The position numbers were made by a program, and so were the translations under genes. Below are positions 1 to 64,000 of a stretch of DNA of 64,000 nucleotides, piece by piece. Position 1 is the stretch's first letter; every line of letters begins with the position of its first letter. Origin of the DNA: Gigantopelta aegis (taxonomy: Eukaryota; Mollusca; Gastropoda; Neomphalida; Peltospiridae); assembly GCF_016097555.1 (NCBI RefSeq), contig NC_054706.1, forward strand, positions 48,096,160 through 48,160,159, given 5' to 3'. The notes under the pieces were generated by a model. It saw nothing but the letters and a program-made list of their open reading frames with translations, made no database searches and was not told the DNA's origin.

Positions 1-74
1 TGGCAGCATTTATTAGCGTTGTGTACGAACCATCAGTACTGCATCCTGCGTTTGATATACAAGTTATATATTTC
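1..74 (-). CDS. Exon 3 (partial) of cysteine-rich gene, copy A
   Basis: The exon begins at 74 after acceptor CAG and runs to the window edge. It encodes [20 protein letters not shown] and a few more residues. It aligns without gaps to 43359-43432 with eight base differences, seven changing residues; both cysteines are kept. Confidence 0.8.
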
Positions 75-3000
75 CTGTTTGCGCTATAAAAAAGAAAAAA
101 GAAAAAAAAGGACACATTTTGTTAGTAGAAATAATAATAAAATAAAACATATTTCCTTACGGTTATACATCACCATTAATTACTCCATGCAATCAAATAC
201 AATTTCTATTTCAGAATATATTCTGTAAAAAATACAACACTACCAAGAGGGTCATGTGGCTACTAATTTTAGGGAGTGCTCTCAACTGACAAGTACCGTG
301 TAAAAATTCTCCATAGGTCGACCACGAAATTGTTCAGTTAACAGCCCCCATGTCCGAGTACCGCCTCGTGTTGCTGTTATACATGTGGCACTGTACACCA
401 CGTACTACATATAACAAGTAGCTTCAAACTAGTATACAGTATATGCCAAATCACTATAAATCTATGCACCACAAAATGCTTAAAATATTGTCAAGAGCAA
501 ACGCCAGATAATTGTTATCCTTGATTTAAAAGTTCATCAAAATTGGCCGAAATCAGGAAAATTAATGGACAAAAACGTAATAATGCATGAAACAGTTTTT
601 AAAATGTCGTATCTAGATACGTTTTGCGCAACACTATGTGCAACTATAAAATAAATAAATAAATAGAAGAAGCGTTGTTACTTTATCCAAGAAAATATAA
701 CGGATAATAAAGCAAATCGCGCATAAAATTATAATTATTATTATTGTAATACAAATATTTATAGGATATTAAACGAGCTACCATTTCGTATCATATTTAT
801 GTCCCGAGTAAATTAATTTCCAATTGTCTATAGCTATACTATCAAATCAAATCCCATAGACGACAATAGTAAGATATGTGGCTAAAACTCCTTCCTGCAG
901 CGTATCAGTCGACACAAACACCACGTATATAAATATTACAACCCCTCATCCTTAAAGTGAACCAGAAAAATATGGGGTCAAGCTGCTCATTTCAGAGATA
1001 ACGGGTAGCGTCTATCACTACCCTAGTTCCGCACTTAAATTTGAGTACCTTTTTTTGACAGGTATCCCATACATGTTTAAAGCACAAGGCTACTTGACAC
1101 AGTAGTACTAGATGAAATAAAATTGCATACATGTTTTCCCAGATGAAACTTTTTTTTTTTGTACAACCTACACACTCACATTTATCACCAATCACAGGAC
1201 TTGTGGTGTTAACGTCTCTATCAAATGTTTGGTGCACCTCGAACTTTGACCCAGCCGGAAGTTATCTGGTTTAATATTACCTTTAGCGAGTGACAATTTA
1301 TATCACTTAACTCGTTTACGTGACGTTCCTGTAAGGTTGTAGTGCGCCAATCAATGACGTCATCTTGTGATGTCGAAGTGTTACGTCCCACTTCGCGTGG
1401 TAAAGCGCTCGCTCGATGCGCGGTCGGTCTGGGATCGATCCCCGTCGGTGGACCCATTGGGCTATTTCTCGTTCCAGCCAGTGCACCACGACTGGTATAT
1501 CAAAGGTCGTGGTATGTCCTACCATGTCTGTGGGATGGTGCATATAAAAGATCCCTTGATGCTAATCGAAAAGAATAGCCCATAAAGTGGCGATAGAGGG
1601 TTTCCTCTCTCAATATCTGTGTGGTCCTTAACCATATGTCTGACGCCATATAACCGTACATAAAATGTGTTGAGTGCGTCGTTAAATAAAACATTTCCTT
1701 CCTTCCTTCTAGAGGGACATATCACTTTGATACCACGATATTTTTAACAATATGGGTAATACATTCCATTATGACCTAATTCTAATTGATGCACGCAAAT
1801 TACGAAACCAATTCACTGGTGTATATTTTACATGTAGATTACGACGGTTGATAAATAGACAATAATACACGAGTGGCCGTTAGATACCATTTATCTCACA
1901 ACGAGTTGTTTTAAAATGTATATCTAACGAGCGAAAGAGAGTTGGATACGTTTTTAAACAACGAGTTGTAAGATAAAGGGTATCTAACGGACATGAGTTC
2001 TTACATATCCTCAAATACCAATTTTTAAGCAAATTATCGACTAAAGGTTATTTACAACCGTTGCTCTTGTAGCTAACTTAAGCGTCACAGACAAATGATT
2101 GTCAAGTTAACTATACGTGTCACGGGGATTCTATAATTACCGTAACTGAATAAAATACGATTATCAAAATATCTCTCCTAACTGTATATCTATTAGATCT
2201 CTCTGTAACAGGCTGTTAAACCCTAGTATGGCTCGTCTCTAGGTATGATCAGAGATACGATCTTATATAAAGTATATATTATTATAGCACGTTTAGCTCA
2301 CTAGAAACACAACAAAACACAATACACTTTGGAATCTGTATTATCCTACGCTGACAAATGTACAGCCGTAGTAGTTAATTAATAACAGCAATAATAACAA
2401 CCCAGAACTGATCACTTAATTAGTTAATTTCTAGGTGTCTAGTTACACAATATGCGAATCACTTCACCGTTACACCACACCCACACGTGTGATAATTGAG
2501 AAACGCTTCTAGGAGAAGTTAATTAATAAAGGAATTACAGCTCTATTCCTAACTGGTTAATTTTTAATTACCCCTAACTACTCATCCAGTAACCTTGTAA
2601 CACAGAATTAATACTGGTACCTATCACAATAAAGACAATAACCTACAGTTTACCTAGGTCGTCTAGGATGACTGGCTAAGCTTTATATTACCAAATACTC
2701 GTATAATGTTAGAACACAAAAAGTCTACGATTTACTTCGTCAGATGACCGAAGACACTGTCTAAAGAATATTGATATAATACAGTATTAAAATATTTAAA
2801 GTCACATCAAATCACATCAAGGTTATACACAGAGCAGAAATGATATTTACCAAAGTCCAAACGGACTAACGTTCCCTGGGAGCCTTCCTATTCTGGTTCT
2901 CCTAGATATCTCTAAATCCTAGCTATTTATTCAAAATCAGAAAACGCCTGGGGGTACAAGGCGGTACCTCCCCCTATCATCTGCTATTTCACCTTTACTA

Positions 3001-6000
3001 GAGTCGGTATATTTCTCTCTGATCGTCAGACTTGCTGACGCCATCGTCGCCAAATCACGGTTGTAAAAACCGCACTCGCAGAGGTATTACGTAACTACTC
3101 GCCACATGGCCTCCACAGCTGGACTAAGTGCATATTGGAATGCCCGATCGCGCGAAGTATTACATAACAAGTTGCCCACCTGGGCTACGGGAAATGAAAC
3201 TGCACACGGCCCTCTAACACAATTAAAATCGCCACAGGCGAAACAAATTTAAGAGCATGTACCGTCACACACCCCCACCTCAAAAAGGATATTTCCTCTA
3301 CTCTAGGAATAGGGAAATATACTACATTAAAACAAAAAGGTGCGTTAACCGACGCATACGGGCATTTATAACACATGTAATAATAAGGTGACTACCAGTA
3401 ATCACACTGAGTCTCTGAGTCCCTGGTATACAAATAAAATATATATAAACAAAACAGAAATAAAGAATGTCACCACATTATCATAACGTTCAACTTCGGG
3501 ACAGGGCATCAGCGATTACATTGGATGTGCCCTTGATATGTTCAATGGTAATTGGGTATTCTTGCAGAAGAAGACTCCACCTCAAAACTCTCTGGTTGGT
3601 GGCTTTCATCCTGTGAATGAAAGTAAGCGGATTTAAGATCAGTAAAGACCACCACTTGGTGCACTGCCGATTTCACGTAGATCTGAAAATGCTTCAGAGC
3701 TTGTACCATGGCCAAAGCTTCCTTCTCTATAGTGGAATAGTTCACCTGGTGTTTGTCAAACTTTTTCGAGAAGAAACTTACAGGATGGTCCAGTCCATTT
3801 CCGTCTTCCTGGAACAGCACAGCTCCAGCTCCCACGTCACTGGCATCCACAGCTAGCTTGAACGGCATTCGGTAGTCTGGTGCTGCCATCACGGGAGACG
3901 AGTAGCGCCTCTGCTTGAGACGGTTGAATGACTTCTCGCATTCACCTGACCAATGGAACTTCGTTTCCTTCTTTCTCAGCGTCACACGTTTTCCAGGTTT
4001 TCTCCGATAGGCATGCTGTCGACGCGGTGTAGCGTTGGGTTCCAAGCGCACATCTTGGCTTAAGGTATTGGTAACCGTTGGAAGGTCCCGACAAATGGAA
4101 ACATTGTCTTGTATCAATGTAGTCAGCTTTGCTCGCTGGGGGTTCAAGTCTGCTAGAATCTGGCTGTTGGCCAACTTGATCTCCGCAGTCTTGACATCAT
4201 CACAGGAAATTGAGTGTCTCTCAATTTGGACCGGACTCTCTGGAACTATCGGCAGTCTGTCAAAATAACCTTTTAGCAAATTGATGTGACAATACCTACT
4301 TTTCCTAACCCTATCAGGAGTGTTTATCACATACCCTGTCTCATTAACCCGTTTGTGCACAACATAGGGCCCGAAATACCTGTTCTGCACAGAACCCCGT
4401 TTAATGGGAAGGTACAGCAGCACCTTATCCCCTGGTTTAAATTCCCGACTCTTAGCCTTCCTATCAACCACTGATTTTATTTTGCTCTGAGCATGGCTCA
4501 GTTTGATCCTAGCTAGTTCGGTCGCCGGCAACCTCCCATCTCTAACTCTCTTATTTATTAATACTCCCTTGTCCACAGGTAACAAGGTAGTGCGAGCTGC
4601 CAACAATTTTGGATCAGCTCCCTGCTCTAGAATTAACTCTTGTCTATTACAAGGTAAATCCCCTCTATCAAACACAACTGGTTCAATTCCCCTCTGCGGG
4701 AGATCAACAGGTTCCACCACATTTAATTTGTCAGTTGACTTATCTACCATTTTACTGATAACCTCATCCACTCCAATTTCATGGCTCACACACGTATCAG
4801 ACAAATCACAAATATCCTCTAGGTCCCGTGCTAACCTACTGGCCATAGCCCTAGTCTTTACACACGCAGGATAACTAATCTTATCAACCTCACTCTCTCC
4901 TACTGGTAACGTGCTGTCTTTAATTAACAGTTGGTCACATTTCGGCTGACAACACTGACTAGTCAAATCATTTCCCAACAAAACTCCTATGTTTTCAACA
5001 GGCAAGTCCTTCACAACACCCATAATGACTGGTCCCGTCACAAACTTCGAACACAAGAAAACCTTATGTAACCTGACAACCATATTTTCTCCAGTAACCG
5101 AGGTTAAGGCCAAACTACGTCCTATGTCTGAATTTTCAATACCAGCTAAACTCTCTTGCGTGATCAAACTCTGACTACACCCGGTATCTCTATAGATCGA
5201 TATAGCCTTAGGACTCAATTCTTGTTTCACATCACAAACCATACCAGTGGACACATACCTGGTTTACTTTCTCTGCCATGGGACTAACCATTAACTCACT
5301 CGCTAACGGAGCTGACCTCACTAAACCGACCACTTGCGCATTATCGCGTTTCCTTTTAAAACAGTCCCCGATAAGATGGTTATCCTTTTTACAGTAACTG
5401 CAATGTGGACGAAACGTTCGTGCATTGGCTGATAATGCAGGTCTATCCTTACTTTGCCCACCAGGTGCATTCCTTGCCTGACTAGCTGACCAGCTAGCTG
5501 ACTCTCCCCGATAGTTACTTTCCCGGGAAAAACCTGGCTGAAATTTCTTCTTATCACCCTGTTGTAAAGAGCTACCCGGTACTGCCTGAGCTTTGTGTAT
5601 TAACACGTAATCATCTGCCACTATGCCTGCCTCCTCTATCTTTTTGACATCACGATCCTCTAAATGAATACGTAAGCTAACTGGTAATCCATTTTTAATG
5701 TCCTGTAAGATCAACAACTCCCGTAACTCGGTATATGACTCTACCTGATGAGACACCACCCATTTATCAAACATCCCTGCCTTCTTAGCCACAAACTCAC
5801 TATAAGACTGACTCTGCGTTTTTCTCAACTCGCTATACCGTAAACGATAATCCTCAGGTCGTATTTAATAAGCCCTCAACACTGCAGCCTTAACTAGGTC
5901 GTACTGACTTGCTCGCTCATCACTCATTGAATTATAAGCTATACTAGCCTTCCCCTTAAACTTAGACACGGCTAACAATGTCCACTTAGACTGCGGCCAA

Positions 6001-9000
6001 TTTAGCTGCTTAGTGGCCCGTTCAAAAAGTTGAAAGAACATGTCTACCTCCTGATCGTCAAATACAGGCACTGATCTATAAGCCTCCGACATGTTAAAAC
6101 CATTTCCTGCCTCACGTCTAACTTCTTCAGTATTCAACTTTAACTCATGTTCCACTTTTAATTTTTCTAACTGGAATTCTCTATCCCTATGTCTATCTTC
6201 TCTATCCCTCTCTTCTCTTTCTCTCTCTCTCTATCCCTCTCTCTCTCTTCTCTATCCCTATCTCTATCTTCTCTCTCCCTCTCTTCTCTTTCTCTCTCTC
6301 TCTCTCTCTATCTAATGCACGTTCTTCTCTTTCTCTCTCTTTCTCTTCTCTTTCGTACTCAAGCTTTTTAAAAGCTAATTGTTGTTCCACACTTAACTCA
6401 TTTATCTCTATCTCTGGAACAATCTCACTGTCTTCCATAACAGGACTATCACCAAAAACTTCCTGGATAATAATTGTCCTTATATCTCCTAAGGTTTTAG
6501 CTGATGTTAAATCAATTTCTCGCTCACCCGCGATTTCAACTAACTCGGCCTTACGTGCTCGCTTAATCTCCACTACACTGAGCGTAGGCCTATCCAGCAA
6601 ATTCTTATCCATGTTTAGATATGACGCACTTATTATTAATTTTCTAGTGAACAACGTGCTACTTCTGGTAAATTTGTAAAATTAATTTATAAAGCCCCCA
6701 TTTACAAACAATACTTTTTTAAATATGCATGTCCCGTTTCAGATCCGGGACGAGCGCCCCAATTTTCTACTCCTGTCACGGGGATTCTATAATTACCGTA
6801 ACTGAATAAAACACGATTATCAAAATATCTCTCCTAACTGTATATCTATTAGATCTCTCTGTAACAGGCTGTTAAACCCTAGTATGGCTCGTCTCTAGGT
6901 ATGATCAGAGATACGATCTTATATAAAGTATATATTATTATAGCACGTTTAGCTCACTAGAAACACAACAAAACACAATACACTTTGGAATCTGTATTAT
7001 CCTACGCTGACAAATGTACAGCCGTAGTAGTTAATTAATAACAGCAATAATAACAACCCAGAACTGATCACTTAATTAGTTAATTTCTAGGTGTCTAGTT
7101 ACACAATATGCGAATCACTTCACCGTTACACCACACCCACACGTGTGATAATTGAGAAACGCTTCTAGGAGAAGTTAATTAATAAAGGAATTACAGCTCT
7201 ATTCCTAACTGGTTAATTTTTAATTACCCCTAACTACTCATCCAGTAACCTTGTAACACAGAATTAATACTGGTACCTATCACAATAAAGACAATAACCT
7301 ACAGTTTACCTAGGTCGTCTAGGATGACTGGCTAAGCTTTATATTACCAAATACTCGTATAATGTTAGAACACAAAAAGTCTACGATTTACTTCGTCAGA
7401 TGACCGAAGACACTGTCTAAAGAATATTGGTATAATACAGTATTAAAATATTTAAAGTCACATCAAATCACATCAAGGTTATACACAGAGCAGAAATGAT
7501 ATTTACCAAAGTCCAAACGGACTAACGTTCCCTGGGAGCCTTCCTATTCTGGTTCTCTTAGATATCTCTAAATCCTAGCTATTTATTCAAAATCAGAAAA
7601 CGCCTGGGGGTACAAGGCGGTACCTCCCCCTATCATCTGCTATTTCACCTCTACTAGAGTCGGTATATTTCTCTCTGATCGTCAGACTTGCTGACGCCAT
7701 CGTCGCCAAATCACGGTTGTAAAAACCGCACTCGCAGAGGTATTACGTAACTACTCGCCACATGGCCTCCACAGCTGGACTAAGTGCATATTGGAATGCC
7801 CGATCGCGCGAAGTATTACGTAACAAGTTGCCCACCTGGGCTACGGGAAATGAAACTGCACACGGCCCTCTAACACAATTAAAATCGCCACAGGCGAAAC
7901 AAATTTAAGAGCATGTACCGTCACAATACGTTACGGTGCAATCGATTTCGACCGTGCTGGGTTTTTTTTCATTGGATGGTATGGCATTGGTGACCTGGTC
8001 GTATGTCTTGAAATTGTTAAAGGGCCATTCCTGAGTTTCCTGCAATTTTTAAGATGTTATCGATTAAAAAAGATTTTTTAACGATTGTAATTACATATCA
8101 AATATATTTTTCTGCATAAAATATTAGTGGCTGTATATTAAACGTATTTCTGATCGTTCTAATATTTGTACTAGGTTAACTTTCATTTTATTTTCTAAAA
8201 TATAATTATTTTCGTACGTACGAAATTATTTGAAGACACAATCCAGTTTGGGCTTTTTACAAATATTAAGACGACCAGAAACACACTGAATATACTGACA
8301 CTGATATTCTAAAACCAGAAAATATATTTAATATGTAAGTTTAATCGTAGAAATATTTTATTAGTCTGAAACATCTTACAATGCAGCAAACTCAGAAATG
8401 TCCTTTTAACTAACGTACATTTGTTAACAAGTGTGTGCTATCAAAAATAACGAATGGTGTTCTCACCGACGGATGTGTAAGAAATAGCTGTTTGGCAGAT
8501 CATTACGATCATGTTATCTTATCACGTGTGTCTTGTGTGCGTCTTTCTGAGTGTGTAAGGGTGTGTGTGTGTGTGTGTGTGTGTGCGCTTGCGCGTGCGT
8601 GTGCATGTGTGTATAAATGTAAATGTGTGTGTGCATATGTGTGCGTACACGTGTATGTATGTCTGTGTATGTGTACCATATTGATGCAGACATGTGTATT
8701 AAATCTCTGTTGTTTACTGTTGTTATAACTAGTTCCTATGTTTGCTTTCTCTTTCTTTTATTAAATGGGAAGCTGTCCCCTTAACCAGTGTACTCATACA
8801 CTGGTTGCAATAAAGATTGTATTATATTGTATTGTATTGTATTGTATTGTATATACTAGTATCTACCAGTGCCGGGTGGGAGTGGTTTGGGCAAGGAGCC
8901 ATGGCCGTTAACAGAATAGCAAGTGCGCGTAAGGGTTTACAATCGTTTTGAAATGATTTATATGCTGTTGTTTTGTTTTGTTTTCTGGAATAGAAAACCA

Positions 9001-12000
9001 CTTGTCCGATATTGGAGGGACACTCAGACCTGGGAACTGTCTTAAAACTGATACCTGGGTCAGTTTCAATAAATGCTACCCACAAAGAACGCTTGTGAGA
9101 AAATTGTCATTATGAACATCCCCAAAACAAACAAAGAGGTTCTCCAAAACATAAGTATGATGCGATAGATATAAACTGCATTGCTTATTTAATATCGCAC
9201 ATATACCACAGTGTATACTCTAAAAAGGACACAGTGATGAAATTCTGTAACGTACTAATCCACAATAGTCCACAGAAATTTTACTATATATTTACAATTT
9301 TAGAATAGATACATAAAGCCATAGTTTGGTGTGGCAACATATCTGTTCTAATACAACATATCTGTGAAACATATTCTAATACATTCGAACGTGTCAGTTT
9401 TGAAATATAATTTGATTTGTTTTTTAACTTTCACTGACCTGGTTATAAGAAATAAAGTTTGTTTTGTTTAACGACACGATTACAGCACACTGATGCATTA
9501 ATCATCAGCTATTTGGATGTCAAACATTTGGTAATTTTAACATATAGTCTTAGAAACTAAACCTGCTACATTTCCCCATTAGTAGCAAGGGGTCTTTTAT
9601 ATGCACCATCTACAGACAGGATAGCACATACCACGGCCTTTGATATATCAGTCATGGTGCAGTGGACCACTGATGGGGATTGATGTTAGACCGACCGCGT
9701 ATCAGGCGAGCGCTTTACCACTGGGCTACGTCCTCCCCCCCCCCCCCCCCCCTCCCCCCCTCCCCCCAACTAAACCTGGTTATATATATATATATATATA
9801 TAAAAAAAACAAGTTTAATTCTGAAAGGAAATCTTATGAACTTCTTAAGTTTTCTTGAAATGCACTGCTATCAAGGTGAAGCCTTGAATGGTATTGTTGT
9901 AAAATCTGACAGGAAAAGAAAACTATTAGATATGCCAAATCAGCCATGCTTTTTATCATAGCTGAACTCCATGTACATGAAATTGTATGAAAACGCAAGC
10001 CATGCAGCCCCCACATATTTAACGCAAATAAGACGATTCTTAACCGACAGGTTCCCATAGTGTAAATTAATTAATGAAAGTTAAAGTTTGTTTTGTTTAA
10101 CGACACCACTAGAGCACATTGATTTATTAATCACCGGCTATTGGATGTCAAACGTTTGGTAATTTTGACTCATAGTCATCAGAGGAACCCGCCACATTTT
10201 TCCTAATGCAGCAAGGGATTTTTATATGTACTTTCCCACAGACAGGAAAGCACATACCATGGCCTTTGACAAGTTGTGGCGCACTGGTTGAACGAGAAAA
10301 AAACAACCTAATCAGCTGAATGGATCCACCGAGATGAATCAATGAATGATTGTTTAACGACACCCCAGCACCAAAATTACATCGGCTATTGGGTGTCAAA
10401 TTAAGGTAAAATAAATAAATGAATGTTTAACGACACCCCAGCACGACAAATGCATCGGCTATCGGGTCCCATAGTGTGAGCATACTCACTGGTGATGGAT
10501 AGGTCATTGGACCATTATGATAAAATTTAGGACTTCTAACCATTATTTACCTATTGAGACGTTGGAAAACAGTTCTATTAGAAGATAGACCGTGTACTAT
10601 TGGCAAGGAAAACGATATAGGAGACGAATTTCATTATTTATTTGTATGTAGGGTTTTTTCAATAATACCCGGAATAAATGTTTACCTCCATATTATTCTA
10701 TCCGACCAAATATATATAAATTTAGAGAAGAATAAGCTAAATTCATGAATATAATTTTTCAAGTATTTAAACGCCCATAACAACAACAACAACAACCAAA
10801 ATTACCATACTTTAACCAGTTAATGAAACTGAAGGTCAACATACAACTATACTTGATAATTTTAAATCGTATTACATTATTTTACGTCTTTAGAGCTAAT
10901 TTATGAAACTTTTTTTTTTTTTACATCTAATTATACACGTTTATAAAAACTGAAATGCACTAAATATTTATATTTATATTGAAATGCACTAAATATTTAT
11001 ATCTATATCTTGCAATATCAAGAATTGTACACAGTTGTAAATGAAATATTCTGAATAATTACATTTTACAATATATATCTACATCACGGAACGTATCTAC
11101 ATTGTTAATACACATGTCTCTATAATGTAATATCATGTATTTATATTGTTAATACACATGTCTCTATAATGTAATATCATGTATTTATATTGTTAATACA
11201 CATATCTCTATAATGTAATATCATGTATTTATATTATTAATACACATATCTCTATAATGTAATATCATGTATGTATATTGTTAATACAGTCATATCTTTA
11301 TAATGTAATGCCATGTATTATAGTATTTCTATTTGTATTCATATATGTACCAAACAATGTATTCCTATTATTTGTACCCTTCTGTAAACCATCTTGTCAA
11401 AATCAGAATATGTATATTCCTCTTACGGCGTTGCATAACGGTCTGAGTGTAATAAAGTTCTGTTCTGTTCTGTTCTGAGAGCAGTACATGGCGAACTACT
11501 TACCTACATAGTTGCGTTGTATCAAACCCAGCGGCTGTCGTCTCTGACGCTAGAGTGGTAGCGCACGTCCCCGCAGCCGTCGTGTCACACACACAGTTGA
11601 CCGAAGCAACCAAACCTACAAAATATAATTGAACAGTATTCAATCCGATGACCAGGGGCCGGTATACAGACCACAGGTACCCCTCATTTAATTTCATTTC
11701 AACTTATTTTCGTGTTTATATCCAATTAAGATTCAAGCACGCTCTCCTGGGCACACACACACCTCAGCTATCTGGGCTGTCTGTCCAGGACAGTGGGTTA
11801 GTTGTTAGTAGTTGGTGATTAGTGGTTAGTGGTTAGTGGTTAGTGAGAAAGATCTGGAAGAGGGTGTAGAGTAGTCTTACATCTACCCATAAGGTCGCTC
11901 TGGAAGGGAGCCGGTACCGGGCTGCGAACCCAGTACATATCAGCCTTATGTCCGATGGCTTATCCACGACACCACCGATGCCGGTACCCCTCAAACAACA

Positions 12001-14053
12001 ACGCCGATGACGTTATGGTTATGTTATAAAATAAAGAGTAAATAAAGGTAAGACACTTAGAGATGACAATTTACCAAGTTGATTTATGAAGAAAAAACAG
12101 AAATCGCCAAAATCCATTTACCAAAAAGTTAAAGTTTGTTTTGTTAAACGACACCACTAGTGTACACTGATTTATTATTAATCAGCTGTTGGATGTCAAA
12201 CATTTGGTAATTTTGATATATAGTCTTAGAGAGGAAATCCGCTACATTTTCAAAAGGCACGTAGCGAGGGATCTTTAATGCAACATCCCTTAGACAGGAT
12301 GACACGACCTTTAATATACCCGTCGTCGTGTTGCACTGGCTGGAACGAGAAACAGCCCAATGGGTCCGCCGTCGGGAATCGATCCCAGACCGACCGCGCA
12401 CAGGCGAGCGCTTTATCACTGGGCTACATCACTTACCAAAAGTATCCATGGTATATTATGCGTTGGATGCATAATTGGTTGTATGTTAATACATTACCAT
12501 TGTAGAATTTACATACCATCAGCCATTTAATATAGTATAAATCCTATAAATAGTATAAATTGGATTACAAGCTTCAGACTGCATGGTACCAAAGAAGAGA
12601 GTTCCGTGTCAAAGTTCAAGATGTAAGGAGTAAAAAACGGCCGTGTCTGTGATTGGTAGTAATATGTGACATTGATTATTGTGTTAATACTATTAATAGT
12701 AGTATTATCCATTGGCAATAAATAAATACACTTTTATTTCTTATGCAGTTGTTATGCAGTATACACCAGAGGTTGAAACTAATGCAGCAAAAATTACGGT
12801 TGCTAATAAAATTTAAACAAAAAATCCATTAATTAAATCTCTTAAATGGTATGTGACCCAACATTTTCTTGCAGGTAGATTAAATGTGAGGTGCCACACT
12901 TTTTATTGGTGTAGGGCCTACTGCCTGAGTGTGTTGATACGCTGCTTATATCAGTTTTATTAGTAAACTTTAACATTATCGACTATAGGAATTGAAAGGA
13001 AATGGTTTATTTAACGTCGCATTCAACACATTTTATTTACGGTTATTTGACGTCGGACATATGGTTAAGGAACACACAGATATTGAGGGAGGAAACCCGC
13101 TATCACCACTTCATTGGCTACTCTTTTTTTGATTAGCAGAAAGGGATCTTTTATATGCACTATCCCATAGACAGGATATCACATACCACGGCCTTTGGTG
13201 TACCAGTCGTGGTGAACTGGCTGGAGCGAGAAATTATAGCCCAATGTGCCCACTGACGGGGATCGATCTCAAACCGACCGCGCATCACGCGAGCGCTTTA
13301 CCACTGGGCTACGTCTCGCCCCACAATAGGAATTGATTTGGTCTATTGGAACTTTCACCGGCACGATCAGTATAACTATGTAGGTCAGGGTTATACTATA
13401 TTATTGTGTATTTCACGCCTTTTATAAGTGATCTCCTCTGAACCTAATCCGATACACCTGGCCACAGACCACAATTATTTACGCTACATAGGCTATATAT
13501 ATTTCTATATAGCGTTAGTGGCTATAACATTTTTATTAATATCAGTAGGCTTGTGGATTTGTTTATGCTCCTTTGACAGCTTAATATGAGGTCAACACCC
13601 TGCAAAGGGTAACTCCTGTCGTCCAGCTCTTTCTCCCGCGATATTGGTTCAAACAAGCACACCCAGAAACAAACCCGGCCGGAGTACACCCATTTTATAC
13701 AAAAAGTGTTACATTTGCATGTTCAATGTTAACAATTTACAAGTTTGCATCTTCAGTGTTAACAATTTACATGTTTGCAAACTACGTGCTCTCCCTGTCA
13801 ACTTCAACAGGAGAGTGGGTGGGGTGGTCACAATGACCAAATTTATCACTTTGTTTCTCAGTGTGCCTTTTTTTTGACACCCAATACAGCCAAAGTGTAT
13901 TTTTGTGCTGGGGTGTAATGAATGAATGAATGAATGTTTAACGACACTCCAGCACGAAAAATACATCGGCTATTGGGTGTCAAACTATGGTAAATGCAAA
14001 CAGTAAATGCTGGGGTGTCGTTAAACATTCATTCAAAGTTGACGAAATAACAG

Positions 14054-14152
<99 letters not shown>

Positions 14153-16531
14153 CAATAAAATATGTAGATCAACAGAAACAGAAAAATGATATCCGGTGAA
14201 AAGACATATTTTCACTGTATTTTAGCTGCAGTGAAAATATAGAAATCCTATATACTTTTTTGTAAAAGTTCATGATTAAATTATCTCCCTTCGTCTCGTT
14301 TCTTCGTTTATGACACCCAATAACCGGCCTTGGTGGTGTCGTGGTTAGGCCATTGGACTACAGGCTAGTAGATACAGAGTTCGGAGCCCGGTACCGGCTC
14401 CAACCCAGAGCGAGTCCTTATGGACTCGGTGGGTAGGTGTAAGACTACTACACACTCTTCTCTTTCACTAACAATGAACAACTAACCCACTGTCCTGGAC
14501 AGACAGCCCAGATAGCTGAGGTGTGTGCCCAGGACAGCGTGCTTGAACCTTAATTGGATATAAGCACGAAAATAAGTTGAAATGAAAATAAATGACACCC
14601 AGTAGCCGATGCGTTTTTTTGTGCTCGGTCCGATTCGTTTTTTGTTTGTGGGGTTTTTAGGAGGATCATTTTGTCAGGTATGTTTACACAGCAGTATTAT
14701 TAAGTAATTATTAATTTAATAATTTAATAAAGATACTTTTTATTCGTATTTCTTTTTAAAATACCATAGTCAAATAAACTGTTAACAAAAGTTCAACCGG
14801 AAGAAATATATTATGGCGTTACGCATGATTGGCGACGGGGGAAAACGGATCGCTGGTTAGAGGCGGTATCTATAATAGTCGTAATCAAATTTGGTTCGGA
14901 CTTTAGCTTGAAGGGGCGGGATGTAGCCCAGTGGTAAAACGCGCAGTCGGTTTGGGATCGATCTCCGTCGGTGGGTCCATCCAACTATTTTCGTCCAAGC
15001 CAGTGCACCACGACTGGTATATCAAAGGCCATGGTATGTGCTATCCTGTCTGTGATATGGTGCATATAAAAGATCCCTTGCTATTAATGGAAACATATAG
15101 CGGGATTCCTCTGTAAGTTTATATTGACATCCAGTAGCCGAGGATTAATATATCAATGTGCTTTAGTGGTGTCGTTAAACAAAACAAATTCTTTTTTGCT
15201 CTAAGATTATATGTCAAAATTTCCAAATGTTTGACATCCAATAGCCGACGATTAATAAATCAATGTGCTCTAGTGGTGTCGTTAAACAAAATAAACTTTA
15301 CTTTAGCTTAGTTGGCAGAGCGCTCGCCTGGGGTGACTGGGTCGAAGGATCGAATCCGTGGTTCCATTCTCTGATTGGTTTCTTTCCCGTCCGAAGCGGT
15401 GTGCCCAACGACTGGTATACAAAAGACTGTGATATGTGATGTCCTGTATGTATATAAAAGATCCCTTGCTGCTAATGGAAAAATGTAACAGGTTTTTCTA
15501 GGTAGTACTAAACAAAATAACTTCCGCATGGGTCAAAGTTCGAGGTGCACCCAACTTTTGATAGAGAAGTGAACACCACAAATCCTGTGATTGGTGATAA
15601 ATGTGAGTGTGTTGGTTGTACAAAAAATAGTTTCATCTGGGCAAAAGATGTATGCAATTTTATTTCATCTAGTACCACTGTGTCAAGTAGCCTTGTACTT
15701 GAAACATGTATGAGGTACCTGTAAAAAAGTACTCAAATTTTGTACGGAACTAGGGTAGTCATAGACGCTACCCATTATCTCAGAAATGAGCAGCTTGACC
15801 CCCAATTTTTTCGATTTCACTTTAAGGGTGAGGGGTCGTAGTATTTATATCCGTGGTGTTTATGCAGGTAGGAGTTTTAGCCACATATGTTACTATTGTC
15901 GTCTATGGGAGTTGATTTGGTAGTATACACCCTCTAAGACTTAATATGTTAGTTTTATCAAAAATTAATGTTTGACATCCAATACTATTGGCAGTAGCCG
16001 ATTATTAATAAATCAATGTGATTTCAATTTGTGGTAAATGGGTGTGGACTTAAAGGGACATTCCCGAGTTTGCTGCATTGTAAGATGTTTCCGACTAATA
16101 AAATATTTCTACAAGTAAACTTACATATTAAATATGTTTTCTTGTTTAGAATATCAGTGTCTGTATATTCAATGTGTTTCTGGTCGTCTTAATATTTGTA
16201 ACAAGCCCAAACTGGATTTTGTCTTCAAATAATTTCGTATGTACGAAAAAATGTTTTTAGGAAATAAAATTAAATATAACCTAGTACAAATATCAGAAAC
16301 ACGTTTAATATACAGTCACTAATATTATATGCAGAAAAATATATTTGATATGTAATTACAGTCGTCAAAGAGTCTCTGTTAGTCGATAACATCTTAAAAA
16401 TTGCAGCAAACTCAGGAATGTCCCTTTAATAATAAAATTATAACAACAACAATAATAATTAAAAATGAAAGAAAGAAAATTGAATAAAACTACTTACCTA
16501 AGATAACGAACACTAGCATTGTATTTCTCAT
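1..16531 (-). CDS. Small cysteine-rich secreted protein, copy A (3' end outside window)
   Basis: Paralogue of the gene at 37629-56366. Exon 1 is 16498-16531, exon 2 is 11504-11615 and exon 3 is partly present at 1-74; the last exon would lie left of the window. The frame is open with the same intron phases. The protein starts [19 protein letters not shown] and keeps the cysteines at 19, 21, 29, 48, 54 and 60. Over the 73 shared codons I count 25 base differences from copy B, only three of them silent. Intron 2 is 11.4 kb here because an LTR retrotransposon (2118-7925) landed in it. The intact splice sites argue that copy A is still a gene rather than a relic, though the missing 3' end leaves this open. 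Confidence 0.78.
75..865. other. Intron 2 of copy A, no gene seen
   Basis: AT-rich sequence colinear with 43433-44473 of copy B (which has an extra MITE half at 43537-43872). No coding signal on either strand; the short frames are not conserved between the copies. Confidence 0.7.
866..1275 (-). repeat. About 400-bp interspersed repeat (family R400), copy 1
   Basis: In reverse orientation it starts near a CCTCGAACTTTGAC block and ends near CCCATAGACGACAATAG. Related copies lie at 15510-15925, 34925-35335, 44474-44890 and 54326-56125 (interrupted). No terminal inverted repeat or coding capacity was recognised; class unknown. Confidence 0.7.
1390..1708 (+). repeat. tRNA-derived SINE, type 1a
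   Basis: A-box-like TAAAGCGCTCGCTCGATGCG and B-box-like GGGATCGATCC head, shared SINE centre (CATATAAAAGATCCCTTG), and the GACGCCATATAACCG / CGTTAAATAAAACATTTCC tail. The copy is about full length. Confidence 0.8.
2113..2117. repeat. Target-site duplication, left
   Basis: ATACG, repeated at 7926-7930 beyond the other LTR. Five bases is usual for gypsy integrases. Confidence 0.9.
2118..3269 (-). repeat. 3' LTR of the gypsy element
   Basis: 1152 bp, matching 6774-7925 over its whole length with about five substitutions and no indel seen. It is bounded by TG...CA ends and by the target repeat at 2113-2117. Confidence 0.95.
3270..3281 (-). promoter_or_regulatory. Polypurine tract
   Basis: Minus strand GAGGTGGGGGTG directly before the TGTGACGG start of the 3' LTR. 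Purine-rich as expected for plus-strand priming, with two T interruptions. Confidence 0.55.
3542..5254 (-). CDS. pol: Gypsy pol with deleted integrase and RT cores (PR / IN C-terminus / RNase H)
   Basis: 570 residues, uninterrupted. Residues 20-100 are an aspartic protease (DTG at 23-25, GVLLGNDL near 90-97). Residues 205-235 resemble the segment before the integrase zinc finger. Residues 245-330 are the integrase C-terminal GPY/F domain ([10 protein letters not shown] at 271-280, FGPYVV at 294-299). Residues 365-418 resemble the spacer and N-terminus of RT (QHAYR). Residues 432-550 are the RT connection and RNase H ([15 protein letters not shown] near 467-481, TDLKSAYF near 538-545). The HHCC and DDE parts of integrase and the YxDD core of RT are absent, so two internal deletions joined in frame. 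The pol frame is shifted +1 relative to gag and overlaps its end by 23 bases. Confidence 0.88.
   Translation of the reverse strand: MSTGMVCDVKQELSPKAISIYRDTGCSQSLITQESLAGIENSDIGRSLALTSVTGENMVVRLHKVFLCSKFVTGPVIMGVVKDLPVENIGVLLGNDLTSQCCQPKCDQLLIKDSTLPVGESEVDKISYPACVKTRAMASRLARDLEDICDLSDTCVSHEIGVDEVISKMVDKSTDKLNVVEPVDLPQRGIEPVVFDRGDLPCNRQELILEQGADPKLLAARTTLLPVDKGVLINKRVRDGRLPATELARIKLSHAQSKIKSVVDRKAKSREFKPGDKVLLYLPIKRGSVQNRYFGPYVVHKRVNETGYVINTPDRVRKSRYCHINLLKGYFDRLPIVPESPVQIERHSISCDDVKTAEIKLANSQILADLNPQRAKLTTLIQDNVSICRDLPTVTNTLSQDVRLEPNATPRRQHAYRRKPGKRVTLRKKETKFHWSGECEKSFNRLKQRRYSSPVMAAPDYRMPFKLAVDASDVGAGAVLFQEDGNGLDHPVSFFSKKFDKHQVNYSTIEKEALAMVQALKHFQIYVKSAVHQVVVFTDLKSAYFHSQDESHQPESFEVESSSARIPNYH
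5232..5828 (-). CDS. gag: Gypsy gag, C-terminal part with CCHC zinc knuckle
   Basis: 198 residues ending just inside pol. The motif [14 protein letters not shown] fits a CX2CX4HX4C nucleocapsid knuckle. The N-terminal part belongs to the capsid region. It is in the same frame as 5865-6155, from which it is separated by one in-frame stop (5863-5865). Confidence 0.8.
   Translation of the reverse strand: MRKTQSQSYSEFVAKKAGMFDKWVVSHQVESYTELRELLILQDIKNGLPVSLRIHLEDRDVKKIEEAGIVADDYVLIHKAQAVPGSSLQQGDKKKFQPGFSRESNYRGESASWSASQARNAPGGQSKDRPALSANARTFRPHCSYCKKDNHLIGDCFKRKRDNAQVVGLVRSAPLASELMVSPMAEKVNQVCVHWYGL
5865..6155 (-). pseudogene. gag: Gypsy gag, middle part, closed by an in-frame stop
   Basis: 96 residues. 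It resembles the gypsy capsid N-terminal part ([35 protein letters not shown]). The stop at 5863-5865 sits where the family normally continues, and the same frame resumes beyond it. A single nonsense change is the simplest reading. Confidence 0.75.
6202..6654 (-). pseudogene. gag: Gypsy gag, N-terminal part running into a CT/GA microsatellite
   Basis: 150 residues starting at the ATG at 6654, about 120 bases inside the 5' LTR. The second half is an Arg/Glu-rich run encoded by a GAGA/CTCT microsatellite (about 6185-6355). The following gag piece is in another frame, so repeat-length slippage probably broke the reading. Confidence 0.7.
6743..6761 (-). promoter_or_regulatory. Primer-binding site, tRNA-Pro type
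   Basis: Minus strand TGGGGCGCTCGTCCCGGAT, 12 bases inside the 5' LTR. It resembles the classical proline-tRNA primer site (TGGGGGCTCGTCC...) with one extra base and one substitution. The assignment is from family knowledge. Confidence 0.6.
6774..7925 (-). repeat. 5' LTR of the gypsy element
   Basis: 1152 bp, partner of 2118-3269. Its inner end (6774) is followed 12 bases later by the primer-binding site. Identity of about 99.6% with the other LTR indicates a recent insertion. Confidence 0.95.
7926..7930. repeat. Target-site duplication, right
   Basis: ATACG, partner of 2113-2117. Copy B shows the single unduplicated site near 48145. Confidence 0.9.
8017..8409. mobile_element. Fold-back MITE, family M1, full copy
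   Basis: Starts TTAAAGGGCCATTCC and ends with its inverse TTTTAA. The whole element is a long imperfect palindrome centred on TTTCGTACGTACGAAA. TTAA flanks both ends. Copy B (about 48255) has no element at this spot, so it moved in after the duplication. Confidence 0.85.
8412..8856 (+). repeat. 3' end of a retroposon with TTGTA tail, copy A
   Basis: Contains a GT microsatellite (8557-8583), an AATAAA, then a (TTGTA)n tail at 8818-8851. It is present in both duplicate copies (48262-48727), so it predates the duplication. Probably a 5'-truncated LINE 3' UTR; no coding left. Confidence 0.5.
8857..9456. other. Intron sequence, no gene seen
   Basis: 8857-9157 is absent from copy B and unassigned. 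9158-9456 is colinear with 48725-49019. Confidence 0.5.
9457..9733 (-). repeat. tRNA-derived SINE, type 1b
   Basis: Reverse orientation, running from a GTTTGTTTTGTTTAACGACA tail to a GAGCGCTTTACCACTGGGCT head. The same insertion is present in copy B (49020-49298), so it is older than the duplication. A C-rich run (9727-9768) follows. Confidence 0.8.
10087..10335 (-). repeat. SINE, type 1b/3 fragment
   Basis: Tail and centre of the SINE family in reverse, ending at a GAATGGATCCACCGAG head block. Copy B counterpart is at 49617-49855. Confidence 0.7.
10336..10475 (-). repeat. S6 short repeat, two tandem units
   Basis: Two units of about 70 bases containing GTTTAACGACACCCCAGCAC and ATCGGCTATTGGGTGTCAAA. 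Copy B has four units at the same place (49856-50140). Confidence 0.75.
10512..11478 (+). mobile_element. 5'-truncated LINE insertion with (TTCTG)n tail, copy A only
   Basis: About 960 bp absent from copy B, where the flanks (about 50168-50180) are nearly joined. The frame at 10554-10748 carries [10 protein letters not shown], a block seen near the C-terminus of several LINE ORF2 proteins. The 3' end has AATAAA (11449-11454) and a TTCTG tail (11458-11476). No clear target duplication. Confidence 0.6.
11102..11325 (+). repeat. 44-bp tandem repeat, about five units
   Basis: Units of the type TTGTTAATACACATGTCTCT, 44 bases long and slowly diverging. Lies inside the LINE insertion, in its presumed 3' UTR. 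Confidence 0.85.
11504..11615 (-). CDS. Exon 2 of cysteine-rich gene, copy A
   Basis: A 112-base exon between acceptor ATTTTGTAG and donor GTAAGTAG. It encodes [20 protein letters not shown] and a further threonine-rich part with one more cysteine, ending in phase 2. A long open frame covering 11500-11697 runs through this exon but starts inside the intron. Confidence 0.83.
11687..11982 (-). repeat. tRNA-derived SINE, type 2, with 11-bp target duplication
   Basis: Reverse orientation: CAACTTATTTTCGTG end, then CTCAGCTATCTGGGCTGTCT, and an ACCACCGATGCC head. GGTACCCCTCA flanks both sides (11676-11686, 11983-11993). Also present in copy B (50391-50605). Confidence 0.85.
12131..12431 (-). repeat. 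SINE type 1b, copy A
   Basis: Reverse SINE with intact tRNA-like head at 12385-12431. Shared with copy B (50757-51027). Confidence 0.75.
12994..13323 (-). repeat. SINE type 1a, copy A
   Basis: Reverse SINE, full length. In copy B only its first 120 bases remain (51463-51586), cut by an M1 MITE. Confidence 0.8.
13917..14036. repeat. Inverted pair of S6 ends
   Basis: An ATGAATGTTTAACGACACTC block followed about 70 bases later by the inverted GTGTCGTTAAACATTCATTC. The pair can fold back. Confidence 0.65.
14056..14151. repeat. (AT)n microsatellite
   Basis: About 95 bases of pure TA dinucleotides. Confidence 0.97.
14322..14588 (+). repeat. tRNA-derived SINE, type 2
   Basis: Head GCCTTGGTGGTGTCGTGGTT, B-box-like GAGTTCGGAGCCC, and tail TTGGATATAAGCACGAAAAT. 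Confidence 0.8.
14915..15302 (+). repeat. SINE type 1b followed by an extra SINE tail
   Basis: A full type 1b copy (14915-15191) with head GGGATGTAGCCCAGTGGTAA, then a second tail unit (15200-15300) ending GTCGTTAAACAAAATAAACT. Confidence 0.75.
15303..15509 (+). repeat. tRNA-derived SINE, type 3
   Basis: A different head (TAGCTTAGTTGGCAGAGCGC, GGTCGAAGGATCGAATCC) joined to the same SINE centre (TATAAAAGATCCCTTGCTGC). Confidence 0.75.
15510..15925 (+). repeat. R400 repeat, copy 2
   Basis: Forward copy of the repeat at 866-1275. Its counterpart in copy B is split by the insertion at 54549-56022. Confidence 0.7.
16050..16429. mobile_element. M1 fold-back MITE, copy A only
   Basis: TTAAAGGGACATTCCCGAG start and GGAATGTCCCTTTAA end, TTAA on both sides. 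Copy B (about 56240) is empty at this point. It lies about 70 bases below the donor of exon 1, inside intron 1. Confidence 0.85.
16498..16531 (-). CDS. Exon 1 (coding part) of cysteine-rich gene, copy A
   Basis: ATG at 16531-16529, eleven codons [11 protein letters not shown] plus one base, then donor GTAAGTAG. The reading joins exon 2 in phase 1 to complete a signal peptide. A TATA-like box lies about 90 bases upstream. Confidence 0.8.
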
Positions 16532-16619
16532 ATTTGGCGATATTTGAAAGATATGTAATTTATGCGACTCAGCCAGAAGAAAATTACAGCCAGAATGAAA
16601 CACCTCGTGTAAAAGAACA

Positions 16620-16626
16620 TTTTATA
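16620..16626 (-). promoter_or_regulatory. TATA-like box of cysteine-rich gene copy A
   Basis: TATAAAA on the minus strand, about 90 bases upstream of the ATG. It would place a start site near 16590. In copy B the same place (56466-56471) reads TATAAC, a weaker match. Basis: motif and position only. Confidence 0.45.
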
Positions 16627-16817
16627 CTATAATTGTACAACATATTATAGGCGGTGCCTGTTTTCAAGGTAAACTGAATAGAGTGTCGTATCATATAACG
16701 GCTCAGTTTGTAACTGAATACATGATTGGTGCGACTGTTCAAGCGTATGGTGCCCCGATCTAAATCACTGGCTGACAAAATAATACATGTACTGGACTAT
16801 TTTTTGTTTGTTTGTTG

Positions 16818-17108
16818 TGTCTAACGACACCACTAGACCACATTGATTTATTAATCATCGGCTATTGGATGTTAAACATTTGGTAATTTTGACGTATAGT
16901 CTTAGAGAGGAAACCCGCTACATTTTTCCATTAGAAGCAAGGGATCTTTTATATGCACCATCACACAGACAGGATAGCACATAACACTGCCTTTGATATA
17001 CCAGTCGTGGTGCACTGGCTGGAACGAGAAATAGCCCAATGAGCCCACCAACGGGGATCGATCCCACACCGACTGCGCATCAAGCGAGCGCTTTATCACC
17101 GAGGATAC
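16818..17108 (-). repeat. SINE type 1b, upstream of exon 1, copy A
   Basis: Reverse SINE about 300 bases upstream of exon 1. Shared with copy B (56663-56962). Confidence 0.75.
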
Positions 17109-17504
17109 AAGAACATCATCGAGGGTACAACCTCATAAATGTTGGCCGATAAAAAAAAAATATCCGTAATGTTTTCAAAAGAAGTATTTCCTGTTAAACT
17201 GTTCTAAAATACAAATGTGTAATATTTAATAATTACTAATAAATATTATAATATTAATAATCTTTATTTAAAGGTTACATAGTTAGAAGTATACTAATCT
17301 CTATTATGGCCTTCTGTTAAAATAAATACAATATTATTAGTCCACATATAATAAAGTAATAACAAGACTATTCTTCATTAAATGCATCTAAACTAAAAGG
17401 TAGTAATAACTCTAATGATTACAGAATTAATACTTTACAAAAGAAGAAATGCACATACAAAAATACTGTATTTAACTACTTCAATAATCATATAGAATCA
17501 TAAA

Positions 17505-17770
17505 ATGTTTTATTTACACTTCAAACACATTTTATTTAAACGTACTGTCGAGATTGAGGGAGAGGGCGGGCTGTCGTACTTTGGGCTACTTCATATAGCA
17601 GCAGGGATCTTTTAATTGCGCTTCCCACAGGCACGATAGCACAAATCAGTTGAACCAGTTATGGATCACTGGTCGGGCATGTATTTAACCCTACTTCATG
17701 CGGAGCATCACTCAGGGTTTGGAGTCGGTACACTTAAAAACCACTGTCGACTGGGTGAACCCAATACCTA
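17505..17770 (-). repeat. Degraded type 5 SINE
   Basis: Blocks GGATCACTGGTCGG and CACTCAGGGTTTGGAGTCGG of the type 5 SINE in reverse, with many changes. Confidence 0.5.
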
Positions 17771-17845
17771 CAAGGGGACCGATGGGATGTATTTTAACTA
17801 CTTCATATAATCATACAGAAATTACACTTAAACGTACTATCGAGT

Positions 17846-18147
17846 GAGGGGCGGGATGTAGCCCAGTGGTAAAGTGCTCGCTTGATGCGCGGTCGGTCTA
17901 CAAACGATCCCCGTCGTTGAGCCTAGAGGGCTAGCTCTCGTTCCAGCCAGTGCACCACTACTTATATATCAAATGATGTGGTATGTGCTATCATGTCTGT
18001 GGGATGGTCCATATAAAAGATCCCTTGCTATTAATAAAACAAAATGTAGCGGGTTGACTACAGGTCAAAATTACCAAATGTTTGACATCCAATAACCGAT
18101 GGTTAATAAATCAATGTGCTCTAGTGGTAACGTTAAATAATACACAT
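17846..18147 (+). repeat. SINE type 1b
   Basis: Full-length forward copy with tRNA-like head. Copy B keeps only the tail (57540-57604). Confidence 0.75.
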
Positions 18148-18909
18148 TTTAATTTTCACTGCCGGATGAAGATTTTACTAAAAGGTTTCATTTGCGAATG
18201 TTATATATCATATCATATCATTCATAATTTGCTTATGTGCGTCAAATAAACCGTTCTTGTGTAGCAGGATAAAAACCAACACTATTTCTGTTCGCATAGT
18301 GTCTTTGTTTATTCGCCCAAGTCCGTAGTTCAATTCTCGTTTCATGGCCAGTGTCCTATTATGGGAATGGTCTATGCAGTACAGATGCACAATAGTATTG
18401 GTCAAAAGTTCACTTCCATTGGGAACAGATCAACAGGTGACAAAATTTGATGTTTTGTGAAAGCTGGTCTATAGCCAAATCATCGGGATCTTTTGTAACA
18501 TTTCCAAGACGACAACGAAACGATGCATACACGTATTGTACGACAAAAGACACCAACGACTGGCACATCAAATAGACACAAAGACAGGACTAGATATTAA
18601 GCACTTTAGTGGAGTTATAGTCCTTTGCGAAGTGACAGACATATTCTAATAAAGCAAGGCAAGGATTATTGGTATAGAGTACTAAAAAAAACATTGTTTG
18701 GGCTCTGGAAACTGCAATTCTTAACCATTTGACCGACGCCATATTATAACCGTGAATAAAGAATGTGTTGAGTTAATCAGTAAATAACAGATATCTTCTG
18801 CCTTAGTTAAAATTTAAATGACAGATTTCTTAGTTAAAATTGATAATTTCTTGCTTAGAATAATTTAACCTCCATGTTTTTTTATTATTAGTTTTTTTTA
18901 TTATTATTA

Positions 18910-19182
18910 GAGGATCGATCCCCGTGGGTTGGCCCATTGGGCTATTTCTCGCTCCAGCCAGTGCACCACAACTGGTACATCAAAGGCCGTGGTATGTGCT
19001 ATCCTATCTATGGGATGGTGCATATAAAAGATCCCTTGCTGCTAATAGAAAAGAGTAGCCCAAGAAGTGGCCACAGCGGGTTTCCTCCCTCAATATCTGT
19101 GTGGACGTTAACCATATGTCCGACGCCATACAACCGTAAATAAAATGTGTTGAGTGCGTCATTAAATAAAACATTTTCTTTT
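18910..19182 (+). repeat. SINE type 1a, 5'-truncated
   Basis: Begins at the B-box region GATCGATCCCCGTGGG and ends with the CATTAAATAAAACATTTTC tail. Just outside the duplicated block. Confidence 0.75.
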
Positions 19183-19263
19183 TCTTTTTTATTATTAGAA
19201 TTCTTGGATCGCGCCATAATTTTGATGATAGTAAAAACAAAGTTCAAGTAGAATTTAGAAATG

Positions 19264-19435
19264 CATTCTAATAAATAGAACGGTCGCCTGAGACGCTTGG
19301 GTCGAAGGATCGAAACACCCCTGTGGACCCATTCTCAGATTGGGATTTCCCCCACGTCCCATACAGTGTCCCCGAACTCCAGAAGACGATCATTAATAGG
19401 TCAGTGTGCGTTAGTGATGTCGTGAAATAAAATTA
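19264..19435 (+). repeat. SINE type 3 fragment
   Basis: Head block CGCCTGAGACGCTTGGGTCG and a short tail CGTTAGTGATGTCGTGAAAT; the centre is deleted. Confidence 0.55.
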
Positions 19436-20204
19436 ACTCTCACTGTAGTTGTAATGGGAGGACAGGGACTTAGGAATGACGTAATGAAACCGTGGTGCGC
19501 CATTAAATCTGTAAAAACATACCCCGACAGGCATCTTACTCCTTCGTTAGACATCCCAACACCAGGGGACTACCCTATCCACCGCCCTAATTTTGGTAGA
19601 CGGAAGGCCAATATCCACATCCACCCCTTCCTATTTCGATTTCAAATCCCCGAGCCTGTCCGAGAGGTATTTAGGTGGCCTCTAAATATTTAAATGGCCA
19701 CGTAAAGGTCCTATGTCAAAGTTGAAACTTCAATAATATTTGATTATTTTCGCATTTATTTGTAATAAATAACTACAAATTAATAGATCCCACGCATAAT
19801 CTTTCCATAATTAACTCTTGAATAATATTTGTTAAAAAGTCTTGCACTGGACGACAACAAGGGTTTCCCGCATAATTTGTGGCTAAATATATCATGGCCG
19901 CCATCTTTGTTTGCTTTGTTAGTTGACCTCAAAGAATTCTGGGTAAACTTAGTGTGTTGAATATGTACGCGTAAAATAGTGATGTCACTAGTTAATGCTT
20001 GCACTCCCACGAAACCAGCAAAAATCGTACCGATTACTATAACCATAAGAGGTTTTACAGCTTTATTTGCAGGAAATAATTATTGCAAAATTCGGGGATA
20101 TATGCATCGGTTGGCCTGGCAAAGTGCAAGATGCGCGCGTTCTGGTCAATTCAGAAATCTACCAACTTGGTCAGAATGGACAGTTACTTCCAAAATGAAT
20201 GTCA
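19436..20204. other. Unique sequence, nothing recognised
   Basis: Short frames on both strands (up to 88 codons), no family resemblance and no second copy in the window. Confidence 0.5.
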
Positions 20205-20455
20205 TTTCATTTCAACTTATTTTCGTGCTTATATTCAATTAAGGTTCAATCACGCTGTCCTGGGCACACACCTCAGCTATCAGTGTTGTCTGTCCAGGAC
20301 AGTGGGGATATGTGGTTAGTAAGAGTGAAGAGTGGTCTTACACCTACCAAGCGAGTCGTTAAAACTCGCTCTGGGTGGGAGCCGGTACTGGGTTGCGAAC
20401 CCTGTACCTTCCAGCATTATATCCGATGGCTTAACCACGACACCACCGAGGCCGA
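20205..20455 (-). repeat. SINE type 2
   Basis: CAACTTATTTTCGTGCTTAT to ACCACCGAGGCC in reverse. Confidence 0.8.
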
Positions 20456-20546
20456 TAGATGAATGTCGAAGTAATCAAGCGATAGACGTGCCTGTTATGT
20501 TAGGTCGATGAATCCAGACTCTGATACTGCACGGAAGGAAGGAAGG

Positions 20547-20863
20547 AAATGGTTTATTTAACGACGCACTCAACACATTTTATTTACGGTTATATGGCGT
20601 CGGACATATGGTTAAGGACCACACAGATATTGAGGAGGAAACCCGCTGCCGCCACTTCATGTGCTACTCTTTTCGATTAGCAGCAAAGGATCTTTTATAT
20701 GCACAGACCACAGACCGGATAGTACATACCACGGCCTTTGTTAAACCAGTTGTGGAGCACTGGCTGGAACAAGAAATATTCCAATGGGCCCACCGACGGG
20801 AATCGATCCTACATCGATCGCGCATTAGGCGAACGCTGTACCACTGAGCTACATCCCGCCCTG
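20547..20863 (-). repeat. SINE type 1a
   Basis: Full-length reverse copy, from the GGTTTATTTAACGACGCACT tail to the ACCACTGAGCTACATCCCGC head. Confidence 0.8.
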
Positions 20864-20920
20864 GTTATGGAGAATGTATTCGGTCGTCTAACAGGACGGT
20901 GGAGACGTTTATTGAAAAGG

Positions 20921-21280
20921 ACCGGCCTCGGTGGCGTCGTGGTTAGGCCATCGGTCTACAGGCTGGTAGGTACTGGGTTCGGATCCCAGTCGAGGCATGG
21001 GATTTTTAATCCAGATACCGACTCCAAACCTTGAGTGAGTGCTCCGCAAGGCTCAATGGGTAGGTGTAAACCACTTGCACCGACCAGTGATCCATAACTG
21101 GTTCAACAAAGGCCATGGTTTGTGCTATCCTGCCTGTCGTAAAAGAGTAGCCTATGTGGCGACAGCGGGTTTCCTCTAAAACAGTGTCAGAATGACCATG
21201 TTTGACGTCCAATAGCCGATGATAAGATAAAAAACAATGTGCTCTAGTGGCGTCGTTAAATAAAACAAACTTTACTTCAC
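20921..21280 (+). repeat. SINE type 5 (chimera of type 2 head and type 1 centre)
   Basis: Head GGCCTCGGTGGCGTCGTGGT as in type 2, then the shared SINE centre and a GTGGCGTCGTTAAATAAAAC tail. It lacks about 40 bases of the centre found in the 38573 copy. Confidence 0.8.
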
Positions 21281-21584
21281 TTTTTTATTGAAAAGGATAG
21301 ATTTCAATATTGAATAAGTCCCAATGTTGTTGTTTTTTTTACCAATTGTTTGGGTCCATTTTAAGCTAGATAATGTTTCGATTGTTTGTAGCAATTTGTT
21401 ATTGAATTTTTTTATCTACCAATTATTTGGGTCCATTTTAAGCTAAATAATATTGTTTTAACTGTTTCTACCAGTTTTTGATTGGAATTTAAACAGGTGG
21501 GTCTAATACCACTAGGACTTGTTTCAAATAGCTATATGGGAAATGTTGAGAAAGAATTTAATTTGTTCAAAGCATTCATTTACA

Positions 21585-21838
21585 TTTCAACTTATTTTCG
21601 TGCTTACATCCAATTAAGGTTCAAACACACAATGTCCTGGGCACACACCTCAGCTATCTTGGCTGTCTGTCCAGGACAATGGGTTAGTGGTTAGTGGGAG
21701 ATAATTAGGTGTAGTGGTCTTACACCTACCCAATGAATCGTTAAAACTCGCTCTGGGTGGGAGCCGATACCGGGCTGCGAACCCTGTACCTACCAGCCTT
21801 ATGTCCGATGGCTTAAGTACGACACCACCGAGGCCGGT
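21585..21838 (-). repeat. SINE type 2
   Basis: Reverse copy with the full head GACACCACCGAGGCCGG. Confidence 0.8.
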
Positions 21839-21935
21839 GATCAAAGCATATACCTATGTGATGTTTTAAGGGACATAACTCCGTTGAAGTTGACAATAGG
21901 TCAGGCTGAGCAGATGTTTGTTTATCATTGTTGAT

Positions 21936-21995
21936 TGAATGAATGTTTAACGACACCCCTACACAAAATACAGACCGGCTATTGGGAGTCAAACA
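21936..21995 (-). repeat. S6 short repeat
   Basis: A single unit, TGAATGTTTAACGACACCCC to CGGCTATTGGGAGTCAAAC. Confidence 0.6.
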
Positions 21996-22104
21996 AAAGT
22001 AACTACATGAATATGACCATTTGCATTAAAAAATCAAAATATATAATAAGGTAAAACACAGAGTAAAGAGCTGTGGGGAAAATACAAATATATAGGAGGA
22101 CTGC

Positions 22105-22660
22105 CACTGTAACAGGCCGTGATATGTACTTGTCTGTGGGATGGTGCGTATAAAAGGTCCCTTCCTGCTAATTGGAAATATAACGAGCTACTCTCGATTC
22201 ACTAATATCAAAACCTATATTAGCTGGGCCATTTACCTTTCGACCGACCGTTCAAAATTGCGCCAAATTCCCTCGATCAAAATTGCGCAACCTTTTCTCT
22301 TTGGCATTTAACTGCTCCATTCAAATTCCATAGCACCACCCCCCCCCCCCCCCCACCCGCCTGCTACCGATTTGATCGGGCTGCTGGTGCTCCCTTGCAC
22401 CTGCCAGTGCAGGCGGTCCCTCCTCTCCCCTCACCCCACCTTTCCTGTCGGCTCTTGTGCCCACGACAGGCGTGCGCTACAACAGCTTGTTCTGAATGTG
22501 CACGTAAAACCCTATGACATGACATAATTGGAAATAGTAGCCCGTGAAGTGGCGACAGCGGGTTTCCTCTCGCAATATCTGTGTGGTCCTTAACCATATG
22601 TCCGACGCCATATAACCGTAAATAAAATGTGTCGAGTGCGTCTTTAAATAAAACATTTCC
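22105..22660 (+). repeat. SINE type 1a split by an S7 retroposon
   Basis: Left part 22105-22180 and right part 22526-22660 of one type 1a SINE. They are separated by the S7 insertion and share the 11-bp duplication AATTGGAAATA. Confidence 0.8.
22181..22525 (+). mobile_element. S7 retroposon (5'-truncated) with CATGA tail
   Basis: 345 bp between two AATTGGAAATA repeats (22170-22180, 22526-22536). It ends ATGACATGACAT. A longer copy is at 39011-39406. Variable 5' end, constant 3' end and target duplications point to LINE-mediated insertion. Confidence 0.8.
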
Positions 22661-22823
22661 TCCCTTCTTTCTTCAAAATTTAATGATTAATTATTTTTCA
22701 ATTTAACATTTATACATGTACATTATATTTAATGACAATGGATTTGGTAAATTCAGTTAGTATGTAATCTAATAATAAATATGTGGGTTGTTTTTCAGGT
22801 TTCCAGACAATTTGAGTGTTAAT
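22661..22823 (+). promoter_or_regulatory. 5' flank of the receptor with acceptor-like site
   Basis: TTGTTTTTCAG at 22788-22798 is a strong acceptor 25 bases before the first ATG. No promoter was recognised. Confidence 0.45.
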
Positions 22824-23945
22824 ATGTATTACGACGACTATAGCAGTATGTATTACGAAAACAGCAGTATGTATCACAAAAACAGCAGTATGTATCACAA
22901 AAACAGCAGTATGTATCACAAAAACAGCACTATATATTACAAAAACAGCAGCATGTATTACGACTGTAACTTCACTGGCTGTCTTCTCGACAACTATGAG
23001 ACCCACGACGATATTAGCTATATATCAGGCATGAATTCAACATTAGCTGTCATCAGCATTGTGATTGCCGTCTGGATCATTTTCGCTAATGTCTTGATCA
23101 TAACGACAATACTGTTTTCTGCGACAATGCGAACTGAATTGCGTAACCAACTAATTGTCAACATATTTTTTGTCGACTTGCTTCAAGGACTAATATACTG
23201 TCCCTCCATTGCCCACTTCGTTCTAGAAGAAGATTTGGAATTGCCTTGTGAATTTGAATTATTTTCTTATTTTTTCTTTGTACATACTGACATTTTCTTA
23301 GTAATGTGGTTACTGGTTACTCAGAATTTGCTCTACCTGACGAAGCAGATGTCTCTAAATCTCCCGGCGTTGTCTAATCGTGTTCGCGTCCTGGTGAAGA
23401 TATTCTGTAATGGACTTCCGTGGATGATGTCTTTAGTTGTTCTGATGCCTTTACTCTTCTCTGGATTTGATCTGTCTCTATCCCGCACGTGTCTGCCACT
23501 CAGTGCCAACTCCGCCCGAGTTCATGCAGCCGCTCTCAGTTTCTTTCTGCCAGCAGCAGTCAACCTCGTCCTGATTATCTGCTTCATCGTGTTCCACACC
23601 TGCGCTAAACCACGAGCTCGAGTTGCCGAGGAAAACCTTCTGGGTGGACCCAGCGCTCTGGAACACCCGATCTGCTACATCGCGCCTTCGCTCGTGGCTG
23701 TTCTGTTCAGTGTTATGAATGAAGTGGCCAATATATACATTTTGGGATCTGGGCCTTCCTTTTATAGACATTTAAGACTTATTGTCTCTATACATGTAAG
23801 CGGCACAACACTGGAGATGGCAAGATCTGGAATCCTTCCTCTGACCTGGCTGCTTCTACCCGATGTACGAGCCGCCATGATGGATCTCTGGAAATCTTTG
23901 CGAGGAGCCAGGTCTCGTTGGACGGCGCTTCATACCGTGCCTTAA
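22824..23945 (+). CDS. Rhodopsin-like (class A) G-protein-coupled receptor, orphan, single coding exon
   Basis: 373 residues from the first ATG (22824). The frame is open back to about 22788, but a good acceptor (TTTTTCAG at 22791-22798) suggests a 5' exon further upstream. Seven hydrophobic segments are visible: about residues 73-98, 108-128, 145-172, 190-215, 235-260, 283-308 and 317-347. Class A landmarks are N89 (TM1), D118 (TM2), C142 and C223 (likely disulfide), W200 (TM4) and P243 (TM5). The DRY motif is replaced by a VTQN-like sequence at about 165-168, and the usual NPxxY of TM7 is missing. The extracellular N-terminus (about 1-70) is made of repeated NSSMYHK-like heptads rich in N-glycosylation sequons and tyrosine. 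It probably acts in the plasma membrane; ligand and G protein are unknown. A poly(A) signal lies at 24099-24104. The loss of DRY and NPxxY suggests a lineage-specific, divergent receptor. Confidence 0.85.
   Translation: MYYDDYSSMYYENSSMYHKNSSMYHKNSSMYHKNSTIYYKNSSMYYDCNFTGCLLDNYETHDDISYISGMNSTLAVISIVIAVWIIFANVLIITTILFSATMRTELRNQLIVNIFFVDLLQGLIYCPSIAHFVLEEDLELPCEFELFSYFFFVHTDIFLVMWLLVTQNLLYLTKQMSLNLPALSNRVRVLVKIFCNGLPWMMSLVVLMPLLFSGFDLSLSRTCLPLSANSARVHAAALSFFLPAAVNLVLIICFIVFHTCAKPRARVAEENLLGGPSALEHPICYIAPSLVAVLFSVMNEVANIYILGSGPSFYRHLRLIVSIHVSGTTLEMARSGILPLTWLLLPDVRAAMMDLWKSLRGARSRWTALHTVP
22842..22964 (+). repeat. In-frame 21-bp tandem repeat in the receptor N-terminus (6 units)
   Basis: Six units of 21 bases (the last 18) in frame, encoding SSMYHKN-like heptads. 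Three central units are identical. Each unit adds one NSS or NST glycosylation sequon and one or two tyrosines. Confidence 0.9.
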
Positions 23946-24098
23946 AATAAGGAAGAGGTATCGCAGAATTCGTTAGAAAGCAAAAGAAAGGAATATTATT
24001 TAGTGACACACCAAAATACATGTACAGTATAATCAGTTGCATTTATGTTTATTAACAGCAAATACAATGGGTTGGAACACCGATGACAGGAAAAGGTC

Positions 24099-24104
24099 AA
24101 TAAA
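24099..24104 (+). terminator. Poly(A) signal of the receptor gene
   Basis: AATAAA about 155 bases after the stop codon at 23943-23945. It is the nearest canonical hexamer on the coding strand. Confidence 0.5.
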
Positions 24105-24544
24105 ATACCCTTTAAACGGTTTGCACGTCAAGGCTGATAATCTATAACATTATTGTATCTGCATGTAAAAGATAATTTTAATACTTCTATTGAAAACGTT
24201 CATGTTTTTTTTTATCTGCCAACGTTTATGAGGTTGTTACCGACACTACATCGGATACGTACTGTAAAATCACATACTATTTTAAAAGCACATCAAAATG
24301 GAATGTTTAGTTACTGCTTTTATATACTTTCTATGTGTATATGTTCCACTAGTGTATCGTACTGGTTTTTATTACGAAACGAGAGTTAGGATTCTTGTAT
24401 TGCCTGCGCGAGAGCGAGGGTAATCCATGAATCCTGACACGAGTTTCGTAAAATCAGTACGATTAACACGCGAGTGTAATAATTTATTTATTATACATAT
24501 TATTCATGATATTATTTTATGAATAACAAGCTAGGTCATTTGGA

Positions 24545-25843
24545 TGTCACTAAGGCAACTAAATATTAAACAGCATTCCTTTTGGATGGGAATGAGAAAA
24601 GTTGTTGCTAAGTGGGTTCGTAGTTGCAAGTAGTGTGAAGCTAGGACATATCCTATACCGCATAGAACGGCGTCTTTGATTGCTATGCCACCAACGGAAA
24701 GGGTTGCTCTAGATAGTATATGTCCATTTTCTCATACCCATCGGGACAGTAAATATATTGTTGTGGTGAGGGATTATTTTACAAAATAGACGGAAGATTA
24801 CCTCATTCCTAATCAAGAAGCCAAAACACTTTGCACAAGTGTTAGTATACAAATTATTTTCTAGGTTTGGATTTGAGTAAATTAATAAATATGTGAAGTG
24901 CATATGTGCGGACTGATCAGTCTGATTGGGACTTACATTTGCCTCTGGTCACTATGGCATAAAGGACTTAACTTACTTACATACTTAATCCCCTTCGTGC
25001 TAAAAAGCATATAAGGCTGTGGCCAGAGATCGCCACTGCTGCCTGTCTTTTGCCAGCTTCTCCAGCAGCCCAAGCACAGACTTCCTTCTCTACTGTCCTC
25101 CATGTTTTTTTCGGTTTTCCTCGTTTCCTTTTTCCAGGATGGGTCCATCGGAGTGCCACTCTTGGCATAAATTACTAGTATTCATGAAACCACTGGATTT
25201 ACACCTAATAAAATGTTGTTAGGGACTGAAATCCATGTACCTTTGACACTTTTGATCGAAAGTTTACCAAAGAAAACTGACAATTCTGTTGAGTATGCTG
25301 ATAAATTAGAAGCGAAGCTTAATAATGTGTTTGAGGTTGCTTGTGAATATATCAAAATATATGAAGAAAGGCAAAAGGTTCATTATGATCGAAAGGTTAG
25401 TGGACATAATTTGGACAGATGCTAACGTTTGTTTATACACTCCAAATAGAAGGAAAGGGTTGCCCCAAAACAATTCAGAATTGTTTGACTGGTCCTTTTC
25501 AAATACTAAACAAGATTATCAGCAGTAAACTGTGTTATTTCAAAACCCGGGAGTAGTGTTAAACAAGTGGTTCATTTTAATAGAATTAAACCTAACTATG
25601 AAAGTGAGTTAGAGGATACTGAACATTGTTAGGATGATGATCTCCCGATACTAGAGGAAACTGTTATACCTGATGTTAGTGACAGTTTGGGGTCTGAATT
25701 TATTGATATTGTAGATCAAAGAGTTTATGGAGCAATAGCTCCAAGGGTCACACATTTAGACTGTTCTGTTGGGGAATCAGACACAAGGTGGATACGTAAA
25801 TATCCAGAGTGGATGAGATCGGAAGAATACGATTTGTTCTGAT
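24545..25843 (+). pseudogene. pol: Decayed gypsy integrase and pol 3' end
   Basis: Forward translation in several frames shows a zinc-finger region (MRKVVAKWVRSC), the core start (PPTERVALDSICPF, KYIVVVRDYFTK), the late core (ETTGFTPNKMLLGTEIHVPL) and the C-terminal part (EERQKVHYDRKV, VKQVVHFNRIKPNY). Stops and frameshifts are scattered throughout. A 208-base LINE fragment interrupts it at 24964-25171. It differs in sequence and orientation from the element at 2118-7925. No function remains. Confidence 0.75.
24964..25171 (-). mobile_element. LINE 3' end inserted in the integrase relic, 9-bp target duplication
   Basis: Minus strand encodes PRVALRWTHPGKRKRGKPKK, typical of the C-terminus of LINE ORF2 in RTE-like and related clades. 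After a frameshift comes a RQQWRSLATAL-like block, a stop and a TAAG-rich tail. TGGCATAAA occurs at 24955-24963 and 25163-25171. Confidence 0.75.
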
Positions 25844-26305
25844 TATTGTATCATGTACATAATTTGCTTTGTTTGGTAATTTTGAGTGAGATTTGACACC
25901 ATGAACTATTTCTCCGGAAATATTGTGTTACAAACTGTAATACTTGAACAGTGAACTGTTCTTTATTTTTTTTATTCATTTTTTTTTTAAACTTCCATTT
26001 TTATTTTGGGCGTCGTGGTTGTCGGTCTACAGGTGGGTTTTTTTTTTTTGAGTGCTCCGGGGGGGGGGTCATTTGGATTGAGATATTATATTGTGGACAA
26101 TCAACTTGTTACGAAAGCGGACACACACGTTCATATCAATAATGTATGTCGTTTTACGTCTTGAAATGATCTGTGTTATTAAACTTCCATCCACTGTGTT
26201 TATTAAAGTTGCATGGTCTTTGTTTATTGAAGTTCCATGGACTTTGTTTATTAAAGTTCCATGGACTGTTTATTTCGTTCATTATGGATTTTTGTATATC
26301 GTTGC
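25735..26305 (+). repeat. Direct repeat in the 3' region of the old gypsy element, unit 1
   Basis: Matches 26461-26930 with shared blocks GAGTGGATGAGATCGG, TTGTATCATGTACATA and CTCCGGAAATATTGTGTTAC. Possibly the end of pol plus UTR, duplicated. Confidence 0.7.
26182..26272 (+). repeat. 25-bp tandem repeat
   Basis: Three to four units of TTTATTAAAGTTCCATGGAC type. A shorter version is present in the second unit (26840-26890). Confidence 0.75.
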
Positions 26306-26459
26306 TGGTCACTACACCCTCTTCTATCTCACTAACCACTAACCAACTAAATATTAAGCTACTGTCCTGGACAGCCAGCCCAGATAGCTGAGGTGTGTGC
26401 CCAGGACAGCGTGCTTCAACCTTAATTGGATATAAGCACGAAAATAAGTTAAAATGAAA
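26306..26459 (+). repeat. SINE type 2, 5'-truncated
   Basis: From CACTACACCCTCTTCTATCT to TATAAGCACGAAAATAAGTT; sits at the border between the two direct repeats. Confidence 0.75.
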
Positions 26460-26460
26460 T

Positions 26461-26930
26461 GTTGGGGAATGTGACAGAAGGTGGAGACGTAAATGCCCAG
26501 AGTGGATGAGATCGGGAGAATATGATTTGTCCTGATTATTGTATCATGTACATATTTTGTTTTGTGAGTGGTTATGTATTTGTTTCTATATTGTGAAATG
26601 TTCAGTATGTTTGGTAATGTTTAGTGAGATTTGACACCATGAACTGTTTCTCCGGAAATATTGTGTTACAAACTATAATACTTGAATTTGAACAGTGAAC
26701 TGGGTTTGTTTTAATTTGGATTGTGGTATTATAGTGTGGAAAATCATCTTGTTACGAAAGCGGACAAATACTTTCATATCGATATTGGATGTCATTCTAC
26801 GTCTTCAAATAATCTGTATCATTAAACTTTCCATCCACTGTGTTTATTAAAGTTCCATGGACTTTGTTTATTAAAATTCTATGGACTGTTTATTTCGTTC
26901 ATTATGGATTTGTGTATATCCTTGCTGGTC
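26461..26930 (+). repeat. Direct repeat in the 3' region of the old gypsy element, unit 2
   Basis: Partner of 25735-26305. Confidence 0.7.
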
Positions 26931-26936
26931 GTGAAT

Positions 26937-27128
26937 TGTTGTTCCTGCATTGGTGAACTCTGGTAGTGGACAATTCGTGACATGACCAGTCATAAAGGAC
27001 TGTTGTTCCTGCATTGGTGAACTCTGGTAGTGGACAATTCGTGACGTGACCAGTCATAAAGAACTGTTGTTCCTGCATTGGTGAACTCTGGTAGTGGACA
27101 ATTCGTGACATGACCAGTCATAAAGGAC
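26937..27128 (+). repeat. 64-bp tandem repeat, three units
   Basis: Three nearly identical 64-base units beginning TGTTGTTCCTGCATTGGTGA at 26937, 27001 and 27065, followed by shorter echoes (GACCAGTCATAAACGACTG). Confidence 0.9.
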
Positions 27129-28388
27129 TGTTGAGTTTGGATGACCAGTCATAAACGACTGTTGAGTTTGGATTCTGGTTGAGATCCATGACTTATCGAT
27201 AGTCATGAATTAATATTTGTGGAATTCATGAGACTTGTGCCTACTAGGATGCAAGACTTAGTCATGAACTGTTCCTGAATTATATTAATATTTGAAATGT
27301 TTAATTGCAGAAGTGTGAACTGAATATTTGTATATCTAGTATTGAATATTTAAAATTATGTTATATATAATATCTTGTAATTGAAAGTCATTTTATAATT
27401 GACATTAATTTTACTATGTTTTATGAGAATTTAAAAACTATTTGTTATTAATTAATATTAGTGATCTGTCCGAATATTCGATCGCTAATTTGCTATTCGA
27501 AATATTCGAACATCTGGGATTTGTAGGTCGTAGCTGAAAAATTACTCTAAATGAAATGGATAATGTGGGGTTTTTTAATTCTAAGATCGATGCTGGCGTG
27601 CATCAGTCGGGGACATAAAGCATGTTTTGTGTTTCAGAATAGAGTATTACGCGGGTGGCTGAAATTCATAAAAGAGTAGTATGTTCGATTAAATGGGAAT
27701 GGGCTTCATCTAGTCAATATATCGATTTCAAATCCTATAAACAAGAATTAAAATAAAAACTGCCATCCAACTGCCATGTGTAAAAAAAACCCCTAAAAAA
27801 AACCCCAAGAAGCTAATCCATTGTAGGATGCAGCATATGATAATGACAGATTTTAAAAAATATTCTATCAGAGGATTAGAATTATTTTCATTTGATTATT
27901 AATTTATAAATCATGGTCTGTGTGGGAATTGTTAAATTGAGATGCTACACTGTTGTTGAATGCAGCGTATGACAGACATTGTATTTTAACAATAGACTGG
28001 CATTTTCGCGATAAAACTATTTAAAAACAAAAAGTAGTTGTTAATTGATTTGGAATGTAATGTAGAATATTCTGAGCTCTTTTGGATATAGATATTAGTG
28101 CTGTGGGTTATTGGATAATTAAATTGTAGATTTGAGTCATTGCTATTGTGTAAATATTCAAGTAAAAAGTGAAATACTCTGATTTATAAGATATGGCTTA
28201 ATTTTGTGTAAATTATGTATACATGTAGGTCTGTGGAACGGTTTCTCCTTTATTTTTAAATTATATATAAATATTATTAATATGACATTGTCACGTTTGG
28301 TGTTGTTGTTTTGTTTTATTGTTGTGTTGTTTTTTTTTTTTAAACCAAATTCGAGTCATTGTACTGTTGTTTTGTTTTGTTTTTTCCT
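27129..28388. other. AT-rich sequence, nothing recognised
   Basis: No coding signal, no second copy in the window. It may be the remaining LTR or UTR of the old gypsy element at its left end. Confidence 0.5.
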
Positions 28389-28778
28389 TAAAGGGACATT
28401 CCTGAGTTTGCTGCATTGTAAGATGTTTCCGACTAATAAAATAGTTCTTCGATTAAACTTACATATTAAATATAGTTTCTTGTTTAGGATATCAGTGTCT
28501 GTATATTCAATGTGTTTCTGGTCGTCTTAATATTTGTAAGAAGCCCAAACTGGATTTTGTTTTCAAATAATTTCGTACGTACGAAAAAATTATATTTTAG
28601 GAAATAAAATGAAATTTAACCTAGTACATATATAAGAACGATCAGAAACATGTTTAATATACAGATACTAATATTTTATGTAGAAAACTATATTTGATAT
28701 GTAATTACAATCGTTAAAAAGTCTCTGTTAGTCGATAACATCTTAAAAATTGCAGGAAACTCAGGAATGTCCCTTTAA
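28389..28778. mobile_element. M1 fold-back MITE
   Basis: TTAAAGGGACATTCCTGAG to CTCAGGAATGTCCCTTTAA, central TTTCGTACGTACGAAA. Confidence 0.85.
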
Positions 28779-29007
28779 TTTATTTGATCTATTATGTGTA
28801 TCTTTCACCGTGTGTATAAATGTGTATGGTTATATGTTTAGGTGGGTTAATTGTTGCAGAGATATTTAGATTGACTTTTGGAAGTTTGCATTTGTTTGTT
28901 TTTATTGGGAAATATGGAAAACACACCTGTGTCGTTAAAGTTGATGGAGTAAATTCTGAACTATGAGGACAGCTTAGGGTGTAGTGATGAGGTATATAAC
29001 GTTCCGG

Positions 29008-29611
29008 GGGCGGGACGTAGCCCAGTGGTACAGCGCTTGCTCGATGCGCGGTCGGTGTGGGATCGATCCCCGTCAGTGGGCCCATTGGGCTATTTTTCGT
29101 TCCAACCAGTGCACCAATGAATGAATGAATGAATGAATGTTTAACGACACCCCAGCACGAAAAATACATCGGCTATTTGGTGTCAAACTATGGTAATGCA
29201 AATAAATAAAGTGATGATCAACATCAATATAAAAATTCAAGATATAAATAAAAGCAGTGTAAAGAACTGTGCAAAAACACAAATATCACAGAATTTTACG
29301 GATACTAAATTTTACTCAAAACTTCAATTTTGTGCTGTATTGGCCATTCTCAAAGATAATGTTACACCCCTGCACCACGGTGAGGTAACAGCACACGCAG
29401 GGGAACCAGTGCACCACGACTGGTATATCAAAGGCCGTGGTATGTATCATCCTGTCTGTGGGATGGTGCATATAAAAGATCCCTTGCTGCTAATCGACAA
29501 GAGTAGCCCATTAAGTGGCGACAGCGGGTTTCCTGTGTGGTCCTTAACCATATGTCTGACGCCATATAACCGTAACTAAAATGTGTTGAGTGCGCCGTTA
29601 AATAAAAGATG
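29008..29611 (+). repeat. SINE type 1a split by an S6 retroposon
   Basis: Head 29008-29116 and centre/tail 29404-29611, separated by the insertion at 29117-29403. Confidence 0.8.
29117..29403 (-). mobile_element. S6 retroposon, full copy, 13-bp target duplication
   Basis: 287 bp flanked by AACCAGTGCACCA (29104-29116, 29404-29416). On the minus strand its 3' end is an (ATTC)n tail. This copy shows that the short S6 units elsewhere are 3' ends of a longer retroposon. Confidence 0.8.
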
Positions 29612-30299
29612 TCTTTATATAACGTTCCTGTTTTTTCTGCTGATCTGTCCTTTCATATTTCTTTCGTTATTATTTTTATTTGGTTTTTCTTCCTGTTATT
29701 CTTCTTAGTAAATACACTATTCACTAATACTATTCTTACTTATGTGGAAATGTCAGGAACGTTACGTTATATTGCGTTACGTTCTTTTTAATTCATGAAA
29801 AATTGTGGTATGAGACCATATTTATTTTTTAATTTTAGTGGAAATTTACTCGGGTGTTTTCGGGAAACTACGAGCTCATGTCACAGGATAATGATTTGCT
29901 AGCAAATGAAAACGGTTCATAATAAAATCGTGCAGTAAACTTTGGCTATCGAACGTGATGTTTTGTAGTTTGGATATTATTAAATTTGAACTTGTGCTTG
30001 CTTCTAAACACTTAGAACCGCCCCTTTCAAAAAAACATTCTATAGTCGAATAATAATAAGGTTAATAATAATAAAATAGTGGGGATATTAAATTAAATAT
30101 GGGAAGGTAATATATATATATAATTTGTTTGTTTCACGGTAAGATAGTAAGAATTTGTGTAGTGGAATTTGAGTTTTTGTGTGCGGGGAGGGGGTTCATT
30201 TGTCGTGGATATAAATGGACGATAGAGAATTTGTCATGTAATAATTATCTTGAATAAACATATAACATGTCATGTTGTTATTTTATCTGTCTCAGAACG
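29612..30299. other. No gene seen
   Basis: AT-rich, short frames only; a poly-T stretch near 29660 and a TA run near 30110. Confidence 0.5.
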
Positions 30300-30566
30300 G
30301 GGGTGTGATTTAGTTCAGTCGGGTGAGCTCTCGCCTAAGGTGGATCCATTCAACTGATTGGGTTTTTCTCGTTCCAACCAATGCACCACAACTGGACACA
30401 GGTCGTGGTATGTGCTTTCTTGTCTGTGGGAAAGTGCATATAAAAGATCCCTTGCTGATAATGGAAAAATGTAGCGGGTTTATTCTGATGACTACGAGTT
30501 TGACATCCAATAGCCAATGATTAATTAATCAATGTGCTCTAGTGGTGTTGTTAAACAAAACAAACG
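30300..30566 (+). repeat. SINE type 3/1b
   Basis: Head TTTAGTTCAGTCGGGTGAGC, shared centre, tail GTGGTGTTGTTAAACAAAAC. Confidence 0.7.
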
Positions 30567-30689
30567 GTTAACTTTAAATAACAATTATGTTCATTTGATA
30601 TGTCCATAATTAACATAATTAATGTACATTGTAAAGAAAATCGAAATATTACGGTACTAATATTGAAGTTTAAATAGTTGTGCTGTTTT

Positions 30690-31142
30690 GGGAGGAAATG
30701 TTTCGTTTAACGACGCACTCAACACAGTTTATTTACGGTTATATGGCGTCAGACATATGGTTAAGGACCACACAGATATAGAGAGGAAACCCGCTGTCGC
30801 CACTTCATGGGCTACTCTTTTCGATTAGCAGCAAGGGATCTTTTATATGCACAATCCCACGGTCTTTTTTACACTTGTTGTGGAGCACTGGCTGGAACGA
30901 GAAATAGCTCAATAGGGCCGCCGACGGGGCAGTGGCATAGCCATGGGGCCGCCGATGGGGCAGTGGCATAGCCATGCCCCTCCCCCCAAATCCCGGCAAA
31001 TTAGGGGTGATCAGTGGCGTACTCGATATCATTGTTTACTTGGCTACCAGGTGGCACCCCCCAATACAAAATTCTACCTACGCCACTGCGACGGGGATCG
31101 ATCCTAAACCGACCGCGCTGCCACTGGGCTACGTCCCGCCCC
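30690..31142 (-). repeat. SINE type 1a split by a hAT-like MITE
   Basis: Reverse type 1a copy with head at 31089-31142, interrupted at 30930-31088. Confidence 0.8.
30930..31088. mobile_element. hAT-like MITE, 8-bp target duplication
   Basis: 159 bp with ends CAGTGGCATAG and CTACGCCACTG and the 8-bp repeat CGACGGGG on both sides (30922-30929, 31089-31096). An 8-bp duplication with CAGTGGCGTA-type ends is characteristic of hAT elements. An internal CAGTGGCATAGCCATG repeat suggests a tandem end. Confidence 0.8.
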
Positions 31143-31379
31143 GTGGTGTTTTGATGTCATTAAAGTAATGGATATAGTGCTACTCCGGTAAAGAACCATA
31201 ACATCGCCAGTAATCAAGCAGTAATAACTGTACGGGTTATTTCCCTTGTATGGTTTTGGAGGAAAATCCTTACAGTAATTAATCAATGTGCTCTAGTGGT
31301 GTCGTTAAACAAAACCAATTGTCCGAGCATGAAAACTAGGAATGGTATGGCAAATTTACTAGTTTGTTTAAAGTTAAGT
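31143..31379. other. Short unassigned stretch with a SINE tail
   Basis: A 1b tail fragment at about 31278-31312; otherwise nothing. Confidence 0.5.
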
Positions 31380-31545
31380 GGACGGGACGTAGCCCAGTGG
31401 TAAAGCGCTCGCTTGATGCGCGGTCGGTCCGGGATCGATCTTCGTCGGTGGGTCCATTGGGTTATTTCTCGTTCCAGCCAGCGCACCACGACTGGTATAT
31501 CAAAGGCCATGTGCTATCCTGCCTGTGGGATGATGCATATAAGAT
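31380..31545 (+). repeat. SINE type 1, 3'-truncated at the minisatellite
   Basis: Head and centre of a type 1 SINE ending abruptly at CATATAAGATAGGATGCAGG, where the minisatellite begins. Confidence 0.75.
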
Positions 31546-33255
31546 AGGATGCAGGATGCAGAGGTGGGATTGCAGCTTTAATTTATAGGATGCAAGGTGA
31601 GATTGTATCTTTAATTTACAATATTATAGGATGCATCTGCGAGATTGCATCTTTAAATTATAATATTACAGGATGCAGAGGTGGGATTGTAGCTTGAATT
31701 TATAGGCTGCGAGGTGAGATTATATCTTTAATTTACGATATTAGAGGATACATCTGCGAGATTGTATCTTTAAATTACAATATTATAGGATGCCGAGGTG
31801 GGATTGCAGCTTTAATTTACAGGATGCAAGGTGAGATTGTATTTTATATTTACAATATTAGAGGATGCAGAGGTGGGAATATAGCTTTAATTTACAGGGT
31901 GCGAGGTGTGATTGTATCTTTAATTTACAATATTAGAGGATGCATAGGTGAGGTTGTATCTTTAAATTACAATATTATAGGATGCAGAGGTGGGATTGCA
32001 GGTTTAATTTACAGGATGCAAGGTGACATTGTATTTTATATTTACAATATTATAGGATGCATAGGTGAGATTGTATCTTTAAATTACAATATTATAGGAT
32101 GCAGAGGTGGGATTGCAGCTTTAATTTACAGGATGCAAGGTGAGATTGTATCTTTAATTTACAATATTAGAGGATGCAGAGGTGGGATTGTAGCTTTAAT
32201 TTACAATATTAGAGGATGCATCTGCGAGATTGTATCTTTAATTTACAATATTAGAGGATGCAGAGGTGGGATTGTAGATTTAATTTACAATATTAGAGGA
32301 TGCATCTGTGAGATTGTATCTTTAATTTACAATATTAGAGGATGCATCTGCGAGATTGTAGCTTTAATTTACAATATTAGAGGATGCAGAGGTGGGATTG
32401 TATCTTTAATTTCCAGGATGCGACGTGACATTTTATCTTTAATTTACAATATTACAGGCTGCAAGGTGAGATTGTATTTTTAATTTACAATATTAGAGGA
32501 TGCAGAGGTGGTATTCTACTTTAATTTACAGGATGCGACGTGAGATTTTAACTTTAATTTACAATATTATAGGATGCCGAGGTGGGATTGCAGCTTTAAT
32601 TTACAGGATGCAAGGTGAGATTGTATTTTATATTTACAATATTAGAGGATGCAGAGGTGGGAATATAGCTTTAATTTACAGGGTGCGAGGTGTGATTGTA
32701 TCTTTAATTTACAATATTAGAGGATGCATAGGTGAGGTTGTATCTTTAAATTACAATATTATAGGATGCAGAGGTGGGATTGCAGCTTTAATTTACAGGA
32801 TGCAAGGTGACATTGTATCTTTAATTTACAATATTAAAGGATGCAGAGGTGGGATTGTAGCTTTAATTTACAATATTAGAGGATGCATCTGCGAGATTGT
32901 ATCTTTAATTTACAATATTAGAGGATGCATCTGCGAGATTGTATCTTTAATTTACAATATTAGAGGATGTAGAGGTGAGATTGTATCTTTAATTTACAAT
33001 ATTAGAGGATGCAGAGGTGGGATTGTATCTTTAATTTCCAGGATGCGACGTGAGATATTATCTTTAATTTACAATATTACAGGATGTAAGTTGAGATTGT
33101 ATCTTTAATTTACAATATTAGAGGATGCAGAGGTGGGATTGTAGCTTTTATTTACAGGCTAAGAGATGAGATTGTATCTTTAATTTACAATATCAGATGT
33201 GATATCAGGTGGGATTGTAGCTTTAATTTACATTATTACAGGATGCAGAGGTGAG
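31546..33255 (+). repeat. Minisatellite of 42-bp and 33-bp units with a 784-bp higher-order repeat
   Basis: Long units (about 42 bases: GGATGCAGAGGTGGGATTGT ... CAATATTAGA) alternate with short ones (33 bases, lacking the CAATATTA part). The block starting near 31792 recurs near 32576, an offset of 784. Because 42 and 33 are multiples of three, the array reads as open frames of 219 and 202 codons (31824-32483, 32500-33108), which I do not regard as genes. Confidence 0.93.
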
Positions 33256-33259
33256 AAAA

Positions 33260-33620
33260 AAGTAAAGTTTGTTTTATTTAAACACGCCACTAGAGCACAT
33301 TGATTTTGTTATCTTATCATTGGCTATTGGACCTCAAACATATCGTCATTCTGACACTGTTTTTTAGAGGAAACCTGCTGTCGCCACATAGGCTACTATT
33401 TTACGACAGGCAGCAAGAGATCTTTTATTAGCGCTTCCCACAGGCAGGATAGCACAAACCATGGCCTTTGTTGAACCAGTTATGGATCACTGGTCGGAGC
33501 ACTCACTCAGGGTTTGGAGTCAGTATCTGGATTAAAAATCCCATGCCTCGACTGGGATCCGAACCCAGTACCTACAAGCCTATAGACCAATGGCCTAATC
33601 ATGACGCCACCGAGGCCGGT
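33260..33620 (-). repeat. SINE type 5
   Basis: Reverse full-length copy, from the GTTTGTTTTATTTAAACACG tail to the GACGCCACCGAGGCCGG head. Confidence 0.8.
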
Positions 33621-33804
33621 AATCAGGCTTTTAGTTTATGCTTTTAAATGTGCCTCTTGTTTAGGTTAACCGTGATAACGAAAATGCTGCATCTCATTTG
33701 TTTTTAATTACATATGCAGTGATATGGCATATGTCATTAACATATTGACCTATAATAAATGAAAAAGCCCATATTTACATAAATACTGCGACATCTAGAA
33801 AACA

Positions 33805-34391
33805 TTAAAGAGACATTCCTGACTTTGCTGCAATGTTTAAGATGTTATCGACTAACAGAGACGTTTTGACGACTGTACTTACATATCAAATACATTTTTC
33901 TGCATAAAATATTAGTGGCTGTATATTAAACGTGTTTCTGATCGTTCTGATATTTGTACTAGGTTAAATTTCATTATATTTCCTAAAAAAGATCTTTTCG
34001 TACGTACGAAATTATTTGAAGACAAACTCCAGTTAGGGCTTCTCACAAATATTAAGAGGACCAGAAACACATTGAATATAAAGACACTGATATTCTAAAC
34101 AAGAAAAAATATTGAATATGTAAGTTTAATCGTAGAAATATATTATTAGTCGGAAGAAGCCCAAAGTGGAATTTGTCTTCCAATTTCGTACGTACGAAAA
34201 AACTATATTTTAGGAAATAAAATGAAATTTAACCTAGTACAAATATTACAACGATTCTAAACACATTTAATATACAGCCGATAATATTTGATCCAGAAAA
34301 ATATATTTGATATGTAATTACAATCGTTAAAAAGTCTCTGTTAGTCGATAACATCTTAAAAATTGCAGCAAACTCGGGAATGTCCCTTTAA
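33805..34391. mobile_element. M1 MITE, compound copy
   Basis: One left arm but two centres (TTTCGTACGTACGAAA near 33990 and 34185) and one and a half right arms; TTAA at both ends. It looks like two copies joined by recombination. Confidence 0.75.
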
Positions 34392-34924
34392 ATACTTTTA
34401 ATTCTTTTAATTGTTAAACTGTGTGAATACAACTATTGTTTCAGGTTTGAGATAACACGCTTACTCACAAAATAACAATGTGGACCAGGTATTACAAGGA
34501 CACAAATAAACTTTCAATGTGGGTGAGTATATATGAATAAAATCACAATGCTGAACTGTCAACGAAAATATCAAACACGATCAATAGTAAAATACGTAAT
34601 ATTTCTTCTAGTAAGGTAGCACATTAATACATACACAGTGCTTTAAAGAAATCTCTAAATGTCTTATGTTTGTTGAATTGGAATGCTATTCTGCAACTTA
34701 CACTCTCTTTTTGTTTTGTATTTTTAAATATTTAAATATTTTTTAAATTTAAAACTAGTTTATTGTCCCAGAAATATGATGTGGTAATGTCAGGGATGGG
34801 GCCCGGAGTTCATTACCTTACATGTTACATATAGCAAACATACATTACATAATCTTAATCAGAAAATAATATAACATACTAATATCAGAATGAAATAGAG
34901 CTATTAAGTAGTACTAAACCTAAT

Positions 34925-35335
34925 AACTCCCGGCTGGGTCAAAGTTCGAGGTGCATCGAACTTTTGATAAAGAAGTGAATACCACAAGTCCTGTGATTGG
35001 TGATAAATGTGAGTGTGTTGGTTGTAAAAAAAAAAAGTTTCTTCTGGGCAAAAAATGTATGCAATTTTATTTCATCAGCTACGACTGTGTCAAGTAGTCT
35101 TGTACTTAAAACATGTATGGGGTACCTGTAAAAAAAAAGTACTCGAATTTTGTGCGGAACTAGGGTAGTCATAGACGCTACCCGTTATCTCAGAAATGAA
35201 CAGCTTGACCCCCATTTTTTTCTGATTCACTTTAGGGGTGAGGGGTGGTAGTATTTATATCCGTGGCGTTTATGTCGATTGATACGCTGCAGGTAGGAGT
35301 TTAAGCCACATATGTTACTACTGTCGTCGTCTATT
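34925..35335 (+). repeat. R400 repeat, copy 3
   Basis: Forward copy, close to the one at 15510-15925. Confidence 0.7.
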
Positions 35336-36609
<1,274 letters not shown>

Positions 36610-37113
36610 ATATTGGCGGAAAATGTTAATAAATATTTGTATAATGTTTCTGGTTGAATTTCACTTTTTTTCTGTTTGATCATCGTCTTCAGGAATAGAC
36701 AGTGTGATTCATGCTGCCAAACACTGCAAAATTAATTGTTAATAAAAGGTTATAAATTATGTTTTAACGCTTGACAATGCCTTAGACAAAAACATTTTCA
36801 GAATATTTAACTGAAATATATAGCAACACTAAGGTTCAGGCACGTCCATTATGCATGGGCACGAGTTCTGATTTGCGCCAGATGTTCTGTCCAGGACAGA
36901 AGCAACACTAAAATTAACTTAATATTTTTTTATAGTACTAGTGCCACATATCTTTGTGAGGATTAGCAATTGTATTGCGCAATGACTTTTACATCATTTT
37001 ATGTAACTAGTCACATTCCATGTCAGACATTTAATCTAAGTGTGTGGTAATGTTTGTTTGTGTGTGTTAACGCATGTTTTGCTATTGTGTATGTTAATGT
37101 TGTATTACTTTAA

Positions 37114-37437
37114 GGGGGCGGGATGCAGCTCAGTGGTAAAACGCCCGCTCAATGCGCGGCCGGTCTGGGATCGATCCCTGTCGGTGGGCCCATTGGGTTA
37201 TTTCTCGTTTCAGTCAGTCCACCACGACTGCTATGTCAAAGGCCGTGTTATGTACTATCTTGTTTGTGGGATGGTGCATATAAAAGATTCCTAGATGCTA
37301 ATCGAAAAGAGTAGCTTATGAAGTGGCGACAGCGGGTTTCTTCTCTCAATATATGTGTGGTCCTTAAACATATGTCTGATAACCATATAACTGTAAATAA
37401 AATGTCTTGAGTGTGTCGTTAAATAAAACATTTCTTA
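37114..37437 (+). repeat. SINE type 1a
   Basis: Forward full-length copy with head GGGATGCAGCTCAGTGGTAA. Confidence 0.8.
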
Positions 37438-37494
37438 AATAAAACATTTCTTATTACTTTAAAGAATATTTAACCATATGTGTGTGTGTATATC

Positions 37495-37497
<3 letters not shown>

Positions 37498-37537
<40 letters not shown>
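37498..37537 (+). repeat. (GT)n microsatellite
   Basis: About 38 bases of TG dinucleotides, about 90 bases beyond the stop codon of the copy B gene. Confidence 0.95.
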
Positions 37538-37539
<2 letters not shown>

Positions 37540-37628
37540 CTGTGCGTGTGTGTATTATTAATGTTTAAAAATAAACTAAACACATCCATAATCTCCACAA
37601 CCGTAACACAATCATACCAGAAAGTTGT

Positions 37629-37699
37629 TCACTTGAAGAGCATTGCGAAGACAGTGAGAATCATTGTCAAAACTGAAGCGGTTACCATGGCTCCGCCGC
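37629..37699 (-). CDS. Exon 4 (last) of cysteine-rich gene, copy B
   Basis: Acceptor ATTTTGTAG precedes 37699. The first two bases complete a cysteine codon with exon 3. The next 22 codons encode GGAMVTASVLTMILTVFAML followed by FK and a TGA at 37631-37629. The small residues and hydrophobic end look like a GPI attachment signal or a C-terminal membrane anchor. The exon sits in ordinary sequence 5.6 kb from exon 3, so its membership rests on phase fit and the sensible protein end. I see no clear AATAAA in the next 100 bases. Confidence 0.7.
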
Positions 37700-40600
37700 C
37701 TACAAAATAATAACAATGATAAAGAATTAACTAATAATTCAATTTATTATATAGTAATATAGTAATAAGACATTTTAAAATAAACTCTCAGAAACGTCAA
37801 CAATCCAGTGCCAAGTGGAAGCGTCACAGTTGGCGTGAGGATGACATGCACGACAAATCATAAACCATTTTGTTACACCATTTTTCGCCATTGACGTTGA
37901 TAAAGAGGCACCGGCCACGGTGGTGTCGTGGTTAAGCCATCAGACCTAAGTCTGGTAGGTACAGGGTTCGCAGCCCGGTACCGGCTCCCACCCTGAGCGA
38001 GTTTTAACGACTCAATGGGTATGTGTCAGACCACTACACCCTCTTCTCTCTGACTAACCACTAACAACTAACACACTGTCCTGGACAGACAGTCCAGATA
38101 GCGCACGTGTGTGCCCAGGACAGCGTGCTTGAACCTTAATTGGATATACGCACGAAAATAAGTTGAAGAAGAAGAGAAAGAGGCATGCTACCGATATAAC
38201 GATTCTGTCTTTAACGCACGAAACCAGAAAGAACACAAACACACATTCATTTAATATTAACATAATCGCCATAGCAACAACATTGAGGTTATATTTAAAA
38301 ACCATCAAGATTTGCACGGAGGAGGCGGCGTAAGTCGACACCTGCGCCCATGGCAGGCGTGTGCTACAACAGCTTGTTCTGAATGCGCACTTTAAACCTT
38401 ATGACCTGACCTGACCTGACACTGATTCGTGAAGGCATGCTTTGAGGGCTTTAATAAAAGGTATAGTCTTAAAGACACATTCCCGAGTTTGCTGCACGTT
38501 TTAAGATGTTATCGACGAACAGAGACTTTTTAACGATTGTAATTACGTATCAAATATATTCTTCGGTATAAAGACCGGCCTCGGTGGCGTCGTGGGTTAG
38601 GCCATCGGTCTACAGGCTGGTAGGTACTGGGTTTGGATCCCAGTCGAGGCATGGGATTTTTAATCTAGATACCGACTCCAAACCCTGAGTGAGTGCTCCG
38701 CAAGGCTCAATGGGTAGGTGTAAACCACTTGCACCGACCAGTGATCCATAATTGGTTCAACAAAAGCTATGGTTTGTGCTATCCTGCCTGTGGGAAGCGC
38801 AAATAAAAGATCCCTTGCTGCCTGTCGTAAAAGAGTAGCCTATGTGGCGACAGCGGGTTTCCTCTAAAAAACAGTGTCAGAATGACCATATGTTTGACGT
38901 CCAATAGCCGATGATAAGATAAAAAATCAATGTGCTCTAGTGGCGTCGTTAAATAAAACAAACTTTACTTTTTGTTCGGTATAAAATATTAGTGTTTGTA
39001 TATTAAACGTTAGGGAGACACCACAGCATCGTAGAGGTCTAAAATTAACGAGCTATTCTCGATTCACTAATATCAGCTCGGCCATTTACCTTTCGACTGA
39101 CCGTTCAAAATTGCGCCAAATTCCCTCGATCAAAATTGTGCACCCTTTTCTCTTTGGCATTTAACTGCTCCATTCAAATTCCATAGCACCACCACCACCA
39201 CCACCCGCCTGCTACCGATTTGATCGGGCTGCTGGTGCTCCCTTGCACCTGCCAGTGCAGGCGGTCCCTCCTCTCCCCCCCCCCCCCCACCTTTCCTGTT
39301 ATGGACGGAGGAAGCCGGCCAAGGCCGGCTCTTGTGCCCACGACAGGCGTGCGCTACAACAGCTTGTTCTGAATGTGCACGTAAAACACTATGGCATGAC
39401 ATGACATATTAAATGTGTTTCTGTTCGTTCTAATATGTGTACTAGGTTAAATTTCAGTTTATTTCCTAAAATATATATTTTTTATACGTACGAAATTATT
39501 TGAAGACAAAATCCAGTTTGGGCTTCTTACAAATATTAAGTCGACCAGAAACACATTGAATATACAGACACTTATATTGTAAACAAGAAAATGCATTTAA
39601 TTTGTAAGTTTAATCGTAGAAATATTTTATTAGTCAGAAACACCTTACAATGAAGCAACTCAGGAATGTCCCTTTAACGGTAGTCGTAAATCCGCAAATA
39701 TATCCGCACAAATAGTCTGCCGTTTGGCTGTGATAATTTAATGGCAGACAGCTTTGAAGTAGCAACTATTAAACTGACGTTAACAGGGGAGTGCATGTAG
39801 TTTGCATGTTGACACTGAAGACGTTTTTGTGGTAATTCCGGCCAATACAAAAGTAGTGCTTTTTGTTGTAAACTGGGTCTTTTCCGGCCAAGTTTAGTGG
39901 GTGTATTTGTTTAAACCAATATCCTGGAAAAAAGAGCTGGACAACAGGGGTTGTCCTTTTCAGGGCATGTTGCCCTCAGGCAGGCACATATGCATTTAAA
40001 ACGTCCATGGGGCTACTTATGTTAATAAATGTGCTATAACCACTAACGCTATATAAAACATGTAGCATAAATAATTGTGATCTGTGGACATTACTTTCTT
40101 CTACGGTTTCATGACAGATAAAAAAAACCTGTATCCGCTACCGAATAAGTGTGCGTTGGTGTATCCTATGGCCACCTCTCTAAAAAAAACCTGACATTGT
40201 AAACATTCTAGAAATGTTCCAATCGACAGACCATAAATGTTCTAGATGTACGACTGGGGAGTGGGAGAGGTGGACAGTACATTTTTTTTTAACATCTGTC
40301 GTGGTGTAGCCTTCATCTCTGACATACGCAGTTCAATACAGGGCCGTATCAACCGGGGGGGAGGGGCGAGGAGAAGCAGTCCCTCCCCCACCCCCATCCA
40401 ATAATCTCACTTGGGTTTTTTTACTCCACAAAATAGCATACACGTCAGGGTTTAATTTGTATAGTGTTTCATTTGTTTATAAAACGTGGTGAACCCCAAC
40501 CCACCCCACCCATAGGATTTTGATCAGGGTACAATCATGCAATATGATCGAATTCAAATCTCCTTTACTTCTCTGTTCATTGCACATAAGTGAACGAACC

Positions 40601-43228
40601 CAACGTTATTCGAAGTTCACATGACCTTTCATTTAACCAGTCACTGCTGACATACATCTGACAGCAGCTTGATGCCTTTGATTTCATTCCAGTTCAACTT
40701 ATTTTCGTGCTTATATCCAATTAAGGTTCAAGCACGCTGTCCTGAGCACACACCTCAGCTATTTGGGCTGTCTATCCAAGACTGTGAGTTAGTGGTTAGT
40801 GAGAGGAAAGAGGGTGTAGTGGTCGTACACCTACCCATTGAGTCGCTGAAACTCGCTCTGGGTGGGAGCCGGTAGCAGGCTGTTAGCCCTGTACCTACCA
40901 GCCTCATGTCCGATGGCTTAACCACGACACCACCGAGGCCGGTGAAGCCTTTGAAATGACCTGTTCACTTGAACACGGACAGTCATTGGCTCAGATTATC
41001 AGGTGTGACAAGCTGAGAGAACGTGAACTGTAATATTTGGTTTCAGCCAGACTGCTACCCACATTACCGTGAAAGCAAGATCCATATTGATTATTCACAC
41101 ATCCATTCTCCAAACCAAACCGTTCTTAATAATGGCGCACCAAGGAAGACAACTATCAATCTGATTAATATCAGATCAGCTATTATCTGTAGAGGCTATT
41201 TCAATCAGAAAGGACAACCCTCAACGATCACGTTTGTTAAAGTGTGTTTTGTTTAACGACACCACTAGAGCACATTGATTTATTAATCATCGGCTATTGG
41301 ATGTCAATCGTTTGGTAATTTTGACATATAGTCTTATAGAGAGAAAACCCGTTATAGGTTTTCCATTAGTAGCAAGAGATCTTTTATATTCACCATTTGA
41401 CGGACAGGACAGCACATGCAATGGCCTTTGATATACCTCTCGCGGTGTATTAGCTGGAATGAGAAATAGCCCAATGGGCCCACCGACGGGGATCAATCCC
41501 AAGCTGACCGCACATCAAGCGACCGCTTTACCACTGGGCTACATCTCACCCTCTCGTTGATGCCCACCTTGCCACTAATGTAAAATGTAGCGGGTTTCCT
41601 CTCAAAGACTACAGTTCAAAATTACCAATAGCCGATGATTAATAAATCAATGTGCTCTAGTGGTGTTGTGAAACAAAACAAACCTCTTCTTCCCATCTAC
41701 GTCCATCACATAATGCTAATATAGTAATCAGTCAGTTTGTTTTGTTTAACCTCTTCTTCCCATCTACGTCCATTACATAATGCTAATATAGTAATCAGTC
41801 AGTTTGTTTTGTTTAACCTCTTCTTCCCATCTACGACCATCACATAATGCTAATATAGTAATCAGTTAGTTTGTTTTGTGTAACCTCTTCTTCCCATCTA
41901 CGACCATTACATAATGCTAATATAGTAATCAGTCAGTTTGTTTTGTTTAACCTCTTCTTCCCATCTACGTCCATTACATAATGCTAATTAATATAGTAAT
42001 CAGTTAGTTTGTTTTGTTTAACCTCTTCTTCCCATCTACGACCATCACATAATGCTAATATAGTAACCAGTCAGTTTGTTTTGTTTAACGACACCGCTAG
42101 AGCACATTGATTAATTACATAATGCTAATATAGTAATCAGTAGTTTGTTTTGTTTAACCTCTTCTTCCCATCTACGACCACATAATGCTAATATAGTAAT
42201 CAGTTGATTAATTACATAATGCTAATATATTACATAATGTAATCAGTCAGTTTGTTTTGTTTAACCTCTTCTTCCCATCTACGACCATTACATAATGCTA
42301 ATATAGTAATCAGTTAGTTTGTTTTGTTTAACGACACCGCTAGAGCACATTGATTAATTACATAATGCTAATATAGTAATCAGTCAGTTTGTTTTGTTTA
42401 ACGACACCGCTAGAGCACATTGATTAATTACATAATGCTAATATAGTAATCAGTTAGTTTGTTTTGTTTAACCTCTTCTTCCCATCTACGACCATTACAT
42501 AATGCTAATATAGTAATCAGTTAGTTTGTTTTGTTTAACGACACCGCAAGAGCACATTGATTAATTACATAATGCTAATATAGTAATCAGTCAGTTTGTT
42601 TTGTTTAACGACACCGCTAGAGCACATTGATTAATCACATAATGCTAATATAGTAATCAGTCAGTTTGTTTTGTTTAACGACTCCGCTAGAGCACATTGA
42701 TTAATCACATAATGCTAATATAGGAATCAGTCAGTTTGTTTTGTTTAACGACTCCGCTAGAGCACATTGATTAATCACATAATGCTAATATAGGAATCAG
42801 TCAGTTTGTTTTGTTTAACGACTCCGCTAGAGCACATTGATTAATCACATAATGCTAATATAGGAATCAGTCAGTTTGTTTTGTTTAACGACACCGCTAG
42901 AGAACATTGATTAATCACATAATGCTAATTTAGTAATCAGTTAGCTTGTTTTGTTTAACGACACCGCTAGAGCACATTCATTAATTAATCATCGGCTATT
43001 GGATGTGAAACACATGATAATTCTGACACATAGTCATCAGAGGAAACTCGCTACGTTTTTCCTAATGCAGCAAGGGGTCCAGTTGTGATGCACTGGTTGC
43101 AATGAGAATAAAATCAGCTGAATGGATCCACCGAGGTGGTTCGATCCTGTGACGCAAGCACCTGAAGCGAGTACTCAACCAACTGAGCTAAATCCCGCCC
43201 CAATATAGTAATTAGAAGGACATTAATA

Positions 43229-43281
<53 letters not shown>

Positions 43282-46200
43282 AATAATAATAATGTTATTT
43301 GTACTGGACATCAGATAATTATTGTAACAATACTTACAGGATACGTTTATCACAAGGTTGGCAGCCTTTATTGACGTTGTGTACGAACTATCATTGCTGC
43401 ATTCTGCGTTTGACATACAAGTTATATATTTCCTGTATGCGCTATAACAAAAAAAGAAGAAACCAAAAAAAGACACATTTTGTTAGTAGAAATAATAATA
43501 AAATAAAATATGTCTCTTTAAGGTTATACACCACCATTAAAGGGACATTCCCGAGTTTGCTGCAATTTTTAGGATGGTATCGACTTTTTGACGACTGTGA
43601 GTACATATGAAATATATTTTTCTGCATAAAATATTAGTGGCTATATATTAAACGTATTTTTGATCGTTCTAGTATTCGTACTAGGTTACATTTCATTTTA
43701 TTTCCTAAAAAAGATTGTTTCGTACGTACGAAATTATTTGAAGACAAAATCCAGTTTGGGCTTCTTACAAATATTAAGACGACCAGAAACACATTGAATA
43801 TACAGACACTGATATTCTAAACAAGAAAATATATTTAATATGTAAGTTTAATCGTAGAAATATTTGATTAGTCAAATACAATTTCTATTTCAGAATATAT
43901 TCTGTAAAACAAATACCACACTATCGCGAGGGTCATGTGACTACTAATTTTAGGGAGTGCTCTCAACTGACAAGTACCGTGTAAAAAATCAGCATAGGTC
44001 CACCACGAAATTGTTCAGTTGACAGCCCCCATGCCCGAGTACCGCCTCGTGTTGCTGTTATACGTGTGGCACTGTACACCACGTACTACATACAACAAGT
44101 AGCTTCAAACTAGTATACAGTATATGCCAAATCACTATAAATCTATGCACCACAAAATGCTTGAAATATTGTCAAGAGCAAACGCCAGATAATTGTTTTC
44201 CTTGATTTAAAAATTCATCAAAATTGGTCGAAATCAGGAAAATTAATGGACAACTTTTGCGCAACACTGTACATGCAACTATAAAATAAATAAATAAATA
44301 GAAGAAGCGTTGTTATTTTATCCAAGAAAATATAACGGATGATAAAACAAATCGCGCATAAAATTACAATTATTATTTTTGTAATACAAATATTTATAGG
44401 ATATTAAACGAGCTACCATTTCATTTCATGTTTATGTCCCGAGTGAAATAATGTTCAATTGTCTATAGCTATACTATCAAATCAAATCCCATAGACGACA
44501 ATAGTAACATATGTGGCTAAAACTCCTTCCTGCAGCGTATCAGTCGACACAAACACCACGTATATAAATATTACAACCCCTCATCCTTAAAGTGAACCAG
44601 AAAAATATGGAGTGAAGGTGTTCATTTCTGAGATAACGGGTAGCGTCTATGACTACCCTAGTTCCGCACAAAATTTGAGTACTGTTTTTTACAGGTACCC
44701 CATACATGTTTAAAGCACAAGGCTACTTGACACAGTAGTACTAGATGAAATAAAATTGCATACATGTTTTCCCCAGATGAAACTATTTTTGTTTTACAAC
44801 CATAACAACTCACATTTATCACCAATCACAGGACTTCTCTATCAAAAGTTTGGTGCACCTCGAACCAGCCGGATGTTATTTGGTTTAGTACTACCTTTAG
44901 CGAGTGACAATGGATATTATTTCACAAGGGACATAAACATGATACGAAATGGTAGCGAGTTTAATATCCTATTTATTACCCATAATCGATCACTCAACTC
45001 GTTTATTTGACGTTCCAATCAATGACGTCTTCGTGTTACGTCCCACTTGGCATTCTAGTGGGACATATCACTTTGATACCACGATATTTTTAACAATATG
45101 GGTAATAAATTCCATTATGACCTTATTCTAATTGCTGCACACAAATTATGAAACCAATTCACTAGTGTATATTTTACATGTAGACTACGACGGTTGATAA
45201 ATATACACTAATTCAGAAACTGCATAATGACACTTTGTCATCATTGAGCAATTTTTTTTACGGCCATTTTAAAAGCACCACTCCAGGCTAAAAATTACTC
45301 TTTTTTCTGTTCGGCCCATTGCATTATGCTTTAATGTTTTATTTGTACAAGATTATTAGAAGACCCATACCTATTTGGATACCTTTTACAGATACTAAAG
45401 AATAATACAAAACAACAACACAATAGCAACATTTCAGGGGCCTTTGCTGACGGCCATCTTGGTTTTCAAAATGGCCGCCATTTAAACATTTGTTTTTACA
45501 ATATTACCGCACCCAGGCAATTAAAACAATTGTTTTAAGTTATATACAGGTAGGTGGGAATGCTTTCACTACATAAGTAAGACTATTTGTAATCTGTATT
45601 GGTCAAAATAAAAATGGTAACATTTTGGGTGGAGGATTTTCACAGAAGAAAGTTAAAAATAACAGATTAAAAAACAAATCCCAATTTAACCTAATTTACA
45701 CCTTGTAAGGAACATGATATTTTGGCATAATTTCTAAACTTAAATATTGATTTTATTTTAACTAAGAGTATTTCTATGCATTTATGCCAGATTAATATTC
45801 TATACTTATATTAAAGGGATTGGACTATCTTCAGTTTGTAGCTGTTTCAACATTTTCGACAAATAAAATATTAATGCATTGTTAAAATAAAAATTTATGT
45901 TTTCTTGCTTAGAAGATGATTATCTCTATAATCCATGTATTTCTGGACATTGTAATGTTTTGTATCTCAATATCGATTTTTGGTAAATATTTATAATATT
46001 TTTCAATAGCCAAACGAAATTTTAAAACATTGAGATTCCGAATGTATTTATTAGTATGATGCTTTATATGTAAAACATTTTAAGGTAAGATAGTGTTTTA
46101 AAAGACCTGAAAAAGCAGTTTATGTTTATTTTGTTGATGGGGCAGGCTGATGCTTGCCCAAATTAAATAAAATCTGGATACCAACGTTTATTTATATTAG

Positions 46201-47974
46201 CATTACTGCCAAACAGATTACAAGTAATATGGTGGTTAAAATGATGGACATACATGGTGAACACATTTCAGGCTAGCTCATTCTGCCCGAATATCTCTTT
46301 TGTTTTTGCCCGAATTTGAGTGATTTTCTCCAGCACAAGGTGGGCAGTTGGCCCCTGCCACGTGCGCTTATGGGAACAATCAGAAGTCTTGCTAGGTCTG
46401 AAAACACAGGTCAGTCCCTTTAATAAACTTTAGAACCAGCACCCAAAATGTTACCAATTTTGATATGTCATATATTAAAAATATTGTAATATATAACAGG
46501 CTATACTTTTGAAAGAATTGTATATCTTGGTTATCTGGTCTAAAGCCAACCTGGAGATAGAACAGTACTTTTAAAAGTAAAATTACATTTTTTAAACATT
46601 TAACATGTAACTGTTAAATTAATAAAATCACATGTACCTGATATTAGGTGAAATTATTTACATACGTAAATGCAGGAATAAGCTGGTAGCTGTCAAATTT
46701 CATTTGCTATGGAACGTTTGCATTGCATGGCTACGTTATGCATCTTAAATATGGTACAGATAATATAACTTTGTTAACAATAGAGACGTTTTCCTCTAAA
46801 TAATCAGAGAAATATTTTTTTTAAATCCTTATGGTTCCTTGCTTGAAATATCGTTCTGTACACATCCCTGAGGTCCTTTCATTTAGGGAAGCTGTATAAA
46901 GGTTTTTAGCATATGGCTGTATACCATCGCGACTTTCGTAACCTCTTTTGGAATCTGTGCAGAAATACTGTTATTGTCTTTTATATGCTAATGGAAGATT
47001 TGTAATCATCAATCATGTTACATACACTCTGTCAATCTTTATACTGGTTATGTGGATTATTGGAACCAATTTGTTTGGAAAAACGTTTCGTTTAAATGGT
47101 GAAGTCTCTTTACAATAACAACCTACTTTGAATTGGCTGCATCCTACTTTGGTACACAATTTACAGTGAAATTTGATATTCATGTATGATGACATTACTG
47201 TTTTTAATCAGTCATTTTCATCATGCATGGTTTGAGGCTTGTTGCATGTTCTATGTCATATATTTGCAGACAATGCTGCAAGCTAACTCTGCTGTTTGAC
47301 ATGGGCAGTTATTCCTGAAGCAGGCATTTTTAGCAGTGCATGCACGTCATTACTTCCATAAGCTCTGGTGGACCACTGCAGACACACCAGTACAATGACT
47401 GGGTATGTTGTTTATAATTTTGGATATATTCAAATTCAGTTCTGGTGATCGGCAGCTTTTCACAGCATGCTTTGTAGATTTGCTAGCTTGATGTGCTCAG
47501 CCAGAGCAGGATAAGTAGGAGACCGACCTTTGAATCAATTACTTGGGAAGATGGCGTGTTTCAAGTGTTTCATACAAATGTTAAATTGTTTCATTTTGTA
47601 TAGCAAACTACCAAACCGTTGTCATTCATGTATACTGGTATGTACCTTCAGACCAACGGTGTGCTTTAACATTACTGATACATCCCTTAATAAAGAGGCA
47701 GCTGTCTGTGTTACATCATGTGATGTCATATACTGCAAGCACCTGGACAGATTGGTCCACCAAGTTTTGTGTTGTTTTTGCTGTGGCAGTAATGTTAATC
47801 ACTTGACCGTAGGCTTTTGTCATGTAAATTTGAACAGAATATCGCCACTACCAGCAGAAAAATACCAGCAATGCAATGCACTTGTCTGGGTTTTGTTTTG
47901 TCTTGGTGACATATTTCTCCAGTTCCTTGCAGTGCATGCTGTTATAGGATGTGACACCATCACCATCATATCTA

Positions 47975-48018
<44 letters not shown>

Positions 48019-51000
48019 TAATGTTGAAGTTCTTACATATCCTCAAAAATCATGTTTTAAGCAAATTATCGGTTAAATGTTATTTACAACCCTTGCTCTT
48101 GTAGCTAACTTACGCGTCACAGACAAATGATTGTCAGGTTAACTATACGTCACAGTGCAACCAATTTCGACCATGCTGTTTTTTCATTGGATGCTATGGC
48201 ATTGGTGACCTGGCCATCACCTAGGAGCAGCCAGTCGTATGTCTTGAAATTGTTTACAAACGTACATTTGTTAACAATTGTGTGTTACCAAAAATAACGA
48301 ATGGTGTTCTCACCAACAGGTGTGTAAGAAATAGCTGTTTGGCAGATCATTACGATATTGTTATCTTATCATGTGTGTCTTGTGTGCGTCTTTCTGAGTG
48401 TGTAAGGGTGTGTGTGTGTGTGCGCGCGCGCACGCTCGTGCGTGTGCATGTGTGTATAAATGTAAATGTGTGTATGCATGTACGTGCGTACAAATGTGTG
48501 TGTATATTTGCGTATGTGTCGTACTGATGCAGATGTGTGTATTAAATCTCTGTTGTTTACTGTTGTTATATCTAGTTCATATGTTTGCTTTCTCTTTCTT
48601 TTATTAAATGGGAATCTGTCCCCATAACCAGTATACAATGGTTGCAATAAAGATTGTATTGTATTGTATTATATAGTGTTGTAGTGTTGTGCTGTGTTGT
48701 GCTGTGTTGTGTTGTATTGTATTGTATGCGATAGATATAAACTGAATTGCTTATTTAATATCGCACATATACCACAGTGTATACTCTAAAAAGGACACAG
48801 TGATGAAATTTTGTAACGCACTAATCCACAATAGTCCACAGATATTTTACTATATTTACAATTTTGGAATAGATATATAAAGCCATAGTTTTGTGTGGCA
48901 ACATATCTGTTCTAATACAACATATCTGTGAAACATATTCTAATACATTCGAATGTGTCAGTTTTGAAATATAATTTGATTTGTTTTCTAGCTTACACTG
49001 ATCTGGTTATAAGAAATAAAGTTTGTTTTGTTTAACGACACTATTAGAGCATACTGATGTATTAATTATCGGCTACTGGATGTCAAACATTTGGTAATTT
49101 TAACATGTAGTCTTAGAAAGGAAACCTGCTACATTTTTCCATTAGTAGCATGGGGTCTTTGATATGCACCATCTATACACAGGATAGTACATACCACGAC
49201 CTTCGATATATCAGTCATGGTGCAGTGGGCCATTAACGGGGATTGGTGTTGGACCGACCGCGTATCAGGCGAGCGCTTTACCACCGGGCTACGCCCCCCC
49301 CCCCCCTCCCAACTAAACCTGGTTATATAACAAAACAAGCTTAGTTTTGAAACGGAAATCTTATCAACGTCTTACGTTTTTTCCCCTGCATGAAACGCAC
49401 TGCTATCAAGGTGAAGCCTTGAATAGTATTGTTGTAAAATCTGACAGGAAAAGAAAACTATTAAATATGCCAAATCAGTCATGCTCTTATCATAGATGAA
49501 CTCCATGTACATGAAATTGTGTGAAAATGCAACACAGCCCCACTGATTTAACGCAAATACGACGATTCTTAACCCACAGGTTCCCATAGTGCGAATTAAT
49601 TAATGAAAGTTAAAGTTTGTTTTGTTTAACGACACCACTAGAGCACATTGTTTTATTAATCATAGGCTATTGGATGTCAAACATTTGGTAATTTTGATAC
49701 GTAGGAAACCCGCTACATTTTTCCTAATGCAGCAAGGGATCTTTTATATGCACTTTCCCATAGCTAGGTAAGCACATACCATGGCCTTTGACCAGTTGTG
49801 GTGCATTGGTTGAAACGAGATAAAACCCAATCAGCTGAATGGATTCACCGAGATGAATGAATGAATGAATGTTTAATGACACCCCAGCATCAAAATTACA
49901 TCGGCTATTGGGTGTCAAACTATGGTAAAATTAATGAATGAATGTTTAATGACACCCCAGCACCAAAATCACATCGGCTATTGGGTGTCAAACTATGGTG
50001 AAATTAATGAATGAATGTTTAATGACCCTCCAGCACCAAAATTACATCGGCTATTGGGTGTCAAACTATGGTCAAATTAATTAACGAATGAATGTTTAAC
50101 GACACCCCAGCACGACAAATGCATCGGCTATTGGGTCCCATATTGTGAGCATACTCACTGGTGATATATAGGTCAGTGAGAGCGGTACATGGCGAACTAC
50201 TTACCTACATACTTTCGCGTTATCAATCCCAGCGTCTATCACCTCTGACGCTAGAGTGGAAGCGCACGTCCAAGCAGCCGTCGTGTTACACACACAGCTG
50301 ACCGAAGCAACCAAACCTACAGAACACAATAACTGAACATTATTCACTCCGATGACCAGAGGCCGGTATACGGACCACAGGTACCCCTCATTTCATTTCA
50401 TTTCAACTTATTTTCATGTTTATATCCAATTAAGGTTCAAGTAGGCTCTCCTGGGCACACATGGCAGTGGGTTAGTTGTTAGTTGTTGTTGGTGGTTAGT
50501 GGTTAGTGAGAAAGATCTGGAAGAGGGTGTAGTGGTCTTACACCGACCCAGCCCAGGTCCTACCAGCCTTATGTTCGATGGCTTATACACGACACCACCG
50601 AGGCCGGTACCCCTCGAACAACAACGCCGATGACGTTATGGTTATGTTCTAAAATAAAGAGTAAATAAAGGTAGGACACTTAGGGATGAAAATTACCAAG
50701 TCGATTTATGACGAAAAAACCCGAAATCGCCAAAATCCACTTAACAAAAAGTTAAAATTTGTTTTGTTAAACGACACAACTAGTGTACACTGATTTGGTA
50801 ATTTTGACATATAGGCTTAGAGAGGAAATCCGCGCCATTTTCCCATTTAAGTAGCGAGGGATCTTTAATGCAACATCCCTTAGACAGGATAGTACATACG
50901 ATGGCCGTTGATATACCAGTCGTTTTGCACTGGCTAGAACGAGAAACAGCCCAGTGGGTCCACCGTCGGGAATCGACCCCAGACCGACCGCGCACAGGCA

Positions 51001-54000
51001 AGCGCTTTATCACTGGGCTACATCACTTACCAAAAGTATCCATGGTATATTATGCGTTGGATGCATAATTGGTTGTATATTGATACATAACTACTGTAGA
51101 ATATACATACCACCAGCTATAGTATAAATCAAAGTTGGATTACAAGCTTCAGGTTGCATGGTACCAATGAAGAGAGTTCCGTGTCAAAGTTCAAGGTATA
51201 CGGAGTGAAAAACGGCCGTGTCTGTGATTGGTAGTAATATATGAACTTGATTATTGTATAAATACTATTAATAGTATTATTATTATCCATTGGTAATAAA
51301 TAAGAACACTTTTATTTGTTATGCAGTTGTTATGCAGTTGTTATGCAGTATACACCACAGATTGAAACTAATGCAGGGTACCTCCAAAAATGGAACTGCT
51401 GTTGATACGCTGCTTATATCAGTTTTATTAGTTAACTTTAACATTATCAACAATAGGAATTGGAAGGAAATGGTTTATTTAACGACGCACTGAACACATT
51501 TTATTTACGGTTATTTGGCGTCGGATATATGGATAAAGACCACACAGATATTGAAGGAGGAAACCCACTGTCGCCACTTCATGGTCTGAAGGGACATTCC
51601 TGAGTTTGCTGCAATTTTAAAGAAATTATCGACTAAACAGAGACTTGTTGAAGACTATAATTACATATCAAATATATTTTTCTGCATAAAATATTAGTGG
51701 CTGTATATTAAACGTGTTTCTGATCGTTCTAATATTTGTACTAGGTTAAATTTCATTTTATTTCCTAAAAAAGATTTTTTCGTACGTATGAAATTATTTG
51801 AAGACAAAATCCAGAAACACATTGAATATACAGACACTGATATTCCAAACAAGAAAATATATTTAATATGTAAGTTTAATCGTAGAAATATTTGATTAGT
51901 CTGAAACATCTTACAATGCAGCAAACTCGGGAATGTCCCTTTAATGTCTCTCTTTTGGGAGATTATGTCAACTCGATTATGACATACCCTGTTTTGACTC
52001 GTTCCATCGAGTGGTACTAACTAAACACCTATAAACTCCAACCATGACCCGAACTCCCGTGGTTTAAATGCATTTCTCTATACAATAATTATAGTAAACT
52101 TCGCCCCTACCCTGTGGACGAATGGGATACCAAGCATTAATGGAATTGACAAATTAGAAGAACCATATGTTGAACTTTACATATATGAAGACTTTTTGGA
52201 CATCCAATAGCCGATGATTAATAAATACATGTGCTCTAGTGGTGTCGTTAAACAAACAATTTTTTTTTTGCTCTAAGATTATATGTCAAAATTATCAAAT
52301 ATTTGACATCCAATAGCCGTTGATTAATCATCTTCATAAATCAAGGCTAATATTCGTTCCTCGTATTCAGCCTTGATACATGTAGTCAAGATTACTGATA
52401 TCCACTACTAGCGCCCTCTATTGGAAGAAAATTTGTAACACCGATTATGTCCCTTACACGATGACATCGCTGACCAATCACAGCATCGGTAACATGTGAC
52501 AATCTTGAAAGCAATATCAGTGTTCGCCCGCCAACATGGAGTTTACATAACAAGGGAATCTATAAGGAGCGTTGCGATTCGTTGCAATCAGATCTCATCG
52601 CATCCAATGAAATTTAAAGGGACATTCCTGAGTTTGCTGCAAGTTTTAAGATGTTATCGACTAACAAAGACGTTTTAACGATTGTAATTACATATCAAAT
52701 ATATTTTTTCTGGATCAAATATTATCGGCTGTATATTAAATGTGTTTAGAAATTATTGAAAGTTTGTATTCTGATGTCACCGGTAGATGTCGCTTGAAGC
52801 ACAACAATGCCTACGTCACGACAAATTTCACAGACTTGGGGTGCGTTCTTTTCACCTCTCCTGGACATGTTCCAACTGTTCTGTCCTGGTTGTATCCCCT
52901 CTCCAGATATCGTAGGACTTAGCAAAATTATTGGTTTTAAGGGCTTGTAACGTTTTGTATTGATATACTTACTTGTCTGAACTTTATTGTTACTGAAAAT
53001 GTTCACGAACTGTGAAGAAAAATCTCACAAATGAACAACAACAAATCGGATGTTGATTGCGCGAAGCGTGAACGAGAAAACAAACCGAACCAAAATGATA
53101 ACGGTTACGTGGTATACCAACGTCTGTGACATTGAAATGGAAATATCCCGTCTAAAAATAGATTAGACCTTGTCTGCTCAACGTTTTTTTCTCAAACGTG
53201 CGTCCGTTTTTCAGAAATACGAAAAATGCATTTTGTGGTATTACAAACACCAGGATTACCAGGATTACCAAAAATGCAAATGTATATTCTAAATAATAAA
53301 CGGTAAGTAAAGTGCAATTTTATTTGTGAAAAAAATGGGTTTAATAGCGAAAAACAACGCCGTAATGGTTAACAACTAGCCGTAACTAGGGTGTGTCCCT
53401 TTAATATGTAAGTTTAATCGTAGAAATAGTTTATTTTTCGGAAACATCTTACAATGCAGCAAACTCAGGAATGTCCCTTTAAGCATTTTGTGGCACGATT
53501 TCTTGACGACATGTATCAAGGCTGAATACGAGGAACGAATAGTAGCCTTGATTTATGAAGATGATGATTAATAGATCAATGTTCTATAGTGGTGTCGTTA
53601 AACAAAACAAACTTTACTTTAGCTTAGTTGGCAGAGCGCTCGCCTGGGGTGACTGGGTCGAAGGATCGATTCCGTGGTCCCATTCTCTGATTGGTTTCTT
53701 TCCCGTCTGAACCGGTGTGCCCAAAGTAAATTTTGTTTTATTTAACGACGCCACTAGAGTACATTGATTTTTTATCTTATCATCGGCTACTGGACGTCAA
53801 ACATATGGTCATTCTGATACTGTTTTTTTTAGAGGAAACCCGCTGTCGCCACATAGGCTACTCCTTTACGATAGGAAGCAAGGGATCTTTTATTTGCGCT
53901 TCCCACAGGCAGGATAGCACAAACCATGGCCTTTGTTGAACCAGTTATGGATCACTGGTCGGTGTAAGTGGTTTACACCTACCCACTGAACCTTGCGGAG

Positions 54001-56366
54001 CACTCACTCAGGGTTTGGAGTCGGTATCTGGATTAAAAATCCCATGCCTCGATTGGGATCCGAACCCAGTACTTACCAGCCTGTAGTCCGATGGCTTAAC
54101 TACTGCGCCACCGACGCCGATCGGTGTGCCCAACGACTGGTACACCGACCGGCCTCGGTGGCGCAGTGGTTAAGCCATCGGACTACAGGCAGGTAGGTAC
54201 TGGGTTCGGATCACAGTCGACTGGTATACAAAAGACCGTGATATGTGATGTCCTGTATGTATATAAAAAAATATCTTGCTGCTAATGGAAAAATGTAACA
54301 GGTTTCCTCTAGATAGTACGAAACAAAATAACTTCCGCCTAGGTCAAAGTTCGAGGTGCACCCAACTTTTGATAGAGAAGTGAACACCACAAATCCTGTT
54401 AGTGGTGATAAATCTGAGTGTGTTGGTTGTAAAAAAAAAAGTTTCATCTGGGTAAAAAAGGTACCCTGTAAAAAAAAGTACTCGAATTTTGTTCGGAACT
54501 GGAGTAGTCATGGACGTTACCCGTTATCTCAGAAATGAGCAGCTTTACGCGAGTGCGTGTCCGTCCCGAGGCCTGTCCCTGGATAGCCAGTGACTTGCTC
54601 CGGGACAGAACAAAATTAAGGGGACAATTTTGAAATTTACATCCAAAAATTAAATAGTGGGCCTTTAAAATTTTGATGCGCATCTCTAATTAATATAATT
54701 AATAAAGAAAATTCTACTCATTAAATTTGGTCGCTAGATTAGATTGGGCAATCAAAATGAAATTAGATAGATAACACGCCTGATTTTGGATGGGGGGGGG
54801 GGGGGGGAAAATGGACAGAATTTTTAAAATAGCAATTAGTAAAAGAAATTATTAGGATTAAAATTAGAAAGAAAAAAGTTACAAGCCAAAAATAAAAAGA
54901 ATTGACTGCTCGGTCGAATATTTATATAATTTGGAGCATTTTGGAAGGACAGTCCAAAAATAAATAAGAGAAAGAAGAGAGGATCGGACTATTTAATAAT
55001 ATTTTAAAAAAGAAGAAGTAATTGCGACATGAATTATTGAACGAAGGTCTAAAAGTTTTTAAAGTTCGATCTATACGTCCACGTGAGTGGCCTCGTTAAG
55101 GCCGTTAGGTTGTTACGTCGGCGAGGCTGGAGTGTCCCGGAGGTTCGGCAGCAGATGTTGGCGTCGTAAAAGGGTACTGACTACCGGTACATTCCGGTTG
55201 TCCAACTTGTTCGCAAGTATGGCCTGTCTATAGGTCTGCTCCCTCCGGTGCGTCACGACTACGGTGTGGTGAGTACCGAACATCTTGCTGTGAAGTTCGT
55301 ACTCGCTGCCGTCCTCCAGGGGTCTCCAGTCCGCGTTGAGGTAACTGCCACGGAGCTTGGTCGGGTCTGTCGTCTCCCCCTGCATGTACTGATGAAGGTG
55401 TTTCTTCAGTCCGCGCACTGCGACGGTCCACTCGGACTCTTCGGGGGGGGGGGGGGGGGGGGGGGGACTACCGGCGCTGGTCTCTCGGTCTTGGCTGGCT
55501 GGTTGGTCGGTGATGTTGCCTTCCTCTTGCCAACGGCGGCTGATCGGGCCTGTGGCGTGGCGACTGGCTGTACTGGCGAGTTCTGCCTGGCCCGCGTGAC
55601 GGTCGGCGATGGAGGGTCGTCGTGGGGTGTCTCACACACCGCGGTGTTGAGTCGATCCCTCTCGGTGGTCGACGGTTCCCGCAGGGCTGGTCTCGTCAAC
55701 TCAGGCTGGGCTGGGGGCGGCGTCGCAGAAGGGACCGCCGCCAGCTTTGCCCCCCCCCCCCCCCGTGCCGTTCCTGGCGCGCTTTTCCTCTTCCTCCATC
55801 TCCTCTTCTTCGTCGGTACGATCTCGTCACCGTACACCAAAGTCACGGAAGCCCGTGACCCAGTGTACCAGACGCGATACTCCAAAAGTTTTCCATAATT
55901 GCATAAGAGTCCCCCCAGGTGTGTGTGGGGGGGGGGGGGGGGGGGGAGGGGGGCAACTCGAGAGTACAAGGCGACACGTCTGTTCTCATCGTGAATCAGT
56001 TCGGAACCCCCCCCCCCCCCCCAGCAGCTTTACACCCAATTTTTTCGATTTCACTTTAAGGGTGAGGGGTCGTATTTATATCCGTGACGTTTATGTCGAT
56101 TGATACGCTGCAGGTAGGCGTTTACACAAAATTAATATATTACATTCAATACTATTGGCAATAACAGATTATTAATAAATCAATGTGCTCTAGTGGTGTC
56201 GTTATAACAAGCTTTCAATTTGTGTTAAGTGTGTGTGGATTAAAATTATAACAACAACAATAACAACAACAATAATAATAATAATTAAAAATGAAATGAA
56301 AGAAAGAAAGAAAACTGAATAAAACTACTTACCTAAGATAACGAACACTAACATTGTATATCTCAT
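37629..56366 (-). CDS. Small cysteine-rich, probably GPI-anchored secreted protein, copy B (complete, 4 exons)
   Basis: Gene-level entry joining exons 56333-56366, 50205-50316, 43338-43432 and 37629-37699. The lengths 34+112+95+71 give 312 bases, 103 residues plus stop. Each intron starts GT (donors GTAAGTAG, GTAAGTAG, GTAAGTA) and ends AG, and phases 1, 2 and 1 match at every junction. Residues 1-19 form a signal peptide starting [16 protein letters not shown]. Cysteines fall at 19, 21, 29, 48, 54, 60 and 81; cleavage after 19 would leave six. Possible N-glycosylation sites are N22-T-T and N78-V-S. Residues 82-103 are two glycines, a small-residue stretch and a hydrophobic end, as in GPI signals. 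I do not recognise the family and assign no function. Introns of 6.0, 6.8 and 5.6 kb are filled with repeats. Splice phases, a shared paralogue and conserved cysteines make a real gene likely; expression is unproven. Confidence 0.82.
37914..38165 (+). repeat. SINE type 2
   Basis: CACCGGCCACGGTGGTGTCG to TATACGCACGAAAATAAGTT, in intron 3 of the copy B gene. Confidence 0.8.
38573..38974 (+). repeat. SINE type 5, full length, 11-bp target duplication
   Basis: 402 bp flanked by TTCGGTATAAA (38562-38572, 38975-38985). The best reference copy of type 5 in the window. Confidence 0.88.
39011..39406 (+). mobile_element. S7 retroposon, longest copy
   Basis: 396 bp between TATTAAACGT (39001-39010) and TATTAAATGT (39407-39416). 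Starts TAGGGAGACACCACAGC and ends ATGACATGACA. Confidence 0.8.
39678..40686. other. Intron 3 of copy B, no gene seen
   Basis: No recognisable repeat or coding signal; a C-rich low-complexity stretch around 40350-40400. Confidence 0.5.
40687..40942 (-). repeat. SINE type 2
   Basis: Reverse copy, CAACTTATTTTCGTGCTTAT to CACCACCGAGGCCGG. Confidence 0.8.
41238..41552 (-). repeat. SINE type 1b
   Basis: Reverse copy, with tRNA-like head at 41500-41552. Confidence 0.75.
41580..41688 (+). repeat. SINE type 1b tail
   Basis: Ends GTGGTGTTGTGAAACAAAAC next to the tandem array that follows. Confidence 0.7.
41690..42960 (+). repeat. Tandem array of 67-bp and 70-bp units seeded by a SINE tail
   Basis: About nineteen units share CATAATGCTAATATAGTAAT and GTTTGTTTTGTTTAAC. 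One version inserts CTCTTCTTCCCATCTACG; the other keeps the SINE sequence GACACCGCTAGAGCACATTG. The array ends in a real reverse SINE (to 43200). Confidence 0.92.
42961..43202 (-). repeat. SINE type 3, right border of the tandem array
   Basis: Reverse SINE with head TACTCAACCAACTGAGCTAA at its right end. Confidence 0.7.
43220..43292. repeat. AAT/ATG trinucleotide microsatellite
   Basis: Mixed AATAAT and GATAAT units directly below exon 3 of the copy B gene. Confidence 0.9.
43338..43432 (-). CDS. Exon 3 of cysteine-rich gene, copy B
   Basis: A 95-base exon with acceptor CAG and donor GTAAGTA. It starts with the base completing the split codon from exon 2 and ends with one base of a split cysteine codon. 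It encodes two cysteines in the stretch KYITCMSNAECSND and a hydrophilic segment. A trinucleotide AAT/ATT microsatellite lies about 50 bases below its donor (43220-43292). Bases 1-74 of the window are the matching partial exon of copy A. Confidence 0.83.
43537..43872. mobile_element. M1 MITE, right end lost, copy B only
   Basis: Inserted at a TTAA that is single in copy A (176-179). The last part of the right arm and a few flanking bases are deleted. Confidence 0.8.
43873..44473. other. Intron 2 of copy B, colinear with 210-865
   Basis: Duplicated intron sequence with substitutions and small indels. No gene. Confidence 0.7.
44474..44890 (-). repeat. R400 repeat, copy 4
   Basis: Duplicate of 866-1275. 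The SINE at 1390-1708 is missing from the following copy B sequence (near 45025). Confidence 0.7.
45210..48020. other. 2.8-kb block present only in copy B
   Basis: Replaces about 125 bases of copy A (1865-1990). It contains an M2 MITE (45811-46423). The plus-strand frame at 47530-48021 ends in HAVIGCDT, reminiscent of the HAFTGCDT block in some transposon-linked invertebrate proteins; this is weak evidence. It ends in a (TA)n run (47976-48014). Confidence 0.6.
45811..46423. mobile_element. TTAA-flanked MITE, family M2
   Basis: Ends TTAAAGGGATTGGAC and CAGGTCAGTCCCTTTAA form a short terminal inverted repeat at TTAA. The interior is unlike M1. Confidence 0.65.
48262..48727 (+). repeat. 3' end of a retroposon with TTGTA tail, copy B
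   Basis: Duplicate of 8412-8856, with a longer variable tail (48655-48727). Confidence 0.5.
49020..49298 (-). repeat. SINE type 1b, copy B
   Basis: Duplicate of 9457-9733. Confidence 0.8.
49617..49855 (-). repeat. SINE fragment, copy B
   Basis: Duplicate of 10087-10335. Confidence 0.7.
49856..50140 (-). repeat. S6 short repeat, four tandem units
   Basis: Four units of about 70 bases versus two in copy A. The extra units arose after the duplication or were lost in A. Confidence 0.8.
50205..50316 (-). CDS. Exon 2 of cysteine-rich gene, copy B
   Basis: A 112-base exon between an acceptor (TAG at 50317-50319, minus strand) and a GTAAGTAG donor. It is open in the frame set by exon 1. It encodes the end of the signal peptide and four cysteines in a threonine- and alanine-rich context, and ends in phase 2. 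The copy A counterpart (11504-11615) has identical length and splice sites but 15 base differences, 14 of which change residues. Confidence 0.85.
50391..50605 (-). repeat. SINE type 2, copy B
   Basis: Duplicate of 11687-11982 with an internal deletion; flanked by the same target repeat (GGTACCCCTC). Confidence 0.8.
50757..51027 (-). repeat. SINE type 1b, copy B
   Basis: Duplicate of 12131-12431 with a small deletion. Confidence 0.75.
51463..51586 (-). repeat. SINE type 1a, remnant in copy B
   Basis: First part of the SINE at 12994-13323; cut at the start of the next MITE. Confidence 0.75.
51587..51944. mobile_element. M1 MITE, copy B
   Basis: Left end AAGGGACATTCC without TTAA, right end CCCTTTAA. 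About 30 bases of the right centre are deleted. Confidence 0.8.
52329..53564. mobile_element. DNA transposon with 56-bp terminal inverted repeats
   Basis: Ends beginning TCATCTTCATAAATCAAGGC match over 56 bases with one mismatch (52328-52383 and 53509-53564). They are flanked by an 8-bp TGATTAAT (52321-52328, 53565-53572) and sit inside a SINE tail. An M1 MITE (52614-53482) lies inside. I see no transposase, so this copy is non-autonomous. Class is open; an 8-bp duplication fits hAT. Confidence 0.8.
52614..53482. mobile_element. M1 MITE with foreign central segment
   Basis: Normal arms at 52614-52748 and 53399-53482, but about 650 bases of unrelated sequence replace the centre. Some of it (52750-52925) has a short plus-strand frame without known relatives. 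Confidence 0.75.
53724..54121 (-). repeat. SINE type 5, nested, 11-bp target duplication
   Basis: 398 bp between CGGTGTGCCCA (53713-53723) and its copy (54122-54132). Confidence 0.85.
54143..54224 (+). repeat. SINE type 5 head fragment, nested
   Basis: Only the tRNA-like head, CCGGCCTCGGTGGCGCAGTG to CTGGGTTCGGATCAC, flanked by GACTGGTA-type repeats. Confidence 0.7.
54326..54548 (+). repeat. R400 repeat, copy 5, left part
   Basis: Continues at 56023-56125. The insertion at 54549-56022 splits it. Confidence 0.7.
54549..56022 (-). mobile_element. Unclassified 1.5-kb mobile element with an unknown protein domain
   Basis: Flanked by the 11-bp repeat AGCAGCTTTAC (54538-54548 and 56023-56033). 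The matching place in copy A (near 15795) is uninterrupted. On the minus strand it starts with a G run, encodes a proline-rich protein plus an unknown domain (55113-55969), and ends with an AT-rich 3' region (54604-55080) and a GTCCCGAGG...CCGGGAC hairpin. The AT-rich part recurs at 62345-62865, so this is a multi-copy family. No known transposase, RT or tail motif was recognised. Confidence 0.78.
55113..55969 (-). CDS. Proline-rich protein with unknown domain, in the mobile element (frame broken at a poly-C run)
   Basis: The first frame (55969-55406) has a basic patch (PTKKRRWRKRKSAPG), a low-complexity Pro/Thr-rich stretch, the block GKRKATSPTNQPAKTE and a polyproline run from a C homopolymer. 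The second frame (55418-55113 and a little upstream) carries the domain: LHQYMQGETTDPTKLRG, DGSEYELH, VVVTHRREQTYRQAIL. The two frames meet at the homopolymer (55443-55467), so one base more or less would join or separate them. Close relatives lie at 62873-63375 and 63382-64000. The basic patch suggests nucleic-acid binding or nuclear location (inference). I do not recognise the domain. Confidence 0.65.
56333..56366 (-). CDS. Exon 1 (coding part) of cysteine-rich gene, copy B
   Basis: Thirty-four coding bases from the ATG at 56366-56364 to the donor whose intron starts at 56332 (GTAAGTAG). It encodes [11 protein letters not shown] and leaves one base (G), so intron 1 is phase 1. The hydrophobic stretch joins the first residues of exon 2 to complete a signal peptide. 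The matching exon of copy A at 16498-16531 differs at two positions, one of them silent. Confidence 0.82.
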
Positions 56367-56662
56367 ATTTGGCGATATTTGAAAGATATGTAATTTATAC
56401 GACTCAACCAGAAGAAAACTACAGCCAGAATGAAACACCTATTGTAAAATAACATGTTATACTATAATTGTACGACGTATTATAGGCGGTGCCTGTTTCC
56501 GAGGTAAACTAAATAGCGTGTCGTGTAATATAATGGCTCAGTTTGTAACTGAATACCCTGTACATGATTTGTGAGACTGTTCAAGCGTAAGGTGCCCCGA
56601 ACTAGCTCACTGGCTAACAAGATAATACATGTACTAGACTATTTTTTGTTAGTTTATTTTTG

Positions 56663-56962
56663 TTTAACGTCACCACTAGAGCACATTGATTTATAAATCA
56701 TCGTCTACTGGATGTCAAACATTTGGTAATTTTGACGTATAGTTTTATAGAGAGGAAACCCGCTACATTCTTCCATTAGTAACAAGGGATCTTTTATATG
56801 CACCATCCCACAGACAGGATAGCACATACCACGGCCATTGATATACCAGTCGTGGTGCACTGGCTTGAACGAGAAATAGATCATTGGGCCCACCGACGGG
56901 GATCGATCCCACACCGACCACGCATCAAGTGAGCACTTTACCACTGGGCTACGTCCCGCCCC
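56663..56962 (-). repeat. SINE type 1b, upstream of exon 1, copy B
   Basis: Duplicate of 16818-17108. Confidence 0.75.
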
Positions 56963-57162
56963 TTGTACTGGACAATGCCTTTCCAACGATAAAAAAAAAT
57001 GACGGTGTCTATCCCATGCTTTGGGTATTGTCATTTCAATAAATACAAAATATGAATTACTGAAGAATTCTGGAGAAAGTGAGGGAGTTAAAATACTGAA
57101 TATATATGTATCAGGGTATATTTCCATTTTATATGTAAAACCTTATTTTTTTTTTTTTTTTT

Positions 57163-57196
<34 letters not shown>

Positions 57197-57539
57197 GGGA
57201 GTATATGTGAATAAGCTTACAGTATGTTTACTGTCGATGCTAGGGATAGTTTTAAGAAAATGAGACACTAAAGCTTTTTAATAGGGTGGATTTTACAGGT
57301 ACATGGCCATTATTCAACAATAGTACTTTTTCTTTAATATGTTATATTACATTACATATTTGTTGGCTAATGTATATTTCAGCTAAGTATACACCTTCTG
57401 ATATAGACATTAACAATGTGATGGATTAATCCTTTATCTAACTGATCAGGATGTATATCCAATTTGCATGTAATTTGGGGTTGTGTTTCGAGGTGTAGGG
57501 GTTTTTTTTTGGGTGGTGGGGGGTGGGTGTATGTATATA

Positions 57540-57604
57540 TGTTTGACATCCAATAGCCGATGATTTATAAATCAATGTGCTCTAGAGACGTCGTTAAACA
57601 AAAC
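57540..57604 (+). repeat. SINE tail, copy B
   Basis: TTTGACATCCAATAGCCGAT to CGTCGTTAAACAAAACAAAT; remnant of the SINE at 17846-18147. Confidence 0.7.
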
Positions 57605-57981
57605 AAATTTTAACTTTTACTGCTGAGTGAATATTTTACTAAAAGTTTTCAATTGCGAGTGTTATATATAATATCATTCATTTCTTGCGCATGTTCGTCA
57701 AATAAACCATTCTTGTATAGCAGGAAAAAACCCACAACATTATTTGTGTTCGCATAGTGTTTTTGTTCATTCGCCCCAAGTCCGTAGTTCAATTCTTGTA
57801 TATCAAGTTCCCTATTGTGGGAAGGGTCTGTGCAGATACATAATAGTGTTTATCAGAAACTTGATTTCCATTGGGAACAGATCAACAGGTGACACATGGG
57901 CGTACATAGGATTTTGAAAAGGGGAGTTGCAAAATAGATTGCAGAGATATTGGGCATATATTTCTATGTTGAGTAAATATA

Positions 57982-59488
57982 CTAGCGGAAAAAAGTAACT
58001 GTGTATGGTTATCATGTTGATAAAAACATAATTTCAAGACATAAAACGATGAAACGATCAGATAGCATGGTTAATAGGCAAATCTGCAAAACTTCAATTC
58101 ATTTAAAATGTCACAGCATCCGTCATTTCATTGGTATTGGGGATGAAAGACACGGGGGTAAAAAACCAGTTCACAAAGTTAATAGCGCGTATGGCCACGG
58201 TTTGCGTCGATGCAGGCCTGGTACCGTCGCCTCATAGAGCCTACCAAATTGTTGAAGAATGCCTGGGGAATGCCGTTCCAGATCTGGACTAACGTCTGAC
58301 CCAGCGCTGCCAACGTCACCGGCTGGTTAGGCAGCGCACGTACACGACGTTGCATCTCATCCCAGACGTTCTCGATTGGTGCAAGATCGGGTGAGACTGC
58401 AGGCCACTGCAACACATCGGTATTCTGCTGAGCTAGAAATCCCTTACCACCCGGGCGACGTGAGGTCTAGCGTTGTCTTGCTGAAGCGTGATGTGGCGTT
58501 GCTGTCCTTGCACAAATGGGATGACGTGAGCCTGGATAATGTCGTCACGGTAGCCTACGGCGTTCAAATTGCCATCGGTGACCACAATAGGTGTTCGTCC
58601 AGTTGACGTGATACCACCCCAAACCATGACACTGCCTCCGCCAAAAGCACGTCGCTCCACAATACAGGCGTCACTAAAACGTTCTCCAACACGACGATAG
58701 ACTCTTTGAAAGGCCGTCGCTGCCGTCTAAGTGAAACCTGGACTCGTCCGTAAACAGAATACCCGCCCAGTCTCGGTGATTAAAGCGCAAGTGTCTTCTA
58801 CACCAAGCCAGACGCGCTACACGATGGCGTCTTAGCAAAACTGAACGGACAGCCGGACGTCGCGGTCAAATACGCCGTTCACGTAATCGATTCCGTACAG
58901 TTCTGGGGCTGATGGCACGCAATCCAGGAATGGTCCGCGCTGTCAGACTTTCCGTTTGGAAGTGATTCCTGAGGTGCACGAGTCGGATATGATTGTCCTG
59001 CTGTCGTGACGTCACGCGTGGACGACCTGCACGTGGTCGGTCTCTGACATTACCAAATTGTTGAAAACGTCTCGACAAAGCCTGAATAGTGTTTATGTTG
59101 ACACCAAAATTGCGTAGCAACAGCGCAATGGAGCATTTCAGCCTGGATCATACCAATTGCGCGAAGGCGGTCATTTACATTTAGCCTGGGCATTGCTCTA
59201 CGACCACTTTCAACCGAAAAAACCTGCTTTTCTGTTCCACCGTTTGCCAAACAATGACCCGACAGTAGCAATGTCGACAAAAGCTGGAGCAGTAAAATGT
59301 TGGGCGGAAAAAGCTTGAAAAACAGACCCATGTCCAAGAAGCGAAACGGCACGTGCCAATACGGAATTGACCCCGCGATTGTGTGGCGGTGCGTTCACTG
59401 GTCAACTGTGCAAAACATCAGGCTAAAATATTGAGCCGTGTTAATTTTATATGATGTTTCAAGTTACACTGTTACTTTTTTCCGCTAG
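57982..59488 (-). mobile_element. Tc1-family transposon
   Basis: 1507 bp with inverted ends CTAGCGGAAAAAAGTAAC and TA on both sides (57980-57981, 59489-59490). The minus strand holds a broken transposase. Confidence 0.92.
58180..59193 (-). pseudogene. Tc1 transposase, frameshifted
   Basis: Starts at the ATG at 59193 (MPRLNVNDRLRAIGMIQAEM). Then come a helix-turn-helix part (INTIQALSRRFQQFGN, GRPRVTSRQQD), the first catalytic Asp in TDESRF (near 58745), the second in QDNARPHV (near 58470) and the Glu in LAPIENVWDEM (near 58370). The spacing is about 34 residues after allowing for a frameshift, i.e. DD34E. At least three frameshifts break the gene, so it is inactive. Confidence 0.88.
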
Positions 59489-59933
59489 TATATAATAATG
59501 TCTGATATCAATGTCAGATATATTAAATAAAAAAAAAAGAAGCGATTTCAGGGGGGGGGGGGAGGTTCGGTCGAACCCATCAAACCCCCCCCCCCCCCCC
59601 CCCCCCCCCCCATGTACGCCCATGTGACACAATGTGATGTTTTGTTAAAGCTGGTCTATAGACACATCACCGGGATTTTTTGTAATATTACCAAGACGAC
59701 AACGAAACAATGCATACACGTATTGTACGACAAAGTCATTATTCACTAGAACACACCAACGGCTAGCACATCAAATAGACACAATGACAGGACTACAAAT
59801 TAAACAATTCAGTGGAGTTATAGTCCTTCGCCAAGTGATAGAAGTATTCTAATACAGTAAAGCAAGGATTAATGGAATAGAGTTCTAAAAAAGACCCCAA
59901 CAATATTGTCTGGACTCTGGAAACTGCACATCT

Positions 59934-60215
59934 TAAAGGGACATTCCTGAGTTTGATATTTCCGACTAATAAAATATTTATACGATTAAACTTACATATT
60001 AATTATATTAACTTGTTTAGAATATCAGTGTCTGTATATTCAATGTGTTTCTGGTCGTCTTAATGTTTGTAGGAAGCCCAAACTGGAGTTTGTCTTCAAA
60101 TAATCTCGTACGTACGAAAAAAGCATATTTTAGGAAATAAAATGAAATTTAACCTAGTACAAATATTAGAACGATCAGAAACACTTTTAATACAGAACAA
60201 TATATTTGATATGCA
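59934..60215. mobile_element. M1 MITE, right end lost, at the duplication border
   Basis: Begins TTAAAGGGACATTCCTGAG at a TTAA that is single in copy A (18732-18735). Homology between the copies stops here. Confidence 0.75.
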
Positions 60216-60554
60216 TCAATGAATGCATCAAATATGCGGGCACGTCACAGTGTTGTAGCTGGGATTTTGATGGGGCAGGGCGCTAATTTAATTGTAGGGC
60301 ATTTTTAACGCGAAAATCTTATTTTTGAGGCAAGTGCTGGATATGATAGAATTTTTTACTTTCATAAATATCATATATGTAGAAATATCTATGCTGGTTT
60401 TAATTTACAAAACGTTTTTGGAGGGAGGGGGACAATCAATTTCTAAACCCAAATTTATTATTATTAAATTTGGATGTTTGATGAAACAGTACATTCATCG
60501 CCGTTAGCAATATTATTGTACTAATGTACTAAATATAGACACTATTGAAAAAAT

Positions 60555-60662
60555 CTCGTTCCAGCCAGTGCAACACGACTGGTATGTGCCGTGGTATGTA
60601 CTACCCTGTCTCCACTTAGTACAGATGGTGTATATAAACGATCCCTTGCTACTAAAGAAAAC
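60555..60662 (+). repeat. SINE centre fragment
   Basis: CTCGTTCCAGCCAGTGCAAC to GATCCCTTGCTACTAAAG, head and tail missing. Confidence 0.6.
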
Positions 60663-60715
60663 GACTTGGATTAGGTGGACATAGAAGTAGGAGCAGTTCT
60701 TGCACTAAGGATCAA

Positions 60716-60911
60716 GGTAAGCCATTTGTTGTACTAGTTAGCATTTTCCATTGAAATTTTGTGTACTTGTTGTTTTCAGTTTAGACATTTATTATCTGTA
60801 GTTCTCTGTATTTTTGCGGGTACATATATTTTAGTGTGTTACGCTCTCTAGTGCATAATAGCCACCCTATCTATTGTATACTCTTCTAACATACTGTACC
60901 AAACATTTAGA
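60716..60911 (+). other. Putative 5'-UTR intron upstream of the 60928 frame
   Basis: Donor GTAAGC after GGATCAAG and acceptor CATTTAG just before the ATG region. A prediction from splice-like motifs only. Confidence 0.4.
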
Positions 60912-60927
60912 TTAAAACCCGATCAAA

Positions 60928-61950
60928 ATGGAAGCCACTAACACCCAATCCACAGTTAGCCAGGTAGCCGGGCCTAGCCCACCACAACCCGAGATTAGGA
61001 ACGGTCTGATACCAAGCGTAGAAGCCATGCTAGAAATGACGGACACACCTAGATCCCACCCCAACGACTAGGACCACGATCACCAAACCACGGGCGGCCG
61101 CCTTGGAGGCCTGTTACTTACCAAATAGAAGAAAACGTGGAATTCGTTCCAACCTGTCCCAAACTTAGGGCCGCTGACTTGGCCATCAAACTAGCACTTA
61201 ACTCCGCTACTAAGATACGAAACCTCAACACCCCACGGAGCTCTACCAAACGGAGAGGCTCCCCCGACCTAGCAGTAGAAATAAGCTCTGAGGAGGAAAG
61301 TGATAGTGATGGAGGCGTAGATGTAGAAACGGTTAACCCAGAGGTCGAAACCAGTAACCAATTCCAACCACTAGCCAAGAAAAACCCACAGTTTAGGGTA
61401 ATTAAACGGGCAAGGAGATCTACTAAACATGGCGCATCACCGATGCCCAACAAATTAGTTGGAATTAGAAAAGTCCTGTTCAATCAGACCAACCCAACTC
61501 TTTACCAGTACTTTTACTGGCAATAGGCGGTAGCGACTATCCAGGAGGAGAAAACCCAAAATAACGTGACTGAGGTTATCTTCCATACTCGCCTCGCCAA
61601 TGGTGAAACATTCATCAAAGGCGATGAGGAAGCACTTGTAAACCTAGACACGCTAGTTGAGTTTAACTCAGAGCCAAACAGCCAGGATACATCTACAGTT
61701 TCCATTTCAATCCTCCCCGGGACGAAACCAACGTTTGCTAACTCCATCCAAATCCCCCTCCCAGTGGTCAAGTCGCATTACAAACAAAGTAGTCAGTGTG
61801 GTCGAGAAATCCAAAGAAGGATTAATGAAGCCATTACCAAAAAGAGCTGTCAAAGGAAAATCACTTTTAGCGACAACAAAGAACAAGCCACCCAAACTGA
61901 CATGGCGCCGATAATTCAATCCGCCATGCCAGCGCAGTCCATAGCTCCAT
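60928..61950 (+). pseudogene. Decayed open frame, charged low-complexity protein, unknown family
   Basis: ATG at 60928 in a good context. The first frame closes after 47 codons (near 61070); a second frame, open from about 61050, runs on. It reads VTYQIEENVEFVPTCPKLRA, an acidic serine patch (EISSEEESDSDGGVDVE) and a basic patch (VIKRARRSTKH). It stops at one TAG (61524-61526) and then continues in the same frame to a SINE at 61955. So one frameshift and one nonsense codon interrupt an otherwise coherent frame of about 340 codons. It may be an N-terminal exon or ORF1 of the element family whose other domain follows at 63382, on the same strand; that link is inference. Confidence 0.5.
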
Positions 61951-61954
61951 TTAA

Positions 61955-62218
61955 TTGCAACTTATTTTCGTGCTTATATCCAATTAAGGTTCAAGCAAGC
62001 TGTCCTGGGCACACACCTCAGCTATCTGAGCTGTCTGTCCAGGACAGTGGGTTAGTTGTTAGTTTGTTAGTGGTTAGTGAGAGAGAAGAGGGTGTAGTGG
62101 CCTTACACCTACCCATTGATCCCTTAAGAACTCGCTCTGGGTTGGAGCTGATACCGCGCTGCGAACCCTATACCTGCCAGCCTGTAGTCCGATGGCTTAA
62201 CCACTGCGCCACCGAGGG
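61955..62218 (-). repeat. SINE type 2
   Basis: Reverse copy, CAACTTATTTTCGTGCTTAT to GCCACCGAGGG. Confidence 0.8.
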
Positions 62219-62279
62219 ACCTTAGCTTAGCTTAGTAACTGGTTTAACGTGTCAATATACCACTAGGGTTTCGAACACG

Positions 62280-63375
62280 CCTATCCCGAGTCCGGCCTCC
62301 GATAGGATCGGGGGTCTGACTCGGGACAGGGATAACCTAACAAATAGGGTCAATTTTGAAATTTACATCCAAAAATTAAATAGTGGGCCTTTAAAATTTT
62401 GATGCGCATTTCTAATTAAAAAAAAAAATTCTACTCATGAAAAATGGTCGCTAGATTAGATCGGGCGGTTAAAAAGAAATTAGATAACTAGGGCCTCGAA
62501 CACGCTCATCCTGAGTAACCTCCGACAAGATCGGTGGCCTGACTCGGGATGGGGGGGGGGGGGGGGGGGGGGGGGGGTAGTGTTGAAAATGGGCAGAATT
62601 TTGAAAATAGCAATTAGTAAAAAAAAAAAGTTAGTAGAATAATAAAAATAAAAAAAAGTTATGAGCCAAAAATAAAAAGAATTGACTGCTCGGCCGAATA
62701 TTTATATAATTTGGAGCATTTTAGACGGACAGTCCAAAAATAAATAAGAGAAAGAAGAGAGGATCGGACTATTTAATAATATTTTAAAAAAAGAAGTAAT
62801 TTCGACATAAAATTTTGAAAGAAGGTCTAAAAGTTTAAAGTCCAATCTATGTGTCCTGAAAAAGGTTGACGCCTACGGCGAGCTGATGAGGGGACCGGTG
62901 GTCAAGTTCGGGACTTCGTGCTTCCTGTCCATAATAGCTGGTATGACCTGGTGGTAGCCGTCGCCGAAGATAGCCTTGAGGATCCTATGGATGGTCTGGC
63001 TATCCATCTCTCGTAGCAGGATCGCTTGTCGGTAGCAGTCTCGGCGCCGGTGGGTCACAACGAGTCCCGAGTGGCCTTCCTTGGTCCGGAGATGGTGTAG
63101 TTCGTACTCGGTACCATCCTGCAGTGGTCTCCAGGCCTGGTTGAGGAATTTCCCCATCAGCTTGCCGGGGTCGGTGGTGTTCCCCTGCACGCAATGCCGG
63201 AACGCTGGCTTGATCTTCTTGACTTGGAAGCTTCCATGCGTCTTCCGGCTGGGCTGGGGGTGGGGGTGGGGGGTACGTTGTCGGCTCGGCGGCATGTCCG
63301 TGTCTGGCTGGATGGCAGGTGTAGTGGCCTTATACGCCAGGGGCGGTACAGGGGGGAGCAAAGCTGGCGGCTCAA
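62280..63375 (-). mobile_element. Second copy of the unclassified element
   Basis: Its 3' AT-rich part (62345-62865) aligns with 54604-55080. A hairpin CCCGAGTC...GACTCGGG lies near 62285-62335, with a related block at 62495-62550. A long G run sits at 62551-62577. Boundaries are approximate; no target repeat found. Confidence 0.65.
62873..63375 (-). CDS. Unknown-domain protein, second copy (minus)
   Basis: An open frame to a stop at 62873 (it is open up to 63517, but the upstream part is antisense to the copy at 63382). It has a Pro-rich hinge, then VKKIKPAFRHCVQGNTTDPG, DGTEYELHHL, GLVVTHRR, YRQAILLREMDSQTIHRILK and a C-terminal extension missing from the other copies. Conserved positions across the three copies are QGxTxDPxKLxG, EYELH/FELH, VVT and YRQAIL. 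Probably a compact globular domain of about 90-100 residues; function unknown. Confidence 0.65.
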
Positions 63376-63381
63376 CCGCCA

Positions 63382-64000
63382 GTGGCGGTCCCTTCTGCGT
63401 CGCCGCCCCCGCCGACCACTCAGAAGAGGACGACAGAGCCGAAGGCCCAGGAGTCCCCGGAAACGACCTACTCGGTCCTGGATACAGCAATGTACCAGAG
63501 GAAGAGGAGGGAGCCACCGACTTCTACTCCGAGGATTGCGTCTCCGGCGCGGCGGTCAACTTTATCGACCGCCCCCGTTGAGTCGCCTGTTGTTGTTCCT
63601 GCTGCAGGCAAGAGGAAGGCTACTTCGCCGACCCACCAGCCCGACAAGGCACCGCCGCAACATCCGTCTACCCCCCCCCCCCCCCCCCCCCCCCCCAGCA
63701 GAACCGGCAGGAGACTGGCACTTAGCCGTGGATAAGATCAAGCCACAGTACCGGAAACTTCTGCAGGGGAACACTGCTGATCCGAAGAAGCTGAGAGGGA
63801 AGTTGCTCAACGTGGCATGGACCAAGCTGCCCGACGACACGCATTTTGAACTTCACAGCATTACGTTGGAAGGAGAACCAGGACTTGTGGTCACACAGCG
63901 CCATCAGGACGTCTACAGACAGGCGATACTCATCCCGGAAATGGATAGCCACACCATACACCGGATGGTCAAGGCAGTCTGCGGCGACGCTGTGTATCTG
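63382..64000 (+). CDS. Unknown-domain protein, third copy (plus), runs off the window
   Basis: A proline-rich part AVPSASPPPPTTQKRTTEPK resembles AAVPSATPPPAQPELTRP of the 55-kb copy. It is followed by GKRKATSPTHQPDK and a C homopolymer (63671-63696). After a frame change at the homopolymer comes the domain: AVDKIKPQYRKLLQGNTADP, KKLRGKLLN, LPDDTHFELH, GLVVT, YRQAIL, MDSHTIHR, to the window end. It lies head to head with the minus copy at 62873-63375. Confidence 0.6.

Follow-up and report, generated by a model that had tools for sequence, protein, structure and literature searches.

A six-cysteine, probably GPI-anchored protein family of the snail Gigantopelta aegis and its predicted resemblance to the N-domain of repulsive guidance molecules

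Repulsive guidance molecules (RGMs), among them RGMA, RGMB and RGMC/hemojuvelin, are co-receptors. As described in one report, their N-terminal domain is a three-helix bundle with three disulphides, and it binds BMP-type ligands; in RGMB, the residues Arg100, Gly101, Leu103 and His106 are named there as contact residues (PMC7354924). Another small, helical and disulphide-rich domain that binds BMP-type ligands is the N-terminal domain of Twisted gastrulation (TWSG1). It consists of three helices with 7 disulphides in about 50 residues, and no protein of similar structure is reported for it (PMC11167000). Similarly, CRASP of the snail Achatina achatina has been reported to be helical, cysteine-rich and taxonomically restricted (PMC4596865).

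The locus described here encodes a product that shares some of these characteristics. It is predicted to be membrane-anchored, as the RGMs are. It differs from CRASP, a secreted protein of 158 residues with ten cysteines in five disulphides, and from the TWSG1 domain with its 7 disulphides; both were set beside the product by description only. It appears to be a secreted, six-cysteine and probably GPI-anchored mollusc protein. What seems to be new here is the probable place of its fifth exon, a tandem copy that is absent from protein search results, and a predicted fold that is similar to the RGM N-terminal domain.

Gene structure, isoforms and copies

The window is the whole stretch of 64,000 nucleotides that was analysed, and its minus strand carries gene A, LOC121379205 of Gigantopelta aegis, a peltospirid snail that lives at deep-sea vents. 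Exon 1 of gene A is present at 56366-56333 (34 bp coding, with the start codon at 56366-56364; donor gtaagtag), exon 2 at 50316-50205 (112 bp; donor gtaagtag) and exon 3 at 43441-43338 (104 bp; donor gtaagtat). Exon 4 starts at 37699, and in isoform X1 it is coding to 37629 (71 bp), where a TGA stop at 37631-37629 follows the GPI-type tail. A sequence-only reading had proposed exons of 34, 112, 95 and 71 bases with phases 1/2/1 and GTAAGTA-type donors. Inspection of the spliced sequence confirmed the phases, the donors and all the lengths except the third. Exon 3 is preceded by a tandem acceptor, in which CGCATACAG lies between TATAG and GAAAT, with two AGs 9 nt apart, and the second AG had been used. 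When the acceptor is moved from 43432 to 43441, exon 3 shows identity to P0001, and the spliced product is P0001 letter for letter. This protein has 106 aa, instead of the 103 residues given earlier, and a cysteine spacing of C-x7-C-x18-C-x8-C-x5-C-x20-C. The third gap had been read as C-x5-C, while the other gaps are unchanged.

P0001 is isoform X1 of LOC121379205, a database gene model that was deposited separately from the present assembly of exons. Since the product is identical to this separately deposited protein, the chance explanation is negligible, and the four-exon minus-strand gene is real. It had been presented as hidden; however, it is already listed publicly under a LOC number, and is uncharacterised rather than hidden. 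The choice of exons was also compared with its competitors by joining all AG-112-GT (45) and AG-95-GT (71) stretches between the first and the last exon, the lengths being taken as given from the sequence-only reading. Only 4 combinations were without an internal stop and carried at least five cysteines, and a single one of them, that of the earlier reading, had GTAAGT donors after both inner exons. From raw sequence, a gene whose four exons are tiny and spread over 18.7 kb had been assembled almost perfectly. The motif GTAAGTA was counted 10 times on the minus strand of the complete window, against a single plus-strand occurrence; both gene copies found are on the minus strand.

The tandem acceptor raises the question of whether the 103-residue form is also made via the downstream AG, so that there would be two surface variants, one with and one without SAY. 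Both AGs are present, 9 nt apart, in gene A as well as in its copy B (described below), and the frame is kept. However, the database search recovered no forms of gene A other than X1, which uses the upstream acceptor, and X2, which skips the exon, and the paralogous protein P0002 also carries three residues at this site (SAK against SAY in the product of gene A). Moreover, use of the downstream acceptor would alter the distance of 8 residues that separates two cysteines of a predicted helix. The additional form is, on balance, unlikely.

Isoform X2 (P0003, 80 aa) joins exon 2 to exon 4 without exon 3, with the frame shifted. It matches 37707-37618, where exon 4 is read to 37618 in another frame, and then continues with CLAA-stop. 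From P0003, exon 4 probably ends at 37618 with the donor CTG/gtatga. An AG followed by codons for Cys-Leu-Ala-Ala-stop has a single minus-strand match in the window, at 36723 (36723-36709, TGTTTGGCAGCATGA), behind a TTTTGCAG acceptor. As this sole match lies downstream of exon 4, a fifth exon probably begins at 36723, and would serve as 3' UTR for X1. Thus, the extent of 37629 to 56366 proposed earlier holds for the four coding exons, but the gene seems to run on beyond its lower limit to a 3' exon that had been missed. The X1 stop codon would be 11 bases ahead of the junction of exons 4 and 5. Isoform X2, at 80 residues, would be a precursor that has no anchor and lacks most of helix 2 and the whole of helix 3, or else splicing noise.

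Searching the window by tblastn with P0001, P0002 and P0003 revealed a second copy, paralog B, on the same strand, which had been overlooked. Its exon 1 is at 16531-16498 (34 bp; donor gtaagtag) and its exon 2 at 11615-11504 (112 bp; donor gtaagtag), while exon 3 (83-1) is cut by the left edge of the window, the remainder of B being outside. Exons 1 and 2 agree with those of A in size and donor, and exon 3 in its tandem acceptor; B reads SAN where the gene A product reads SAY. Within intron 2 of A, 44925-43872 is 88% identical to 1311-193 of paralog B, and a second intron stretch, 49986-48726 in A and 10467-9160 in B, is also 88% identical; the duplication, therefore, took intron sequence along. 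A tandem duplicate of gene A is thus shown in the same window. The two copies differ at 26 of 228 coding bases. B also differs from P0002 (LOC121380072, 106 aa), a paralog of LOC121379205 with 69% identity, so there are at least three gene copies. B is neither of these database proteins, and it was not found in the protein database with a single sequence, a 2-row or a 3-row profile as query.

Features and predicted fold of the product

A signal peptide, six mature cysteines, a hydrophobic tail and a probable GPI anchor had been read from the sequence, and this description is supported. Both ends are seen directly in P0001 and are nearly unchanged in P0002: a signal-peptide-like start and a hydrophobic tail, with hydropathy peaks of 3.4 and 2.8 over 9 residues. 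Gly-Gly-Ala is present just before the tail, and P0001 ends 22 residues past the sixth mature cysteine. Six mature cysteines were counted in P0001 and P0002.

Protein searches with the product, which rely on shared 5-residue words and may let distant mollusc relatives escape, returned three proteins, all from Gigantopelta aegis: P0001 (106 aa), P0003 (80 aa) and P0002 (106 aa), i.e. isoforms X1 and X2 of LOC121379205, and LOC121380072. In the earlier reading, no family with the cysteine spacing was known. The lack of a known family holds for Pfam, which gave no accepted match and reported no RGM or Ly6 model, and for the prokaryote-oriented NCBIfam, with nothing at E<=1. Searches of PDB sequences found no RGM chain at E<=10, and nothing in the viral structure library matched at E<=0.001. 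With the earlier version of the product, DUF6391 appeared in Pfam at E 0.96, below its cut-off, and it was gone with the corrected sequence; the weak PDB sequence rows ebhA (E 4.6) and flavodoxin (E 0.87), each the sole row of its search, were judged to be unrelated, and another such search had no row at all. A literature search on LOC121379205 found no paper, nor was there a paper on such a mollusc family among the literature matches listed.

With the corrected spacing, the product nevertheless resembles the six-cysteine, three-helix N-terminal domain of RGMs, though not conclusively. Two models of the product, of moderate and low confidence, are both helical (pLDDT 69.5 for the AlphaFold model), and for both of them the RGM N-terminal domains rank first as the best solved-structure match. 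Other structural rows, such as ribosomal S20, MIT and cytochrome b562, were taken as common helical arrangements. The six cysteines occur in the same order, with gaps of 7-18-8-5-20 in the snail proteins and 4-22-8-7-21 in the N-domains of RGMA and RGMB. Furthermore, C-x-A-x-R-x-Y-x2-C is common to both: the segment from the third to the fourth cysteine is CKALRAYAGC in RGMB and CAALRSYALC in RGMA, and in the snail proteins it is CSAYRKYITC, CSAKRKYKTC and a third segment of 10 residues.

The similarity was also assessed at the level of sequence, in a comparison made after the structural match had been seen. BLASTP of snail against RGM sequences finds only the stretch between the third and fourth cysteines (E 0.056), and there is no significant HMMER match. 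Alignment of the two profiles by hhalign covers this stretch and some flanking residues, with an E of 0.0056 and a probability of only 6.5%, and the comparison with full-length rows gave E 0.008. When the snail columns were shuffled, the score was reached in 2 of 900 cases, and in 5 of 900 when shuffling was limited to positions between fixed cysteines; shuffling RGM between its cysteines reached it in 3 of 500, and the smaller 200-fold runs 0 and 0 times. The profile and shuffle results thus tend to support a relation between the snail proteins and RGM.

An N-glycosylation sequon near the last cysteine is a further shared feature: in the snail proteins (NVS or NES at 81-83) it lies three residues ahead of this cysteine, and in RGMB Asn120 lies directly ahead of it. 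There are also differences from RGM. The snail product is without the neogenin-binding C-terminal domain of RGM. The ligand contacts of RGMB, situated around the linker of helices 2 and 3 and placed on the chain by our own count, are not kept in the snail proteins. Arg100, Gly101, Leu103 and His106 fall on Ser64, Asn65, Ser67 and Thr70 in P0001, on Ser, Ser, Gly and Thr in P0002, and on Ser, Thr, Gly and Thr in copy B; the binding mode of RGM is, therefore, not preserved. As these contacts are not kept and the C-terminal part is absent, the product is not filed as an RGM.

Divergence of the copies and possible function

The ends of the protein and its cysteines are far more constant than the rest. 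Between P0001 and P0002, 17 of 19 residues are identical in the leader and 20 of 22 in the tail, against 36 of 65 between them. All six mature cysteines are identical in these two proteins, and B keeps the five that are within the window. Over 76 codons, copies A and B are separated by 22 nonsynonymous and 4 synonymous differences (dN 0.139, dS 0.078, omega 1.78). The mature part accounts for 20 and 3 of them (omega 2.25), and the leader for 2 and 1 (omega 0.58). In the flanking non-coding DNA, 69 of 633 aligned sites differ (10.9%; five blocks), a count that includes one low-complexity, poorly aligned block downstream of exon 1 (38/50). Positive selection was considered on the strength of the omega of 1.78 and rejected as not significant: Fisher's test gave p 0.18 for mature nonsynonymous against non-coding differences, and 0.29 (mature) and 0.34 (whole) for nonsynonymous against synonymous ones. 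Because these tests are not significant, the claim is held to weak constraint or diversifying selection in the mature part, for which the difference between A and B is suggestive.

The best reading, with a probability of roughly 0.55, is that the product serves in recognition, is GPI-anchored and has an RGM-N-like fold. It would be directed to the secretory pathway by a signal peptide, roughly 19 residues long. The hydrophobic C-terminal tail would be removed after a small-residue site near Cys84-Gly85-Gly86, and a GPI anchor would then be attached. For the mature part, some 65 residues long, a three-helix bundle with the fold of the RGM N-domain, probably held by three disulphides, is predicted with moderate confidence. 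At the cell surface, such a protein would most likely bind an extracellular partner as a small module of the co-receptor or decoy type, and this is the least sure step. Since the cysteine frame, leader and anchor are near constant while other residues diverge, the copies may bind different partners.

A different reading, to which we give somewhat less than an even chance, is that of a lineage-restricted orphan, helical and cysteine-rich, whose RGM-like layout is convergent and whose function lies in defence, gametes or symbiosis. The protein searches led to no genes but this one and its paralog, both in Gigantopelta, albeit by a method that misses distant relatives, and PDB and Pfam searches by sequence were without a relative. 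Small disulphide-rich helical orphans such as CRASP are known in snails (PMC4596865), and three-helix disulphide bundles occur in other folds, as in the TWSG1 N-domain (PMC11167000). The host species also carries two endosymbionts (PMC7895826), and a link to this dual symbiosis, though speculative, may exist. Against convergence, the C-x-A-x-R-x-Y-x2-C block and the top structural rank of RGM with two models would be hard to obtain by chance, though they were tested post hoc. In animals, a common form of small protein that is rich in cysteine and GPI-anchored is the Ly6/uPAR type, a three-finger beta fold defined by eight or ten cysteines. Its size, leader and GPI-type tail are shared by the snail product. 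However, the product has six mature cysteines with gaps of 18 and 20 residues, both models (of moderate and low confidence) are helical, and no Ly6 family was reported by Pfam, which makes this assignment very improbable.

Returning to the RGM-N-like recognition protein, a bolder and rather doubtful extension would be a snail family of free-standing, GPI-anchored domains. These would comprise the ligand-binding part of a BMP co-receptor minus its neogenin-binding part, tandem-multiplied and with a fast-evolving surface, and their ligand, from the TGF-beta superfamily or another with a cystine knot, would meet in them a co-receptor or decoy in miniature. If the link with the RGM N-domain is true, the fold of a vertebrate BMP-signalling co-receptor also occurs in molluscs, reduced to a minimal anchored form, and an orphan surface protein gains a testable function. 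If it is false, this is an ordinary, apparently taxon-restricted family of surface proteins.

Other features of the window

An open frame without introns (22824-23942, plus strand; 373 aa) lies between the two copies of the gene. It has several hydrophobic stretches and looks, by eye, like a seven-helix receptor; neither Pfam at E 0.01 nor the PDB sequences at E 0.001 gave a match to it. The remains of a retrotransposon (3542-5864, minus strand) are contained in intron 2 of paralog B. One frame carries an RNase H-like domain that passes its cut-off, together with weak integrase-type matches that do not reach their own, and the next frame a SCAN domain. At 55113-56029 and 62873-63735, there are proline- or glycine-rich open frames that overlap on both strands. 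For two of the frames on the minus strand, Pfam had no match at E 0.01; as the minus-strand products look related by eye, a repeated element is suggested. Lastly, 31583-33256 is a minisatellite with 42.5 copies of a 42-bp unit, overlapped by a period of 117 bp, and its plus-strand frame is open over 261 and 203 codons.
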